A stretch of DNA of 64,000 nucleotides, taken from Colwellia sp. MB3u-45 (GTDB lineage: Bacteria; Pseudomonadota; Gammaproteobacteria; Enterobacterales; Alteromonadaceae). The stretch covers positions 310,001-374,000 of the forward strand of contig NZ_JACGVC010000044.1 of assembly GCF_014077005.1 (NCBI RefSeq), read 5' to 3'. The position numbers and the translations under genes are program-made. The notes under the pieces are model-generated. The model saw only the letters and a list, made by a program, of their open reading frames with translations, ran no database searches and was not told the origin of the DNA. Positions 1-64,000 of this stretch are shown here, one piece after another. The stretch's first letter is position 1; each line of letters opens with the position of its first letter.

Positions 1-757
1 TCATTATCAACCTTTTAGTGTACTTGTGTTTCGGTTTTTGCAAAATATCAGCAGTTTTACCAAACTCCAAAACTTCACCTTTGCTTAGTACCATCATCTC
101 ATCACTAAAGTGTCTGACAATGCCAAGGTTATGAGAGATTAATATAAATGCTAGCCCCATTTGCTGTTGTAAATCGAGCAATAGATTGATCATTTGTGAA
201 CGTAAAGACGGGTCGAGTGATGCTAAAGCCTCGTCGAGAATGATCACTTGTGGTTTTAATATTATCGCCCGTGCTAATGAAATACGTTGCTTTTGACCCC
301 CTGAAAACATATGAGGGTAAAAGCTCATATGCTCAGCTAATAAACCAACTTTTTGTAAGGTTTCTCGGATCAACTGATGGCGCTCAGTTTCATTTAGGTT
401 GGTGTTGAGTTGCAGTGGTTCATCTAATAATTGTTCTATCGTTAGACTAGGATTTAAGGTGGTGCCTGAGTCTTGAAAAATCATTCTCACATGTTGGCAA
501 CGTTGCTTAAAGTTACCAGGTTCTAAGCTTTGGCCATTTAAACGAATGTGACCAGTGCTTGGCAACTCAGCGCCAACTAGTAGTTTCGCAACCGTAGACT
601 TTCCAGAGCCTGTTTCGCCTACAATAGCGAGCGTTTTATGCGCCATAATATCAAAAGATAAAGGCTCAAGTGCCGTGACGCATTTACGATTAAACCAATA
701 ATTTTTATCTTTATAGGTTTTACTCAGGTTACTGACTTGTAATAAAACATCACTCAC
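1..757 (-). CDS. sapF: SapF, ABC transporter ATP-binding protein (3' end outside window)
   Basis: Second ATPase of the Sap peptide/polyamine ABC transporter, acting on the inner face of the cytoplasmic membrane with SapB, SapC and SapD. Reading from a GTG at 757 gives VSDVLLQVSNLSKTY and then an open frame of 252 codons to the window edge. Walker A (GETGSGKST), the signature FSGGQKQR and Walker B followed by DEALASLD are all intact. The GTG overlaps the sapD stop as GTGA, so the two are translationally coupled; an ATG in another frame at 750 runs into a stop at once. E. coli SapF is 268 residues, so only the last few codons should be missing. The family is linked to antimicrobial-peptide resistance in Haemophilus and Salmonella and to putrescine export in E. 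coli; the substrate here is unknown. Confidence 0.9.
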   Translation of the reverse strand, partial: MSDVLLQVSNLSKTYKDKNYWFNRKCVTALEPLSFDIMAHKTLAIVGETGSGKSTVAKLLVGAELPSTGHIRLNGQSLEPGNFKQRCQHVRMIFQDSGTTLNPSLTIEQLLDEPLQLNTNLNETERHQLIRETLQKVGLLAEHMSFYPHMFSGGQKQRISLARAIILKPQVIILDEALASLDPSLRSQMINLLLDLQQQMGLAFILISHNLGIVRHFSDEMMVLSKGEVLEFGKTADILQKPKHKYTKRLIM

Positions 758-1746
758 GAATAGTTATCCTTTAGTGGAAAATGACAACTGACTTGATGGC
801 TATGAAAATTTTTAATTTTTGGCGCGTGTACACATTTTTGCTGTGCTCGCGGGCACCTTGGGCCTAATCGGCAGCCTATTGGTAAATGTTGCAAAGTAGG
901 AATACTACCAGGCAATGTCATTAGTCGAGATTTATTTGGGATCATTCGGTTAGCTTTTGGGCTACTGTCGACCAAGGCGCGGGTATAGGGATGATATGGT
1001 TGGTTAAAAATTTGCTCTGTGGTGCCAGCCTCAACAAATTGGCCACTATACATCACGGTAATGGTGTTGGTCCAATGGGTAACATTTTCTAAATCATGAC
1101 TTATTAATAATATTGACATATTTTTCAGCTGATTTAGGCTCGCTAACAAACGAAATATCTGGCCTTGATTGGTACTTTCCATTGCCGCAGTAGGCTCATC
1201 AGCTATAAGCAGCATAGGGCGACGTGCTAAGGCCATTGCGATCATTACACGTTGGCATAATGCATCGGTTAGTTGATGAGGAAAACTCTTCACACAGACC
1301 TCATGCTGCTTGATACCAACTTTATGCAATAAGTTAATAGCAGCCAGTTTACGCTGTTGTCTTTTTTGCCAAAAATAGCCTGTCAGTTGCTCAACATCTA
1401 CCGCTTCTTCTAATTGTTCGCCAATGGTGGTGGTTGGATCTAAACATGCCATAGGTTCTTGAAAAATCATGGCGACGTCTTTTGATATAATCGCTTTTCT
1501 TTCTTCAGCAGATAGTCGCATTAAGTCGTTGCCGCGCCAATGAAAACGGTCGGCATCAACTGCCCACTTCTCATCTAACACACCAACAATCGCTTGAGCT
1601 AATAGCGATTTTCCAGAGCCAGATTCACCGACTAAACCGCGAACCTCACCTTCTTTCATGGTCAAGTTTACTCGGTCGACAGCAAATATTGGCTTTGTTG
1701 ACGTCTGCAGTTTTATGGAAAGGTTGCGAATATCAATTAAGTTCAT
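754..1746 (-). CDS. sapD: SapD, ABC transporter ATP-binding protein
   Basis: ATPase of the Sap transporter, 330 residues. Walker A is GESGSGKS near residue 41 and Walker B ends LLIADEPTAA. The ABC signature is degenerate (QLTDALCQRVMIA in place of LSGGxxQR), as I recall for E. coli SapD, which has a similar departure. The C-terminal oligopeptide-transporter region with GCRLGPRCPRAQQKC is typical of Opp/Dpp-type ATPases. The ATG at 1746 overlaps the sapC stop by one base and the gene couples to sapF downstream. The departure from the canonical signature fits SapD and separates it from DppD or OppD. Confidence 0.93.
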   Translation of the reverse strand: MNLIDIRNLSIKLQTSTKPIFAVDRVNLTMKEGEVRGLVGESGSGKSLLAQAIVGVLDEKWAVDADRFHWRGNDLMRLSAEERKAIISKDVAMIFQEPMACLDPTTTIGEQLEEAVDVEQLTGYFWQKRQQRKLAAINLLHKVGIKQHEVCVKSFPHQLTDALCQRVMIAMALARRPMLLIADEPTAAMESTNQGQIFRLLASLNQLKNMSILLISHDLENVTHWTNTITVMYSGQFVEAGTTEQIFNQPYHPYTRALVDSSPKANRMIPNKSRLMTLPGSIPTLQHLPIGCRLGPRCPRAQQKCVHAPKIKNFHSHQVSCHFPLKDNYS

Positions 1747-2639
1747 TAGTTTTCCTTGCGCACTTTTAGGGCATGGCGCATGCCTTCACCGACCAAGTTT
1801 GTCGCGATAACTGAAAATAAAATAGCTAAACCGGGTAGGTAAACGGTCCAAGGAGCAATGTAAAATAACTCAATACCATTAGCTAGCATGGCTCCCCATT
1901 CTGGCATAGGAATAGGGGCACCTAAACCAAGAAAGCCTAGTGCTGCAATGTCGAGAATAGCAGCTGATTGAGCAAGTGTTGCTTGGCTAATTAATTTTTC
2001 GATAATATTAGGGAAAATAGAATAACGTAAAATTCTAATCGAACTAGCGCCATCAAGACGCGATGCCAGTACGTAGTCTTTGGCAAACTCTTCCTTAACG
2101 GCATTGCGGGTTACATGCACAAACTGTGGTATTAACACCATAATGATGGCCCACAAGGTGTTCTCTAAACCAGGACCGAGTATGGCAACAATGATAATGG
2201 CTAAAAGTAAGGAAGGAATGGATAAAATAACATCGAGAAAATGGTTAAGAAAGCTAGATTTAATCCCGGTTGTTAAAGCTGATAGTGAACCAATAACAAC
2301 ACCAACGGCTAAAGAGGCAATAACCACAATAATACTTAAGCCAAAAGTTAATGAGGTACCTTGAATTAACCGCGACAACATATCTCTACCTAGGTTATCT
2401 GTACCTAGCAAAAAGCTGACATCGCCATCATCACTCCATGCCGGGGGTAATAATAAGTGGTCTAAATGGTTTTCCACCGAGGAATACGGCGTAATGATAT
2501 TGGCTAATACTGCCAGCGCAATTAAAAATAAAAAACAGCAAAATCCAATCATAACAACAGGAGGTTGCTTGAAGTTATGCCACAACTGCATCAGTGGAGT
2601 TGGGAACTCTTCTTCTAAGTATATTTTATCACGTGCCAT
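1746..2639 (-). CDS. sapC: SapC, ABC transporter permease
   Basis: Inner-membrane permease of the Sap system, 297 residues, of the DppC/OppC type. An N-terminal cytoplasmic stretch is followed by a first membrane segment (about residues 30-55). Then comes the periplasmic loop with LLGTDNLGRDMLSRLIQG, the family hallmark, and a bundle of five hydrophobic segments. The EAA loop that contacts the ATPases is around DYVLASRLDGAS. The ATG at 2639 lies inside the end of sapB (11-base overlap), which indicates coupled translation. It should pair with SapB as a heterodimeric channel. Confidence 0.92.
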   Translation of the reverse strand: MARDKIYLEEEFPTPLMQLWHNFKQPPVVMIGFCCFLFLIALAVLANIITPYSSVENHLDHLLLPPAWSDDGDVSFLLGTDNLGRDMLSRLIQGTSLTFGLSIIVVIASLAVGVVIGSLSALTTGIKSSFLNHFLDVILSIPSLLLAIIIVAILGPGLENTLWAIIMVLIPQFVHVTRNAVKEEFAKDYVLASRLDGASSIRILRYSIFPNIIEKLISQATLAQSAAILDIAALGFLGLGAPIPMPEWGAMLANGIELFYIAPWTVYLPGLAILFSVIATNLVGEGMRHALKVRKEN

Positions 2640-3657
2640 GACGAGGCTCCCGAGCTAAAGGGTTAAGCGCTGCATAGACTAAATCTATAATAATGTGAAC
2701 AATGAATATAAAGCTTGAAAGCACAATAAGTCCGCCTTGAATAGCGGTATAGTCACGCTGATATATACTTTCGATTAACCAGCTGCCAATGCCTGGCCAA
2801 CTAAAAATAACTTCTGTCACCATGGCTATAGTAATCAGATTAGCAAATTGTAAGCCTATATCTCTGATAACTTTAATAATAGCATTACGCATAGCATGAC
2901 GATAAATAATTTGACTAAAGGTTAAGCCTTTTGCTTTTGCCGCTTTAATGTAATGCGTGTCTAAAACTTCCAGCATAGCTGAGCGGGCTAAGCGCATAAA
3001 GATGGTGGCGGGTGCTAATGCCACGACAATAACCGGTAAGATAAGGTGTCGAGTGGCATCTTGAAAAGCTTGCCATTTATACGGACTGTCGCTGAGTAAA
3101 ATATCAATTAACTGTAAACCGGTAATATGTTTAATTTCGAACAAAAGACTTATTTGTCCGGAAGAAGGAAACCAACCTAATTGGATAGAAAACACCAATA
3201 TAGCAAGTATGCCTAACCAGAAAACTGGGATTGAGTAGCCAATCATTGCAATGGTCAATATTAAATTGTCAGCCGCTTTTCGGTGGTAAATCGCGGCACA
3301 AAAGCCAACGGGAATACCAACAAACATTGCTACTAACAAAGCAACGCTGGCCAACTCGACCGTTGCAGGTAAACGGTTAAGTACTTCGGTTGAAATCGGT
3401 AGGTGGCTGGTCATTGAATAACCCATGTCGCCTTGAAATAGGTGTTTCAAATAACTGACATATTGCCCCAGTAAACCCGATTGCTGTTGATATTCATCAG
3501 CTAAAATCGCTAGCTGCTCTGGTGAAGCACTTATTTGGCCCGTTAGGTTAATGAGTTGCTCACCAGGAAATAAAAAACTCAAACTAAATGACAACATTGT
3601 TAATAACAACAAGGTAAAAAAGAATAAACTAAAACGACGCAGAGTAAAAATTAGCAT
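2629..3657 (-). CDS. sapB: SapB, ABC transporter permease
   Basis: Inner-membrane permease of the Sap transporter, DppB/OppB type, 342 residues from the ATG at 3657. A longer frame reaches 3693, but MLIFTLRRFSLFFF matches the usual SapB N-terminus. The ATG at 3657 follows the sapA stop after one base (TAATATG), so the shorter start is preferred. It has six likely membrane segments; motifs include GIPVGFCAAIYHRKAADN and the EAA-type loop HYIKAAKAKGLT. It sits second in the order sapA-B-C-D-F, as in E. coli. Confidence 0.92.
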   Translation of the reverse strand: MLIFTLRRFSLFFFTLLLLTMLSFSLSFLFPGEQLINLTGQISASPEQLAILADEYQQQSGLLGQYVSYLKHLFQGDMGYSMTSHLPISTEVLNRLPATVELASVALLVAMFVGIPVGFCAAIYHRKAADNLILTIAMIGYSIPVFWLGILAILVFSIQLGWFPSSGQISLLFEIKHITGLQLIDILLSDSPYKWQAFQDATRHLILPVIVVALAPATIFMRLARSAMLEVLDTHYIKAAKAKGLTFSQIIYRHAMRNAIIKVIRDIGLQFANLITIAMVTEVIFSWPGIGSWLIESIYQRDYTAIQGGLIVLSSFIFIVHIIIDLVYAALNPLAREPRHGT

Positions 3658-3658
3658 A

Positions 3659-5275
3659 TTAGTTTTTTGTAACTCCGTTAAAATCAACCCCACCGATGGC
3701 GCGTAATACAGTGCCTTTTACACTATTATCCCGTGCTTGATATCTTTTTGAATGGGCAATGGGAATTAATGGCACTTCTTCATTGATTAATTTTAGCGCC
3801 TTTGAATAATAGGCTTTTCGTTTATTAGTGTTATTTGTTTTTAGCGCTTTTTGGATAAGCTGATCGAATTTTTTATTACACCAAAAGGTGCGATTGCTGC
3901 CAGTATTTGCTGCAGAGCAGCTGAGTAATGACGAAAAAAAGTTATCGGGATCAGGGTTGTCAGCTGACCAACCTAATAGCACACTTTGATGTTCACCTTC
4001 AGAAACCTTTCGTAAAAAAGTTGACCATTCATAACCTGACACTATATTAACCTCTACCCCTATTTTTTGTAAATCAGCCTGAATAAGTTTTGCCATCGTA
4101 ATGGCATCTGGGTTGTAGGATCTCTGCACAGGCATTGCCCATAAATCCATAGAAAAGCCATTGCTATAACCCGCTTGCGTTAATAATTCTTGTGCCGTAG
4201 CTATTGAATAGTCTTGGCTTGTTATCGTTGCATCATAAGCCCAAGAAGAGTTTGGAATAATGCCGTTTGCAATTTCTGCTTGGCCGGTATAAACCGCCTC
4301 TAGAATTGCTTGCTTATTAATAGCGTAGGATAACGCTTTGCGTACTAAAGGATTGTTAAAGGGTGGTTTGCGGGTATTGAAACCAAAATAACCCACATTG
4401 AAAGATATCACTGATTCTAAAATGAGATTGGGGTGCTGTTTAATTTTTTCATGTGCAATAGGGTAGGCAATTACATCACATTCACCGGCTAATAACTTAG
4501 TTAAGCGAGCTGTATCTCTAGGGGTTATATCAAAAACGAGTTGTTTAAGCTCTGACTTACCTCGCCAATAATCTGAATGAGGTTCATAACGAATAAAAGC
4601 CCCTGAACTATACTGTTTAAACTTAAAAGGCCCTGTACCAATGGGGAGCATATCTATTTCTGGCATAGCATTAAGTTCGACTAATTCGTCGGCGTATTCT
4701 TTTGATAAAATAACGGCTGAATCACCACCAATGTTGGCGAGAAATGAACTGTCAGAATGTGCAAGTCGAAAGCGAATGGTGTGGTCATTAATTTTTTCTA
4801 TGTTATCAATCAAACTGGCTAATTGAGCATTTTGAAAAAATGGATATTTGCCACCTGAAATCGGGTGATATTCGTGGTTGATATCCAACATGCGATTGAA
4901 ACTAAATAGCACATCGTCAGCATTAAGCGCCCTTGTTGGCATAAAATAGCTAGTTTGATGAAATTGAATATCCTTGCGAAGATAAAAAGTGATCATTTTG
5001 CCATCACGTGTCACATGCCAAGATTTAGCAATAGCAGGTATAATCGCATTATCGATAGGGCTAAACTCAATCAAACGGTTATATAACTGATGTGACGTGG
5101 CATCTATTGTCGTCCCAGATGACACTGTTTGGGGGTTGAAGCTTTCGGGAGGGCCTTCACTACAATAGATAATGCTTTTTTTACTTAACGAAAGTGCTTC
5201 GTTTGAATCACAGCCTGACAACACCAATATCAATAGTGCAAAACCGTAATAGTATGTAAGGGTAGAGTAAGCCAT
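3659..5275 (-). CDS. sapA: SapA, periplasmic peptide-binding lipoprotein
   Basis: Solute-binding protein of the Sap transporter (SBP family 5, DppA/OppA-like), 538 residues. The N-terminus MAYSTLTYYYGFALLILVLSGC ends in a lipobox (LSGC), so the mature protein is probably lipid-anchored. The body shows the family's GTGPFKFKQY and NKQAILEAVYTGQA-type segments and a long C-terminal lobe. The start follows pspF by nine bases, so sap transcription probably continues from pspF. In Haemophilus SapA binds cationic peptides; ligand specificity cannot be read from this sequence. Confidence 0.9.
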   Translation of the reverse strand: MAYSTLTYYYGFALLILVLSGCDSNEALSLSKKSIIYCSEGPPESFNPQTVSSGTTIDATSHQLYNRLIEFSPIDNAIIPAIAKSWHVTRDGKMITFYLRKDIQFHQTSYFMPTRALNADDVLFSFNRMLDINHEYHPISGGKYPFFQNAQLASLIDNIEKINDHTIRFRLAHSDSSFLANIGGDSAVILSKEYADELVELNAMPEIDMLPIGTGPFKFKQYSSGAFIRYEPHSDYWRGKSELKQLVFDITPRDTARLTKLLAGECDVIAYPIAHEKIKQHPNLILESVISFNVGYFGFNTRKPPFNNPLVRKALSYAINKQAILEAVYTGQAEIANGIIPNSSWAYDATITSQDYSIATAQELLTQAGYSNGFSMDLWAMPVQRSYNPDAITMAKLIQADLQKIGVEVNIVSGYEWSTFLRKVSEGEHQSVLLGWSADNPDPDNFFSSLLSCSAANTGSNRTFWCNKKFDQLIQKALKTNNTNKRKAYYSKALKLINEEVPLIPIAHSKRYQARDNSVKGTVLRAIGGVDFNGVTKN

Positions 5276-5284
5276 AGCTAATCT

Positions 5285-6379
5285 TTATTCTTCGTCTGCA
5301 CTACTTGAATCGAGTAGATTATATTTTTTTAAGTAGCCTCTTAACTGATGATAGGTTAATTCTAAGGCGTCAGCGGTTTTCTTTTGACTATATTGGCAAT
5401 GCGCCAATGCCGACTTGATCAAGTCGACTTCATAGTTTTGTGATAAATCTTTTAATGACAGCGGGAATTGTAACGCTTGCGTGCTTGGCTGAATTTTTTC
5501 TTCTACTTTAACCGGCGTTGCTGTCGTGGTTTCATTGGTTTGTGCAACAGGTGTCGCTATGATGCGATCTTGAGTTTTCATACGTTTAGAAGGGCGATAA
5601 GGTGACTCAAATGGATCTATGACTAATTCATGCACAGGTAAGTGTGGATTATTACAGCGATAAACACTGCGTTCTACTACATTTTTTAATTCTCGAATAT
5701 TACCCGGCCAATGATATTCAAGTAAAGCACGTTTTGCTTTTGCGGTAAAACCACTAAAAAGCTCAAATTCAAGTTCGCGCGCCATGTTAATAGCAAAGTG
5801 CTCAGCTAATACCAATATATCGTCTAAACGTTCGCGTAAAGGCGGCAGGGTGATCACGTCAAAGGCCAATCTATCAAGCAAGTCTGCACGAAATTCCCCT
5901 GCTGCAGCCATTGACGGTAAGTCTTCGTTAGTTGCTGCGATTAATCTAGCATTAGTTTTAATGGTTCTTGAGCCACCAACACGTTCAAATTCGCCATATT
6001 CTACAACACGTAATAATTTTTCCTGGATTAAGCCAGTCGTATTGGCGATTTCGTCTAAAAACAAAGTGCCGTTGTCTGCGCGTTCAAAACGACCTTCATG
6101 ACGTTTACTGGCGCCAGTAAAGGCACCACTGTCATAACCAAATAATTCACTTTCTAATAAATTTTCATTCAACGCCGCACAATTAAGTTTGAGATAATTT
6201 TGATCCCATCGTTTAGATAAATAATGTAAACGGGCCGCAACTAACTCTTTACCTGTGCCGCGTTCACCGATGATCAGCACAGGCTTACTTAAAGGTGCTA
6301 TCTGTGAAATTTGCTCAAGCACCTCTAAAAAATTGTTAGATTGGCCAATGAGATTATCTTGTTGTTTAAAACGTGTCAT
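5285..6379 (-). CDS. pspF: PspF, sigma-54 activator of the phage-shock operon
   Basis: AAA+ enhancer-binding protein that drives sigma-54 transcription of psp genes, 364 residues. It has no N-terminal receiver or sensory domain and starts directly with the ATPase. Walker A is GERGTGKE and the sigma-54 contact loop is intact (ELFGYDSGAFTGAS). The arginine-finger region and WPGNIRELKN follow. A charged linker rich in T and P (about 265-305) precedes a Fis-type C-terminal helix-turn-helix (SQKKTADALELTYHQLRGYLKK). It is divergent from pspA, and control by PspA binding to the ATPase is established in E. coli. Leading into sapA is a plausible operon. Confidence 0.94.
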   Translation of the reverse strand: MTRFKQQDNLIGQSNNFLEVLEQISQIAPLSKPVLIIGERGTGKELVAARLHYLSKRWDQNYLKLNCAALNENLLESELFGYDSGAFTGASKRHEGRFERADNGTLFLDEIANTTGLIQEKLLRVVEYGEFERVGGSRTIKTNARLIAATNEDLPSMAAAGEFRADLLDRLAFDVITLPPLRERLDDILVLAEHFAINMARELEFELFSGFTAKAKRALLEYHWPGNIRELKNVVERSVYRCNNPHLPVHELVIDPFESPYRPSKRMKTQDRIIATPVAQTNETTTATPVKVEEKIQPSTQALQFPLSLKDLSQNYEVDLIKSALAHCQYSQKKTADALELTYHQLRGYLKKYNLLDSSSADEE

Positions 6380-6504
6380 GAACTGACCTAATAATTGGTT
6401 TTTTTCACTAACAAATAGTGTATTTTATTAACCGCTTAGAGAAAAGTCTTTTTTTAAATAATAATAAAGCATTATTAATCAATATATTATAGTGTTATAA
6501 AAAC

Positions 6505-6522
6505 TTGGCGCAGAACGTGAAT
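6505..6522 (+). promoter_or_regulatory. Candidate sigma-54 promoter of pspA
   Basis: TTGGCGCAGAACGTGAAT has GG at 6507-6508 and GA at 6519-6520, ten bases apart, which fits the -24/-12 geometry of sigma-54 promoters. The -12 element is GA instead of GC, so the match is partial. It lies about 50 bases upstream of the pspA ATG in the divergent space with pspF, exactly where the E. coli psp promoter sits. Position and the adjacent activator gene support it more than the sequence itself. Confidence 0.45.
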
Positions 6523-6570
6523 AGTAAAACCTAAGACAATTAAAGTCATTTTTTGAACGAGGAAGTAAAT

Positions 6571-7248
6571 ATGGGTATTTTTTCAAGGTTTACAGATATC
6601 ATTAATTCTAATATTAACAACTTATTAGACAAAGCAGAAGACCCTGCAAAAATGGTGCGTTTAATCATACAGGAAATGGAAGACACGCTAGTTGAAGTGC
6701 GCTCTTCATCAGCAAAAACCTTAGCAGATAAAAAAGAATTAGCACGCCAAGCTAGTCGCTTTGAAGCGGATGCATCACAATGGCAAGAAAAAGCTGAGCT
6801 AGCATTAAGTAAAGATCGTGAAGATTTAGCGCGTGCAGCATTAATGGAAAAGAAAAAATGTGTTGAAAGCGCTGGTGCTTTGCGTGAAGAGTTAAGCCGC
6901 GTAGATAGCCATATTGCTAAATTGCAAAGTGAAATTTCACAGTTGCAAGACAAATTAGCCGATGCTAAGTCGCGTCAAAAAGCGATTATTATGCGCGAAA
7001 AAACAGCGAACTCACGCTTAAAAGTGAAACAGAATATTGACAGCGATAAGGTTAATGACGCGCTCAGCCGCTTTGACCGCTACGAGCGTAAAATTGATGG
7101 TATAGAAGCACAAGTCGAATCTTACGATATGGGCAGCAAGTCATTGGCTGATGAAATTTCAGAGTTGGCTTCAGATGAAAAAGTTGATGATGAATTAGCG
7201 CAATTAAAAGCTAAAATGAAATCAGAGACTAAAAATAAATCATCATAG
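6571..7248 (+). CDS. pspA: PspA, phage shock protein A
   Basis: Peripheral inner-membrane protein of the PspA/IM30 (ESCRT-III-like) family, 225 residues. It polymerises on stressed membranes and, in E. coli, inhibits PspF when unstressed. The N-terminus MGIFSRFTDIINSNINNLLDKAEDP is the conserved amphipathic helix, and the rest is almost entirely coiled coil. The ATG at 6571 is chosen because it gives the family N-terminus and has GAGGAAG upstream; an in-frame TTG at 6553 would add six residues. First gene of pspABC. Confidence 0.96.
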   Translation: MGIFSRFTDIINSNINNLLDKAEDPAKMVRLIIQEMEDTLVEVRSSSAKTLADKKELARQASRFEADASQWQEKAELALSKDREDLARAALMEKKKCVESAGALREELSRVDSHIAKLQSEISQLQDKLADAKSRQKAIIMREKTANSRLKVKQNIDSDKVNDALSRFDRYERKIDGIEAQVESYDMGSKSLADEISELASDEKVDDELAQLKAKMKSETKNKSS

Positions 7249-7294
7249 ATTAAGAATATATGCCTTAATTAGGTGCAATTAAAGGAGAAAAATC

Positions 7295-7519
7295 GTGGAG
7301 GAGATTATCATCGCCCCAGTAATTATATTCATGGTCGTCGTAGCGCCTATTTGGTTGATATTGCATTATCGTAGTAAACGCCAAATTAGCCAGGGTTTCA
7401 GTGAAGAAGAGTATATTCAACTGACTGAGTTGTCTGAACTCGCCGATAAAATGGCTGACAGAATAAAAACCTTAGAAGCTATTTTAGATGTTGAAACACC
7501 CGAGTGGAGAAACAAATGA
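7295..7519 (+). CDS. pspB: PspB, phage shock protein B
   Basis: Small inner-membrane protein, 74 residues. One N-terminal membrane helix (IIIAPVIIFMVVVAPIWLILHY) is followed by a basic RSKRQ stretch and a cytoplasmic helical/leucine-rich tail (TELSELADKMADRIKTLEAIL). With PspC it relieves PspA inhibition of PspF in E. coli. The start is a GTG at 7295 with a good AAAGGAG eight bases upstream. It follows pspA by 46 bases and its stop overlaps the pspC start. Confidence 0.92.
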   Translation: MEEIIIAPVIIFMVVVAPIWLILHYRSKRQISQGFSEEEYIQLTELSELADKMADRIKTLEAILDVETPEWRNK

Positions 7520-8007
7520 TGAACGGCAAATCCCGAGGTGAGTTATATCGAAATACTAGCCAAGGAAAGTTAGCCGGTGTCTGTGCAGGTATTGCCGATT
7601 ACTTTGGCTGGGAATCATGGTTGGTGCGTATACTCGTGGTTTCTGGTGTGTTGTTAGGCATGGGTTGGTTTATTGTTATCTATATTGCCGCTTGGTTTAT
7701 ATTAGATAAAAAACCCGCCAATGTAGGCCATGTTAACCGTAACGCCCAAAGAGGTCATTTTGGCCATGGTCAGGCTGGTCAGCAGCAGTCTAAGCAGCAA
7801 GCGCCAGAACAACAAGGGTTTGATGAAGACATTACCAATGAGTCGATTAAAGTGAAATCGCGAATCTGGCAAGCAGGTGAGCCGCCTAAACAAGCATTTC
7901 AAGATATTAGGCGCAAGTTCAAGACATTAGAGTTGGAACTACAAGTGATTGAACGCTATGTCACCTCACCAGAATTTACGGTGTCACGAGAAATTAATCA
8001 ACTATAA
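7516..8007 (+). CDS. pspC: PspC, phage shock protein C
   Basis: Membrane protein of the psp system, about 163 residues. The PspC domain (LYRNTSQGKLAGVCAGIADY) precedes one long hydrophobic helix (about residues 38-68). A Gln/His-rich linker (about 80-110) follows, then a C-terminal coiled segment. The ATG at 7516 overlaps the pspB stop (ATGATG with TGA at 7517). A second ATG at 7519 and an in-frame GTG at 7504 are alternatives. The gene is followed at once by a strong terminator; no pspD is seen, unlike E. coli. Confidence 0.92.
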   Translation: MMNGKSRGELYRNTSQGKLAGVCAGIADYFGWESWLVRILVVSGVLLGMGWFIVIYIAAWFILDKKPANVGHVNRNAQRGHFGHGQAGQQQSKQQAPEQQGFDEDITNESIKVKSRIWQAGEPPKQAFQDIRRKFKTLELELQVIERYVTSPEFTVSREINQL

Positions 8008-8032
8008 AAAAAGCGGCTAGGCCGCTTTTTTT
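8006..8032 (+). terminator. Rho-independent terminator after pspC
   Basis: A stem GCGGC/GCCGC with a three-base loop, flanked by A-run and T-run, starts at the last bases of the pspC stop codon. It ends the pspABC transcript and separates it from ycjX. Confidence 0.88.
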
Positions 8033-8171
8033 ATAGTGGTAACTTAATGATAAAGCCGTTGTAGCACTGTTATCTCAATGTAAAAGTCGCTAATATCTAA
8101 GGCAGTGATAGTATTGTTAAGACAAGTATTCTCCCTTCAACGTATTGAAAATAAAAAGATAGCATTCAAGT

Positions 8172-9602
8172 ATGGCATTTATTAATAAAGCTCAGTTAAA
8201 CAAGTTAAAACAAAAAGCTAGCGATATCGTTAATCGTTCTATCGATCAACATATCACATTGGCTGTAACCGGACTTAGCCGCAGTGGTAAAACCGCTTTT
8301 ATTACCTCTTTAGTGAATCAGTTACTCAACGAAGGTAACAATTCGCAGCTCAGCTTTTTTAATGTAGTCCATCAAGGTCGTTACATTGCCGCTAAACGCG
8401 TGCCACAAAAGCATCTTCATATTTCAAGATTTGAATATGACGGGGCGCTATCAGCCTTGTGTCAGTCGCCACCAAAATGGCCAAAACCTACCAACGGTAT
8501 TAGCGAGTTACGCTTAGCGGTGCGTTATCAGCCGAAAGACTCGTTATTAAAGTATGCTACGGAGTCGGCAACGCTCTATATTGATATTACCGACTATCCA
8601 GGCGAGTGGCTGCTTGACTTACCTATGTTGTCGTTAACATTTGAGCAATGGTCGAAACAGACCATAGAACTGCTTAAGCAGGCACCCAGAAGTGAACATG
8701 CACAGGGCTTTCTCGATAAACTGGCTGAGTTTGATGCCTTTGCCAGTGTTGACGAAGTTGTTTTAGCGCAACTATCACAAGAATATACCGACCTACTGTT
8801 ACTCTTTCGTCATCAACTTGGCTTGTCTGTTATTCAACCAGGACGTTTTATTCTACCCGGTGAGTTAGAAGATGCGCCAATACTGCAGTTTTTTCCTTAT
8901 AGCGGATTTGACGATATTGACAGTAATGACTATAAAAATGCTAAAGACGACTGTTATATCGGCATGTTGCGCGCACGATTTACTGAATATAAAGAGCGTG
9001 TAGTACGGCGTTTTTATCAAGAGCACTTTATTAATTTTGATCGACAAATTGTGCTTGCTGACTGTTTAACGCCATTAAATAAAGGCCCAGAAAGTTTTGC
9101 AGATTTACAACATGCCATGGCAATGATCATGGAAAGTTTTCAATATGGGCAATCGAGTTTACTGTCGCGTTTATTTTCGCCAAAAATTGATCGATTACTT
9201 TTTGCTGCCACTAAGGCCGACCATGTCACACCTGAACAACACGGTAATTTAGTTTCCTTGCTCAACAAGCTGGTTTTTCAAACTAAGCAAGCGCTGAGTT
9301 TTGATGCCATTAAAATGAAAACAATCGCTATTGCCTCGGTCAAAGCAACCAAAGTGGGCAAAAGCCTGTACCAAGGCCAAAATATTCCGGTGATTAAAGG
9401 TCGTCAGTTAAGTAATGGCCAAATGATCACCTTATTTCCTGGTGCGGTGCCGGCGAGTATTCCAACGCTTGATTATTGGCAAAAGCAAGCCTTTAACTAT
9501 ATCGCTTTTTCGCCGATTGAACCGGCGAGTAGTGACGAATGTTTACCGCATCTTCGCATGGATCAAATGTTGCAGTTTTTGCTTGGAGATAAATTAAAAT
9601 GA
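8172..9602 (+). CDS. ycjX: YcjX family P-loop NTPase
   Basis: Conserved GTPase-like protein of unknown precise role, 476 residues, a member of the psp regulon in E. coli. Walker A (GLSRSGKTAF) lies near residues 33-42. Later family segments include DITDYPGEWLLDLPML, which resembles a DxxG switch-type motif, and FAATKADHV, resembling a TKxD base-recognition motif. It is cytoplasmic, with no membrane segment. It overlaps ycjF by four bases (ATGA). The order psp-ycjX-ycjF-tyrR is shared with enterics and supports a membrane-stress role, but no substrate is known. Confidence 0.9.
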   Translation: MAFINKAQLNKLKQKASDIVNRSIDQHITLAVTGLSRSGKTAFITSLVNQLLNEGNNSQLSFFNVVHQGRYIAAKRVPQKHLHISRFEYDGALSALCQSPPKWPKPTNGISELRLAVRYQPKDSLLKYATESATLYIDITDYPGEWLLDLPMLSLTFEQWSKQTIELLKQAPRSEHAQGFLDKLAEFDAFASVDEVVLAQLSQEYTDLLLLFRHQLGLSVIQPGRFILPGELEDAPILQFFPYSGFDDIDSNDYKNAKDDCYIGMLRARFTEYKERVVRRFYQEHFINFDRQIVLADCLTPLNKGPESFADLQHAMAMIMESFQYGQSSLLSRLFSPKIDRLLFAATKADHVTPEQHGNLVSLLNKLVFQTKQALSFDAIKMKTIAIASVKATKVGKSLYQGQNIPVIKGRQLSNGQMITLFPGAVPASIPTLDYWQKQAFNYIAFSPIEPASSDECLPHLRMDQMLQFLLGDKLK

Positions 9603-10609
9603 CCGAAAATAAAGAAAAACATCAACAACAAATATTATTTGATGTTGATATTACTGACAAGCCAACAACAGAAAACACCCAGCAAATTATTGTTAATGAG
9701 CAAGATTGGGTTTGTGATGAGCAAGTAGAAACGGTTGACGATAATAGCGTTATTGCTAGCAAAAAACCAAGCTGGCTTTGGCGTACATTAGGGGTGGTTT
9801 TTGTTACTTTAGTGGCGGTTGAAGCGGTACAGTTTTTTGTTAATGGCTTCAGCCAATCGCCGATAATCGCCAGTTTGTACGCTATCTTACTGGCCGGTTT
9901 ATCACTTATTTGTGGCCGAAGTGTTTGGCGAGAATTTGCTGGGCTTAGGCAGTTTAAATATCAGCAAAATCTTAAACAACAAGCACAAGATATTATCAAT
10001 GAAGAAGGCCAAATTGATGCCATCAGCCTTTGTGATAAAATATCTCAGCGTTTACCGGTTGACTTAGCTGAATTTGATCACAGTTCATGGCAGCAGTTAA
10101 ACCTTGAAGAGTATAACGATGTGGAAATAATGCAGTTATATGCTCGCAACGTTTTATCTCAAGTGGATCAAAAAGCATTGAAAGAAATTGCAAAGTTTTC
10201 TTCAGAGTCAGTTGTTTTAGTGGCCTTAAGTCCGATTGCCATTATTGATATGTTGCTGATGTTATGGCGAAATTTACGTTTAGTTAATAAAATAGCTGCT
10301 TTATATGGTTTAAAACTAAGTTACTGGAGCCGAGTCAAACTGATTAAACAAGTGATTATTAACATGGCTTATGCCGGCGCAAGTGAATTAGTGGCTGATT
10401 TAGGTGCAGATCTGTTGGGCGCAGAGCTGTTAGGAAAATTATCAGCGCGTATGGCACAAGGCCTAGGTGCAGGTATGTTAACCGCCCGATTGGGGCTCAA
10501 AGCCATGCACTTATGTCGCCCTATTCCCTTTACCGATGATGCGCCAAAGCTTGGGCATATTCGTCAACAGATTGTCAGCCAAGTGCAATCACTGGTGAAG
10601 AGAAGTTAG
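9599..10609 (+). CDS. ycjF: YcjF family membrane protein (DUF697)
   Basis: Inner-membrane protein, 336 residues, partner of YcjX. An acidic N-terminal cytoplasmic region (about 1-60) is followed by two hydrophobic segments (WRTLGVVFVTLVAVEAVQFF and PIIASLYAILLAGLSLICG). A soluble part follows, then a C-terminal domain with more hydrophobic helices and Gly/Ala-rich repeats (ADLGADLLGAELLGKL), typical of TIGR01620. Translation is coupled to ycjX by ATGA. No clear terminator is visible after it. Confidence 0.88.
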   Translation: MTENKEKHQQQILFDVDITDKPTTENTQQIIVNEQDWVCDEQVETVDDNSVIASKKPSWLWRTLGVVFVTLVAVEAVQFFVNGFSQSPIIASLYAILLAGLSLICGRSVWREFAGLRQFKYQQNLKQQAQDIINEEGQIDAISLCDKISQRLPVDLAEFDHSSWQQLNLEEYNDVEIMQLYARNVLSQVDQKALKEIAKFSSESVVLVALSPIAIIDMLLMLWRNLRLVNKIAALYGLKLSYWSRVKLIKQVIINMAYAGASELVADLGADLLGAELLGKLSARMAQGLGAGMLTARLGLKAMHLCRPIPFTDDAPKLGHIRQQIVSQVQSLVKRS

Positions 10610-10655
10610 CCAAGCTACTGAAAATAAATATAATTTCTTTAACTGTATATTTAGA

Positions 10656-10673
10656 TGTAACATAAGTTTTACA
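10656..10673 (+). promoter_or_regulatory. TyrR box upstream of phhA
   Basis: TGTAAC-N6-TTTACA differs by one base from the E. coli TyrR consensus TGTAAA-N6-TTTACA and lies 155 bases before the phhA ATG. The regulator gene tyrR is two genes downstream. This fits TyrR/PhhR control of aromatic amino acid breakdown. The match is seen directly; activation versus repression cannot be told from it. Confidence 0.75.
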
Positions 10674-10827
10674 GCTTTATTGTTCTGGTGAAAAAATAGC
10701 CACTTTGAAAGTCGTGCTTTTTCTATTGGTGTTGCCTTATGATTATGACAACTAAAGTAGTTTTAAATATCAAAATAAAATTAACAAAAAATAATAAAAT
10801 TGATATTCACTCAATAAGGTTAAACGA

Positions 10828-11640
10828 ATGGCAAAGGCGAGTAAGTACGTTTCTAAGGTTGCAGATGAACATGGCAACATTGCATGGTCAGCAGCAGAAA
10901 ACAAAATTTGGCAAGCGTTAATTACGCGACAACTTTCAACAGTACAAAATACCGCATGTGATGAATTTATCGCCGGCTTAAGTAAGTTAAATCTGCCACT
11001 TGATCGTATTCCTCAACTAGAAGAAGTTAGCCAGGTATTAAGGGCAGAAACGGGTTGGAGCTGTGAACCCGTGCCAGCACTGATTGGTTTTGGTGAGTTT
11101 TTCCGCTTACTGTCAGAAAAGAAATTTCCTGTTGCGACCTTCATTCGCTCCCAAGAAGAGTTTGACTATTTACAAGAGCCCGATATATTTCATGAAATAT
11201 ACGGTCACTGTGCCTTACTGACTAATCCGTCGTTTGCTAATTATACCCAAGCTTATGGCATGATGGGTTTAAATGCTTCGAAGGAAGACCGTGTATTTTT
11301 AGCTCGGCTTTATTGGTTTACCGTAGAGTTTGGCTTACTTGATACCCCTAAAGGTTTACGTGTATACGGTGGTGGTATTTTGTCTTCTCCAACTGAAACA
11401 GAATATGCATTACATGATAAAAATGTTGAAAGAAAACCACTCGATGTTTTAGATGTTTTACGAACACAATATCGCATTGATATTTTGCAACCGGTTTATT
11501 TTATGCTCACCAAAGTTAGTGATCTTGATGAGGTACGAAAATTAAGCGTAGAAGATATTATGGTGTTGGTAGAACAAGCGAAAGCAATAGGTCTACATCC
11601 AGCTAAATTTGAATTAAAAACAACTTCAAAAGTAAGTTAA
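10828..11640 (+). CDS. phhA: Phenylalanine 4-hydroxylase
   Basis: Non-haem iron, tetrahydropterin-dependent enzyme converting phenylalanine to tyrosine, 270 residues, the usual length for the bacterial single-domain form. The iron ligands are visible in [11 protein letters not shown] (the two histidines) and in [10 protein letters not shown] (the glutamate). [19 protein letters not shown] is a conserved family block. It is followed after 10 bases by phhB, which recycles its pterin cofactor. A TyrR box lies upstream. A longer out-of-frame ORF starting at 10739 is spurious. Confidence 0.96.
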
Positions 11641-11650
11641 AGGAATTTTT

Positions 11651-11989
11651 ATGATCAGCGAATTATCAAATCAACAATGTGAAGCATGCCAAGTAGATGC
11701 ACCAAAGGTTAGCGATGACGAATTAGCAAGTTTATTGGCTCAAATACCTGATTGGGTACCTGAAGTGAATAACGGTATTATGATGCTAGAACGTGTTTAT
11801 AAATTTAAAAACTATAAACTAGCATGGGCTTTTGCAAATAAAGTGTCTGAATTAGCAGAAAAAGAATTTCATCATCCAGCCATTTTATTAGAGTGGGGCA
11901 AAGTAAAAGTTACTTGGTGGACCCATGCTATTAAAGGGCTGCATAAGAATGACTTTATTTGTGCGGCCAAAACCGATCAGCTTCTTTAA
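11651..11989 (+). CDS. phhB: 4a-hydroxytetrahydrobiopterin dehydratase (PCD)
   Basis: Regenerates the pterin cofactor of phenylalanine hydroxylase by dehydrating the 4a-carbinolamine, 112 residues. The catalytic motif is complete: [13 protein letters not shown] followed by [16 protein letters not shown]. An AAAGGA ribosome site precedes the ATG. It is in an operon with phhA and is followed by a terminator. Confidence 0.95.
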
Positions 11990-12011
11990 CCTAATACCAC
12001 ACAATAATACT

Positions 12012-12040
12012 AAGCCTCCTATTAAAGGGGGCTTTTTTTT
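12012..12040 (+). terminator. Terminator after phhB
   Basis: A stem AGCCTCC/GGGGGCT (one G-U pair) with a seven-base loop runs into eight T. It separates phhAB from tyrR. Confidence 0.85.
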
Positions 12041-12042
12041 GT

Positions 12043-12060
12043 TGTAAAAAATAGTTTACA
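12043..12060 (+). promoter_or_regulatory. Perfect TyrR box upstream of tyrR
   Basis: TGTAAA-AAATAG-TTTACA is an exact match to the E. coli TyrR consensus with perfect half-site symmetry. It lies directly after the phhB terminator and 41 bases before the tyrR ATG, a position suited to autorepression. Confidence 0.85.
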
Positions 12061-12100
12061 ATGGTGATATTGGATTTTGTTGTTTGCTTGAGGTTATTAA

Positions 12101-13651
12101 ATGCGTTTAGAAATTGGTTGCAAGGACCGAGTTGGTATTGCGCAAAGTGTATTAGCAATATTTGTTGAACGTGGGATCGACCTACGTGGTATCGAGTTAA
12201 AACAACCAGGGAAAATTTTTATTAACATCCCTGATTTAGAGTTTTCAGAGCTGCAAGGTTTTATGCCGCAATTACGATTAATAGATGGCGTTATTGATGT
12301 TAAAACAACACCTTACATGCCGTCTGAGCGTGAAAGAAATGAATTTGAAACCTTAGTTAAAACCTTTCCAGACCCTTTTATCTCGATTGATAATAATGGC
12401 CAAATTCGTGTGGTTAATAATATTGCTGCGCAAATAATGTGTAGCTCGCTTGAGCATATTATTGGTGAGTATATTGGACAATGGCTAAAAGGTTTTAATT
12501 TTACCCGCTGGTTTGGCAGTGCAGAAGTGCTGGCCCAAACTCGCCGTGTTAAATTTCAAGAAGGTGACTTTGTCGCCGACATTATCCCTATTCACATTGC
12601 TGAAGGTGACGGCAGGCAAGTACTGGCGGGAGCAGTACTGATATTAAAATCAGAAGCGAGATTAGGTCAACAAATTAGCGCCTTTAAAAAAGCCAATGAA
12701 AATGATTTTAACGGCATCCAGTCTAACAGCAGTTCAATGCGTAAATTGATACGCGAAGCAAAGCGTATGGCCTTGCTCGACTCTTCTATGCTGATTGTGG
12801 GTGAAACAGGATCAGGTAAGGAGTTATTAGCTCGCGCTTGTCACGCGGCCAGTGATCGCAAGGATAAGCCTTTTATGACCTTAAGTTGTGCAGCATTACC
12901 TGACGATGCTGCAGAAACAGAATTATTTGGCTCTGGTGCTGCTGGAGAAGCAAAAAGTAAAAAAGGTATATTCGAATCAGCAGACGGCGGCACTATATTT
13001 TTCGATGAAGTAGGCGAGATGTCAGCCAAATTACAAACTAAAGTGCTGCGGGTCATTCAAGATGGCACTTTTAGACGCATTGATGACGAAAAAGAAATCA
13101 AAGTTAATGTCCGTATTATCGGTTCAACCAATCGCGACTTACTTAATATGGTTTCTCTTGGAGAGTTTAGAGAAGACTTATATTATCGTTTAAATGTTTT
13201 GGGGCTTAATATTCCATCTTTGCGTGAACGACGTTCAGATATTGTGCCTTTAGCGGAACTTTTTGTCGCTAAATTTGGTCAACGTGTTGGCAAGACTCAT
13301 GTTTCTTTCGATAAAGAATGTCTTGAGTTTATTGAACACTACCCTTGGCCTGGTAATGTTAGACAACTAGAAAATGTGCTGATTCGAGCTGTATCCTTAA
13401 TTGACGGCAATATTATTACAACCTCGCACTTGCATTTACCTGCGTATACGCGCGAGCATGGTTATCTTGAGCAAGATTTTGAAGGTACTTTGGATGCGGC
13501 AGTGAAAAATTTTGAAGCCGATTTGCTGCGTAAACTTTATCCTGCTTATCCAAGTACGCGACAATTAGCCAAAAAATTAGGACTGAGTCACACGGCCATT
13601 GCCAACAAATTACGTGACTACGATATCAATAAAAAAACGGTTAAAATTTAA
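12101..13651 (+). CDS. tyrR: TyrR, aromatic amino acid regulator
   Basis: Transcription factor of aromatic amino acid metabolism, 516 residues, close to E. coli TyrR (513). Domains in order: ACT (about 1-75, MRLEIGCKDRVGIAQSVL), PAS (about 80-190), AAA+ (about 205-430, Walker A GETGSGKE) and a C-terminal helix-turn-helix (STRQLAKKLGLSHTAIANKL). The sigma-54 GAFTGA loop is replaced by GSGAAGEA, so it should act with sigma-70 RNA polymerase, as TyrR does. The phh genes next door suggest a PhhR-like activator role as well. A perfect TyrR box precedes it. Confidence 0.95.
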   Translation: MRLEIGCKDRVGIAQSVLAIFVERGIDLRGIELKQPGKIFINIPDLEFSELQGFMPQLRLIDGVIDVKTTPYMPSERERNEFETLVKTFPDPFISIDNNGQIRVVNNIAAQIMCSSLEHIIGEYIGQWLKGFNFTRWFGSAEVLAQTRRVKFQEGDFVADIIPIHIAEGDGRQVLAGAVLILKSEARLGQQISAFKKANENDFNGIQSNSSSMRKLIREAKRMALLDSSMLIVGETGSGKELLARACHAASDRKDKPFMTLSCAALPDDAAETELFGSGAAGEAKSKKGIFESADGGTIFFDEVGEMSAKLQTKVLRVIQDGTFRRIDDEKEIKVNVRIIGSTNRDLLNMVSLGEFREDLYYRLNVLGLNIPSLRERRSDIVPLAELFVAKFGQRVGKTHVSFDKECLEFIEHYPWPGNVRQLENVLIRAVSLIDGNIITTSHLHLPAYTREHGYLEQDFEGTLDAAVKNFEADLLRKLYPAYPSTRQLAKKLGLSHTAIANKLRDYDINKKTVKI

Positions 13652-13702
13652 CGTTAACTGACCAATATTGGTTTTACTGCAAAAGCTATTTGAGTATTAG
13701 AT

Positions 13703-14341
13703 ATGAAATTATATGGTTATTGGCGCTCATCCGCTGCGTATAGAGTAAGAATTGCTATGCACTTAAAGGGGCTGACATTTGAATCAGTTCCCGTGCATTT
13801 AGTTAAAGATGGTGGCGAGCAGCATAAAAAAGCTTACACTGAATTAAACCCAACACATTTAGTGCCCACCTTGATTGATGATGATGTTATTTTGCATCAG
13901 TCGATTGCGATTGTTGAGTACCTAGATGATAAATATCCGTCGGTGGCTATTTATCCTGAAAATATTGTGGCTAAAGCAAAAGTAAAGGCACTTGCACTTG
14001 ATGTTGCCTGTGAAATGCATCCGGTTAATAATTTACGCGTACAACAATACCTAGTTAATCATTTTTCACTACCAGAAAGTGATAAACTTATTTGGAGTCA
14101 TCATTGGATGAATGTAGGTTTTTTGGCTGTTGAGCAGCAGTTAAAAGTAAACTCAGGAAAATATTGTTTTGGCGATATCATTACTATGGCCGATATTTGC
14201 TTAGTGCCTCAAGTATATAACGCCTATCGATTTAATCTTGATATGAGTGAATTTCCAAATATTTGTCGGGTGGCTGAAAATTGTAATCAACATGCGGCCT
14301 TTATTGCCGCTTTGCCTGAGAATCAGGCGGATGCACAGTAA
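13703..14341 (+). CDS. maiA: Maleylacetoacetate isomerase (zeta-class GST)
   Basis: Glutathione-dependent isomerase of tyrosine degradation turning maleylacetoacetate into fumarylacetoacetate, 212 residues. The zeta GST signature is at the N-terminus (YWRSSAAYRVRIAMHLKG), with the GSH-site NPTHLVPTLID and QSIAIVEYLDD after it. The C-terminal all-helical domain is complete. It lies 51 bases downstream of tyrR and fits the phhAB-tyrR aromatic theme. Homogentisate dioxygenase and fumarylacetoacetase are not in the window. Confidence 0.93.
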   Translation: MKLYGYWRSSAAYRVRIAMHLKGLTFESVPVHLVKDGGEQHKKAYTELNPTHLVPTLIDDDVILHQSIAIVEYLDDKYPSVAIYPENIVAKAKVKALALDVACEMHPVNNLRVQQYLVNHFSLPESDKLIWSHHWMNVGFLAVEQQLKVNSGKYCFGDIITMADICLVPQVYNAYRFNLDMSEFPNICRVAENCNQHAAFIAALPENQADAQ

Positions 14342-14432
14342 CGTGCAATGTTTTTGAAAATTTATTATTTACTATGCCATTACTTAAACCAATTCATTAA
14401 TACAATGGGTATTACATAAATTTAAGGTTATT

Positions 14433-15293
14433 ATGTCAACTAAAAATACTGAACAAAAACAAACGCCTTGGGCCATTATTGCAGTAATTATTGCTACTGT
14501 TATCGCCTTGGTTATCTATTTCTACGTGATTGCAGCAGATGAAGATAACAGTAGTGATACCGTCGCTATTACTGCCGTTGCACCCGTTCAAACACCCGTG
14601 CTTGAGCCTGAAATTACACCTGAGTTAATTGAACCAGAAATTACCACAGAGCAGGTTGAAGAAGAGATTATTGAGCTTGAGCCTGAAATTTTATTACCAA
14701 CATTAGACGAAAGTGACACTTGGTTTAGTACTAAATTGCCGACGTTAACTTGGCGCAAAGAATTACTGAAACTGGTCGTTACAGAAGATATAATCCGCCG
14801 GTTTGTGGTATTTACTGATAATTTCAGCCAAGGTACCTTAGCTTATGAGCACACACCATTAATTACACCGAGTGAAAAATTTACTGCGCTAGAAGAACCC
14901 ACAGACAACGGCATTAAATTGCAGTGGGATGAAAGTAGCACTCGTCGTTTTAGCAACTACGTTGATCTTTTACGCTCAATGGACAGCGAAACGCTAGTTC
15001 AATGGTATGTTGAACTTAAGCCGTTAATTGATCAAGCTTATGGTGAGTTAGGTTACCCTGAACAAGATTTTACCGAAGTATTACACAATGCTATAACCAA
15101 GGTTTTAGATATGGAAATCCCTAAAACCCAGCCTGAGTTAGAGCGCCTTAGCGTTATGTATAAATATAAAGATTCATCGCTAGAGTCTTTAGATGACGCA
15201 GAAAAACTATTGCTAAGACTAGGTAAAGAAAACTTACTTGTGATCAAGTCAGTGTTGTTAGAAATTAACGAAAAGCTAGCAAGATCGCGTTAA
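14433..15293 (+). CDS. DUF3014 domain protein, membrane-anchored
   Basis: Protein of unknown function, 286 residues. A short cytoplasmic N-terminus leads to one membrane helix (IIAVIIATVIALVIYFYVIA, about residues 14-34). A Glu/Pro/Thr-rich periplasmic linker (about 45-90) precedes a soluble domain with conserved WRKELLKLVVTEDIIRRFVV and YVDLLRSMDSETLVQWY. These match the DUF3014 family as I remember it. An AAGG ribosome site precedes the ATG. No enzymatic motif is evident. Confidence 0.75.
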   Translation: MSTKNTEQKQTPWAIIAVIIATVIALVIYFYVIAADEDNSSDTVAITAVAPVQTPVLEPEITPELIEPEITTEQVEEEIIELEPEILLPTLDESDTWFSTKLPTLTWRKELLKLVVTEDIIRRFVVFTDNFSQGTLAYEHTPLITPSEKFTALEEPTDNGIKLQWDESSTRRFSNYVDLLRSMDSETLVQWYVELKPLIDQAYGELGYPEQDFTEVLHNAITKVLDMEIPKTQPELERLSVMYKYKDSSLESLDDAEKLLLRLGKENLLVIKSVLLEINEKLARSR

Positions 15294-15311
15294 GTACTGG
15301 TTAAGTATTAA

Positions 15312-15902
15312 ATGAATCTGTTAATCAAACCAAGATTACCTGCGCGTATAACAACCCGCGATTATGCTCTTGTAAGATGATTCGCCAGTCAAGCAGTGGT
15401 GCGCTGTAGTTTGAAAATTACTGCAGCGTTGCCACAACATGAAACGTTTATTATTGCGGTGGCCCCTCAGCCCTTAAATTTTGCGAGGTGTTGGCATCGC
15501 GGTTATTTTTTCATTAAATATCAAGCTGTGACTTCTTGCTAAGGGCAGTATCTATTACTGGCCAATAAAGTCGTTATTGACAGCCATTGGTGTTGAACGT
15601 AACTATAAGCATAGTCATGGTGTTTTTAGCCAAGCAGTTGAAAAATTTAAAGATAATAAGCAGTTTATTTTAGCGATTGCACCGAAAATGAACTCGCGGT
15701 AAAACATACCGAGTGGAGAACTGTATTTTTGCATATTGCCAAGCAAGCGAATGTGCTAGTGGTACTCTTAAGTTTTGATTTGATTAAAAAGGAAGAGCGA
15801 CTTCATCCTGCAGTCGTTATAACGAACGATATAAATCAAGCGTTAATTGAATTTAAGCAAGTTTTTACTGATGTTTGTGCAAAAAATCCGCAAGCAGTCT
15901 GA
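15312..15902 (+). pseudogene. Decayed 1-acylglycerol-3-phosphate acyltransferase-like gene
   Basis: No intact frame, but three frames pieced together read as a lysophospholipid acyltransferase. One frame gives PQHETFIIAVAPQ (first motif region, normally LAPHTSNWD). A second gives GVGIAVIFSLNIKL, a TGA stop, then LLAKGSIYYWPIKSLL, GVERNYKHSHGVFSQAVEKF and FILAIAP. A third gives KHTEWRTVFLHIAKQANVLV through to KNPQAV and a TGA at 15900. The catalytic HxxxxD has decayed to Q and N, and the EGTRS motif is frameshifted away. At least two frameshifts and one in-frame stop are needed. Start placed at an ATG after the DUF3014 gene. Confidence 0.75.
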
Positions 15903-15918
15903 ATTTAGTAACTAGCGC

Positions 15919-15947
15919 TTGCAACCAAGCCATTGATTAGCCATAAT
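15919..15947 (+). promoter_or_regulatory. Sigma-70 promoter of ffs
   Basis: TTGCAA and CATAAT are separated by exactly 17 bases and followed by a GC-rich discriminator (TCGCGCC), as in growth-rate-controlled stable RNA promoters. The expected start near 15954 leaves a leader of about 30 bases before the mature 4.5S RNA. Confidence 0.7.
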
Positions 15948-15985
15948 TCGCGCCGTGTTAGAAGATATTCTTTTTAACGCCTCTA

Positions 15986-16100
15986 TGGTGACCCTTTTGG
16001 TCCCTCCGCAATGATACTCTGTGAACTCGGCCAGGTCCGGAAGGAAGCAACCGCAGCAGACGACTCATGTGCCGGAGTGTGGCTATTAGGGTTGCCACCA
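15986..16100 (+). ncRNA. ffs: 4.5S RNA of the signal recognition particle
   Basis: Bacterial SRP RNA that binds Ffh and targets membrane proteins, about 115 nt. The conserved apical domain CAGGTCCGGAAGGAAGCA and the matching strand GCAGACGACTCATGTGCCGG are present. The ends pair (TGGTGACCC with GGGTTGCCACCA) to close the long hairpin. Length and layout match E. coli 4.5S RNA (114 nt). A T-rich stretch follows the 3' end. Confidence 0.95.
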
Positions 16101-17104
16101 CTATTTTTATCAATGACTTACACCAGAAAAGCGTAACGGCTACAATTGGTGCAGCAACGAAGTCAGCTATAATCCCTCATTTGTAATCTTGTAATAGTAT
16201 TATTTTATCGAAATAACCCTGTTTGTACATTATTAAGCATAGCTTAGAAAAAGCAGCTTCAATTAGTTATCAGCGACTATATATTTTTTCTCTATCCGCA
16301 CCAACCGCACCAACACAACATACTATCATCTCGTTAAGCACTGTATTACTCATCAAAATTAAGCCAAAATTTATCTGTGATGACAGGCCAGATTGCAACA
16401 AAATTACCTTGCGCCGTAGTAGAACTCTTGATTCAGAATTGCCCAAATAGCAAAGTGGACGCTAATGGAAACCTTATTCCTTGCCAAAATTCCTTAAGGT
16501 TTTGATACCAATAGGCGAGCCTTTCAGACTACTCCATCAGACAAGTCCTCAGTAATGGTAACTAACTAAATTTGCTGACTTAAAAAATGAATACTGCAAA
16601 ATGGTCTAGACCTAGACCTAGACCTAGACCTAGCCCAAGCCCTAAAACAAGCACAAGCCCAATAGTAATTAGGGATAGTGACGGCAGTTGAATGGAAGTA
16701 ATACCAAGTTGATTAATTATCTGCTCATTTCTAATGGTTAAAATGAACAACATCATCGTTATAAAATTACTAAGGTGAATAACTACTGACTAAATTTAAT
16801 GCTTTATATTTATCCATTCTCCCTCATAAAAAAGCTGATCACTTAATTAAATTAGTATAAAAAATTTACGACAAGCAGATTAACACCCTAGCGTTAAAAA
16901 CCTATGTTCCAAAACAAGACCTTAACAAATCTATTGCCAACACAAAGCTTAAATATTTTATCTTCACTGCCAGAAGGTCTTTTAAAAATCGCTGCTATAC
17001 TTCAACACGTAGTAGGCTTAGTTGTGGGGTTTAGCCTGTTTATCATTAGTTATACGCTAGCTGTAAATAGCAACTTTATACATCCTATTTTAGGTGGAAC
17101 AATT
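16101..17104. other. Intergenic, about 1 kb, no convincing gene
   Basis: AT-rich spacer between ffs and the next gene. Reading frames such as 16223-16450 show no protein-like composition or ribosome site. The only structured element is a hexamer tandem repeat at 16606-16635. Confidence 0.6.
16606..16635. repeat. Hexamer tandem repeat (CTAGAC)
   Basis: Four perfect CTAGAC units and a fifth CTAGCC unit, decaying into CAAGCC. On the other strand the core reads AGGTCTAGGTCTA, similar to repeats at 55545 and 63712. Confidence 0.9.
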
Positions 17105-17662
17105 ATGATCAGACACTTTTACGTTACAGCAGACATTGACGAAGTTGAAGAAGTTGAAAAAGAGCTCAAGTCACAAGGTTTTACTGATTCACAAATTCAT
17201 GTGCTGAGTGAAAATGATACTGAGGTAGAAACCCATGATTTACATGCAGTAGAGTCTGTATTGAAACAAGATGTTGTCCATTCAACAAAAATTGGTGCTA
17301 TTTATGGCGTTATTGGCGCTATTATCACTCTCTTGATTTCATATACTATGGGCTGGACAGAATCTACTGTGGGTTGGATACCCTTTATTTTCTTGTCTAT
17401 TATTATACTTGGTTTTTGTACTTGGGAGGGTGGCCTTATCGGCATTCAAACACCCAATATCAATTTTGTACAGTTTAAGGAAATGTTGCATGAAGGTAAG
17501 TATATTTTGTTTGTTGATGTCGACCCTGAACAAGAAATGGCAATAGCTTCAGTGATGAAGATGCATCCAAATATTCAAGTGGCAGGGATAGGGGAAGGAG
17601 CTCCTCATTGGGTGGTAAGAGCCCAAGATAAATTTAAACGTTTTATGAAAGTTATGCCTTAA
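17105..17662 (+). CDS. Small integral membrane protein, unknown function
   Basis: 185 residues from the ATG at 17105, which has AGGTGG upstream. The N-terminal part (MIRHFYVTADIDEVEEVEKE, SQIHVLSEND) looks like a ferredoxin-like alpha/beta fold. It is followed by two membrane helices (about 65-85 and 93-115) separated by a short turn, then a C-terminal soluble stretch that resembles a second half of the same fold (GKYILFVDVDPEQE). Marine gammaproteobacteria carry relatives often given unreliable names. The frame stays open back to 16904 and would add a 67-residue piece with a hydrophobic helix, but the shorter start looks more natural. Confidence 0.7.
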   Translation: MIRHFYVTADIDEVEEVEKELKSQGFTDSQIHVLSENDTEVETHDLHAVESVLKQDVVHSTKIGAIYGVIGAIITLLISYTMGWTESTVGWIPFIFLSIIILGFCTWEGGLIGIQTPNINFVQFKEMLHEGKYILFVDVDPEQEMAIASVMKMHPNIQVAGIGEGAPHWVVRAQDKFKRFMKVMP

Positions 17663-18250
17663 TTTAGCAAATAATGATATCACTAGGTAACGATAGCAGT
17701 AGTTAAAGTTATAAAAGTTAAGCCAGCACTATATGAGTGAAAACATGAGTAAAAACAGAAAAAATATTTACATGATGACGTTTTAGCGAAAAATAATAGC
17801 TCAAACCCTTAGTTTATCGATGAGTCTATACCGGTAACAACATCTGCGTTATACGTTTTGTAAAGAATAAAATAGCAAGGTTGACTTATATTTTAAATAC
17901 AGCCAGTGATAATGTTTGTACATTACCACTGAGCCCCATCACTGAATAACATCGATGCTGATCACTTTTAGCTAACATGCTAGTTACTAAAACCTCTTAT
18001 CAATTATTTATCTTTAGTTTAACGATAGTTGTGATGACAATCGCTATTAACCTTTTTTGGAACTCACTAGGCGCTTAGTGTCGAGGGAGATAGCTTTTAT
18101 ATTTTTCCAGCCAATCAGAAGAAATTTTAGCCGCAATTAAGGGTATTCTGGGTAAAGGTAAATAGGGTGATAAAGTTACCTTGTGAGGAAAAATATCAAT
18201 AAAATGGCAACTTGGCATAAACTTATGCTTAACCCTCATCATCACCAAGA
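17663..18250. other. Intergenic, nothing recognised
   Basis: AT-rich spacer between convergent genes. A frame on the minus strand (18075-18293) overlaps the end of the transporter gene and has no recognisable domain. An imperfect palindrome CACTAGGCGCTTAGTG lies at 18065-18080 without a T-run. Confidence 0.5.
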
Positions 18251-20092
18251 TTATAAATACAACCAATTTAATAACAGAGAGAGTGTTACCCACATCAGTA
18301 GAATCAGCGGAATACCAATACGCATAAAGTCAGAAAATTTATAGCCACCGGCATTCATCACCAATAAGTTAGTTTTATAAGCCATAGGTGTGGCATAGCT
18401 CAAGTTAGCACCGAATAATACCGCTAAGATAAATGGCTCAGGTGAAAGGTTTAATTGGCTAGCCACGGAAATAGCAATAGGTGTACCAATAACGGCTGCA
18501 GCATTGTTAGAAACAATATTAGTTAATATGGCTAATAACAACATTAACGCGGCTAAAATTCCGCCTGGTGGTAAACCAAAAGATAAGGCGACAAAAACCT
18601 GGGCTATATATTCTGCGCCTCCGGTTATCATCATTGCAGAGCCTAAAGCTAAAGAGGCGGCAACAATTAAAATAACTTGGGTACTAAGCGCAGATGCAGC
18701 TTCTTGCCAATCTAAGCATTTAGTCACCAACAGTATCAGGACCCCACATACTGAACTAATTTCAATGGGTAAAATACCCAGTGCCGACGAAACAACCACG
18801 GCGAGTAATGTGCCTAAAGCCAATGGGGCTTTTTTTGTTTGTGGCAACGATTCTGCCCCATCGATTATTAACAGACCGGGTTTGGATTTTAATAAACTTA
18901 TTTGCTCGGTTTCTCCTTGCACAAGTAATACATCACCAATCTGCAAGCGACTGTTTCCTATGCCATTAGCACCAATTTCCATGGCTTTACCTGCTCTGTG
19001 CAATGCCACTACCGTTATGGCATGTTTACGAATGAAATTGGCCTGTTGTAAGGTGCGACCTTCAAGACCAGAGCCAGCGATGATGACAATTTCAGCCAAG
19101 GTTTGTTTTTCAGCTTTTAATGGATGCTCGTCGTCAACTTTATGCAAGCCAGAAAATAAAGTGGCTCCTAATACTGTTTCATATTCTTTTAGACGATCGG
19201 GGTAGTCATGAACCTTTAATCGGTCCCCAACAACAAGCAAAGTATCAGGTAAAGGGATAATATTTCTATTTTCGGGCCCTCGCTGGATACTCTCAATTTT
19301 TATTTGGCCATCAGTTAAGGCAATTATTTCGGTGATGGTTTTTTCGTTAACAAGACTGTTTTCGTTTATATTGAGGTAAGCACTAAATATACGTGGCGAC
19401 GTATCAGGCATTGATGGTGCTCTACGGGGTAAAAGTCTTGGCGCAATTAGCCATAAGTAGAGTACAGCAACGACTGAAGCCATCAGTGCCGGTTTAGCAA
19501 AGTCAAATAGCCCAAATTCAGCTGCGCCCATATTTTTTGCAATACTAACCACCAGAAGGTTTGTTGAGGTGCCTATCGTTGTTGCCATTCCGCCGACTAA
19601 GGTGGCTAACCCCATAGGTAACAACATGGGTGATGAGTCTGTTTTAGTGCGTAACGACACGCTGATCAAAATAGGCAGTAATAAAACTACCACAGGGGTA
19701 TTGTTAATAAAGGCACTTAACCCGCCTGCTAAAATAAGTGTGATCAATAAAGATAGTGTGGGGCTTATTTTCCACAACTTGGCCAGGTATCGGCCAATAG
19801 GCTCCAAGGCTCCCGTGCGCACAATGCCATGACCAATAATCATCAAGGAACAAACAGTAACCAAAGCCTCATGACCAAAACCAAAGAACAAGGAGCTTGG
19901 CTCAAAGTGTTTGCCATCGCTATAAAATGGAAAAACAGCAAACATCACACTTAAAATTGCTATAACAGCAAGTGAGGAGGTTTCTAAGGGAGTATCTTCT
20001 CGACGAAATAAATACAATGCCAATACCGTTATCAATAAAACTGCTAAGGCATGATTATTAGGAAGCTCTGGAATATTCAAAGGCTTTACCAA
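18251..20092 (-). CDS. SLC13-family (DASS-like) anion transporter with two RCK_C domains
   Basis: Inner-membrane transporter, 613 residues, of the sodium:sulfate/dicarboxylate type. Several N-terminal helices (about 12-200) include the AFINNTPVVVLLLPILI motif. Two cytoplasmic TrkA-C-like domains (about 215-300 and 315-400; ILVVGDRLKV-type strands) follow. The second membrane half carries NIVSNNAAAVIGTPIAI. Such proteins are usually annotated SLC13 permeases; sulfate is a likely but unproven substrate. No ATG fits the beginning, so a TTG at 20092 is the best start, without a strong ribosome site. Confidence 0.82.
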   Translation of the reverse strand: MVKPLNIPELPNNHALAVLLITVLALYLFRREDTPLETSSLAVIAILSVMFAVFPFYSDGKHFEPSSLFFGFGHEALVTVCSLMIIGHGIVRTGALEPIGRYLAKLWKISPTLSLLITLILAGGLSAFINNTPVVVLLLPILISVSLRTKTDSSPMLLPMGLATLVGGMATTIGTSTNLLVVSIAKNMGAAEFGLFDFAKPALMASVVAVLYLWLIAPRLLPRRAPSMPDTSPRIFSAYLNINENSLVNEKTITEIIALTDGQIKIESIQRGPENRNIIPLPDTLLVVGDRLKVHDYPDRLKEYETVLGATLFSGLHKVDDEHPLKAEKQTLAEIVIIAGSGLEGRTLQQANFIRKHAITVVALHRAGKAMEIGANGIGNSRLQIGDVLLVQGETEQISLLKSKPGLLIIDGAESLPQTKKAPLALGTLLAVVVSSALGILPIEISSVCGVLILLVTKCLDWQEAASALSTQVILIVAASLALGSAMMITGGAEYIAQVFVALSFGLPPGGILAALMLLLAILTNIVSNNAAAVIGTPIAISVASQLNLSPEPFILAVLFGANLSYATPMAYKTNLLVMNAGGYKFSDFMRIGIPLILLMWVTLSLLLNWLYL

Positions 20093-20163
20093 GTTGATTT
20101 AATTGTTTAGTTTTTAGATCTCGCCCTGACTTGGTCGAATTTTATCAGTTATTCATTAACAAA

Positions 20164-20424
20164 CTAAGTATGTTCTTTCATAAATTCTAATGCTTTTGCT
20201 ACCGCTACTTTGACATCGCTTTCCATTTCAAAACGCTCAGATGCGGGTAAATAAAAGGCCATATCAACTTCATGGCGGATATAGCGGGTGGGTAATTGGT
20301 TTAACACCACGCAAACTAAATCGGCTATAAACTCAGCATCATAGCTTTCTTCTAATTTTAACGTAGCAAAGTGCTGATCCACTAATTTTTCATAGTAGTT
20401 GTGAATATCATCAGAAATTTTCAT
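20164..20424 (-). CDS. ComFB family protein
   Basis: Small cytoplasmic protein, 86 residues, resembling the late competence protein ComFB family. The region EESYDAEFIADLVCVVLNQLP followed by TRYIRHEVDMAFYL matches the family's core (acidic, D-x-x-C-x-x-LN-x-LP-x-RY). The function is not established in proteobacteria; ComFB-type proteins in cyanobacteria bind cyclic dinucleotides. It stands alone between the transporter and priC. Confidence 0.75.
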   Translation of the reverse strand: MKISDDIHNYYEKLVDQHFATLKLEESYDAEFIADLVCVVLNQLPTRYIRHEVDMAFYLPASERFEMESDVKVAVAKALEFMKEHT

Positions 20425-20545
20425 GTCGGCGTCACTTAATTTAATAACTATATTTTCAAGCGTAATGCTAGTGTAATGAAAACACCAACTTTTTATGCCT
20501 TTAGATTGATTTTTATCAAAAAAGTTAATGGCAGTAAGCTGTTAG

Positions 20546-21148
20546 TTAAAATTTTTCAGCTTGGGCTATTTCACGCTCTAATTTAGATATGGCTTGACGA
20601 CACCGACCAAGGCGTTGGTGTAGCGCAAGAATTTCTTCGGTAAATTGCTTTGCTTGTGTCGCTGATGTGTTGTGGCCTTGTCGTTCACGCACTTGGATCA
20701 TTTCTACTAATCGGCGTTCAAACTCAAAGGTTTCATTAAGCTTTTTATGTAAGTTGTGACTCGATTGCATTACCGCTTGAGCCGCTTTTTTATAACGACG
20801 GGCTTTTATGGCAACAAGCCTTTGAGTTGGCTCTTTATGTAGCGCACTATTTGAATTCAATGCGTTACGCAACGCCGATATTTGCTGTTCTAATATCAGT
20901 AAACGGCTGTGTGCAAGTGCATTCTTGTTAGCTGATAGTAATCGAGACAATTCATTAGTTTTATTTTTTACTTCAACAATATAAGGGTGGAACTGATCGC
21001 TATGGGTGAGGAATAATGCTTCAGAAAAAATATCATTTTCTTGAATTATTTTATGCGATTTAGACTGCTTATTTTGTTGATCAACTTGCAGAGCTTGCTC
21101 GTTAAGTTGATCAAGAATGGCGTGAATTTTATTAATTGCACTTTGCAT
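20546..21148 (-). CDS. priC: Primosomal replication protein PriC
   Basis: Replication-restart factor that loads DnaB at stalled forks without PriB/DnaT, 200 residues (E. coli 175). It is almost entirely helical with long Gln/Leu/Arg-rich amphipathic helices. The C-terminal part has FEFERRLVEMIQVRE and ILALHQRLGRCRQAISKLE, typical of PriC. The N-terminal half is low in recognisable motifs, so the assignment rests on overall pattern. It starts 12 bases after the TSUP permease gene, forming a probable two-gene operon. Confidence 0.78.
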   Translation of the reverse strand: MQSAINKIHAILDQLNEQALQVDQQNKQSKSHKIIQENDIFSEALFLTHSDQFHPYIVEVKNKTNELSRLLSANKNALAHSRLLILEQQISALRNALNSNSALHKEPTQRLVAIKARRYKKAAQAVMQSSHNLHKKLNETFEFERRLVEMIQVRERQGHNTSATQAKQFTEEILALHQRLGRCRQAISKLEREIAQAEKF

Positions 21149-21160
21149 AAGTAACCTTTC

Positions 21161-21943
21161 TTAGCTCAGCCAGGCTTGGTAGCCCAAGTTAACAGACATT
21201 AAAATGACCACAGTAATAAATACTGGGCGGATAAACTTACTACCAAATTTAATCGCCCAATGAGCGCCTACCCACGCACCTAGCATCATAAATATTCCCA
21301 TAGAAATGCCTAAGACAAAGTTAACATGGCCAAGATAGATAAAGGTTAATAAGCTAAAAAAGTTACTGACAAAATTGGTGGAGCGGGCTAAGCCAGAGCT
21401 TAAAAGAATATCGATCTTATATATTGCATTAGACGAGCTGACCCAAAATGCCCCTGTACCCGGGCCTGCAAAACCATCATAAAATCCTAGTATTAAGCCT
21501 TGTACAACTTGCTTAAATTTAATCGACATGGTTTTTAACGGCAAACCATGTATGTCACTAGTGACTGAACTTGAAATTAAGGTATATATCGCGGTCATCA
21601 CTATGAGTACCGGGATGTACTTATCTAAAAATTCGACGGATAAAAAATTAACCATTATGGTGCCTAAAACAGCACCAATGGCGGTAGCAATAATAGCAAA
21701 TCGCCAATATCTAGGGCTAAAAAGTCTTTTACGATAGAAGGCAAATGATGCGGTGAATGAACCAAAAGACGCAGCAAGTTTGTTGGTGCCCAAGGCAACA
21801 TGTGGTGGCAAGCCTGACGTTAGTAATGTTGGAACTGTTAGCATTCCGCCGCCACCGGCGATTGCATCAATTAGCCCTGCAACAAAGCCGACACTACATA
21901 AGGTTATCCATAAACTCATGTCTAGGACGGGATCAATAATCAT
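21161..21943 (-). CDS. TSUP family permease (TauE/SafE, YfcA-like)
   Basis: Inner-membrane protein, 260 residues with about eight hydrophobic segments. The TSUP repeat signature is visible near the N-terminus (GFVAGLIDAIAGGGGMLTVP, then ALGTNKLAASFGSF) and in its degenerate second half (GFYDGFAGPGTGAFW, LARSTNFVSNFFSL). Family members export sulfite, sulfoacetate or related anions; YfcA of E. coli is the nearest type. The start is ATG 21943, with M9 as an alternative. Confidence 0.88.
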   Translation of the reverse strand: MIIDPVLDMSLWITLCSVGFVAGLIDAIAGGGGMLTVPTLLTSGLPPHVALGTNKLAASFGSFTASFAFYRKRLFSPRYWRFAIIATAIGAVLGTIMVNFLSVEFLDKYIPVLIVMTAIYTLISSSVTSDIHGLPLKTMSIKFKQVVQGLILGFYDGFAGPGTGAFWVSSSNAIYKIDILLSSGLARSTNFVSNFFSLLTFIYLGHVNFVLGISMGIFMMLGAWVGAHWAIKFGSKFIRPVFITVVILMSVNLGYQAWLS

Positions 21944-22769
21944 AGGATTTATTGCGTATAAAATTTAGCGCTAACTATACCACAGTGAAAGCTTGATTTG
22001 ATTGCCCTTTATTTTTCAATTTTTCACGTGTGAAATTAGTTTTCAATAATGTGTACTAATCAAACCTAACTTAGAGATTTTGCATATGCGGTTAATGAGT
22101 TGTGGTACTAATAATTTAGGCGCTGTTATAACCTTAAATACGAATATTCCACCTAGTTATAACTAGTAATACAATAGTGCTTCAGTATTGCTTGAGCTCA
22201 GTTACAAAATAAATCCCAATAAAAAAATAGCAAAACGTTTCATTTTGTTTACAGTAATTATTTTTTTATTAAGTGATTGTAATTATTAGTTTATCTTAAT
22301 TAACTGGTTATTCTTTTATATCGTCCAAAAGATTTTATTTTTTAAATGCAGTTCTTCAGTTTATATTATCATTTAACTTTATCCATTGTTTTATATAGTT
22401 TAATTTTCATATGGAACTAGGTTGTTGTGATGTATTAGTGTTTATTTATGTAAGTTTCACTCGGGATGACATTTTATTGTTTTTAGTCAGTATTGTTCAG
22501 GTATTTTGCTGTGTTTAGTTGTTGACCTAATCTAAAGTCAATAAACGTAACCGTTTGTATTGACCTGGCAACTAAATTGCAACAATATTGCATTGACCTG
22601 TTAACTTAATTATTACAATATTGGGTTCGATGTCTTAGCTGACATATCAGGTTTACGACCCAAAAGAGCAAATTAGGTCTGTAACCAAAAGACCAAAAAC
22701 AATTCAAAAATAGGCAAAATAGCCTTGAATTTAAACACTAATATCACGAAAGTGGTCCAGGGAGTATTT
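21944..22769. other. Long AT-rich leader region before receptor gene 1
   Basis: No gene seen. From about 22310 the sequence is similar to that upstream of receptor gene 2 (from about 26744), marking the start of the duplicated unit. It contains an inverted motif AAACG-N4-CGTTT at 22542-22555, which could be a LacI-type operator, and a 33-base tandem repeat at 22560-22625. Confidence 0.6.
22560..22625. repeat. 33-base imperfect tandem repeat
   Basis: Two units of 33 bases, each beginning TTGACCTG and ending in ACAATATTG. The leader of receptor gene 2 has only one such TTGACCTG unit (near 26990). Confidence 0.75.
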
Positions 22770-25571
22770 ATGTATAACAATAGCAAAGTCGCTAAAGCAG
22801 TGCGCATCGCCATGATGTTTAGTGCCGGTGCAGCTGCAGCAATTTCAGCACCTGCATTTGCAGCTGAAGATGAATCAGCTGAAAGCGTAGAGCGCATTGA
22901 AGTAACAGGTTCTCGCATTAAGCGTGCTGATATGGAAGGTGCAAATCCTGTCCAAGTTATCACTCGCCAAGACCTTGTTGCATCAGGTATTTCTAATATG
23001 GGTGATATCTTGCAAGAAATTCCATCGGTAGCTGGTGCGGGAACTAACACAGCGATCAATAACGGTGGTTCAGGTGCTATTCGCGTATCATTACGTGGTT
23101 TAGGCTCTGAACGTACTCTAGTTCTTCTAAACGGTCGCCGTATGGTAGCTTCAGGTACTGGTGCAGACAGTTCAGTTGATTTAAGTACTATTCCTACTGC
23201 GATTGTTAAGCGTGTTGAAGTTTTAAAAGATGGCGCGTCAGCTATCTATGGTTCGGATGCGATTGGTGGTGTTGTAAACATTATTACGCGTGATGACTTT
23301 GAAGGCTTCGAATTCAATGCGGGTTACGATATCGGCACTGAAGAGTCAGATGGCGAAACCAAGAATATCGATTTAACTATTGGCTTTTCTGGTGATAAAG
23401 GTAATGCGGTTGTAAACGCATACTATGTTCAGCAGGGCGCACAATGGTCTGGAGATCGTGATTGGTCTAAATTCGATTATGGTATGGAAGATGATGGTTC
23501 ATTAACACCAGGTGGCTCTTCAGCTACACCATGGGGTCGTTTCCGTGGTTTTGATGAAGACGCTGACGGCTGTACAGATTTCACTCATGGTGCAGCTAAT
23601 GGACCAGGTCAATCTGATCCATCAGATCACCGTACTGCCGGTTATGACTGTTTTGGTGGTACCGATTTATACAATTTCGCACCAGCAAATTATCATTTAA
23701 CACCTGCAGAGCGCTACGGTGTTTTTGCATCGGGTTCATATGAACTTAATGATAGTGTTCGCGTATTTACGGAGTTAAGCTTTAACCGTCGTACATCAGA
23801 TATTAAATTAGCACCATTACCTTTAGCTCCATTAGCATTCTTTGGTTATTCTGCTCCTTACACTGCCGATAACTACTACAACCAGACTGTAGGTCCAAAA
23901 AATGGTGCAGGCGAAAGTCAAGATATAGCTGATTGGCGTCGACGTATGGTTGAAACTGGCGGTCGTGATTCTACCTACCGTATTGAAACTGTACGTGCAA
24001 TGTTTGGCATTGATGGCGAATTTGATAATGGCTGGGGCTGGGAAGCTAGCTACATCTTTGGTTCAAATGACTCTGCAACCTCCGCACAAGGTGGTGTAAA
24101 CTTTGAGAAAGTAGCATTAGCGGTAGGCCCGTCATTTTTAGATGATACTGGAAGTGTAATTTGTGGCACGGTAGATGCGCCAATTGCCGGTTGTGTATCG
24201 TTGAATGTTTTTGGTGTTCCAGGTACAGACAGTGAAGTTTCTCAAGAAATGTTAGATTATATTACTTTTGAAGCACATGATCTTGGCTCTAATGAACAGC
24301 AAATTATGTCAGCAAGTATTTTTGGTGATGCATTTGAATTACCAGCAGGTACTGTTGGTTTTGCCGCTGGTATTGAACATCGTGAAGAAAAAGGTGCAGA
24401 TTATCCTGACGCGCTTATCGCTTTAGGTATCACGTCGGGTTCATCGCGTACATCAACAGAAGGTAGCTACGAAGTAGATGAAGTATTCCTTGAAACCAAT
24501 GTTCCACTATTAAATGGTGTTGTTGGCGCTGAAATATTAGAAGTTGATTTAGCGGTTCGTTACTCTGACTACAATACGTTTGGTGATACTACTAACCACA
24601 AAATTGGTGTTCGTTGGGTTCCATTCGATGGTCTAATGGTACGTGGTACATCTTCAACAGCATTCCGAGCTCCTTCTACATCTGATTTGTTCGCTGGTTC
24701 TTCAGACAACAGTCCAGAAGTCGTAGACCCATGTTTTACTAACCCAACAGCATTCTGTATTGCTAACGGTGTTCCTGCCGCTGGTTTTGTGCCAATTGGT
24801 GACCAATTATCTTCAACGCGTGGTGGTAATCAAGATCTTCAACCTGAAGAAGCTGATATTTTTACCGCTGGTGTTGTGTATAGTCCTGATTTTGCTGAAG
24901 ATTTATCACTAACGTTAGATTACTGGGACATCAAGATTACTAGTGCAATTAGTACGTTAGGTGAGCAGTTAATTCTTACAAGTTGTGCAAAAAGTGGCGA
25001 ATATTGTGACAAAATCACTCGTTTCGGCGTTGATAGCCCACTTTACGGTAACTCAATTGATATTGATGACCGTACAACAAACGTTGGTGGTGTTGACTCA
25101 TCAGGTTACGACTTTAACGTTCGTTACTCTACAGACCTTGAAGGCGGTACAATAACTTTCAACGTAGACACGACTTACTATGATACATATGATATTACAC
25201 AAGCCAATGGCGCCGTAATTGAAAATGCTGGTTACTTCTACCGTAATAGTGGTGATGGTAACTTTCCTAAGTGGAAAACTAATGCTGATGTTCGATATAC
25301 AAGCGATGATTGGTCTGCAGCTTGGTCAGTTCGTTATATAGGTGATGTTAAAGAGACGTTTGGTGAAGGATTCCGTACGATTGATAAGCAAATCATTAAT
25401 GATGCTCGCTTTAGCTACTTCATGGATAACATGACCGCATCTATTGGTCTGAATAACATATTTGATGAAGATCCTCCGTATGCAGATACTGGTTTTAACG
25501 ATAATACAGACCCTCGTACTTATAACACGTCAGGTCGTCATGTTTACGTAACTTTAGGATTAGCTTTTTAA
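22770..25571 (+). CDS. TonB-dependent outer-membrane receptor, copy 1
   Basis: Outer-membrane active transporter, 933 residues from the ATG at 22770, which has CAGGGAG upstream. The in-frame start at 22725 would only lengthen the leader. The signal peptide is MYNNSKVAKAVRIAMMFSAG with cleavage expected after APAFA. The plug domain (about 35-160) contains VERIEVTGSRI and NPVQVITRQDL, SLRGLGSERTLVLLNGRR and YGSDAIGGVVNIIT. A long beta-barrel ends in aromatic YVTLGLAF. This MYNNSKVAK/EVTGSRI class is abundant in Colwellia and Shewanella relatives; the substrate (peptide, sugar or siderophore) is not deducible. It is likely powered by the Ton system at 33-38 kb. Confidence 0.93.
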   Translation: MYNNSKVAKAVRIAMMFSAGAAAAISAPAFAAEDESAESVERIEVTGSRIKRADMEGANPVQVITRQDLVASGISNMGDILQEIPSVAGAGTNTAINNGGSGAIRVSLRGLGSERTLVLLNGRRMVASGTGADSSVDLSTIPTAIVKRVEVLKDGASAIYGSDAIGGVVNIITRDDFEGFEFNAGYDIGTEESDGETKNIDLTIGFSGDKGNAVVNAYYVQQGAQWSGDRDWSKFDYGMEDDGSLTPGGSSATPWGRFRGFDEDADGCTDFTHGAANGPGQSDPSDHRTAGYDCFGGTDLYNFAPANYHLTPAERYGVFASGSYELNDSVRVFTELSFNRRTSDIKLAPLPLAPLAFFGYSAPYTADNYYNQTVGPKNGAGESQDIADWRRRMVETGGRDSTYRIETVRAMFGIDGEFDNGWGWEASYIFGSNDSATSAQGGVNFEKVALAVGPSFLDDTGSVICGTVDAPIAGCVSLNVFGVPGTDSEVSQEMLDYITFEAHDLGSNEQQIMSASIFGDAFELPAGTVGFAAGIEHREEKGADYPDALIALGITSGSSRTSTEGSYEVDEVFLETNVPLLNGVVGAEILEVDLAVRYSDYNTFGDTTNHKIGVRWVPFDGLMVRGTSSTAFRAPSTSDLFAGSSDNSPEVVDPCFTNPTAFCIANGVPAAGFVPIGDQLSSTRGGNQDLQPEEADIFTAGVVYSPDFAEDLSLTLDYWDIKITSAISTLGEQLILTSCAKSGEYCDKITRFGVDSPLYGNSIDIDDRTTNVGGVDSSGYDFNVRYSTDLEGGTITFNVDTTYYDTYDITQANGAVIENAGYFYRNSGDGNFPKWKTNADVRYTSDDWSAAWSVRYIGDVKETFGEGFRTIDKQIINDARFSYFMDNMTASIGLNNIFDEDPPYADTGFNDNTDPRTYNTSGRHVYVTLGLAF

Positions 25572-25597
25572 GTTAGTTTTAGTTAAGTAAAATCATA

Positions 25598-25630
25598 AAA
25601 GCCATTGAGAACGACTCAATGGCTTTTTTA
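25598..25630 (+). terminator. Terminator after receptor gene 1
   Basis: A nine-base perfect stem GCCATTGAG/CTCAATGGC with loop AACGA, preceded by A and followed by T-run. The same hairpin is repeated after receptor gene 2. Confidence 0.9.
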
Positions 25631-25785
25631 TTTTCTTTATTAGGTATTTTAAACAGCAGTAATTGGGCAGTAATTTAATGCAATTGGTATAAGTCTGTCC
25701 TGTTCAATCTGAGCACACTACAACCAAGATATTTACCTTTCTGTTTTTCTTTTATTTTAGATAATCAATCAACCAATAGATAAAA

Positions 25786-26736
25786 ATGCCTATGCACTTG
25801 GCTCAGGACGATTTAATAGGTGAATAAATTATTGCCAACTTTAACAAACGATTAGGAATCTATTTTTCGATAAATCGATGATTAAAGCGATAACTTAACT
25901 CATCTAGGTATTCTTGCAGGTATTTCCCTGATACACCATGGAATCTACCTAACAAAAACGTTTTTAAATTACCGATGGCGATGTATGCCCTCGGTAACCA
26001 TTCATCAACCAAATGACTTGGTGTTACTTTGGCTTCGTGGTCTTGTGTTTGGTCAATAATATTCAATGCGGGCAATGCATCTGAATGAACTTTTTGACTT
26101 AGCTTTAAGTGCTTTTTGACAAATTTGTCTACACTAAAATAACAAATACTATCGACTACTGCCATAGCAATAAATCCTGTTTTTTTATCTTTGCTTTCAC
26201 AGGTGATAACACATTATTTCTTCCTGCTGCGCCACGACCACACTTGCCTTTTTGTCTGCCACCAACTAGCGCAGCATCTAGCTCTATTGTGCCACTTAAT
26301 TGATACAAACTATGCTCTATACCCTATAGCCTTTCTAAGTTTATTTACAATAAGTCTAGCGTTGCGCCAATTGATTTTTATTAATTTACTTCCCTTTTCT
26401 GAGCCAAGAAAATAGATAACAAAAAACCACTGAATCAAGGTGATTTTACTGTCATGAAAAAGTGTTCCCGCCATGACGGATGTTTGCTTTTTACATTGCG
26501 TACATTCGTATAAATGGCGATTTGTTATTGCATAGTGATGGGCATTACCACAACGAGGACAAATAAAACTATCTGGCTATTTTATTTGTTGTAAGTATTT
26601 CAAGCAATCGTCTTCGGTATTAAACTGTTTCTGCCAAGCTAAAAATATGGCTTCTGGCATATTCAGGGTAATGGCTAGCTACACATTGTGTTTATATATA
26701 CGCTATTGTTCCATCCTAAGTTATCTGCATAGACAT
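25786..26736 (-). mobile_element. Degenerate IS1595-type insertion sequence
   Basis: About 950 bases bounded by imperfect inverted ends. The left end begins ATGCCTATGCACTTGG and the inverted right end begins ATGTCTATGCAGATAA. Inside is a broken transposase on the minus strand. It lies exactly between the two copies of the receptor duplication. No target duplication is evident at the edges. Confidence 0.75.
25860..26660 (-). pseudogene. Broken IS1595-family transposase
   Basis: Starting at an ATG at 26660, the frame reads MPEAIFLAWQKQFNTEDD to a nonsense codon. It then has a zinc ribbon (CPRCGNAHH and CTQCKKQTS) and VMAGTLFHDSKITLIQWFF. A further stop follows IGYRA. In another frame comes LYQLSGTIELDAALVGGRQK with the first catalytic Asp region, and in a third the last 101 residues (FIAMAVVDSICYF through GRFHGVSGKYLQEYLDEL). 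Two stops and at least two frameshifts make it inactive. The pieces match IS1595 (ISSod11-like) transposases as I know them. Confidence 0.85.
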
Positions 26737-27119
26737 GTTTTTTTATTCTTTTATACCTTCCAAAATATTATTCTTTTAAATGTTGGCCCTCTTAACAAAA
26801 TTATTAAAATTTAATATGCTGTCGAATTTGGCATTATTTTTATAGCGAACCAGGCTACTGCGATCTGTTGATGTTTATTTTAGTAAGTTTTCATTTAAAA
26901 TAATATTATTTATCTAATTGTTTATAATATGTTTTTTTTTAATTGGACTGCTGCTTCTGATTAAAGTAATTCAAATGTAACTGTTTGTGTTGACCTGTTA
27001 ACAATATTAAGTTTAATATCTTAACCGTTAGGTCAGGTATCTGACCAAAAATAATTCAACAAGGCAATATAGTCTTGAATTTAAACACTAGAATCACGAA
27101 AGTGGTCCAGGGAGTATTT
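26737..27119. other. Leader region of receptor gene 2
   Basis: No gene. AT-rich sequence diverged from, but alignable with, the leader of receptor gene 1; the last 45 bases before the ATG (AATCACGAAAGTGGTCCAGG and ribosome site) are almost identical. It carries a single TTGACCTG unit and a weaker version of the inverted motif (AAATGTAACTGTTT). Confidence 0.6.
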
Positions 27120-30017
27120 ATGTATAACAATAGCAAAATAGCTAAAGCAGTACGCGTCGCCATGATGTTTGGCGCAGGCGCAGCTGCTGCAATTTCAGCA
27201 CCTGCATTTTCAGCAGAAGATGAATCAGCTGAAAGTGTAGAGCGTATTGAAGTAACAGGTTCTCGTATTAAGCGTGCTGATATGGAAGGTGCAAATCCTG
27301 TCCAAGTTATCACTCGCCAAGACCTTGTTGCATCAGGTATCACTAATATGGGTGATATCTTACGAGAAATTCCATCTGTAGCTGGTGCCGCAACTAACAC
27401 CGCGATCAATAACGGTGGTTCAGGTGCCATTCGTGTTTCATTACGTGGTTTAGGTTCTCCTCGTACATTGGTACTTTTAAATGGCCGCCGTATGGTTGCC
27501 TCTGGTACTGGTGCAAACAGTTCAGTTGATTTAAGTACTATCCCAACTGCCATTGTAAAACGTGTTGAAGTTTTAAAAGATGGCGCGTCAGCTATCTATG
27601 GATCTGATGCTATCGGTGGTGTTGTAAACATTATCACTCGTGATGACTTTGAAGGCTTCGAATTCAATGCAGGTTATGATATCGGCACTGAAGAGTGGGA
27701 TGGCGAAACCAAAAATATGGATTTAACCATAGGTTTTTCAAGCGATAAAGGTAATGCTGTTGTAAATGCATACTATGTTCAGCAGGGCGCACAATGGTCT
27801 GGCGATCGTGATTGGTCTAAATTCGATTATGGTATGAATGCAGATGGCGAACTTATTCCAGGGGGCTCTTCGGCTCCACCATGGGGACGTTACAACGGTG
27901 TAAACTCAGCTAACCCAGATAACTTTACTCAACTTCGTTTAGATGAAGATGGCAACCCTGATTTAGATACAGATGGTAACCAACAATTTGACTTACCTAC
28001 AGGTACTTGTAACTCATTTACTCACGGCGCAGCAAATGGTCCAGGTCAATCTGATCCTTCTAACCCAGCAAATGCTACGGGTTATGATTGTTGGGATTGG
28101 GATAAAGATACTTACAACTTCGCACCAGCTAACTATCACTTAACGCCACAAGAGCGTTACGGTATTTATGCTTCAGGCTCTTATGAAATCACTGATACTG
28201 TTCGTGTATTTACTGAATTAAGCTTTAACCGTCGTACTTCTAAAACAAAACTAGCACCGTTGCCATTAGCACCATTAGCATTTTTTGGCTGGGGTGATGC
28301 AACTTACTCTGCAGACAACTACTACAATCAACAATTTGGTCCAAAAGACAAAAATGGCGATACAGTAGATATTGCTGATTGGCGTCGTCGTATGGTTGAA
28401 ACAGGTGGACGTGATTCACAATTCCGCGTTGAAACGGTACGTGCTATGATTGGTATGGACGGTGAATTTGACAATGGTTGGGGCTGGGAAGCAAGTTACA
28501 TTTTTGGTCGTAACGATTCAGCAACACAAGGTGCTGGCGGTGTAAACTTTGAAAAAGTTAGCGCAGCTGTTGGTCCATCTTTTATGGATGACCTTGGTAA
28601 TGTAGTTTGTGGTACTGAAGCTGCTCCAATTGCGGGCTGTGTATCATTAAATACCTTCGGTACTCCTGGTACAGATGGCGAAATTAGCCAAGAAATGATG
28701 GATTATATGTTGTTTGAAGCACATGATGTGGGTTCTAACGAACAGCAAATCATGTCTGCAAGTATCTTTGGTGATGCGTTTGAATTACCCGCTGGTACTG
28801 TAGGTTTCGCATTAGGTGTTGAACATCGTGAAGAAAAAGGTGCTGATTTTCCTGACGCGCTAATTGCTTTAGGTATTACATCTGGCTCATCGCGTACATC
28901 AACGGTAGGTAGCTACGAAGTAGATGAAGTATTCCTGGAAACTAATGTTCCACTATTAAGTGGTGTTGTTGGCGCTGAAGTATTAGAAGTTGATTTAGCG
29001 GTTCGTTACTCTGACTACAATACATTTGGTGATACAACTAACCACAAAATTGGTGTTCGTTGGGTTCCATTTGATGGACTAATGGTACGTGGTACATCAT
29101 CAACAGCATTCCGTGCTCCATCTACATCTGACCTGTTTGCTGGTTCTTCAGACAACAGTCCAGAAGTAGTTGATCCTTGTAACACAAACCCAACAGCATT
29201 CTGTATTGCTGATGGTGTTCCTGCTGCCGGTTTCGAACCCATTGGTGACCAATTATCTTCAACGCGTGGTGGTAGTCAAGATTTACAACCAGAAGAAGCT
29301 GATATCTTTACCGCTGGTATTGTATATAGCCCTGATTTCGTAGAAGGTTTGTCATTAACTTTAGATTACTGGAATATCGAAATTACGAGTGCAATTAGTA
29401 CGTTAGGTGAGCAGTTAATTCTAGATAGCTGTGCAGCAACTGGCGAGCATTGTGATAAAATTATACGTTTCGGTGCTGATAGCACACTTTACGGTAACTC
29501 AATTGACATTGATGACCGCACAACTAACGTTGGTGGTGTTGACTCATCTGGTTACGATTTTAACATTCGTTACTCTACAGACCTTGAAGGTGGCACGATA
29601 ACTTACAACGTTGACACGACTTATTATGATACATATGATATTACACAAGCCAATGGTGATGTAATTGAGAATGCGGGTTATTTTTACCGCAATAGTGGTG
29701 ATGGTAACTTCCCTGAATGGAAAACAAATGCTGACGTTCGCTACACAAGCGATGATTGGTCTGCAGCATGGTCAGTTCGTTACATTGGTGAAGTAGATGA
29801 ACCATTTGACGGTGACTTCCGTACTATTGATGCTCAAATTATTAATGATGCACGCTTTAGTTACTTCATGGATAACATGACGGCAACTATTGGTCTGAAT
29901 AACATATTTGATGAAGATCCTCCGTATGCAGATACTGGCTTCAACGATAATACAGACCCGCGTACTTATAACACGTCAGGTCGTCACGTTTACGTAACTT
30001 TAGGATTAGCTTTTTAA
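27120..30017 (+). CDS. TonB-dependent outer-membrane receptor, copy 2
   Basis: Paralogue of the receptor at 22770, 965 residues from the ATG at 27120 (CAGGGAG upstream). Signal peptide, plug and the C-terminal third of the barrel are nearly identical to copy 1. The clearest difference is around residues 245-300. There copy 2 carries an Asp-rich insertion (LDEDGNPDLDTDGNQQFD), whereas copy 1 has a shorter FRGFDEDADGCTDF; both keep a pair of cysteines. The variable part should be an extracellular loop, so the two receptors may differ in ligand. It ends YVTLGLAF and is followed by the same terminator. Confidence 0.93.
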   Translation: MYNNSKIAKAVRVAMMFGAGAAAAISAPAFSAEDESAESVERIEVTGSRIKRADMEGANPVQVITRQDLVASGITNMGDILREIPSVAGAATNTAINNGGSGAIRVSLRGLGSPRTLVLLNGRRMVASGTGANSSVDLSTIPTAIVKRVEVLKDGASAIYGSDAIGGVVNIITRDDFEGFEFNAGYDIGTEEWDGETKNMDLTIGFSSDKGNAVVNAYYVQQGAQWSGDRDWSKFDYGMNADGELIPGGSSAPPWGRYNGVNSANPDNFTQLRLDEDGNPDLDTDGNQQFDLPTGTCNSFTHGAANGPGQSDPSNPANATGYDCWDWDKDTYNFAPANYHLTPQERYGIYASGSYEITDTVRVFTELSFNRRTSKTKLAPLPLAPLAFFGWGDATYSADNYYNQQFGPKDKNGDTVDIADWRRRMVETGGRDSQFRVETVRAMIGMDGEFDNGWGWEASYIFGRNDSATQGAGGVNFEKVSAAVGPSFMDDLGNVVCGTEAAPIAGCVSLNTFGTPGTDGEISQEMMDYMLFEAHDVGSNEQQIMSASIFGDAFELPAGTVGFALGVEHREEKGADFPDALIALGITSGSSRTSTVGSYEVDEVFLETNVPLLSGVVGAEVLEVDLAVRYSDYNTFGDTTNHKIGVRWVPFDGLMVRGTSSTAFRAPSTSDLFAGSSDNSPEVVDPCNTNPTAFCIADGVPAAGFEPIGDQLSSTRGGSQDLQPEEADIFTAGIVYSPDFVEGLSLTLDYWNIEITSAISTLGEQLILDSCAATGEHCDKIIRFGADSTLYGNSIDIDDRTTNVGGVDSSGYDFNIRYSTDLEGGTITYNVDTTYYDTYDITQANGDVIENAGYFYRNSGDGNFPEWKTNADVRYTSDDWSAAWSVRYIGEVDEPFDGDFRTIDAQIINDARFSYFMDNMTATIGLNNIFDEDPPYADTGFNDNTDPRTYNTSGRHVYVTLGLAF

Positions 30018-30043
30018 GTTAGTTTTAGTTAAGTAAAATCATA

Positions 30044-30076
30044 AAAGCCATTGAGAACGACTCAATGGCTTTTTTA
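30044..30076 (+). terminator. Terminator after receptor gene 2
   Basis: Identical stem-loop to that after receptor gene 1 (GCCATTGAG, loop AACGA, CTCAATGGC, T-run). Confidence 0.9.
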
Positions 30077-30230
30077 TTTTCTTTATTAGGTATTTTAAAC
30101 CACAGCAATTGAGCAGTAATTTAATGCAATTGGTATAAGTCTGTCCTGTTCACTCCGAACATACTACAACCAAGGTATTTATCTTTCTGTTTTTCTTTTA
30201 TTTTCGATAAACAATCAACCAATAGACAAA

Positions 30231-30537
30231 TAAACTAACTATGTTATAAACTGAATTTATTAAGAATAAGGGGCGATACCGAAAAGAGTCAAGCTGACAT
30301 CCGCGGGGAGTATAAGTATATGGAATAGCATTTCAGCTTTGTTGGTTTTCTTTACTTATTTAGGTGCTTCTCCATCGAATTGTAACAACCTTATTTCAAA
30401 CCATGCTATCGACACATTGAAGCATAAAATATCCCTAACTACTCAATAGTTAAGGATTAGCTTTCTGCAGAAGCTACTTAAGCTTTATTTAGCAATCACA
30501 TTACTATGTAAATTATAATCTAGCACTTATTCAATCG
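30231..30537. other. Intergenic, nothing recognised
   Basis: Sequence beyond the end of the duplicated unit, with no reading frame or repeat that I can support. Confidence 0.5.
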
Positions 30538-30819
30538 CTAAATTGTTGAACCAGCGCTAGTTTGGGCTTTACTTTCTTGTGATCTAAGCGCTTCTTGGTT
30601 TCTTCTTCTTACTTCGTCAGCCAATTCTTTCGACATACAACTGCGTTTTTTTCTATGGCTTCCTGTCGTAGCTCTATACTCACATACCATATTTTTATCA
30701 TTTGCCATCTTGGTATATTTATCATCATTTTCTTTAGATTTATCAGCATAGCCTGACTGGCTTGAACTACAAGCGGCAAGTAATATGGTAATGCTAATTA
30801 GTGTTGTTTTTTTTAACAT
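30538..30819 (-). CDS. Small lipoprotein, unknown function
   Basis: 93 residues from the ATG at 30819 (MLKKTTLISITILLAACSSS), a clear lipoprotein signal with lipobox LAAC; an in-frame start four codons upstream is less likely. The mature part has a charged stretch, then CEYRATTGSHRKKRSC with two cysteines spaced as in other short gammaproteobacterial lipoproteins (C...TGSR...C). A charged helix SKELADEVRRRNQEAL follows. No function is known. It is isolated, with spacers on both sides. Confidence 0.75.
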   Translation of the reverse strand: MLKKTTLISITILLAACSSSQSGYADKSKENDDKYTKMANDKNMVCEYRATTGSHRKKRSCMSKELADEVRRRNQEALRSQESKAQTSAGSTI

Positions 30820-31149
30820 TTTGAGCTCCATTGTTATATTTTATGAGTAACGACTGCTTTGTAACCTACTAAATTATTAAACTGATAACCAAACAGCCTG
30901 ATTTTACAAACTATATCTTAGCAAATGCTGCAAACGGCATTATTAGTAAGTTGTACGTGTTTCATTAAATTTCTTTATTAGTACTTTGCAAGATAACCTA
31001 AATTATAATTTTCACTATAAATATGTATATAATGATTTTGTAACAAATGATATAAATCCAAAATAATATGAAATTTTCTATCCAGATGATTAACAAAGAT
31101 TATTTTGATCCTTAAATAATAAGGTAGCATAGCGTAATAGGCAATATTT
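30820..31149. other. Intergenic, nothing recognised
   Basis: AT-rich spacer between the lipoprotein gene and the methyltransferase pseudogene; no supported feature. Confidence 0.5.
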
Positions 31150-32325
31150 AAAAAAGGTAGAGATTTATATGAAAGTTACGCCTACGCTCATAGAGATCCG
31201 TTTGACGAAATCCGTCGATTAGTTGAAGTAGGTATTGAAGGCCTTAATTGGATCCATTTCTATTGCTTTAAAGGCGGCTGTGATTTTAATCAATTAAGAG
31301 TGTTAGTCGCTGGCAGCGGGAACAGGAGATTCCGATATTTTTTAGTGGAATAATTAAAAGATAACACGGCAGAAATTTGACCAATATAAACTGGTTGCAT
31401 GGCTCACTACTCTTATTTATTGGGATATAGGTAATTTTTACTACATAGGTTGAGCAGGTGTATTACATCATTTAGACGAGCAATTGTTAGGTCTACACTC
31501 ACTTAAAAATTTGTTGAATGACTCAGGTGCAATGGGTTTGATGGTATAAGGAAATATGGACGCACTGGCGTTTATCAAATGCAGCAGTTAATGAGAATGA
31601 TTAACGCGGATGAAGAATATTTGCCTAATAGGTGACAAATACTAAAAGAATATTGGAAAATATCCCAGAAACTAATTGGTTTTCCCATAATGAAAAATTT
31701 ATCGTTGATCATATTAAATGTGAAGATAATGGCTTAGTACATTTATTGTTGCATGAACAATACTGTGCTTATAGCATTTTAGAAGTTTATCAGTTGCTAA
31801 AACAGTTGGGGTTGCAGTTTGTAGAGCTCAATGATGGTAAGTTGAGAACGTCCTACCGGCCAGAGCAATATATTACCGACAATAACTTGCTTAAAGAGAT
31901 TAAACAGCGACCGATAAAAGAGCAGCACGGCATTGCTGAGTTGCTAGTGGGCGCTTTTAAAAATCATGAGTACTATGCCTCAGTAGGTGTTGATACAAAG
32001 GTAAGTTTTTCCACGTTGTCCAATCTACCATTCTTTTTTCCTGAGAACCTTTATGAAATCTAGGTAGTCAACTAGCAGAAGCTATGTTGGCAAACGCCAA
32101 TAAATCTATTTTGATGAAACATATCAGCGGATTTAAGTTTGATCTATCCGCGTCACAGTTAGACTATTTAATATTTAAAAATATTGATGGTAAAAGACAC
32201 TACAAGTTCTTTTTGATCAGGTTAGACAAGAACTGAAGGATCAATCCTTAGACAATAATCAGTTAATAGAATACTTTTCTCAGTGTATTAAACAATTTCA
32301 ACAACTCGACTGGATACTGTTATGA
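31150..32325 (+). pseudogene. Heavily decayed class I SAM-dependent methyltransferase
   Basis: Pieces in all three frames assemble into one protein: DLYESYAYAHRDPFDEIRRL, then FNQLRVLVAGSG. After a shift, AGTGDSDIF (SAM-binding motif I) leads to E-stop-LKDNTAEI, where CAA has become TAA. AGVLHHLDEQLLGLHSLKNL and DSGAMGLMV follow, then RKYGRTGVYQMQQLMRMINA. The longest intact piece, 31632-32063, gives TKRILENIPETNWFSHNEKF to FFPENLYEI. The tail SQLAEAMLANANKSILMKHI through QLIEYFSQCIKQFQQLDWIL ends at a TGA at 32323. Several stops and frameshifts are needed, so it is inactive; target unknown. Confidence 0.8.
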
Positions 32326-33153
32326 GCAAGCTAATTTGAATTTTGGTTAAGCGAACTTACCTGAATACCTATTTCTTGATGTTAAGCAAGCTTTTTTTTG
32401 ATTGTAATAGTGCGTAATTACGTCTTAAAAATGACTACCTCACTAAAATTCGTAATTGGGATTGAAACAATTAGTGCCTCGTTATTTTAGGCGATTACAA
32501 ATAGTTTATTCAAATAGTTGGAAAGTAAAAGTTGTTTAATTAAACTGCTAGTTTTGTATCGCTTAACTTGTGCATTTTTAGGAGATTGTCATATACTTTT
32601 ATAGTAAAAAAGAATACCTAATTAATACCACTTTATGACAGCTTATTATCTAAGGCATTTGCTAGTCTTTTGGTTGGCTCAGTCTTACTTGTGATTAAAT
32701 TATAAGCTGACCTAACTCGCATAATTTAGGGCAGGCGTTGATGAACGCCATATAGCTTGCATATTTATAATGTTATATATTTGTTCATTTAAAAACCAAA
32801 ATGGCAAAATTAAACTGCATTTAGATAATAAAGTTTGACTTACTACGAAAGAGTTAGTAAAACATGAACAGCACATATTTTTACAATAATGAGGCCTTCT
32901 GTAACATCGATTAAATTAATAATTTTCTGCATTAAATGAATATATTGTTAAATTATCGTTACAAAAAAATTTACTTCACTCTTTAAAAGCGAAATAAATG
33001 GTCTTTTTATTGTACTTAGTTGACAGTTAGGCTGTCGTCTGGGAATATTGTCGTAGTTTTATTTTAGAATAATAAAACTTTAAATGGCAGATTATTAAAT
33101 TTGCGTTAACAATAAAGTTTGTTATCAAAATTCAATAGCAATGGTTGGGAACT
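32326..33153. other. Intergenic upstream of the Ton operon
   Basis: No gene. A candidate promoter element TTGACA at 33020-33025 overlaps an inverted repeat GACAG-TTAGG-CTGTC (33021-33035), about 120 bases before the first Ton gene. The -10 at the right distance (GAATAT) is poor, so this is tentative. Confidence 0.4.
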
Positions 33154-33933
33154 ATGTCCAAATTAAGCAAGAAAAGCCTTATCGCAACGACGATAATTGG
33201 CGCACTAGCATTTTCAGCAAGCAACTTCGCTGCTGCAGATGCATTAACAGATCTACAAAAAGCAGAAGCTCAAATTTTTAAAGCTTCAAGTCAATCACAA
33301 AGCAAAATAGACAACATTTACGGACAAACTCAAGAGCTACTAGCTGAGTACCGTAATACAGTCGATGAAGCTGACGTGTTAAACGGTTATAACGATCATG
33401 TTCAACTTATGGTTGATGATCAAGAAGCTAATATTAAATCATTACAAAAACAAATTGCTGGTATAGATAAAACCAAGCAAGGCGTTGTACCATTGATGTA
33501 CAAAATGATTGACACATTAGAGAAGTTTGTTGACCTTGATGTTCCTATGAACATTGATGCACGTAAAGAGCGTATTGCTGGTTTACGTGATGTAATGGGT
33601 GATTCAGATGTATCAGTATCTGAACAGTTTCGTTTAGTGCTTGAAGCATACGAAATTGAAGCCAGTTACGGCACCATATTCGGTGTGTATCAAGGTGAGC
33701 TTGACTTAGGTGATCGTATGATCACTGTTGATTTTGTTCATATGGGTCGTATTTCATTTGTTGCTCAATCTCTTGACATGAAAAACTCTTGGGTTTGGAA
33801 TAATGAAAAACGTGGTTGGGATGCTTTAGGTGACGAATACTTGAAACCAGTGACTGATGCCGTTCGTATGGCTCGTAAGCAATTACCACTTGATCTAGCT
33901 AAACTACCCGTATTTGCAGCAGGAGCAGAATAA
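33154..33933 (+). CDS. DUF3450 periplasmic protein of the Ton system
   Basis: 259 residues from the ATG at 33154 (a TTG at 33145 is in frame but has no merit). The signal peptide is MSKLSKKSLIATTIIGALAF with cleavage near NFAAA. It is followed by a long coiled coil (about 30-115) and a compact C-terminal domain with YGTIFGVYQGELDLGDRMI and WVWNNEKRGWDALG. The family is consistently encoded just before a TtpC-like ExbB in marine gammaproteobacteria and is presumed to assist TonB energy transfer. Its stop overlaps the next ATG (TAATG). Confidence 0.85.
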   Translation: MSKLSKKSLIATTIIGALAFSASNFAAADALTDLQKAEAQIFKASSQSQSKIDNIYGQTQELLAEYRNTVDEADVLNGYNDHVQLMVDDQEANIKSLQKQIAGIDKTKQGVVPLMYKMIDTLEKFVDLDVPMNIDARKERIAGLRDVMGDSDVSVSEQFRLVLEAYEIEASYGTIFGVYQGELDLGDRMITVDFVHMGRISFVAQSLDMKNSWVWNNEKRGWDALGDEYLKPVTDAVRMARKQLPLDLAKLPVFAAGAE

Positions 33934-35276
33934 TGAAAAAAGTTATTAATTTCGTATTATTTGCTGCTTCAATGACAGTAGCAGCTTCAGCATCAGCTAA
34001 TCAGTTAGATGACTTATTAAAACAAGTTAAAAATGACCGTATTTCTGAAGCTAAAATTGATAAAAAACGTGAAGCGGAATTTATTTCTGCGCGTTCTGAC
34101 AAGCAATCTTTATTGAACACAGCTAAAACAGAACTAGCAAATCAACAAGCACGAAACAAACGTTTGACAAAAGAGTATGCCGCTAATGAAATTACTTTAG
34201 CGCAAAAATCTGTAGAGTTAGACAATGCCCAAGGTACTTTAGGTGAAATGTTCGGTGTAAGTCGTGCCGCTGCAGCTAATGCTTATGGTTCAATTGTAAC
34301 GTCAATTGTTTCAGCTGAATACCCAGGTCGTGGTAACACGTTAGACAAGATTGCTAATTCAAAAGCTATCCCTGAACTTGAGCAGCTTGAAGAATTATGG
34401 TTTGCTCTGCAAACTGAAATGACTCAGTCAGGTGAAGTATCTAAGTTTACTACAGAAGTAACTAACTTAGATGGTTCAAAGTCTACTGAATCAGTAACAC
34501 GTGTTGGTACTTTCAACTTAGTATCTGAAAACGGTTACTTAAACTATAATGATGAAGTTGGTCAAGTACAGCCACTAGCTAAGCAACCTGCTGGTTATAT
34601 CACTGATACTGCGATTTCTTTCTTTGGTGAAACTGCTGGTTTCTCACCTCTTTATGTTGATCCATCTCGTGGTGCTATCTTAACGCTTGAAACGCGTAAG
34701 AAAACATTGATGGAATTCTACCATGAAGGTAAAGAAGTAGGCTATGCCATCACTGTATTACTATTCTTTGGTCTTCTTATTGCTTTAGAGCGTATGATTG
34801 TTCTTGGCAGCATGAGTTCTAAAATCCGCGCTCAAGAGAAGAATCTTGAACAGCCAAACGACAATAACCCACTGGGTCGCTTGTTAAAAGTTTACTTTGA
34901 CAACAAAGCTGTTGATGCGGAAACACTTGAACTTAAACTTGACGAAGCTATATTACGCGAAACACCTAAAGTTGACCGTGGTATTAACTTAATCAAAATG
35001 TTCGCTGCAATTGCACCACTAATGGGTCTATTAGGTACAGTAATCGGTATGATTATGACGTTCCAAACGATTACATTATACGGTACAGGTGACCCGAAAA
35101 TTATGGCGGGTAACATCTCTCTAGCACTTGTAACAACTGCCCTAGGTTTGATTTGTGCATTGCCATTAATCTTAATCCACAGTGTTGTTGCTGGTAAAAG
35201 TAAATCTGTATTGCAAAAGCTAGACGAGCAAAGTGCTGGCTTGATCGCTGCTATTGCAGAGAAGGAGTCTAAATAA
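33933..35276 (+). CDS. TtpC-like MotA/TolQ/ExbB proton-channel protein
   Basis: 447 residues. A signal-like N-terminus (MKKVINFVLFAASMTVAASA) is followed by a periplasmic coiled-coil region (about 25-110) and a mixed domain to about 260. Three membrane helices make the ExbB domain (about 265-440), with LMGLLGTVIGMIMTFQTITL as the signature. This architecture is that of TtpC, the fourth component of the Vibrio TonB2 system. It is coupled to both neighbours by TAATG overlaps. Confidence 0.88.
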   Translation: MKKVINFVLFAASMTVAASASANQLDDLLKQVKNDRISEAKIDKKREAEFISARSDKQSLLNTAKTELANQQARNKRLTKEYAANEITLAQKSVELDNAQGTLGEMFGVSRAAAANAYGSIVTSIVSAEYPGRGNTLDKIANSKAIPELEQLEELWFALQTEMTQSGEVSKFTTEVTNLDGSKSTESVTRVGTFNLVSENGYLNYNDEVGQVQPLAKQPAGYITDTAISFFGETAGFSPLYVDPSRGAILTLETRKKTLMEFYHEGKEVGYAITVLLFFGLLIALERMIVLGSMSSKIRAQEKNLEQPNDNNPLGRLLKVYFDNKAVDAETLELKLDEAILRETPKVDRGINLIKMFAAIAPLMGLLGTVIGMIMTFQTITLYGTGDPKIMAGNISLALVTTALGLICALPLILIHSVVAGKSKSVLQKLDEQSAGLIAAIAEKESK

Positions 35277-35800
35277 TGTTATTCCTGATAGAGCTTTGGG
35301 AATCTGTCAGGAGTTTTATTGCGACTGGCGGTAACGTATTGTACGTTGTTGCCTTCGCACTCTTATTGATGTGGATAATGATGATAGAGCGTTATTGGTT
35401 CCTATCTAAAATCTATCCTAAAATGAAAGACGATATTGTCGGACGTTGGGATGCAAGAGAAGATACTACTTCTTGGTATGCACATCGAATTAGAGATACT
35501 TGGATCTCCGAAGCGACAGAACTACTAGAGCAACGTATGCTCACAATTAGAACCTTGGTGGCAATGTGTCCACTAATTGGTTTACTTGGTACCGTAACCG
35601 GCATGATCGGTGTGTTTGAAGTAATGGCACAACAAGGTACTGGTAATCCGCGTCTGATGGCGTCTGGTATATCAATGGCAACAATTCCGACAATGGCGGG
35701 TATGGTTGCAGCATTATCAGGGGTGTTTTTCAGTTCAAGGTTAGACGCTAAAGTTAAACTAGCAAAGGCTAAACTGGTTGACAGTTTACCTCATCACTAG
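35276..35800 (+). CDS. exbB: ExbB, biopolymer transport proton channel
   Basis: 174 residues, the short TonB2-type ExbB. It has one N-terminal helix (VLYVVAFALLLMWIMMIERY) and two C-terminal helices with CPLIGLLGTVTGMIGVFEVM and MATIPTMAGMVAALSGVFF. It forms the proton channel with ExbD that energises TonB. The start overlaps the stop of the TtpC-like gene. It is a second ExbB-domain protein in the same operon, as expected of TonB2 systems. Confidence 0.92.
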   Translation: MLFLIELWESVRSFIATGGNVLYVVAFALLLMWIMMIERYWFLSKIYPKMKDDIVGRWDAREDTTSWYAHRIRDTWISEATELLEQRMLTIRTLVAMCPLIGLLGTVTGMIGVFEVMAQQGTGNPRLMASGISMATIPTMAGMVAALSGVFFSSRLDAKVKLAKAKLVDSLPHH

Positions 35801-35812
35801 AGAGATATTCGA

Positions 35813-36214
35813 ATGGCACGTAAACGTATTCGTGAGGACGAAGAAGCAGTTATAGATATGACACCGATGCTTGACATCGTATTCATTATGCTGATTTTCT
35901 TTATCGTAACTACTTCTTTTGTTAAAGAAGCTGGTATTGAAGTTAATAAACCTAAAGCGGCAAATCAATCGAAACAAAAGTCAGCTAATATCTTTGTGGC
36001 AATTAAAGATAATGGTGAAATTTGGTTAGATAAGCGTCGTGTTGATGTTGAACGCGTAGCGGCCAATATTGAAAAATTATTGGCTGAGCAACCAACTGAT
36101 GTTGTAATCATTCAAGCTGACAAAGACGCTAAACATGGTGTAGTTGTTAAAGTAATGGATGCAATTAAAGAAGCGGGCATAGACAGAATATCTATCGCTG
36201 CAGCTAAGGGGTAG
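35813..36214 (+). CDS. exbD: ExbD, biopolymer transport protein
   Basis: 133 residues with a single N-terminal membrane anchor. The key proton-carrying aspartate is in IDMTPMLDIVFIMLIFFIV. The periplasmic domain includes VVIQADKDAKHGVVVKVMDA. It follows exbB by 12 bases. Confidence 0.94.
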   Translation: MARKRIREDEEAVIDMTPMLDIVFIMLIFFIVTTSFVKEAGIEVNKPKAANQSKQKSANIFVAIKDNGEIWLDKRRVDVERVAANIEKLLAEQPTDVVIIQADKDAKHGVVVKVMDAIKEAGIDRISIAAAKG

Positions 36215-36217
36215 TTT

Positions 36218-36835
36218 ATGGTTCGCTTTTTAGTATCTATACTACTAGGCGCGGCAGTAACATTTGCTTTGTTTTCTTTTATGGCCTTCCTTGTTTCTAG
36301 CGGTGATAGAACCAAGGAAGTAGGATTAGAGAATATCATTGTAGAAGTTAATACGACGCCACCTAAGTCAGCTGCTGAACGCCGTCAACGTGTTCCGCCG
36401 CCGCCGCCGCCGCCGCCTAAAACGCCACCTAAGCCTCAAGCTCCAGAGCCTGAAGCTAATAACGACGCGGGTGGATTAACGTTTAATATGCCTGGTGTAC
36501 AGTTAGCCGGAGCAAATGCAGGTATTTCTGCACCTGGTGCTGGTTTCGGTCGTGACGGAGATGCAACACCAATAGTTCGTATTGAGCCTAAATACCCAAT
36601 ACAAGCTGCTCGTGATGGTAAAGAAGGTTGGGTTACGCTTTCATTTACTATCAATGAAATTGGTGGTGTTGAAGATGTTGATGTCATTGAAGCAGAGCCA
36701 AGACGTGTTTTCGACAGAGAAGCTAAACGTGCTTTGCGAAAATGGAAATACAAACCAAAAGTTGTTGATGGCAAAGCTATGAGACAAACAGGTTTGACCG
36801 TACGACTTGACTTTAAAATGGATGGAGGGAATTAG
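36218..36835 (+). CDS. tonB: TonB, energy transducer
   Basis: 205 residues. One membrane helix (FLVSILLGAAVTFALFSFMA) precedes a proline-rich periplasmic spacer (eight prolines in a row, then KTPPKPQAPEPE). A C-terminal TonB domain follows with PKYPIQAARDGKEGWVTLSF and ALRKWKYKPKVVDGKAMRQT. It contacts the TonB box of outer-membrane receptors. The spacer is short, typical of TonB2. Confidence 0.94.
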   Translation: MVRFLVSILLGAAVTFALFSFMAFLVSSGDRTKEVGLENIIVEVNTTPPKSAAERRQRVPPPPPPPPKTPPKPQAPEPEANNDAGGLTFNMPGVQLAGANAGISAPGAGFGRDGDATPIVRIEPKYPIQAARDGKEGWVTLSFTINEIGGVEDVDVIEAEPRRVFDREAKRALRKWKYKPKVVDGKAMRQTGLTVRLDFKMDGGN

Positions 36836-36837
36836 TA

Positions 36838-38097
36838 ATGAATAAGATTTTTTCATCTTTACTGTTAATTATTTCAGTTGTTCTAATTCAATTGCCAATA
36901 GCTGCAGAAGTATCTGCAGCTGGTGCTGAAAAGTCTGAAAAACCAAAGCGTAAAACACAGCTTGTTGGTCCTAGTGTCGGTAAAAAAGTAGCAAAAGCCT
37001 TTGAAGCTTATTCAGCGGATGATATTCCAGGTGCTTTAGTTATTCTTTTAGATATTGATGCGAGTAAAGACTACGACAAAGCTTATGTATCCCGTTTTAT
37101 AGCAGTTATGTATGCAACTATGGGTGATGAAGAAGCTAATGCAATTAAATATTTAAAAGCAGCGGTTGAACCTGATCTCCTTAACGAAGGTGATCATGGT
37201 GCTGCGATTAAATTGTTAGCTGATTTACAGATGCAGACCAAGGCTTATGAAGAAGCACTAGTTAATTACCAAGCTTGGATGGATTTTACGGGTGAATCTG
37301 ACGGTAATACTTGGACAAAAATAGCTAATGCTCATTATGCGTTGAAACAATTAGATGAAATGATTGTGCCAGCAGATAATGCGATTGCAGCTTATGGTGA
37401 CAAGCAAAACAAAAATCCTTATATATTGAAGATCACTTCATTTTATGAAAATAAAAAATATAAAGAGGCTGTTAAAACGCTTGAAACTGTTATCCAAATA
37501 TTCCCAGAAGATAAAACTTGGTGGACGCAGTTAGGTATGTTCTATCTGCTAGTTGAAGATTACCAGAAAGGTTTACAAACACTTGATCTGGCTTATAAAC
37601 AAGGTTTCCTTGTTAAAGAATCTGAAATTAAAACACTAGCAAGTTTATATTCGCAGAATGTAGTGCCATATAAAGCAGCAATACTGTTAGAAAAGCATAT
37701 CGATTCTGGCTTAGTACCACGTGATGATAAAAATTTATCTTCACTAGCTAACGCTTGGCACGCTGCTCAGAATATTGATAAGGCGGCTGCTTATTATGGC
37801 GAATTAGCTAAAATGACTAACCTTGCTAAGCATTACAGCAAACAAGGTATGTTATTAAAGCAAGATGAGCAATTTAAGCCAGCGATCGTAGCGTTAACTA
37901 AAGCAATTGAGCTTGGTGTTAAAAATGAAGGTAGACTGCAAATGAGTATCGCAGAATCTCACTTTTATTTAGAGCAATATAAACAAGCTTATAAAGCGAT
38001 TAGTTTAGCAATGAAAGATCCTAAAACCCGTAAGTCAGCTAAGGGTTGGGAAAGCTTTATTAAAGACACAGCACGACGTAAGAACGTTTCTATCTAA
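36838..38097 (+). CDS. TPR-repeat protein of the Ton operon
   Basis: 419 residues. The signal peptide (MNKIFSSLLLIISVVLIQLP, cleavage near IAAEVSA) is followed by helical pairs spaced like tetratricopeptide repeats through most of the length (for example YKEAVKTLETVIQIFPEDKT and KPAIVALTKAIELG). A periplasmic location is expected. It closes the Ton operon two bases after tonB and is the usual last gene of this cluster in Alteromonadales; its role is not established. Confidence 0.85.
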   Translation: MNKIFSSLLLIISVVLIQLPIAAEVSAAGAEKSEKPKRKTQLVGPSVGKKVAKAFEAYSADDIPGALVILLDIDASKDYDKAYVSRFIAVMYATMGDEEANAIKYLKAAVEPDLLNEGDHGAAIKLLADLQMQTKAYEEALVNYQAWMDFTGESDGNTWTKIANAHYALKQLDEMIVPADNAIAAYGDKQNKNPYILKITSFYENKKYKEAVKTLETVIQIFPEDKTWWTQLGMFYLLVEDYQKGLQTLDLAYKQGFLVKESEIKTLASLYSQNVVPYKAAILLEKHIDSGLVPRDDKNLSSLANAWHAAQNIDKAAAYYGELAKMTNLAKHYSKQGMLLKQDEQFKPAIVALTKAIELGVKNEGRLQMSIAESHFYLEQYKQAYKAISLAMKDPKTRKSAKGWESFIKDTARRKNVSI

Positions 38098-38126
38098 TTT
38101 TTATACTTAATTAATAGATATGAAAC

Positions 38127-38158
38127 TAAAAAACCAGCCAATTAGGCTGGTTTTTTTA
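38127..38158 (+). terminator. Terminator of the Ton operon
   Basis: A stem ACCAGCC/GGCTGGT with a short loop is flanked by A-run and a seven-base T-run, 30 bases after the TPR gene. Confidence 0.9.
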
Positions 38159-38320
38159 TATCTTGAAGAGTACTTATTCAATAATGACTTCGTAGCACAT
38201 TAATTTAAAATTTCAAATAAAACTTTAAACTATAGTTAAGTTAGTTGTTCTAAATCAAATAAAGCTATTTTTAATAGCTTTTTTAGACTACAATCCGCGC
38301 CGTTTAGTCAATCAATTGGA

Positions 38321-38449
38321 ATGCCAATGTCAGAAGAAAACTTCAAAGATAGTTCGTCTAAGCGTCATTTATTTGCCGCGTTATTTGTGATGTTCGCAGC
38401 ACCTTTATTACCCATGTTGGCCGGTTGGTTTACATTATTGTCAAATTAA
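38321..38449 (+). CDS. Tiny membrane protein, unknown function
   Basis: About 40-42 residues, starting at ATG 38321 or more likely 38327 (MSEENFKDSSSKRHLFAALF). One hydrophobic helix (LFAALFVMFAAPLLPMLAGW) follows a polar head. A -10-like TACAAT with a GC-rich discriminator (CCGCGCC) lies about 30 bases upstream, like the ffs promoter. The ribosome site is weak (TTGGA). Composition looks protein-like, but there is no known family to confirm it. Confidence 0.45.
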   Translation: MPMSEENFKDSSSKRHLFAALFVMFAAPLLPMLAGWFTLLSN

Positions 38450-38470
38450 CCAACAACAGTTTTATTTAAT

Positions 38471-38854
38471 ATGAAAATTCTTGTTGTAGACGATAATCCG
38501 TTAATACTCAATAGCCTGAGTGATCTGTTATTCGCTCAAGGTTATTGTGTCAATACAGGGTGTCACGGTCTAGATGCCTCTGAAAAGTTACAAAACGAAT
38601 ACTACGATTTAGTGATCGTCGACCACTTGATGCCTATCATGAATGGTATTCAGCTAACTAAACACATACGCCAACATAAAACCTATTTAGATACACCGGT
38701 TATCTTGATGACAACGCAAGGTCATCAATCGTTAAAGCTGATTTGTAATACCAACTTATTTTCAGCGGTAATTGATAAACCGATTGATGTACAAAACCTA
38801 CTTAAATTGATAAAGAGCTTACTATCGGTAAATACTCGCTATCAGTTACTATAA
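38471..38854 (+). CDS. Stand-alone response-regulator receiver
   Basis: CheY-like protein, 127 residues, one REC domain only. The acidic pair is VDD (residues 7-8), the phosphoacceptor D51 is in VIVDHLMP, T81 is in LMTTQ, and K103 is in IDKP. No output domain and no kinase gene nearby. The partner is unknown. Confidence 0.88.
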   Translation: MKILVVDDNPLILNSLSDLLFAQGYCVNTGCHGLDASEKLQNEYYDLVIVDHLMPIMNGIQLTKHIRQHKTYLDTPVILMTTQGHQSLKLICNTNLFSAVIDKPIDVQNLLKLIKSLLSVNTRYQLL

Positions 38855-38908
38855 TCTTTCAATGAATTGCTTTACTCTGTAACTAAAATATTTTTAGACG
38901 CTTAGAAC

Positions 38909-39454
38909 ATGACTGAAACACAAATCAATACACTTAAATCCGCAATTCATACCATTCCAGATTATCCAAAAGCCGGTATTATGTTTAGAGACGTAACAGG
39001 TATATTAGATGATGCTGAAGCATTCAAGCTCACCATAGACATTTTAGTGAATAAATTCAAAGCGGGTGGTTTTACTAAAGTAGTTGGTACTGAAGCACGT
39101 GGTTTTCTTTTTGGAGCTCCGTTAGCATTAGCAATGGGCTTAGGTTTTGTTCCAGTGCGCAAGCCAGGTAAGTTGCCAAGAGCTACTTACAGGCAAGACT
39201 ACCAGCTAGAGTATGGTCACGACACCTTAGAAATTCATCAAGATGCGTTAACCCAAGATGATAATGTTTTAATTATTGATGATCTACTGGCAACAGGTGG
39301 GACTATTGAAGCAACCACCAAGCTGATAAGACGTACAGGTGCGAAGGTAACAGATGCGGCATTTGTTATATCATTGCCAGATTTAGGTGGAGAAAAAAAA
39401 CTCGAAGACATGGATTTATCTGTGTTCTCTTTACTGCAATATGCTGGTGATTAA
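38909..39454 (+). CDS. apt: Adenine phosphoribosyltransferase
   Basis: Purine salvage enzyme (adenine + PRPP to AMP), 181 residues. The PRPP-binding motif [13 protein letters not shown] and the family block [10 protein letters not shown] and [14 protein letters not shown] are intact. It stands just upstream of dnaX, as in E. coli. Confidence 0.96.
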
Positions 39455-39463
39455 GGCTGAAGA

Positions 39464-41695
39464 ATGAGCTATCAGGTTTTAGCAAGAAAATGGCGACCAA
39501 AATCCTTTAGTGAATTGATGGGCCAAGAACATGTTGTTACTGTTTTGGTTAATGCCCTGACGCAACAAAGGTTACATCATGCCTATCTGTTTACTGGAAC
39601 TCGTGGTGTTGGCAAAACTACCATCGCAAGAATTTTTGCTAAAAGCCTAAATTGCGAAACAGGCATCACAGCAACGCCTTGTGGTACTTGCGATGCTTGT
39701 GTGGATATAGATCAAGGTCGCTTTGTAGATTTACTTGAAATTGATGCTGCTTCACGCACTAAAGTTGACGATACGCGTGAAATTTTAGATAACGTACAAT
39801 ATGCACCAACAAGAGGTCGATATAAGGTCTATTTGATTGATGAAGTTCATATGCTGTCGCGCAGTAGTTTCAATGCATTATTAAAGACACTTGAAGAGCC
39901 GCCAGAGCATGTAAAGTTCATCCTTGCGACTACTGATCCACAAAAATTACCCGTTACGGTACTTTCTCGTTGTTTACAGTTTCATTTAAAAGCGCTAACG
40001 ATTAAACAAATTAGCGATAAAATTATTGAAATACTCACAAAAGAAACCGTATCATTTGATGATGAATCAATTGCTATGCTCGCTAAAGCGGCCCGTGGCA
40101 GCATGCGTGACTGCTTAAGTTTGACCGACCAATGCATCGCGCAAGGTAATGGCCATATAACCAGAAATGACGTGCAGCAAATGTTAGGTGGTGTTGACCG
40201 AGACTGGGTCTTTAAAATTATCATCGCCTTATTAAAACAAGACTCTGCCGCTTTAATGCAGCTTTCACTGGTGATTGCCTCATACGCGCCAAGCTATAGC
40301 CGATTGTCAGCTGATCTAATCCAACTACTGCATCAAATAGCGATGACACAAGTGGTTAAAGCTAATTTTAGCTTGCCGGCAGAACACCAACAATTGCTAA
40401 CGCGTTTCTGTCAGTTAATGTCGCCTGAAGATGTTCAGCTGTATTATCAAATCGTGTTAACTGCCAGAAAAGATTTACCTTATGCAGATGATGAACAAGC
40501 TGCATTTGATATGATGTTACTTCGCTTACTTGCTTTTAAACCGGTTGTTAATAGTCATAATTTACCCGAAGCAGGTAAAGAAATAGCTGATGATATATCG
40601 CTCAATGATACAACGTTATTAGCTCATGCTAGCGCTAATATCGATGAAAACCTCAATCCAGAAAAAAAATCAGCCTTACCAAAGACTGTGGAAGATATTC
40701 ATCAGCAATCAAGCGTTAATATAAATGAAGACAAATCGATTTCAGATGCAGGTATAGCCCCTGATCAAGAACTTGAAGCGAATGATGTTTTAGCAGAAGA
40801 AATGCGGGCAATTGAACATCAAGCTCATACGCTTATTGAGCCAATACCCGCAGAGAATATATTACAATCTGAGCAGAGTAATAGTGATCAAAATATTATT
40901 GAACAAAGCCCTGTTGATCAAAGCCCTATGGAACAAGGCCCTGTTGAACCAAATATTACTGAGCCAAACCTTTCTGCTAATCATAATGATGAAGATAAAA
41001 CTGTTGTTAGCACCACTAACAATAGTTCAGATTTACAACCGGCTAAAGATGACAAAAAAGTATTCGAATCGCCCGTTGCGGCAGCAATAGCGACACGAAA
41101 TATGCTCAGAAGTCGTAAAAAGTCAATGGAGGATAGCGGAAAAAAGCCTAACGGCGCTGCCTTGCGCCCAGCATTAGCAACGAGAGAAAATGCCAGTGTC
41201 GACACGGTAAAAAATACCGCTGTTGAGCAGCCTAATGTTCCAGAACTAGCAACATTACCTGAGCAACCTTATAATGAAGGCGTTATCAATCCAGCAACGA
41301 TTAAACTAGCAAACCAAGTTGATAAATGGGCACATATGATTGACAGTATGTCTTTGCTCGCGCGGCTAAGGCAGCTAGCAATCCACGCTACTATTGATGA
41401 TAGGTCTACTGACGACTTATTGATTTTACAACTAGATCAATCAATTAAACACTTAAATAGCGATACAGCACATAAGCAATTAGAAGCACAAATATCTGAA
41501 TATTTACAACGTAAAATTACCGTTGAATTAAATATTGTTGAAAAAACCTTTTCAGATCCTTATCAGATCCAAGCGGACATTAATGCCAAGCGCTATGAAT
41601 ATGCAAAGCAAGTATTAGCTGAAGATGAAATTGTTATAGCACTGCAACAACAATTTCAAGCTAAGCTTGACCAAGAAACTGTCGTAGCGCGTTAA
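39464..41695 (+). CDS. dnaX: DNA polymerase III tau subunit (and gamma by frameshift)
   Basis: Clamp-loader ATPase, 743 residues (tau). The N-terminal AAA+ domain has Walker A GTRGVGKTT near residue 45, a four-Cys zinc site (C63-GTCDAC region) and LIDEVHMLSRSSFNALLKTL. Domain III follows to about 365. Then comes a long acidic, Gln/Pro-rich linker (about 370-600) with short repeats, and a C-terminal tau-specific domain. A slippery A AAA AAG at codons 560-561 with a stem-loop would make a shorter gamma of 562 residues. Confidence 0.95.
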   Translation: MSYQVLARKWRPKSFSELMGQEHVVTVLVNALTQQRLHHAYLFTGTRGVGKTTIARIFAKSLNCETGITATPCGTCDACVDIDQGRFVDLLEIDAASRTKVDDTREILDNVQYAPTRGRYKVYLIDEVHMLSRSSFNALLKTLEEPPEHVKFILATTDPQKLPVTVLSRCLQFHLKALTIKQISDKIIEILTKETVSFDDESIAMLAKAARGSMRDCLSLTDQCIAQGNGHITRNDVQQMLGGVDRDWVFKIIIALLKQDSAALMQLSLVIASYAPSYSRLSADLIQLLHQIAMTQVVKANFSLPAEHQQLLTRFCQLMSPEDVQLYYQIVLTARKDLPYADDEQAAFDMMLLRLLAFKPVVNSHNLPEAGKEIADDISLNDTTLLAHASANIDENLNPEKKSALPKTVEDIHQQSSVNINEDKSISDAGIAPDQELEANDVLAEEMRAIEHQAHTLIEPIPAENILQSEQSNSDQNIIEQSPVDQSPMEQGPVEPNITEPNLSANHNDEDKTVVSTTNNSSDLQPAKDDKKVFESPVAAAIATRNMLRSRKKSMEDSGKKPNGAALRPALATRENASVDTVKNTAVEQPNVPELATLPEQPYNEGVINPATIKLANQVDKWAHMIDSMSLLARLRQLAIHATIDDRSTDDLLILQLDQSIKHLNSDTAHKQLEAQISEYLQRKITVELNIVEKTFSDPYQIQADINAKRYEYAKQVLAEDEIVIALQQQFQAKLDQETVVAR
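41128..41168 (+). promoter_or_regulatory. dnaX: dnaX -1 programmed frameshift signal
   Basis: All three parts known from E. coli dnaX are present and in phase. A Shine-Dalgarno-like GGAGG lies at 41128-41132. The slippery heptamer A AAA AAG is at 41140-41146. A stem GGCGC/GCGCC with a six-base loop is at 41153-41168. After slipping back one base the ribosome reads GCC and then TAA (41149-41151), so the short product ends after residue 562. Confidence 0.88.
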
Positions 41696-41762
41696 TCGCT
41701 ACTTGAACTTTTAGCCGTTAACTACTATCTTTGGCGGCATATTACATTTGGAGAGAAAAATT

Positions 41763-42089
41763 ATGATGAAAGGTGGCATGGGTAACTTAATGAAGCAAGC
41801 CCAAGACATGCAAGCTAAAATGGCAAAAGCACAAGAAGAGCTAGCCAAAATGGAAGTGACCGGCGAAGCGGGTGCCGGTATGGTTAAAGTGACTATGACA
41901 GGTAATCATAACGTTCGTCGCGTTATTATCGATGACAGCTTAATAGCCGATGATAAAGATATGCTTGAAGACTTAGTTGCCGCAGCAATGAATGATGCTG
42001 TACGTCGTGTTGAAGAGCAAAATAAAGATAAAATGGGTGCTTTAACTGGTGGTATGCAAATGCCTCCAGGGATGAAAATGCCTTTCTAG
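41763..42089 (+). CDS. ybaB: YbaB/EbfC nucleoid-associated protein
   Basis: Small DNA-binding protein, 108 residues. Family blocks are clear: [40 protein letters not shown] and the tail [11 protein letters not shown]. The ATG at 41763 has GGAGAG nine bases upstream; ATG 41766 is equally possible. It follows dnaX as in most gammaproteobacteria, but recR does not follow it here. Confidence 0.94.
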
Positions 42090-42102
42090 TTCTTAGTGTA
42101 TG

Positions 42103-42132
42103 AAAAAGCCCGCTTTTAAAGCGGGCTTTTTT
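42103..42132 (+). terminator. Terminator after ybaB
   Basis: A long stem AGCCCGCTTT/AAAGCGGGCT followed by a T-run, placed right after ybaB where recR would normally begin. Confidence 0.92.
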
Positions 42133-42332
42133 GTATGGGTCATATGTGGGTCAAAAAACATAATAAAGTTTTTATAAAGTTATGATTCGTAGCTCTGGCC
42201 AAGTTTCTCTGCCATTTCTGAAATTTAGTTTGTCTTACTTTACGATACCTAAGGGTTCATTTTTCTCTGAAATTTGCATATCTCCCTACTCACACTCTTC
42301 GAGATAACGCCTGTTTTTTATTGTGTTTTCAC

Positions 42333-42346
42333 CTGATGTAGATCAG
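42333..42346 (+). promoter_or_regulatory. FNR-type box upstream of the ligase operon
   Basis: CTGAT-GTAG-ATCAG, a perfect five-base palindrome that contains the FNR/ANR core TGAT-N4-ATCA. A possible -10 (TTTAAT, 42366-42371) lies at the distance expected of a class II activated promoter. The ATG of the ligase gene follows 71 bases later. Confidence 0.75.
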
Positions 42347-42416
42347 TAAAAGTAAACGTAAAAAATTTAATGAACACTATACTTCTTACATCATTTGTTT
42401 GATTGATCTTGCTCGC

Positions 42417-44195
42417 ATGTCTGAAAATATAATTAATAAGATGTCATATAATAGCAGTGATACAAATTTGCATGATTATCAGCAGTCTTGTGATGACTTT
42501 AATTGGCAAACCGACCCCAAAAAAACACTTAATATTGCCTACCAAGCCGTTGATAAACATTTAAATACCAGCATTGAAAACAAAGTAGCACTTCGCTGGC
42601 TTGGTAAAGATGAACAGTTAATTGATTATAGTTACCGTGATTTAGCAGAACAAACTAGCCTTTTTGCGAGTGTGTTAGCTAAGCTGGGTTTTGAACAAGG
42701 CGTACGGGTATTTAGCTTGGTGGGGCGATTACCGCTACTGTATATCTCAGCGTTAGGTACGTTAAAGTTTGGCGGCGTTTTCACCCCCTTATTTTCTGCC
42801 TTTGGCCCTGAGCCTATTCGTTCTCGCATGGAGATAGGCGAAGTTAATGTATTAGTTACCACTAAGCGTTTATATGATAAAAAAATTGCCACTTGGTGGC
42901 ACGAACTGCCTCATCTTAACGTTATTCTATTCATCGATAGCCCTGAAGATGAAAAAATTTCAGTTGCCTCTTCTCATCCCTTAGACAAAGGCTGTTATTG
43001 GTTAACCATACTGCTTACTGATGCTGACACCAGATATCCCTGTGCTAAAACTCATGCTAATGACATGGCTTTGCTGCACTTTACCAGCGGTACAACGGGT
43101 CAACCTAAAGGCGTTATTCATGTGCATCAAGCGGTGGTTGCCCATCAATCTTCGGCAAAGTACGCCTTAAACTTAAAACAAGACGATATTTATTGGTGCA
43201 CTGCTGATCCTGGCTGGGTGACGGGTACCTCGTACGGCATTATTGCGCCACTTTGTTTGGGCGTGACAATGATTGTTGATGAAGCTGAATTTGAAGTTGA
43301 GCGTTGGTATCACATTTTACAGCAACAAAAAATAACCATTTGGTATACCGCGCCAACCGCGATTCGCATGTTGATGAAAGCAGGAACAGCTATTCGTGAA
43401 CAATATGATTTATCCGCGTTAACCTTCATCGCTAGTGTTGGTGAACCTTTAAATGCTGAAGCCGTGCGATGGAGTGAAAAAGTACTGGGTTTACCTTTTC
43501 ATGACAACTGGTGGCAAACAGAAACAGGCGCCATCATGATTGCTAATTTTGCCAGTCAGCCAATAAAACCCGGTTCAATGGGCTTACCTTTACCGGGTAT
43601 AACGGCCGCTATTGTTAAGCGTAATGCACAAGGGCGTATTGAAACAATAGAGCAAGCTATGCAAATTGGTGAGCTGGCATTAAAACAAGGCTGGCCTTCA
43701 ATGTTTCGTGGCTATTTGCATCGTGAAGAAAAATATCAACAGTGTTTTCAAGACGGTTGGTATTTAACTGGCGATCTCGCTAAGCGAGACGCACAAGGCT
43801 ATTACTGGTTTGTAGGTCGGGCTGATGATTTGATCAAATCGTCAGGTCATTTAATTGGCCCATTTGAAATTGAAAGTGCCTTGATGGAGCATGAAGCTGT
43901 CGCTGAGGTGGGTGTTATTGGTATTCCTGACGAAATCACCGGGCAAAAGGTTAAAGCCTATGTGACGTTAAACCCTGATGTTGAATGCACTGAGCACAAC
44001 TTAGCCGCATTACAAAAAGAGCTAAAAGGTTTTGCTCGTAAAAAATTAGGCGCGGCAGTTGCACCTAAGGAAATAGTTTTTCGAAAAAATTTACCTAAAA
44101 CTCGCAGTGGTAAAATAATGCGGCGCTTATTAAAGGCACGTGAACTCAATTTACCCGAAGGTGATATTTCCACCTTAGAAAGTGATGAACAATAA
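42417..44195 (+). CDS. AMP-forming acetyl-CoA synthetase-like ligase
   Basis: 592 residues from ATG 42417; TTG 42399 and ATG 42441 are alternatives and none has a good ribosome site. The adenylation core shows [20 protein letters not shown] (P-loop), [17 protein letters not shown] and the catalytic lysine region [12 protein letters not shown]. It is closest to AcsA-type acetate-CoA ligases, although other short acids cannot be excluded. It opens an operon with 2-oxoacid dehydrogenase genes, an ACP and PEP synthase. An FNR box precedes it. Confidence 0.85.
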
Positions 44196-44245
44196 TGTTC
44201 AATAAGAAGGTAATGAAAAATAGTAAGAAAAAAGAGTAATAAAAA

Positions 44246-45265
44246 ATGAATGATAAATTACATCTTGATAAAGCGCACTTACTTGCACAATTAAAACAAA
44301 TGTTACGCATTCGTCTTTTTGAAGAAAAATGTGCTGAGCTTTATGCACAAGAGAAAATACGAGGTTTTCTTCATCTTTATATTGGCGAAGAAGCCGTAGC
44401 CGTAGGCGTGATGGCGGCGCTTTCCCCAGAAGATAATATTGTGGCCACTTATCGTGAACATGGTCACGCGCTTGCGCGTGGTTTATCAATGAAGTCTGTG
44501 TTGGCTGAAATGTATGGTCGCACGAATGGTTGCAGTAAAGGGCGTGGCGGCTCTATGCACCTATTTGATAAAAAGCAGCACTTTTATGGTGGCAATGCCA
44601 TTGTTGGAGGTGGCTTGCCTTTAGCCACAGGTTTAGCTATGGCCAATAAGCAACTGAAAAAATCAGCGATAGCCGTGTGTTTTTTTGGCGAAGGAGCCGT
44701 GGCAGAAGGTGAGTTTCATGAAGCAATGAATCTGGCCGTGTTATGGCAATTACCCATACTATTTATTTGTGAAAACAATGGTTATGCCATGGGTACGGCA
44801 TTGGCCTTATCTGAATCAGAAATCAATATTGCCAAAAAAGCACAAAGTTATGGCATGCCAGCGCAGCAAGTCGACGGTATGAATGTGGTCAACGTGGAAG
44901 CGGCAACGACTAAAGCCGTTCAGCACGTTAGAAGTTATCAGCAACCTTATTTTTTAGAGTGTCAGACTTATCGTTTTCGAGGACATTCAAGCTTTGATGG
45001 TCAGCTATACCGTGATAAAGCAGAAATAGAACAGTGGAAAAAGCACGGTCCTGTAAAGCAATTAAAGCACTGGTTGATACAAAATCATCAGCTCAGTGAT
45101 AGTGACTTTAACGGCATTGAATCAGAAATTAAACAAGAGATAATCGAAGCTATTAACTTTGCCGAGCAAGGACAATGGGAGCCGGTTGAAGATCTTTGTA
45201 AAGATGTTTATAGCCCAGCAACACCGAAAATAAATATCAAGGCAGAACAAGGAGGCTTGGCATGA
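44246..45265 (+). CDS. 2-oxoacid dehydrogenase E1 alpha (PDH/acetoin type)
   Basis: Thiamine diphosphate-dependent decarboxylase subunit, 339 residues. The TPP-binding motif runs from [17 protein letters not shown] to [19 protein letters not shown]-like segments ([17 protein letters not shown]) and [18 protein letters not shown] are typical of PDH-E1alpha and AcoA. The partner E1 beta gene overlaps it by four bases. Which 2-oxoacid or acetoin is used cannot be told; the split alpha/beta form differs from the AceE-type PDH normal in this group. Confidence 0.9.
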
Positions 45266-46263
45266 AGGTTCAAACAAACAGCAGTCAAACAATGACTTAC
45301 CGCGAAGCCTTACGTGCGGGTATTGAACAATGCCTAAACGACGATGAACGTACATTTTTAATGGGTGAAGACGTTGGACGTTATGGTGGCTGTTATGGCG
45401 TAAGTAAAGGCTTGTTTGAACATTATGGCGCAGAGCGAATTATTGATACGCCGCTATGCGAATCAGGTTTTGTCGGGGTAGGTATCGGCGCCGCGTTAGG
45501 GGGAATGAGGCCGATAGTAGAGGTGATGACGGTTAATTTTAGCTTGTTGGCAATGGATCAAATTGTTAATAGTGCCGCCACGTTACGTCATATGTCAGGT
45601 GGTCAACTGAATGTCCCCATTGTTATTCGCATGGCATGTGGTGCCGGCTTACAACTGGCCGCGCAACATTCTCATAGCTGGGAAAATTTATACGCCCATA
45701 TTCCTGGTTTAAAAGTATTAAGCCCAGCAACGCATAACGATGCCCGTTATATGCTATTACAAGCAATACAAGACCCTGACCCTGTGCTTATTTTTGAACA
45801 TGTCATGTTATTAAATAACCAAGGTGAAGTCTTTAATGCACCAGACGCTGATATGGAAAAAGCCTTAGTGCGTAAGCAAGGTACAGATATTACCCTGATC
45901 ACCTATGGGGGCAGCTTACCTAAAGTTTTAATGGCAGCCTCTGCGCTTGACACATTGAATATTAATGTCGAGGTTGTTGACTTACGTTGTTTGCGACCAT
46001 TAGATAACCACACCATTTTAGCCAGTGTTAAGAAAACACACCGCGCTATTATTATCGATGAAGGCTGGAAAACCGGCAGTTTAGCGGGTGAAATCAGCGC
46101 CATTATTATGGAGCAAGCTTTTTGGTATTTAGATGCGCCAGTGCAGCGAATTTGTACTCAAGAGGTGCCTATTCCTTACCCAAGTCACCTCGAACAAGCG
46201 GCTTTACCTCAGGTAGAACAAATCATCCGTTGTGCAACAACTTTATTTGCAGGTGAACAATAA
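45262..46263 (+). CDS. 2-oxoacid dehydrogenase E1 beta
   Basis: 333 residues, the second half of the E1 heterotetramer. Recognisable blocks are [60 protein letters not shown] and the C-terminal [16 protein letters not shown]. It begins with ATG inside the end of the alpha gene (GGCATGA). E2 follows after 51 bases. Confidence 0.92.
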
Positions 46264-46314
46264 CGCTGCGCTTCAACGTTCAGCAGGTCATGTAAAATAG
46301 GGGGGGAAGGCAGC

Positions 46315-47583
46315 ATGAAAAAATCCATAGACATTACCATGCCATCACTGGGGGCAGATATGAGCGAAGGCATGTTGGTCGAATGGTTAATCAAGGTAGG
46401 TGATAAGGTAAAACATGGCGATATTATTGCCGTGCTTGAAACACAAAAGTGTGCGATTGACATGGAAGCCTACCATGACGGCATTATTACCCAGTTATTA
46501 GTTCAACCGGTAAACACTGTCTCTGTTGGTAGCGTATTGGCAAGGATAGAAATCGAAGAAAAGTCACTAAATGAATCTAAAAATCAAAGCATTAGCACTG
46601 AAGGCATCATCAAAGAACCAGTAACCACTGAACAAACAACACCCGAGAAAATAATTGATGAGCCGGTTTCATTATTGGCAGAAGCCTTGACAGAAAAACC
46701 GTTAATAAAATCGCAAAAAAAATCGACTGAAAAGCTAAACATCAATACCAAAACCAATAGGGTACTTGCTTCGCCCATTGTTCGTAAAATAGCAAAAGCA
46801 CAGCAGCTAGATTTGTCGAGGATTAAAGGCAGTGGTCCTAATGGTGGCATCATACTAAAAGATATTACGCAGATAGCACCCAAAACGCGCTTAACTGAAG
46901 GCGAGTCATTAACAAACATGCGTAGCGCGATCGCCGCTGCTATGACGAAATCTAAGCAAGAAATCCCCCATTTTTATCTGAGTGTAGACCTGCCTATAAA
47001 TAAGGCACAGCAATGGCTACAACAAGCCAATAAAGACAAAACACCCCAAACACATATTTTACTTATTGCACTAGTACTTAAAGCGGTTGCTATAAGTTTA
47101 CAAAAATATCCGCAATTAAATGGCTTTTACCAAAAGGATCATTTTGAGCCAGCGAGTGAAATCAATATTGCCAATGTCATTAGTTTACGAGCTGGTGGGG
47201 TAGTTGTACCTGCATTGCGCCATGTCGAACAGTTATCGGTGCCAGAAATTATGGCTACTTTGCGTGATATCACGCGTCGAAGTCGAGCGATTGAACGTGG
47301 TGAGCGTTTACGTAGCTCAGAACTGATGGGCGCCACGATTACCATAACCAATATGGGTGAGCGTGGCGTTGATCAAGTTTTTGGCATTATTTATCCGCCA
47401 CAAGTCGCGATTATCGGTGTTGGTAAAGTAAAAAAAGTGCCACAAGTATACGATGAAAAAATTGATATTGGTGAGCAAATAACGCTTTGTTTAAGTGCCG
47501 ATCACCGAGTCGTTGATGGCATGCTCGCGGCGAAGTTTTTAAATAGCTTGGCTAAAAATTTACAAAAACCGGAGCAATTATGA
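46315..47583 (+). CDS. 2-oxoacid dehydrogenase E2, dihydrolipoamide acyltransferase
   Basis: 422 residues. One lipoyl domain (about 1-85) has the lipoyl-lysine K45 in LETQKCAIDME (normally ETDKA). A flexible Thr/Glu-rich linker precedes a peripheral subunit-binding domain (VLASPIVRKIAKAQQLDLSR, about 147-185) and a catalytic domain. Its active-site HRVVDG is around residue 397. A run of seven G lies in the ribosome-binding region before the ATG. No E3 lipoamide dehydrogenase is encoded in the window, so it must be borrowed from elsewhere. The stop overlaps the ACP start. Confidence 0.92.
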   Translation: MKKSIDITMPSLGADMSEGMLVEWLIKVGDKVKHGDIIAVLETQKCAIDMEAYHDGIITQLLVQPVNTVSVGSVLARIEIEEKSLNESKNQSISTEGIIKEPVTTEQTTPEKIIDEPVSLLAEALTEKPLIKSQKKSTEKLNINTKTNRVLASPIVRKIAKAQQLDLSRIKGSGPNGGIILKDITQIAPKTRLTEGESLTNMRSAIAAAMTKSKQEIPHFYLSVDLPINKAQQWLQQANKDKTPQTHILLIALVLKAVAISLQKYPQLNGFYQKDHFEPASEINIANVISLRAGGVVVPALRHVEQLSVPEIMATLRDITRRSRAIERGERLRSSELMGATITITNMGERGVDQVFGIIYPPQVAIIGVGKVKKVPQVYDEKIDIGEQITLCLSADHRVVDGMLAAKFLNSLAKNLQKPEQL

Positions 47584-47825
47584 ATTCAACAGAAATCGAG
47601 CGCTTGATTATCGAGGCTATAAAGGAAGTTGCGCCTGAAGTTGAAAAAAACACCATTGATTTTGACGAAGATATCCGTGAAGAGTGTGATTTAGACTCAA
47701 TGGACTTTATTAATTATTTAGCGGCGTTGCAAAAATCAACGGGAATAAAAATTATTGAGGGTGATTACCCTAAATTTCATAGTATTAATAGTGCGTTAGC
47801 TTTTCTTAACGATAAGAATAGTTGA
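47580..47825 (+). CDS. Acyl carrier protein
   Basis: 81 residues with the phosphopantetheine site S40 in ECDLDSMDFINYL. It is acidic and four-helical in pattern. The ATG overlaps the E2 stop (ATTATGA), so it is co-translated with the dehydrogenase. It is not the fatty-acid ACP, which lies in a fab cluster in related genomes. No ketosynthase or phosphopantetheinyl transferase is near; its role with an E1/E2 complex is unexplained. Confidence 0.88.
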   Translation: MNSTEIERLIIEAIKEVAPEVEKNTIDFDEDIREECDLDSMDFINYLAALQKSTGIKIIEGDYPKFHSINSALAFLNDKNS

Positions 47826-47865
47826 ATTTATAGTCGGTAATGTCGAGCGGATAAAGGTGATAAAT

Positions 47866-50379
47866 ATGCAATCAAAACAACAAGCGCAAACTATTTTTTG
47901 GTTTGAAAAATTAACGCTCGCTAACCTTGAACAAGTGGGTGGAAAAAACGCCAGTTTAGGCGAAATGATCGCCAATATGAGTGAAACACCAGTGCAGGTG
48001 CCTATTGGTTTTGCGACCAACGCACAATTATTTGTCGATTTTTTACAACAAAATAAGCTCAATGAAAAAATAAAACATCATATTGATGCCTATGGTTCAG
48101 CACAACAAAACTTGGCCACTACCGGCAGTGCGATCAGAAAATTAATTGCGAATGGTGACTTTACCGAGCAGCAAAGCAGTGAGATTACTCAAGCCTATCA
48201 AGACTTATCAAAAAGAATACAAGCAACTCAACACAACAAACTTAATCAAAATGACTTAGTAAACCAAGCCCCTTATATGGCCAGTGTTGCGGTAAGAAGT
48301 TCGGCGACCGCTGAAGATTTACCCGAAGCAAGCTTTGCCGGACAACAAGAGAGTTACTTAAACGTTATCGGCATTGAACATTTACTTATTGCCTGTAAAC
48401 AATGTTTCGCTTCGCTTTATACCGACAGAGCCATTGTTTATCGAGAAAAACAAGGCTTTGAACATGAGAAAGTCGCCTTGTCGATTGGTATTCAACAAAT
48501 GATTAATGCTCAAGCAGCAGGGGTGATGTTCACGCTTGATACCGAAACCGGCTTTAGTGACGTTGTTGAAATCAATGGCGCATGGGGATTAGGCGAAACA
48601 ATAGTAAAAGGCAGCGTTACGCCAGATAGATTTATGGTTTTTAAGCCTTTGTTAGCACAAAATATAAAAGTTACCGCTAGTGAGCCACAGCACAATTTTA
48701 GACCTATTATTGAAAAAAAATGTGGCAGCAAATTAGAGAAAATGTGCTTTGCCCATGCGGATAAATCGAAAAGCATTCATCTAAGTAAAGTAGAAGCAAG
48801 TACTGAAACGCTAGCAACCAGTATTGAAGAACGTACCAGCTTAGTGCTATCTGATGATGAAATACTACAACTGGCAAACTGGGCGGTGATAATCGAGAAA
48901 CATTACGGCAAAGCCATGGATATGGAATGGGCAAAAGATAGTATTTCAGGGCAGCTTTACATCGTTCAGGCTCGTCCTGAAACAGTAGAATCACAGAAAA
49001 ATCATTCGGTATTAGTCAATTATAAACTGAAAGAAAAATCAAAAATACTTGTGCAAGGTGCCAGTGTTGGCAGTGCTATTGCTACGGGTAAGGTGTTTAA
49101 AGTCCTTAATCCTGAAGATGTTGAACACTTTCCTGAAGGCGCTATGTTAGTAACTCAAAAAACCGATCCTGACTGGTTACCTTTAATGCGAAAAGCGGCG
49201 GGTATTATTACCGATACGGGCGGACCAACAAGTCACGCAGCGATTGTTAGTCGCGAGCTAAAAATTGCCGCGATTGTTGGCTGTGAAAATGCCACTCAAG
49301 TGCTACAAAATGATCAAGAAGTTACCTTAAGTTGCGCCCAAGGCACACTCGGTATTGTTTATGAAGGCAGATTAGCTTTTGAAACTGAAGAGGTAAATTT
49401 AGCTGACATACCTCACACCAACACAGACATTATGATTAATGCCGCGATGCCCGATGGCGTTTTTAAATGGAGTGCTTTGCCGGTTGCGGGCATAGGTTTA
49501 ACCCGCATAGAGTTTATTATTTCCAGTCAAATAGGGGTGCATCCTATGGCGTTACTACACCCTGAAAAAGTGACTGATAGTAAAGTTAAACAAAAAATTA
49601 GTGAATTGTGCCGTGGCTATGCACAAGGTGGAGATTATTTTGTTGATAATCTTGCGCTAGGCGTCGCTAAAATTGCCGCTTCACAGTACCCAAAACCTGT
49701 GATTGTGCGCATGTCAGACTTTAAATCTAACGAATATCGTGGTTTATTGGGTGGTGAGTTTTTTGAACTGATCGAAGAAAATCCTATGCTAGGTTTACGG
49801 GGGGCCTCACGGTATTACCATAAACTTTATCGCGCAGCTTTTATGTTGGAATGTCAGGCGATTGTTAAAGTGCGAGAGCAGATGGGATTTGATAATGTCA
49901 TCGTGATGATCCCATTTTGTCGCACACCCGATGAAGCCGATAAAGTACTTGCTGTGATGAGTAAAGCGGGGTTAACGCGAGGCGAGAAGGGCTTACAGGT
50001 TTATGTTATGTGTGAAATACCCTCTAATATTATTTTGGCAGCAGAGTTTGCTCAGCGTTTTGATGGTTTCTCTATTGGCAGCAATGATTTAACGCAACTT
50101 GTTTTAGGTATAGACCGTGATTCAACAGAGTTAAAAAGCTTATTTGATGCGAGGAATGATGCGGTTAAAAGTATGATTTCACAAGTGATAAAAGTCGCTC
50201 ATGAGTGTGGTTGCAAAGTAGGGATTTGTGGACAAGCACCTTCGGATCATCCTGAATTCGCCGAGTTTTTAGTGGCATGCGGTATTGATTCTATTTCATT
50301 GAACCCCGACTCAGTTGCTAAGGCTAGCGTACATATTGCTTTAGCAGAAAACACGATAAAAAAGCAGAAAAACATTTAA
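47866..50379 (+). CDS. Phosphoenolpyruvate synthase-like protein
   Basis: 837 residues from ATG 47866 (AAAGG upstream); a GTG at 47857 is in frame. The order is an ATP-binding N-terminal domain (VGGKNASLGEMIANM; VAVRSSATAEDLPEASFAGQ), a phosphohistidine domain with the catalytic His in TDTGGPTSHAAIVSREL, and a C-terminal PEP/pyruvate barrel (GIGLTRIEFI; GSNDLTQLVLGIDRD; VGICGQAPSDHPEFAEFL). This is the PpsA layout (E. coli 792). A housekeeping ppsA may exist elsewhere, so this may be an operon-specific paralogue making PEP from pyruvate. Confidence 0.9.
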   Translation: MQSKQQAQTIFWFEKLTLANLEQVGGKNASLGEMIANMSETPVQVPIGFATNAQLFVDFLQQNKLNEKIKHHIDAYGSAQQNLATTGSAIRKLIANGDFTEQQSSEITQAYQDLSKRIQATQHNKLNQNDLVNQAPYMASVAVRSSATAEDLPEASFAGQQESYLNVIGIEHLLIACKQCFASLYTDRAIVYREKQGFEHEKVALSIGIQQMINAQAAGVMFTLDTETGFSDVVEINGAWGLGETIVKGSVTPDRFMVFKPLLAQNIKVTASEPQHNFRPIIEKKCGSKLEKMCFAHADKSKSIHLSKVEASTETLATSIEERTSLVLSDDEILQLANWAVIIEKHYGKAMDMEWAKDSISGQLYIVQARPETVESQKNHSVLVNYKLKEKSKILVQGASVGSAIATGKVFKVLNPEDVEHFPEGAMLVTQKTDPDWLPLMRKAAGIITDTGGPTSHAAIVSRELKIAAIVGCENATQVLQNDQEVTLSCAQGTLGIVYEGRLAFETEEVNLADIPHTNTDIMINAAMPDGVFKWSALPVAGIGLTRIEFIISSQIGVHPMALLHPEKVTDSKVKQKISELCRGYAQGGDYFVDNLALGVAKIAASQYPKPVIVRMSDFKSNEYRGLLGGEFFELIEENPMLGLRGASRYYHKLYRAAFMLECQAIVKVREQMGFDNVIVMIPFCRTPDEADKVLAVMSKAGLTRGEKGLQVYVMCEIPSNIILAAEFAQRFDGFSIGSNDLTQLVLGIDRDSTELKSLFDARNDAVKSMISQVIKVAHECGCKVGICGQAPSDHPEFAEFLVACGIDSISLNPDSVAKASVHIALAENTIKKQKNI

Positions 50380-50394
50380 TGATTAATCTGCTTT
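50361..50394. terminator. Possible bidirectional hairpin between convergent operons
   Basis: An inverted repeat AAAGCAGA/TCTGCTTT spans the stop codons of the PEP synthase gene and of the convergent electron-transfer gene, which are three bases apart. The loop is long and no T-run is strong, so it is only a weak terminator candidate. Confidence 0.35.
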
Positions 50395-51333
50395 GAGTTG
50401 CTGTAAAGCCTGCCAGCTAAAGGTGGGACCACTTTTACAAACATATTGATGCTTGATGTAACAATGGCCACATAAACCAAGGGCGCAATGCATGCGTCGT
50501 TCAAGCGCAAGGAAAATAGCATCACTTGTCATGCCATGCTCAGTCAAATAAGTGGCGGCACTACTCATCATCAGCTCTGGGCCACAAAGCAGCGCCGTTG
50601 TGGGTGGGCGAGTAAAAGTGCTCAGCGCTGTGGGTAATATCATTAAAGGGCTACCTTGAACAGTAGTTGCCCGTAATTCATTACTATTATTAGCACGGGT
50701 ATTATCACTGGTATTAGCACGGGTATTGGCATTAGTACTAGTATATTCATCAGTGGCATCAAGCGTATTAAATATCTTGATCTGCTTTTGCCAACGCGCA
50801 CGTTCTGGGGTTAACATCTGCGCGGCTTTATTACGAGCACCATAGACTAAGATGAGTTGCTGTTTATTTTTGGCTTTATTAGCTAGTTTATCAGTTGGTT
50901 TGTCAGGTGAGTTGTTAGTTAATTTGTCTATTAAAGTCACTAAAGGCGCTAATCCGCAGCCACCGGCAATAATGAGCGTATTATGATTAACAATTTTATC
51001 CAACGGCCAACCACGGCCAAAAGGGCCACGCGCACCAAGAATAGCACCTCGTTGCATAGAGAATAAAGTTGAGGTGACTTGCCCCATTTGTCGAATAAAA
51101 GCTTTAAACTCACCTCGTTCATTGGGTGGTTCGGTAAAGGTGAAGGGGGCTTCGCCTATGCTGGGGACATTGAGCATAAAAAACTGTCCTGGTTGTACTT
51201 GTTGCCAATGATGTGGATGATTTTTATTTTTACTGTGTGCTAAATTTAACAGCCGAAACAAATAATGACGAGCCTGCTCACCATCATCAATGTAATCCAC
51301 TAACTCAATACAATCAGGAATATGACTAAGCAT
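50383..51333 (-). CDS. Formate dehydrogenase-associated NAD(P)-flavin reductase subunit (HydG/sulfhydrogenase gamma-like)
   Basis: 316 residues. An FAD-binding barrel (QPGQFFMLNVPSIGEAPFTF; ARGPFGRGWPL) leads to an NAD(P)-binding domain (LIIAGGCGLAPLVTLID) and a C-terminal [2Fe-2S] site (CALGLCGHCYIKHQYVC). This is the gamma subunit plan of sulfhydrogenases and dihydroorotate-dehydrogenase electron-transfer proteins. A low-complexity insertion rich in N, T, R and A at about residues 198-217 is made of 12-base DNA repeats. It is the last gene of the operon, with eight-base overlap with the previous gene. It should connect formate oxidation to NAD(P). Confidence 0.85.
   Translation of the reverse strand: MLSHIPDCIELVDYIDDGEQARHYLFRLLNLAHSKNKNHPHHWQQVQPGQFFMLNVPSIGEAPFTFTEPPNERGEFKAFIRQMGQVTSTLFSMQRGAILGARGPFGRGWPLDKIVNHNTLIIAGGCGLAPLVTLIDKLTNNSPDKPTDKLANKAKNKQQLILVYGARNKAAQMLTPERARWQKQIKIFNTLDATDEYTSTNANTRANTSDNTRANNSNELRATTVQGSPLMILPTALSTFTRPPTTALLCGPELMMSSAATYLTEHGMTSDAIFLALERRMHCALGLCGHCYIKHQYVCKSGPTFSWQALQQLKAD
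50688..50747. repeat. 12-base tandem repeat within a coding region
   Basis: Units TATTAGCACGGG, TATTATCACTGG, TATTAGCACGGG, TATTGGCATTAG and a decayed TACTAGTATATT stay in frame and encode the N/T/R/A-rich insertion of the flavin reductase subunit. Confidence 0.85.
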
Positions 51334-52366
51334 GAGTCACCTCAGGCCCATTTTCTTGACCACCTTCTTTAGTGATACGCTTCATCACTGAATGTACACC
51401 AATAACACCCGGACAGGTTTGTTCACAACGACCACAGCCTACACAGCTATGGCGAGAAAATTCGGTGAAAAATTCATCAGCAAACTTATGCTGCCAAAAA
51501 CGCTCTACTCTTGTGCCTGCTTCTGCCGAGGGATTATTAAAGCTTGCCTCTCGTTGAAAACCTTCATAAAGACAAGAGTCCCAAAAACGCTGCTGACTAA
51601 ACGCATTGTTGTCTTGTTTTATCGCTCGGGTGCCATAACAAGAACAGGTTGGGCAGAGCGTGGTGCAACCAGAACAACCCCGGCATTGTATGGCTAACGT
51701 TTGCCAAAACTCATCAGTTATTGTTCCTGAATTTAACTTTTTTATACCATCAGTGATGTATTTATCGTCAGGAAACTTTTGTTCACATTGATGTAATGTT
51801 AAGTCTCTTTGGGTCAAATAATGCCAGTGTGTTTCTATCAGTGCTAATGCTTGTAATGCTTCTGCAGCTTTACTCGTTTGTTCAATGACTAGCCATTTAT
51901 GACCTAGCGGGTGTAAAACAATATCTGCGTGCTCTTCTCTTACACCAGGCCCTGCATTCACCGTTGGACAAAAACCATGCTCGCAAGGATTAATGCAATC
52001 AAGTCCTACCAATAAGCATTGCTGGCGCCTTGCCTGATAATAGCGATCGTCTTTAAAAAATTTATCTTGATAATGAATAGCCGTTAAATCACAGCTTTGT
52101 ACGCCAAATAAAACAAAAGGCTTAGGTGTAGGCAAGGTTTCTTGAAAATATTCACCATTAAAAACCAGTAAACTTTCTTGTTCGGCAAAAAAGAAGCCTT
52201 TGGCTGAGCTTTGTGGTTTGTCATGCACTAGAGGTTGAGTTTCATCACTGGCGAGTTGTTGCCAATGATATTGGCCATTGTTGTTTGTTACCACCTGATG
52301 AAATTGATAATCCTGAGCTAAATGTGCTTGCAAATGCTGCAAGTCATCAAGTAAATAAATTTTCAT
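51326..52366 (-). CDS. Iron-sulfur electron-transfer subunit (sulfhydrogenase beta-like)
   Basis: 346 residues. Two C-terminal cysteine clusters bind [4Fe-4S]: CRGCSGCTTLCPTCSC and CVGCGRCEQTCPGV. The N-terminal half (FVLFGVQSCDLTAIHYQDKF) is the domain seen in hydrogenase/sulfite reductase beta subunits (HydB/AsrA). The ATG at 52366 lies 20 bases inside the formate dehydrogenase gene with GCAGGAG upstream. It passes electrons between the molybdenum subunit and the flavin reductase. Confidence 0.87.
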   Translation of the reverse strand: MKIYLLDDLQHLQAHLAQDYQFHQVVTNNNGQYHWQQLASDETQPLVHDKPQSSAKGFFFAEQESLLVFNGEYFQETLPTPKPFVLFGVQSCDLTAIHYQDKFFKDDRYYQARRQQCLLVGLDCINPCEHGFCPTVNAGPGVREEHADIVLHPLGHKWLVIEQTSKAAEALQALALIETHWHYLTQRDLTLHQCEQKFPDDKYITDGIKKLNSGTITDEFWQTLAIQCRGCSGCTTLCPTCSCYGTRAIKQDNNAFSQQRFWDSCLYEGFQREASFNNPSAEAGTRVERFWQHKFADEFFTEFSRHSCVGCGRCEQTCPGVIGVHSVMKRITKEGGQENGPEVTHA

Positions 52367-54458
52367 GTTTTGGCTCCTGCTGCAATTGCTCGATTGTTTT
52401 TGGTATTTGCCCTTTCGCTAATGCTGCAACCATGACCGCACAGGCTTTTAACTCAGGCATTTTAGTGATTGGATCTTGCGCGGTATTGGTCAGTTGGTTC
52501 GATGGCGCTTCTTTAAAATGATAAGGCATGCTGACCAGTCCAACAGGCACGTCATTAGTGACTATCGCTCTGGTCTCTAAATAACCTCGACGCGATTTAA
52601 CGCTGACAGCGTCTTGATGGCTGATATTAAGCTTGTTGGCATCAATGGGATTAATAAATAAAATACCAGGGGGTATTTCTCTTTCTAACAAAGGCGAGTT
52701 TCGGGTCATTGAGCCACAACCATAATGAAAATGTAGCCGATTAGTGGTCAGCTGCAATGGAAAGTTTTCATCAGGCATTTCATCGATATCACTATGGTTT
52801 ACTGCAATTAATCTTGCTTTGCCAATAGGAAAACTTGTGCTGTGTAAAATGGCGGTACCCTTGGGGCTGTCATCAGTGCAGGGCCATTGTAAGCCGTAAT
52901 TATCCTCAAGTTTTTGATAATTCATCGCTTGATATGGCGGCGTTAGGGAGGTCATTTCATTAAATACGTCTTGTGAATTTGACCAGTTTAGTTGCTCAGA
53001 TCCCATTTGTTTTGCCAACGCTTGTAGCCATTGCCAATCACCTTTTGCTTGCCCAACAGGCGCGATAACTTGGTTTAATTTCTGTACTCGGCGTTCACAA
53101 TTAGTAAAGGTACCTTCTTTTTCGGCAAAAGAAGCCGCGGGTAAAACAAAGTCGGCGAGCTTTGCTGTTTCGGTTAAGGTGAGTTCAGCAACAACCAATA
53201 AGTCTAAATTTTTGAGTGACGATTTTACATGGTTTTGATCTGGGTCGGTCACTACGGGGTCTTCTCCAAACAGTATAAGTGCGCGAAACTCTCCCGATAA
53301 AGCGCCCTTGGTCATGCCTAATGAGGTTAATCCTGGGGCCTTTGCTAGTTCTGTATGCCAAGCGTTACTAAACTTTTCATGCGCTTTTTCATCATCAACA
53401 TTTTGATAGCCTGGATAAACATTAGGTAAGCAGCCCATGTCACAAGCACCTTGAACATTATTTTGTCCTCTAAGTGGATTGACCCCAGTACCCGGCTTGC
53501 CAATATGGCCACAGATTAACGCTAAATTAGCTAAGGAAATAACATTATTGGTACCGCTCATGTATTGGGTGATGCCCATGCCATAGAAAATCATTGCCCG
53601 TTTCGCTTGACTATATTGCTTTGCGGCTTGGTAAATATCTGTGGCTTTAAGGCCTGTTATTGCTTCAACTGATATTGGCGTAATATTCTCAACGTGTTTA
53701 GCTAGGTGCTCAAAACCTTCGCAACGTTGATCAATAAAATCTTTGTCATACCATTTCTCTTTGATAATGACATGTAACATTGCATTTATCAGCGCAATAT
53801 TACTACCTAACTTGAGCTGTAAATGCAGTGGCGCTAGTTTCGCTAGGCGTATTTTTCTTGGATCAATAACGATTAATTTACAGCCATTGAGGTGTGCTTG
53901 CATAATATGCCCACCTAAAATACTGTGGTTTTCTGTCGGGTCGGCGCCAAAGACCATAATCAAATCAGTGTCGAAAATATCTTTGGCACTATTGGTCATT
54001 GCGCCAGAGCCTAAAGATTGTTTTAAGCCCGCAACGGTTGGGCTATGGCAAATACGGGCACAATGGTCGATATTGTTTGTTTTTAATACCGCCCGAGCGA
54101 ATTTTTGCGCGGCGTAGTTATCTTCATTAGTCGCTCGAGCGCTACTAATAACACCGACACTGTTAGCACCACTATATTCAATAATCTGAGTTAATTCTTC
54201 AGCAATGCTCACAAGGGCTTCTTGCCAACTAATAGGAAAAAATTGATGATTAATACGTTTTAGTGGTTGTGTTAAGCGGTTTTTATCCGTGATGGCATAA
54301 GCGGTACTCCAGCCCTTATCACAGAGTTTCCCTTGACTAATAGGGTGTGAGGGTTGTGGCTCAACACCGATAAGTTTACCTTTTTCGTCTACAGATAAAG
54401 CTATACCACAACCTACGCCACAAAAAGGACAAATAGCATTTATCAGTTTATTAGCCAC
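52347..54458 (-). CDS. Formate dehydrogenase, molybdopterin catalytic subunit (Cys type)
   Basis: 703 residues, molybdopterin/tungstopterin bis-MGD family close to FdhF. The [4Fe-4S] ligands are C10, C13, C17 and C46 (CPFCGVGC and KLCDKGW). The metal ligand is C137 followed by H138 (ARICHSPTVAGL), where E. coli FdhF has selenocysteine. GADPTENHSILGGHI, ALICGHIGKPGTGVNPLRGQ and the C-terminal MGD-binding domain are present. The start is a GTG at 54458 with GGGGGA upstream. An 11-base triple repeat lies in the leader. There is no extra N-terminal ferredoxin domain, so electrons go to the following two subunits. Confidence 0.92.
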   Translation of the reverse strand: MANKLINAICPFCGVGCGIALSVDEKGKLIGVEPQPSHPISQGKLCDKGWSTAYAITDKNRLTQPLKRINHQFFPISWQEALVSIAEELTQIIEYSGANSVGVISSARATNEDNYAAQKFARAVLKTNNIDHCARICHSPTVAGLKQSLGSGAMTNSAKDIFDTDLIMVFGADPTENHSILGGHIMQAHLNGCKLIVIDPRKIRLAKLAPLHLQLKLGSNIALINAMLHVIIKEKWYDKDFIDQRCEGFEHLAKHVENITPISVEAITGLKATDIYQAAKQYSQAKRAMIFYGMGITQYMSGTNNVISLANLALICGHIGKPGTGVNPLRGQNNVQGACDMGCLPNVYPGYQNVDDEKAHEKFSNAWHTELAKAPGLTSLGMTKGALSGEFRALILFGEDPVVTDPDQNHVKSSLKNLDLLVVAELTLTETAKLADFVLPAASFAEKEGTFTNCERRVQKLNQVIAPVGQAKGDWQWLQALAKQMGSEQLNWSNSQDVFNEMTSLTPPYQAMNYQKLEDNYGLQWPCTDDSPKGTAILHSTSFPIGKARLIAVNHSDIDEMPDENFPLQLTTNRLHFHYGCGSMTRNSPLLEREIPPGILFINPIDANKLNISHQDAVSVKSRRGYLETRAIVTNDVPVGLVSMPYHFKEAPSNQLTNTAQDPITKMPELKACAVMVAALAKGQIPKTIEQLQQEPKHENLFT

Positions 54459-54475
54459 GTCTAATCCCCCATTAC

Positions 54476-54508
54476 TTTGATTAAAGTTTGATTAAAATTT
54501 GATTAAAA
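54476..54508. repeat. 11-base tandem triplet in the fdh leader
   Basis: TTTGATTAAAG, TTTGATTAAAA, TTTGATTAAAA, exactly 11 bases apart, 18-50 bases upstream of the formate dehydrogenase GTG. Each carries a TTGAT half-site of the FNR type. Confidence 0.9.
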
Positions 54509-54584
54509 TTCACCGGCAAAGCCAACATTTACATTGAGTATAGAGTCTAAAAAATGCCTGCTTATCGGCAAAAGCTTGCTTTGC

Positions 54585-54598
54585 CTGATATAAATCAG
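54585..54598. promoter_or_regulatory. FNR-type box between fdh and focA
   Basis: CTGAT-ATAA-ATCAG, a perfect palindrome with the FNR core. It is placed 91 bases before the focA ATG and 127 bases before the divergent formate dehydrogenase start, so it could serve both. Confidence 0.75.
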
Positions 54599-54688
54599 CC
54601 AACACTGTGATAAGTATATTTTATGAACAGCTAAGGTTTATTCTTAGGTTTGAAATTATTAATATTTGATCGCACAAGGTTTGTTGAT

Positions 54689-55507
54689 ATGTCTGAGATA
54701 TTTGGTTCTGATGCCTTTTCACCCAAAGAAATTGCCCAGCGTGTTAATGATGTAGGTGTTGCTAAAGTAGGTTTGCCATTTTTATCGTTATTGATGCTGG
54801 GTATGCTTGCGGGGGCATTTATTGGCTTAGGCGCACTTTATTTTGTTTTGATAAAGTCAGATGCCAGCCTGGGTTTTGCTATTAGCCAAGTGTTAGGAGG
54901 GGTAGCATTTTCTCTGGGTTTAATTTTAGTCATTGTTGCTGGCGCGGAATTATTTACCGGTAATAACCTATTAGCGATGGCGTGGGCCGAAGGTAAGATA
55001 TCGACAGCCCAGATCTTAAAAAACTGGCTTGTTGTTTGTTTTGCTAATTTTATTGGGGCAGCAGGTCTTGCCGTATTAGTTTTTCTGTCGGGTCATATTG
55101 ACATGAACCAGGGTGCTATTGCTGAGCAATATATCAAAATAGCGCTTATTAAAAGTAACTTGCCTTTTTGGAGTGCTTTTTTTAAAGGCGTTTTATGTAA
55201 TGTCTTGGTGTGTATGGCGGTTTGGATGGCCTTTGCGGGACGAAGCGTTACAGATAAAGTGATGGCTATTGTTTTTCCTATTTCAGCTTTTGTTGCCGCA
55301 GGGTTCGAACATTGCATTGCTAATATGTACATCATTCCTTTGGCGATGTTAGCGCAGACTTTTGGTAACACCGACTTGGCTGTTGCTGCGATAACTTGGT
55401 CTGGGTTTTTTAGTAATTTAGTACCGGTAATTATGGGTAATCTTGTGGGGGGGAGTGTTTTTGTTGCTTTTGTTTATCACATTATTTATCGGCGCAATCA
55501 GAGTTAA
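54689..55507 (+). CDS. Formate/nitrite transporter family channel
   Basis: Pentameric inner-membrane anion channel of the FocA/NirC family, 272 residues from ATG 54689 (MSEIFGSDAFSPKEIAQRV); a frame from 54650 adds 13 residues without a ribosome site. Six membrane segments; conserved AELFTGNNLLAMAWAEGKIS, FKGVLCNVLVCMAVWMAFAG and GFEHCIANMYIIPLAM. The neighbouring formate dehydrogenase makes formate the likely substrate. Confidence 0.9.
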   Translation: MSEIFGSDAFSPKEIAQRVNDVGVAKVGLPFLSLLMLGMLAGAFIGLGALYFVLIKSDASLGFAISQVLGGVAFSLGLILVIVAGAELFTGNNLLAMAWAEGKISTAQILKNWLVVCFANFIGAAGLAVLVFLSGHIDMNQGAIAEQYIKIALIKSNLPFWSAFFKGVLCNVLVCMAVWMAFAGRSVTDKVMAIVFPISAFVAAGFEHCIANMYIIPLAMLAQTFGNTDLAVAAITWSGFFSNLVPVIMGNLVGGSVFVAFVYHIIYRRNQS

Positions 55508-55544
55508 TATTCACTTAAAATAATTGCATCGCTCACAGTTAAGC

Positions 55545-55580
55545 TCAGGTCTAAGTTCAGGTCTAAGCTAAGGTCTAAGC
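55545..55580. repeat. 12-base tandem repeat (AGGTCTAAGC)
   Basis: Three units: TCAGGTCTAAGT, TCAGGTCTAAGC, TAAGGTCTAAGC, between focA and the next gene. Confidence 0.9.
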
Positions 55581-55602
55581 TCCCAGCTAAATAAGGTCGG
55601 TT

Positions 55603-55920
55603 ATGTCATATTTTATTATTGCAGCCCAAGGTACTGAATTAGTTAAATATCATCTCGCTTTTAATATTACGGCATTTAAAAATGAGCATGTGGCTTTTTC
55701 TGGTGCTTTGGGTAAACACCCTTATGATACCAATAAAGTGGTATTAATTGCAGAACCCTATGCCAAAAATACGCAGTATTATGAATTTAATAGTGCTGAT
55801 ATAGGCTTGATTGAAAAACTCCCTAATCTTATTAATAGCCATGGCGAAGATGCGGTTATGGTTCTGCTTTGGATAAAAAAAGGCTGTGTTGCCATTAGCA
55901 GTTCAGTGGTTTTTGTTTGA
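55603..55920 (+). CDS. Hypothetical protein in the anaerobic block
   Basis: 105 residues, no signal peptide or membrane helix. Beta-rich first part (MSYFIIAAQGTELVKYHLAF; NKVVLIAEPY) and a C-terminal piece LPNLINSHGEDAVMVLLWIK that looks conserved in style. AAGG lies seven bases before the ATG. I do not recognise a characterised family. Placement between focA and the TerB-like gene suggests a role in the same programme. Confidence 0.65.
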   Translation: MSYFIIAAQGTELVKYHLAFNITAFKNEHVAFSGALGKHPYDTNKVVLIAEPYAKNTQYYEFNSADIGLIEKLPNLINSHGEDAVMVLLWIKKGCVAISSSVVFV

Positions 55921-55986
55921 ATATCAGACTATCTAATTTCAATGTCAGCACCACGATCTGCGCAAATATCAACATAGGAGGTAAGT

Positions 55987-56418
55987 ATGTTTGAATCATT
56001 TAAACACTGGTTTGAAGCCAGAAATCAAGAAAGCCAATTATTTGAGCATCCAAACTCACTGAACCTTCATATCGCATTGGCTGCTTTGCTCTATCATGTG
56101 ATTAGTGCTGACGGTTTGGATGATAATAATGAAAAGCAAGCATTTAAACTTATTATGGCTAAGGAGTTTCAGCTGTCAGAACAACAAATTATGGTGCTTT
56201 ATCACTATGTGAAAAACCTTAAAAGTGATTTACAATCTGATTTATTAACGGTTGATATGTACCTAAAAAAGAATCCTAATTTACGTATGGCATTCATGGC
56301 TAAACTAAATCAATTGATTGGCGTTGATGGTGTCGATAGCGAAGAACTGAATATATATTATGAAACATGGAAAGTTATCTTCCCAGACCTTGTTAAACAG
56401 CTTAGAGATAAAGAATGA
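55987..56418 (+). CDS. TerB-like domain protein
   Basis: 143 residues, helical, soluble. The central part (LHIALAALLYHVISADGLDD and FMAKLNQLIGVDGVDSEEL) shows the two D-G-x-D segments of the TerB/tellurite-resistance fold, which binds divalent metal in relatives. A strong AGGAGGT precedes the ATG. The function in this block is unknown; the name does not imply tellurite resistance here. Confidence 0.75.
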   Translation: MFESFKHWFEARNQESQLFEHPNSLNLHIALAALLYHVISADGLDDNNEKQAFKLIMAKEFQLSEQQIMVLYHYVKNLKSDLQSDLLTVDMYLKKNPNLRMAFMAKLNQLIGVDGVDSEELNIYYETWKVIFPDLVKQLRDKE

Positions 56419-56490
56419 ATAGGGTTTTAAAAAATTTACTGAGCAGTAAGCCAAATACTCATTAGCTGATTTTGGTTTGAATTTCTGATC

Positions 56491-56514
56491 TAAAGTAACT
56501 AAAGCAACTAAAGC
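56491..56514. repeat. 9-base tandem repeat (TAAAGCAAC)
   Basis: TAAAGTAAC, TAAAGCAAC and a partial TAAAGC in the spacer between the TerB-like gene and the P-type ATPase. Confidence 0.7.
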
Positions 56515-56642
56515 TGATGTGCTATGCATTGCTCCAACAATATAAAAAGCTAACCAAACAATTTTTTAAGCCAATGCTTATCATTATCCTCCAACCAATA
56601 TAACGATTAACCGTTGGTAAAATTAGCCAGTGGTTATATGAC

Positions 56643-59333
56643 TCATGATGTCATTCGTTCTGCACGTCGCCTAAAATATTTTTCCCCCTCGACTAAAAAC
56701 AATACCGAAGAAGAAACGAGAAAAATACGTAGCCATACAGTTAAGTCAATGTCTGTTGTGCCAAATAAAGACTGCATGGGTATTAGGTAGGTGAAACCTA
56801 ACTGTAAAAAAATCAGTATAACAATAGCGATTAATACATAACGATTACCCGTTAGTCCCGCCCAATTAAAGACACTGTTTTTCAAATAGCGGGAGTTAAA
56901 TAAATAAAATATTTCAAACATAACCAAGGTATTCACCGCTACTGTGCGTGCATGTTCAATGCTCATACCTTGTTTAATTTCCCAAATATAAAGGCCGATT
57001 GTTCCACTCATCAAAATAACAGCAACAAAACTGATACGCCAAATTAAGTGGGGCGTCAGCATAGGTTCCTTAGAATTACGTGGTGGGCGTTTCATGACAT
57101 TTTTTTCGGGCGGCTCAAATGATAATGACAATGCTAGAGTAACGGCGGTCACCATATTGACCCAGAGAATTTGTACTGGCGTTAACGGTAACTGATGAAA
57201 ACCAAATAAAATTGCCGCCAAAATGATCAGTGCTTCGCCACCACCGGTGGGCAGAATAAAAAGAATCGATTTTTTGATATTGTCATAAACGGTGCGTCCT
57301 TCTTCTACCGCATGAATGATAGAAGCAAAATTATCGTCAAGCAACACCATTTCAGCCGCCTCTTTGGCCGCTTCTGTACCTTTATGACCCATAGCTGTGC
57401 CGACATCAGCACGTTTCAGGGCCGGGGCATCATTCACACCATCTCCGGTCATGGCAACAATTAGCCCTAGCTCTTGCAACAGCCTAACTAAAAGTAACTT
57501 ATGCTCCGGATTGACACGTGCGTAGACATCAATGTCTTGGATGCGCTGGCGTAATTCATCTTCACTCATGAGATCCAGTTCCTGTCCGGTCAGAACATCG
57601 TCGACATTAATCAGGTTGAGTTGCTGGGCGATAGCGCGGGCTGTAACACCATGGTCACCTGTAATCATTTTTACCCGAATACCCGCTGCATGGCAGACTT
57701 TTATCGCTTCTATTGCTTCTTCGCGAGGCGGGTCAATCAAGCCAAACATGCCTAACAATATGAGACCGTTATCCACGTCACTAAACTTTAATTCCAGCTG
57801 CTTATCATTGACTGGCTTAACGGCAATAGCCAATACGCGCTGGCCTTGATGAGCCATTTCATTAATACGGCTTAACCAGTAATCACTGTCTAAGGTCTGA
57901 ACACCTTGTGCTGTTTTCTGATACCTACACATCTTTAAAATACGCTCGGGGGCACCCTTTAGGAAAACAAAGGCATCACCTGTGTGTTGATGGTGAAGTG
58001 TCGCCATAAAGCGATGTTCGGATTCAAAAGGAATCAGATCTGTGCGGGGATATAGCTTAGTCTCTGCCTCAAGGTCTAATCCAGCCTTGATACCTGATAC
58101 TAATAAAGCCCCCTCCATGGGATCACCATGCACTAGCCATTCTCCCTCTTTTAGTTCTAGTGATGCATCATTGCATAGCACCGCAGCCCTGATAGCCTCC
58201 AACAGAAGTGACTTCTCTTCAGGAAACACATTCATACCTGATAACATTATTGAGCCATGAGGATCGTAGCCGGTGCCACTCAGTTCAAATAAACTACTAG
58301 TCGTGGCAATCATTCGAACCGTCATTTCATTGCGCGTCAGGGTACCTGTTTTGTCAGTGCAAATGACGTTCACGGCCCCTAAAGTTTCCACGGCAGGTAA
58401 TCTACGGATAATGGCATTTCGTTTTGACATACGCTGTACACCAATGGCCAGGGTAATTGTCATAATGGCAGGTAAACCTTCTGGAATTGCCGCTACAGCA
58501 AGGCTGACAGCGGTAAGAAACATTTCAGCGAGTGAATAATTTCTTACTAGTGAACCAAAAATGAATGTAAACATGGCAATCGCTAAAATGGCGAGTGTAA
58601 GCCAGCGTCCAAACTGGGCTATCTGACGTAATAATGGTGTTGTTAGTGAGTCTACTTGTGATACGAGTTTACTAATGTGACCAATCTCAGTTTGTGCACC
58701 TGTTGCAATAACCACGCCGCTGCCCTGGCCATGAGTCACGAGAGTGCCTGAGTAAGCTAAACATCGACGGTCAGCTATCATCGACTCTTGTGCAACAGGA
58801 ACTGTTATTTTTTCTACTGCTATCGACTCTCCTGTTAGCGCTGCCTCCTGTATTTGAAGCCCTTTAACATAAAATAGTCGTAGATCTGCGGGGACCTTAT
58901 CGCCCGACTGCAACATGACGATATCACCAGGTACTAAGGCCTGTGCAGCGACACTTATTTTTTTGCCATCACGTAATGCCATGGCATTTGGAGAAAGCAT
59001 CTTCCGAATAGCCTTCAAAGCATTCTCGGCCTTACCCTCTTGCACGAAGCCAATCATGGCATTAATCAAAACAACCGCTAGGATCACACTGGCATCTATC
59101 CAATGACCCAAGATTGCGGTAACAGCACTCGCTACTAGTAAGACATAAATGAGAATATTATGAATTTGGTATAAAAAACGGACTAATAAACCACGTCCCT
59201 TTGATTCGGGTAAAGTGTTGGGTCCGTATTTTGTCAGTCTTTTATTTACCTCATCTTTTGATAGTCCACTCGGTGTTGCCTCGAGTAATTCGAAGACTGT
59301 TTGTACCTGTTCAGTATGATAACTGTTTGACAT
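56643..59333 (-). CDS. P-type cation-transporting ATPase (type II)
   Basis: 896 residues from ATG 59333, which has GGAGGGATAAGG upstream; a longer frame to 59372 lacks one. Order: cation ATPase N domain, two membrane helices, actuator domain with [10 protein letters not shown], helices with [19 protein letters not shown], phosphorylation site [14 protein letters not shown] near residue 335, nucleotide domain ([11 protein letters not shown]), hinge [20 protein letters not shown], and a C-terminal membrane domain. PEGLP suggests Ca2+ or Na+/H+ class transport. It is divergent from the alcohol dehydrogenase and shares an FNR box with it. Confidence 0.9.
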
Positions 59334-59442
59334 CCTTATCCCTCCAATAGCTATGCTAATTATTGAATGCACTAAACATTCATCATCTGAATCAATATCT
59401 AAATTACCAACTAAAGAATACGCGCTTACACTTATTGTCGAA

Positions 59443-59456
59443 CTGATAAATATCAG
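59443..59456. promoter_or_regulatory. FNR-type box between the ATPase and alcohol dehydrogenase genes
   Basis: CTGAT-AAAT-ATCAG, the third perfect CTGAT-N4-ATCAG of the region, 63 bases before the dehydrogenase GTG and 110 bases before the divergent ATPase ATG. Confidence 0.75.
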
Positions 59457-59518
59457 TTCTCACCCACAGCAGCCATGATAGCCTTTATATTCAAGACTAA
59501 TTTTTGGAGTAAATTACT

Positions 59519-60598
59519 GTGGCTGAGATGATGAAAGCGGCTATTTTTGTTGAGCCTGGTCGAATCGTTCTTGATGACAAACCTATACCCAATGTTGGGC
59601 CTAATGATGCGTTAATAAGGGTAACTACAACAACAATATGTGGCACAGACGTTCATATATTGAAGGGAGAATATCCAGTCGCCAGAGGCCTGACAATAGG
59701 CCATGAGCCGGTCGGGATAATAGAGAAGTTAGGTGCTAATGTTGCTGGTTATCAAGAAGGTCAGCGTGTTATTGCGGGAGCAATTTGCCCTAGCGGCTAT
59801 TCACACGCTTGTCTTGATGGACTTCATTCGCAAGATGGTGGCAGCTGTAGACATGGCCTAAAAGCACTTGGTGGTTGGCGTTTTGGCAATACCATTGACG
59901 GTGCTCAAGCTGAATTTTTATTGGTTCCAGATGCGATGGCAAATCTTGCGCTGGTACCAGATAATCTCACCGACGAGCAAGTGCTTATGTGCCCAGATAT
60001 TATGTCTACCGGTTTTGCTGGCGCTGAATCAGGCAACATAAAAATTGGTGATAGTGTGGCTATATTCGCCCAAGGGCCGATCGGTTTATGTGCTACCGCA
60101 GGGGCTAAGTTGCGCGGTGCAACCACCATAATTGCAGTAGAAACAGTACCACGGCGAATGGAAATGGCCAGACAGTTAGGAGCAAATTTTGTCATTGATT
60201 ATCGAAAAACAGAACCCGTTAAAGAAATTATGCGCATTACCCAAGGGCGCGGTGTCGACGTGGCCATTGAGGCGTTAGGGCTGCAGTCAACCTTTGAAAA
60301 CTGCCTAAGAGCACTCAAGCCTGGAGGCACATTATCTAGCCTTGGCGTGTATTCTGAGGATTTAATTATCCCCCTCGATGCTTTTCATGCCGGACTAGGC
60401 GACAATAAAATAATTACCTCTTTATGTCCTGGCGGAAAAGAGCGGATGCGTAGATTGATGAATGTGATCGAATCTGAGCGAATTGATCTCAAAGCCTTAA
60501 TTACTCATCATTATTCGCTTGATCAGATAGAAGATGCTTATGAACTATTTGCCAATCAAAGGGATGGCGTGCTGAAAATTGCGATAACCTCTAATTGA
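59519..60598 (+). CDS. Zinc-dependent alcohol dehydrogenase
   Basis: Medium-chain dehydrogenase, 359 residues. The catalytic zinc site is in TTICGTDVHILKGEYPV (Cys, Asp region) and GLTIGHEPVGIIEKLG (His, Glu). The structural zinc lobe is replaced by a Cys-poor insertion (CPSGYSHACLDGLHSQDGG), as in Thermoanaerobacter-type secondary alcohol dehydrogenases. Cofactor region AIFAQGPIGLCATAGAKLRG. The start is the GTG at 59519, set by GGAG nine bases upstream; ATG 59528 lies too far. Substrate is unknown; a fermentative alcohol/ketone role suits the FNR box. Confidence 0.9.
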   Translation: MAEMMKAAIFVEPGRIVLDDKPIPNVGPNDALIRVTTTTICGTDVHILKGEYPVARGLTIGHEPVGIIEKLGANVAGYQEGQRVIAGAICPSGYSHACLDGLHSQDGGSCRHGLKALGGWRFGNTIDGAQAEFLLVPDAMANLALVPDNLTDEQVLMCPDIMSTGFAGAESGNIKIGDSVAIFAQGPIGLCATAGAKLRGATTIIAVETVPRRMEMARQLGANFVIDYRKTEPVKEIMRITQGRGVDVAIEALGLQSTFENCLRALKPGGTLSSLGVYSEDLIIPLDAFHAGLGDNKIITSLCPGGKERMRRLMNVIESERIDLKALITHHYSLDQIEDAYELFANQRDGVLKIAITSN

Positions 60599-60696
60599 AT
60601 ATTTTAAGAACGGCATACGACTGAAATGCTAGCCATATAAAGTCAATTAAAAAGGTTAGCCTTAGTGCGCTATCCAAAAAAGGGTAGATCAACAAG

Positions 60697-60813
60697 GTGA
60701 AAATTTTAATGGGGATGATTGTTATCGCGCTACTGGATTTAATCACACTCATACAAGCAAAATATAAGTGGCAAGTTAATAATAGAGTGGTTTTTCAGGA
60801 TAACGATTTTTGA
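60697..60813 (+). CDS. Possible 38-residue membrane peptide
   Basis: GTG start with AACAAGG immediately before it. The product is a short hydrophobic helix (ILMGMIVIALLDLITLI) and a polar tail ending FQDNDF. It lies between the dehydrogenase and uspA genes. No family is known to me; chance is a real alternative. Confidence 0.3.
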   Translation: MKILMGMIVIALLDLITLIQAKYKWQVNNRVVFQDNDF

Positions 60814-60869
60814 CTTTTTATTATTGATTATTGGCTTGGCATCAGGTCTTAATAAATGAGGGTAATAGT

Positions 60870-61304
60870 ATGGACAAACCTATGTATATTGTTGGCATCG
60901 ATGGCAGTGAGTGGGCAAAAAGAGCGCTAGAACGTGCTATTTTATTAGCTGAAAAAACCGGTGCTAAGGTTAAATTGGTGCAAGTTATTAATCCGATCCT
61001 ATCAGAACCATTTGTTGTTGATGGCGGTATTGTGCCTATGATAAAAAATGAAGATGAAAAAAAAATCGCCTTGAACATGCTGTCGTCTTTGTGTGATCAA
61101 TATAAGAAATCAAATGTTCATTTAGACAGTGAAGTGCTAAGGGGAGACCCAGCTGAAATTTTACATGAGAAGACCAAAACGGAACATGCCAATATGCTTT
61201 TTGTTGGCCGACGAGGTCGTTCGCGTTTTTCTGAAATTATTGTTGGCAGTGTCTCTAATAAACTGGCTCACTCTATCGGCATACCTATTGTGCTAGTCCC
61301 TTGA
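60870..61304 (+). CDS. Universal stress protein UspA family
   Basis: 144 residues from ATG 60870 (GAGGG upstream); an earlier start at 60831 is out of place. Nucleotide-binding residues are visible: VGIDGSEWAKRALE at the N-terminus and GRRGRSRFSEIIVGSVSNKL, the G-x2-G-x9-G-S loop, near the end. It is an ATP-binding Usp. Its neighbourhood suggests anaerobic stress survival. Confidence 0.9.
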   Translation: MDKPMYIVGIDGSEWAKRALERAILLAEKTGAKVKLVQVINPILSEPFVVDGGIVPMIKNEDEKKIALNMLSSLCDQYKKSNVHLDSEVLRGDPAEILHEKTKTEHANMLFVGRRGRSRFSEIIVGSVSNKLAHSIGIPIVLVP

Positions 61305-61396
61305 ACAAGGTTTGGTGACATTTTTATTATCGTATCAATAAGCTATTTTTATTGTGATTGTTGCGACTAATTAAATCATTTTGAGGTTAGGCAGGC

Positions 61397-61663
61397 TTGC
61401 GTCATTTATATGTTAACTCGGCTGATATTTATCATTTTATCCTTGGAGTAGATGCCGCAGACTGTGATCTTTATTTATTAATAGAGCTGATTATGCAAAA
61501 ACGTGATTATAACCGTTTATTGGTACTAACCAAGAAAGAAGCCAACAAAAATGCAACTCGACAAGAATTACAGGAACTTGAAGCGCTAGAGTATAAGGTG
61601 ATTGATCAACACCATGGAAGTGACTTAGATGACGCTTATGATGCTAAAGCTTTTTTAAAGTGA
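61397..61663 (+). CDS. Hypothetical protein
   Basis: 88 residues from a TTG at 61397 with GAGG ten bases upstream; no ATG fits except M33. Alpha/beta pattern (VNSADIYHFILGVDAADCDL), then charged helices (LTKKEANKNATRQELQELEA). No recognised family. It follows uspA by about 90 bases. Confidence 0.5.
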   Translation: MRHLYVNSADIYHFILGVDAADCDLYLLIELIMQKRDYNRLLVLTKKEANKNATRQELQELEALEYKVIDQHHGSDLDDAYDAKAFLK

Positions 61664-61762
61664 TTACCGCAACAAGGATATGATTGCTCGCTTTCATCTA
61701 AGTTTGTTACTCACAGTATTAATCAAAGTATTAATCATAAAATGGTGAATATCATCTATTAG

Positions 61763-61791
61763 CAGCACAAACAGCACAAGCAGCACAAGCA
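61763..61791. repeat. 9-base tandem repeat (CAGCACAAG)
   Basis: CAGCACAAA, CAGCACAAG, CAGCACAAG and a partial unit, just before the SGNH hydrolase gene. Confidence 0.85.
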
Positions 61792-61881
61792 GTGACAGCA
61801 TTCAATTCCCCGTTTAGTGATAGTAATACACAAAGAGCTAAAAACACAAAGAGGGAAATAAACTCAGGGAAGGTGATTAAT

Positions 61882-62598
61882 ATGTTCCATCAAATAACAA
61901 CCGTTTTGTTAATGCCGGTATTGATACCTCAAGCTATTTTTATCAATAAAATGACAGTATCACTGCCAGAGCCAACAGGGGAGCGTTTAGGTGTATGTGG
62001 TGCGGGTAATGAACTGAAATTACTCATCATTGGCGATTCAGCTGCCTTAGGTGTTGGGGTCGATGGACAAGAAGATGCTTTAGCCGGACAGCTATCATCA
62101 TTACTTGGCTGTTATTATAGTGTTAATTGGCAGTTACTTGCAAAGACTGGGGCTACTGCTGAAGATGTACTGGTTATGTTACAACATCAAGAAGAGCAAG
62201 TGTTTGATGTGGTACTCGTATCGATTGGTGTTAATGACGTAACGCATTTCACTCATTTAAATCGATGGGAAAAGAGTATGAATGTGATGCTCAATATCCT
62301 AGTATCAAAATTTTCAGTAAAAAAAATACTGCTATCAAACTTACCACCTATGCAAGAATTTACCACCTTTCCTTTACCTTTACGTTGGTGGTGGGGGCAG
62401 CGTTCTAAGCAGTTAAATAACCGGCTCACTGTTGTTGTTAAAAATTTTAGCCAATGTACTAGCTTTGATATCGATGCACCTATTGAACCAAGGTACATCG
62501 CCAAGGATGGATTTCACCCATCAAAAATAGCCTATCAAGCTTGGGCGAATCAGGCAGCTAAAACAATTACCTCATCTTTAGATGACATCAACGCGTAA
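61882..62598 (+). CDS. SGNH/GDSL hydrolase
   Basis: 238 residues from ATG 61882 (GGGAAGG upstream); frames back to 61792 are less likely. The catalytic blocks are present: IIGDSAALGVG (Ser), SIGVNDVTHF (Asn) and DGFHPSKIAYQ (Asp, His). An N-terminal hydrophobic stretch (TTVLLMPVLIPQAIFI) may anchor or export it. Lipase/esterase-type activity is likely; the substrate is unknown. Confidence 0.85.
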   Translation: MFHQITTVLLMPVLIPQAIFINKMTVSLPEPTGERLGVCGAGNELKLLIIGDSAALGVGVDGQEDALAGQLSSLLGCYYSVNWQLLAKTGATAEDVLVMLQHQEEQVFDVVLVSIGVNDVTHFTHLNRWEKSMNVMLNILVSKFSVKKILLSNLPPMQEFTTFPLPLRWWWGQRSKQLNNRLTVVVKNFSQCTSFDIDAPIEPRYIAKDGFHPSKIAYQAWANQAAKTITSSLDDINA

Positions 62599-62969
62599 TA
62601 AATGACTTTGTTGATTATCTTATATAGGATCTGAATATATTGGGTGATGGTTGTTAATTCTATTTAAGACTATTGTTCACAGAGCTTATTTCCTGCTTAA
62701 AACATCGTTATCTTGTCATGCTTAATAGGCTTATCTCAAGCTGATTAATTTGTTGATTTATCTACTTATTGTCATTAAAAATAAGGTCAGCGAACGCTAT
62801 TTTTACATACATTAACTTAGGTATAAGCAAATCAGAAGACATCAATATTTCTTGAGAGTTAACTAATAAGCTTTATATCAGGTTTTCCCTTATTACTAAT
62901 TTTTCTCCTTTGGATAATGATTAATGGGAGAAATACATATATGAGCGTAAAAACCTCTTAGGGAAAGCC
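62599..62969. other. Intergenic upstream of the FNR-type gene
   Basis: AT-rich spacer without a gene; no CTGAT-N4-ATCAG site is seen, so autoregulation by the same site is not supported. Confidence 0.5.
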
Positions 62970-63671
62970 ATGAAACACCTTAAATACGCGGAAGCAAGTA
63001 AATGTGAACGTTGTATTAGATATCAAAATTGCGTTGTCGCACAGTTATTAGGAAGTACGCCTTATATTAAAACCGTTAATTCATATTTACTAAGTACTCA
63101 TGAACACTTATATCATGCGGGTGATGAGCTGAGTGCACTTTATATAATTAAATCAGGGGCAATTAAAAATTATGTTACCCATAATGATGGTGATGAACAA
63201 ATTCTCAATTTTTTAATTCCAGGCGATATCCTTGGCCTTGATGGTTTAGATACACAGCAATATGCTTCTTCGGCTATTGCCTTACAAACCTCAGCTGTTT
63301 GTGCTATTCCATTACAACAGTTTAGAAATATACTCGCTGAGTTAGTACCAAGTTGGTTAATCAAGCTTGCCACCGATAATTTGAGTAAACAGGGGCGTAA
63401 TATTGCTTTGTTAAATAAGAAAAAAGCTAAAGCACGGATAGCGGCATTTTTAATGGATATGGCTGATAACTACAAATCCCTTGGCTGTTCAGATAAGAAC
63501 TTTGAATTAAGTATGTCTCGTGATGACATAGGTAATTATCTAGGGCTAGCATCAGAAACCGTCAGCAGAACATTGACTCAGTTACAACAAGAAGGCTCAG
63601 TAAAAATGGAACGGAGAAATGTAACGATTATAAATGCGCCGCACTTAAGTGAAATGGCGCAACATCGTTAA
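62970..63671 (+). CDS. FNR-type oxygen-sensing transcription regulator
   Basis: Crp/Fnr family regulator, 233 residues. Cysteines C12, C15 and C21 (CxxCx5C) plus C111 (SAVCAIP) match the four ligands of the oxygen-sensitive [4Fe-4S] cluster of FNR. The cyclic-nucleotide-like fold (about 30-150) and a dimer helix are followed by a C-terminal helix-turn-helix with SRDDIGNYLGLASETVSRTL. The E, S and R of ETVSR are those that read TGAT in FNR. It should bind TGAT-N4-ATCA sites, three of which lie upstream in this window. It closes the anaerobic block. Whether it is the organism's main FNR or a second one is not known. Confidence 0.92.
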   Translation: MKHLKYAEASKCERCIRYQNCVVAQLLGSTPYIKTVNSYLLSTHEHLYHAGDELSALYIIKSGAIKNYVTHNDGDEQILNFLIPGDILGLDGLDTQQYASSAIALQTSAVCAIPLQQFRNILAELVPSWLIKLATDNLSKQGRNIALLNKKKAKARIAAFLMDMADNYKSLGCSDKNFELSMSRDDIGNYLGLASETVSRTLTQLQQEGSVKMERRNVTIINAPHLSEMAQHR

Positions 63672-64000
63672 GCACAATAGGATGATTATTGTAAAATCAT
63701 CTGTTTGTCTAGGTTAAGATCTCAGTTAAGGTCTCGGTTAAATACATGCGTTGTGCCTGTTAAAAGGCAAGCATAAAACACTTTTTATGCTCAACGGATA
63801 TTTTTCAGGGCTTCATAAATGCTGCTGTTATCTTGCTATTTCGTGCAGTAGGTAACTCGTTATTATGTATTACTGATTGACTCAATATGCATGTACTTAT
63901 TTGAGTACAAGCCTTTGGTAAAAAGAAACAGGTTTTATTATCTATGGGTGAATTAATCAAGATATTACATCAAGATTAATACAGTTTAAGACGTTATACT
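63672..64000. other. Spacer after the FNR-type gene with inverted and tandem repeats
   Basis: An inverted repeat GATGATT/AATCATC at 63681-63701 may be a weak terminator. At 63712-63735 there are two 12-base units (GGTTAAGATCTC, AGTTAAGGTCTC) and a partial third, related in sequence to the repeat at 55545. No gene is seen before the right edge. Confidence 0.55.

Follow-up and report, generated by a model that had tools for sequence, protein, structure and literature searches.

A five-gene set that joins an AMP-forming acetate--CoA ligase (acs), the E1-alpha, E1-beta and E2 subunits of a pyruvate dehydrogenase (PDH) and a dedicated acyl carrier protein (ACP) occurs in bacteria that differ widely, a spread suggesting that acetyl groups are handled at low oxygen in a way not yet described. 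In the window, by which we mean the whole 64-kb stretch of DNA analysed, these genes lie on the plus strand and are followed by an optional sixth gene for PEP synthase (pps). The acs gene (42399..44195; an ATG at 42417 is another possible start) encodes a ligase of the PRK04319 type, scoring 848.7 bits against NF003313 (cut-off 729). Behind it lie the genes for E1-alpha (44246..45265; TIGR03182, 449.9 bits, cut-off 393.85), E1-beta (45262..46263; NF006667, 396.3 bits, cut-off 321), an E2 with one lipoyl domain, an E3-binding domain and an acyltransferase core (46315..47583; PF00364, PF02817, PF00198), the ACP, assigned to ACP group 1 (47580..47825; PF00550, 23 bits, cut-off 20.8), and PEP synthase (47857..50379, possibly starting at ATG 47866; TIGR01418, 1027.7 bits, cut-off 739.75). 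The family scans covered 19 proteins of the window. Four-base overlaps join E1-alpha to E1-beta (45262-45265) and E2 to the ACP (47580-47583), so the coordinates bear out the initial annotation, which had described six same-strand genes with tight joins and two such overlaps. We predict that the six genes form an operon, probably regulated by oxygen.

We examined the loci of the best 80 of 586 E2 relatives, ranked by similarity to the window and lying in named genomes; 51 of these 80 loci were longer than 18 kb. All five core genes were present in 76 of them and the other four were cut by contig ends, hence the gene set is more than a product of chance. The ACP type lay directly behind E2 in 79 of the 80 loci and one gene further on in the remaining one, and the four-base stop/start overlap between E2 and ACP recurred in 57 of the 79 loci where it could be measured, with ACP starts picked by script. 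We also used two samples not chosen by similarity, a set of 369 gammaproteobacterial genomes (drawn three times, the draws being taken as identical) and a sample of Pseudomonadota; the genomes in both are related and their counts are not independent. For the gammaproteobacterial scans, five E2 and three Acs candidates were scored per genome and matches at E <= 1e-60 or 1e-150 were considered, so some E2 or Acs genes may have escaped notice and the counts are to be read as "at least". On this footing, 12 E2 places scored at least 307 bits (the next scored 280), and they coincided one to one with the 12 places that have an ACP behind. All 14 high-scoring ACPs in the Pseudomonadota sample sat behind an E2. 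The initial annotation had asked whether the ACP is missing from most homologous clusters; these counts answer that it is not, and its presence in 80 of the best 80 of 586 loci together with the 12-to-12 match rules out a chance neighbour.

The same annotation had proposed that the ACP takes acyl groups from E2 or serves the ligase, and the pattern of co-occurrence points to the ligase as the more widespread partner. The ACP was present in 17 of the 18 gammaproteobacterial genomes with window-type Acs and in none of the other 351; the one exception, G419, gave no ACP match and has its contig end 25 bases behind the acs match. Of the 17 genomes with both Acs and ACP, 12 also had window-type E2 as a partner, and three acs-ACP pairs stood without a window-type PDH. 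PEP synthase had been placed in the same programme, and it does adjoin the ACP here. This arrangement holds in few lineages: of the best 80 of 586 loci, 7 had a pps gene somewhere on the same strand and 3 had it immediately after the ACP, which rules it out as a core gene. Taking phyla from record titles, we presume that isolates among the listed relatives belong to Pseudomonadota, Bacteroidota and Actinomycetota, and metagenome bins with the set are labelled as Acidobacteriota-, Desulfobacterota- and Bdellovibrionota-type organisms, labels that we take as given. Four of the ten listed plasmid matches (of 628 records) were examined. An apparent Acs-E1 fusion at one locus (L042) was rejected, as the Acs match ends at residue 495 and resumes in another frame, making a frameshift likelier. 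Fusion of E2 to ACP was likewise rejected: the long ACP frames carry the ACP at their 3' end with no E2 match in the same frame.

Residue conservation was tallied across alignment rows, in which a few genomes are counted twice (L016/L020, L019/L099) and the Acs rows include stand-alone pairs. Trp371 and Trp372 of Acs were present in 94/94 rows and Val347 in 93/94, residues that we take to form the acetate pocket, and Lys572, presumably both the acetylation site and the catalytic lysine, was present in 94/94. Because the residues matching Arg584 and Ala357 of Salmonella Acs, both CoA contacts, were kept in 93/94 and 94/94 rows, Acs has probably retained the use of CoA. By family cut-offs, E1-alpha and E1-beta are predicted to be of the pyruvate type (TIGR03182, NF006667). 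The E2 lipoyl Lys45, His397 and Asp401 were each present in 97/97 rows, Arg292 in 96/97 and Tyr360 in 83/97. Comparison E2s had Asn at the position of Tyr360 in 13/17 rows and a gap at that of Arg292 in 16/17, the latter an overstated figure, since three to five of the 17 rows have gaps along long parts of the alignment. Window-type E2s (24) formed one group with support of 100/100 against 17 other E2s, in a tree from which three comparison rows were left out and in which some branches are long. The window E2 had 26 NCBIfam matches, and in each of the 25 listed it fell below the cut-off. We counted the normal catalytic His and Asp of E2, and the CoA contacts kept in Acs, against a transfer of acetyl to the ACP.

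The phosphopantetheine serine attributed to the ACP by the initial annotation was confirmed, with Ser40 and the whole DS motif (Asp39-Ser40) present in 99/99 rows. The ACP scored 23 bits against the AcpP family TIGR00517, below its cut-off of 70.45, and our profile A1 gave window-type ACPs at least 71 bits and fatty-acid AcpP at most 45. The position that we take to correspond to AcpP Glu41 was Asn in 68/99 rows, and the commonest residues at helix II positions 45, 51 and 52 were N, H and K. Together with the gap in scores, this helix rules out a stray fatty-acid ACP. A related ACP group 2 included six genes without an adjoining E2, three of them directly behind acs. Across 87 operons, uncorrected for shared descent, ACP distances gave partial rank correlations of 0.32 with Acs, 0.18 with E2, 0.16 with E1-alpha and -0.05 with E1-beta. 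The genome had one phosphopantetheinyl transferase match, which is AcpS-sized, and the ACP is without much of the acidic helix that AcpS binds on ACPs; we counted this pairing against the ACP reading.

An FNR-type palindrome, CTGATGTAGATCAG, lies upstream of acs (42333..42346) and is identical in a sister Colwellia (L020). It is an exact match to CTGATNNNNATCAG, as are palindromes between fdhA and focA (54585..54598) and between the P-type ATPase and Zn-alcohol dehydrogenase-like genes (59443..59456). These three sites fall at three promoters of one island, against 0.04 expected in the 64-kb window, and 6 of 17 CTGAT-pattern sites lie within 47 kb (about 1.5e-5 by uniform draw); the CTGATNNNNATCAG (CTGAT) pattern was chosen after seeing the sites, which makes both the expectation and the clustering figure post hoc. 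Read backwards, the pattern occurred at 0 places in the genome. The canonical TTGAT box was not found at the acs promoter at up to one mismatch, where the CTGAT variant stands instead: its box at 42333 has two mismatches to TTGATNNNNATCAA and was missed at one. Its score was reached by about 15% of random windows in related loci, so this box alone proves little. The window also contains a gene for an FNR-type regulator (62970..63671, plus strand; G000:C44:373432; HTH_Crp_2, 62.7 bits), whose translation has C12-x2-C15-x5-C21, C111 and the recognition helix ETVSR, that is, the four Cys ligands and ExxSR motif that we take to be the FNR signature. The sites and the regulator gene support the FNR link made in the initial annotation and point to FNR control of the operon. 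The same island holds HydG-like, HydB-like and formate dehydrogenase alpha genes on the minus strand (50383..54458; TIGR01591, 799.6 bits, over cut-off, with the HydB/HydG-like matches below cut-off) and a FocA-like formate/nitrite family transporter on the plus strand (54650..55507; TIGR00790, 223.3 bits, just below the cut-off of 232.3). These companions are not general among related loci: by BLAST, an fnr relative was near the operon in 3, a universal stress protein in 1, fdhA in 8, focA in 4 and the P-type ATPase in 8 of the best 80 of 586.

We tentatively favour, at slightly less than an even chance of being right, a low-oxygen, FNR-controlled acetyl module built around a private ACP that is charged by both Acs and E2. 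Acs would convert acetate to acetyl-AMP, and E1/E2 would charge the lipoyl arm with acetyl derived from pyruvate. Both Acs and E2 would then load the phosphopantetheine arm of the ACP, acting in place of CoA with acetyl as its cargo; this presumes that the ACP is phosphopantetheinylated. E3 would be supplied by the housekeeping lpd gene. As noted in the initial annotation, the cluster has no E3, and we found none in the six genes or in the next three downstream. A lipoamide dehydrogenase over its family cut-off is encoded elsewhere in the genome, beside another E2 on contig C35, and would serve the window PDH. There is no evident acetyl-ACP consumer near the operon, since even the commonest neighbour cluster was present in no more than 12 of 103 loci, stray frames over core genes aside; eight neighbour proteins were named.

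Less probable, although the strongest rival, is that PDH and Acs make acetyl-CoA while the ACP is bound as a regulatory or assembly subunit and, through its acyl state, tunes Acs or the complex. The conserved CoA contacts and Lys572 (94/94) of Acs fit this explanation, as does an ACP that tracks Acs more widely than E2. Lysine acetyltransferases of the Pat type are known to regulate Acs, and a second gene arrangement combines the ACP with one. A Pat/ACD-like gene was beside acs in five of the six gammaproteobacterial genomes without acs seen in the PDH operon (L130, L131, L132, L246 and L249; no such gene was seen within 1.5 kb in the sixth, G419), and L136 and L047 had one next to the second ACP group. 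Of these Pat/ACD-like proteins, those of L130 and L136 fall short of NCBIfam cut-offs, and the remainder were identified through BLAST matches to L130. However, the ACP gene of the PDH operon shares its four-base overlap with E2 rather than acs (57/79), and a Pat-like match near a PDH operon was found in L047 only.

It is improbable that the ACP feeds an acetyl primer into fatty acid or polyhydroxyalkanoate (PHA) synthesis as a carbon and electron store at low oxygen. A Sulfitobacter locus (L014) does have genes for a PHA synthase-like protein, fabI, enoyl-CoA hydratase/phosphate acetyltransferase and acetate kinase just upstream, and a PHA-synthase-like cluster occurred in 6 of 103 loci; the other 97 were without one in the stretch examined. 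Moreover, enzymes of fatty acid synthesis use acidic helix II residues on AcpP, and these are mostly absent from the ACP (positions 45, 51 and 52). Marginally more doubtful still is a CoA-independent fermentation that replaces pyruvate formate-lyase. E1/E2 would turn pyruvate into acetyl-ACP, a reversed Acs would use AMP and pyrophosphate to yield acetate and ATP, and formate dehydrogenase with the HydB/HydG-like proteins would use NADH to convert CO2 to formate, exported through the FocA-like channel. The genome had no match to pyruvate formate-lyase, and acetate kinase is present. Against the formate part, no more than 8 of the best 80 of 586 loci have a window-like formate dehydrogenase near the operon, and no more than 4 have FocA. 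Least credible is that the ACP supplies octanoyl groups to lipoylate its own E2: lipoyl assembly does start from octanoyl-ACP and the ACP gene overlaps the gene for E2, the subunit that becomes lipoylated, but six group 2 ACP genes have no adjoining E2 (three are directly behind acs), and LipA, LipB and LplA were not among the eight neighbour proteins scanned.

If Acs and E2 do load acetyl onto the ACP, the metabolism of many bacteria at low oxygen would draw on a protein-bound acetyl pool that replaces or shadows acetyl-CoA, and central metabolism would gain a carrier-primed dehydrogenase chemistry that until now has been proposed for natural products. E1, E2 and a carrier are encoded together, as expected of a carrier-primed 2-oxoacid dehydrogenase, in 76 of the best 80 of 586 loci. 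NapB/NapD is said to be a set of this kind. In the open-licence literature, we found no report of carrier priming by a PDH-like set in a central-metabolism operon or of an acs-PDH-ACP operon. In the available part of PMC6335953, the QncN/QncL/QncM and SclQ1-4 cassettes (quinocarcin and scleric acid) comprise two E1-like proteins, a lipoyl/E2 protein and a small ACP that make and attach an activated C2 unit. Compared by description, those cassettes are proposed to draw on ketose phosphate for natural-product lines, whereas the operon here combines Acs with a TIGR03182-type E1-alpha and lies in an anoxia-type island. The accessible portion of PMC5384830 describes the pepteridine genes of Photorhabdus (plu2792-2799), in which an E1 and an E2-NRPS fusion are proposed to use 2-oxoacids to prime a carrier arm that replaces CoA, the host being the likely source of E3; Craig and Brady's branched-chain ACP-loading enzyme and the Nap work are both cited there. 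According to that portion, the T domain is fused to E2 with a condensation domain, in contrast to the stand-alone ACP here. Among familiar systems, the split-E1 PDH complex (E1-alpha/E1-beta/E2) has the same E1 families over cut-off and an E2 with the same three domains, and differs from the window in that here a private ACP and Acs share the operon, no E3 gene is present and E2 falls in its own group. Fatty-acid AcpP shares the PP-binding family and invariant Ser with the ACP and is set apart by the score gap and a helix II that here is without the acidic pattern. Finally, Acs shares NF003313 (over cut-off), the acetate pocket and the catalytic Lys with PRK04319-type AcsA, and is distinguished by its companion ACP (17/18 gammaproteobacterial genomes with window-type Acs).

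The operon at 42399-50379 contains a conserved five-gene module for which we found no description in the literature searched. Gene calls and family matches confirmed six genes on the + strand in the order acetate--CoA ligase (acs), pyruvate dehydrogenase (PDH) E1-alpha, E1-beta and E2, acyl carrier protein (ACP) and PEP synthase (pps). The 4-base overlaps that the initial annotation had placed at E1-alpha/E1-beta and E2/ACP were both present, and about 31 bases separate ACP from pps. Curated NCBIfam cut-offs were exceeded by Acs, E1-alpha, E1-beta and PEP synthase. None of the 25 listed NCBIfam matches (of 26) to E2, and none of five to ACP, attained its cut-off, which was the first sign that these two proteins are divergent. 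The source is a Colwellia-like gammaproteobacterium whose closest named relative in our named-genome scan was Colwellia sp. MB02u-6 (89% E2 identity).

Named genomes were scanned with an E2 profile, and the best 80 of 586 relatives were taken as the sample. The co-occurrence of E2 and ACP, which the initial annotation proposed as a check, was borne out: ACP of the window type lay immediately 3' of E2 at 79 of the 80 loci and one gene further on at the other (L035). The full series acs, E1-alpha, E1-beta, E2 was present at 76 loci, and the other four start at a contig end. The E2 stop and ACP start overlapped by 4 bases in 57/79 loci where this could be measured (starts set by script), E1-alpha and E1-beta were read from a single frame in 19/80, and Bacteroidota loci had extra genes inserted among the core genes. 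Gene order was identical in the first eight loci inspected, all of which were chosen via an ACP or E2 match; four of these were on plasmids. Annotation backed the gene order in two loci, L013 and L014. ACP is a constant part of the gene set.

Samples not picked by similarity gave the same association. Across 369 gammaproteobacterial genomes, the ACP profile matched 18 places at ≥ 71 bits, spread over 17 genomes, and then none above 45 bits, while the E2 profile matched 12 places at ≥ 307 bits, the next scoring 280. Those 12 were exactly the ACP places with E2 directly upstream. No ACP match occurred within ~1.5 kb flanks of lower-scoring E2s at 18 fetched loci. Among 299 Pseudomonadota genomes, ACP was found in 14 (E ≤ 3.2e-24; three already in earlier samples), behind E2 in every case. 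Within the genus, 2 of 17 genomes, the window's own included, had a strong ACP match, and such patchiness among close relatives is expected of a gene set gained and lost.

ACP follows the ligase even in the absence of the window-type PDH. Six of the 18 gammaproteobacterial ACP places lack an adjoining E2: three are directly behind acs (genomes G143, G266 and G360) and three stand apart (G127, G257 and contig G179:C149). Searching the same 369 genomes with the window Acs returned 18 at E ≤ 1e-150, 17 of which were the ACP genomes, including G127 and G257, where acs is on another contig than ACP. The eighteenth (G419) had no ACP match, and its contig stops 25 bases behind the acs match. Fisher's test gave 2e-28 for ACP in 17/18 Acs genomes versus 0/351 others, uncorrected for relatedness. 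Partial rank correlations with ACP distances over 87 operons (Acs 0.32, E2 0.18, E1-alpha 0.16, E1-beta -0.05) agree with ACP following Acs.

Five of the six E2-less ACPs and the second ACP of L047, a Desulfobacterales bin, had a GC or GCxxYL-like C-terminal motif by eye. In L047 (11248-11867), a tandem of both ACP groups, the window type and the related one found elsewhere without E2, follows the E2 gene, and behind it comes a frame resembling a Pat-type acetyltransferase that has ADP-forming acyl-CoA synthetase domains. Such genes also occur in L130 (5284-7980), L131, L132, L136, L246 and L249, adjoining acs in all but L136. They neighbour either acs or an ACP of the second group, giving the same Acs and ACP pair an alternative arrangement.

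A tree of 24 of the window-type E2s with 17 others, three from the same genome, placed the 24 in a single group with 100/100 support. Lipoyl Lys45 and His397/Asp401 were kept in 97/97 E2s, R292 in 96/97 (comparison E2s being mostly gapped there) and Y360 in 83/97 (Asn in 13/17 comparison E2s). Ser40 of ACP was invariant in all 99 aligned rows, and its helix II carried mostly N, H and K at positions that are acidic in the fatty-acid carrier AcpP.

The chemistry that fits the operon is probably carrier priming, a mechanism that we infer. The ACP arm would replace CoA as the acceptor of lipoyl-bound acetyl from pyruvate, or of acetyl from acetate-derived acetyl-AMP. The gene order given by the initial annotation is confirmed and its interpretation is supported in part, acyl hand-over to ACP being a putative mechanism. 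The best-supported rival is a regulatory ACP acting on conventional acetyl-CoA enzymes. Acs retains its acetate pocket, catalytic Lys572 and residues matching positions presumed to contact CoA; the last speaks against Acs using ACP exclusively. The genome encodes its own lipoamide dehydrogenase, other E2s and acetate kinase, with no match to pyruvate formate-lyase, leaving room for a PDH-based anoxic route. Carrier priming was proposed for the pepteridine pathway, with naphthyridinomycin and others cited as analogous (PMC5384830), and for scleric acid a cassette of the E1/E1/E2/ACP kind has been described (PMC6335953). Relative to these precedents, the Acs partner, FNR-type signals and wide distribution are new. 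No natural-product families were detected among the 19 window proteins scanned.

The acs promoter contains the palindrome CTGATGTAGATCAG (42333), an exact CTGATNNNNATCAG copy. Further exact copies lie at 54585, between fdhA and focA, and at 59443, between a P-type ATPase gene and one for an alcohol dehydrogenase-like protein, making three in the window versus 0.04 expected. Genome-wide, CTGATNNNNATCAG occurred at 17 places, six of them within 47 kb around the operon, and the pattern read backwards at none. Other genes in the window specify a four-cysteine regulator of the FNR type and, by eye, a universal-stress-like protein (60831-61304). Within 300 bases of acs, the best TTGATNNNNATCAA match scored 9 or 10 of 10 in 17/89 related operons versus 2.6% of random windows from the same loci, and therefore part of the family shows an enrichment of FNR-like sites. 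Companion genes of the island are not general to the operon family, with fdhA near the operon in 8/80 loci, focA in 4/80, an FNR relative in 3/80 and the stress protein in 1/80.

Three more exact CTGATNNNNATCAG palindromes occur near the operon at 374020, 389588 and 399203 of genome contig C44 (loci L233 and L234). By eye, the next 30 kb holds frames resembling tandem stress proteins, Lon, Hsp20 and stomatin/NfeD, and one of 2838 aa, and a FabH-type ketoacyl-ACP synthase-like frame lies ~45 kb from ACP (L234 9390-10502; C44 ~402.4 kb). Outside the island, a perfect canonical TTGATTTTTATCAA site lies between - strand frames at 20506-20519, and two large genes at 22725-30017 (948 and 980 aa) resemble TonB-dependent receptors, with partial matches to B12/siderophore receptors that stay below cut-off. 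On the Sulfitobacter plasmid (L014 1326-6582), the operon is immediately preceded by PHA synthase-like, fabI, enoyl-CoA hydratase/phosphate acetyltransferase and acetate kinase genes.
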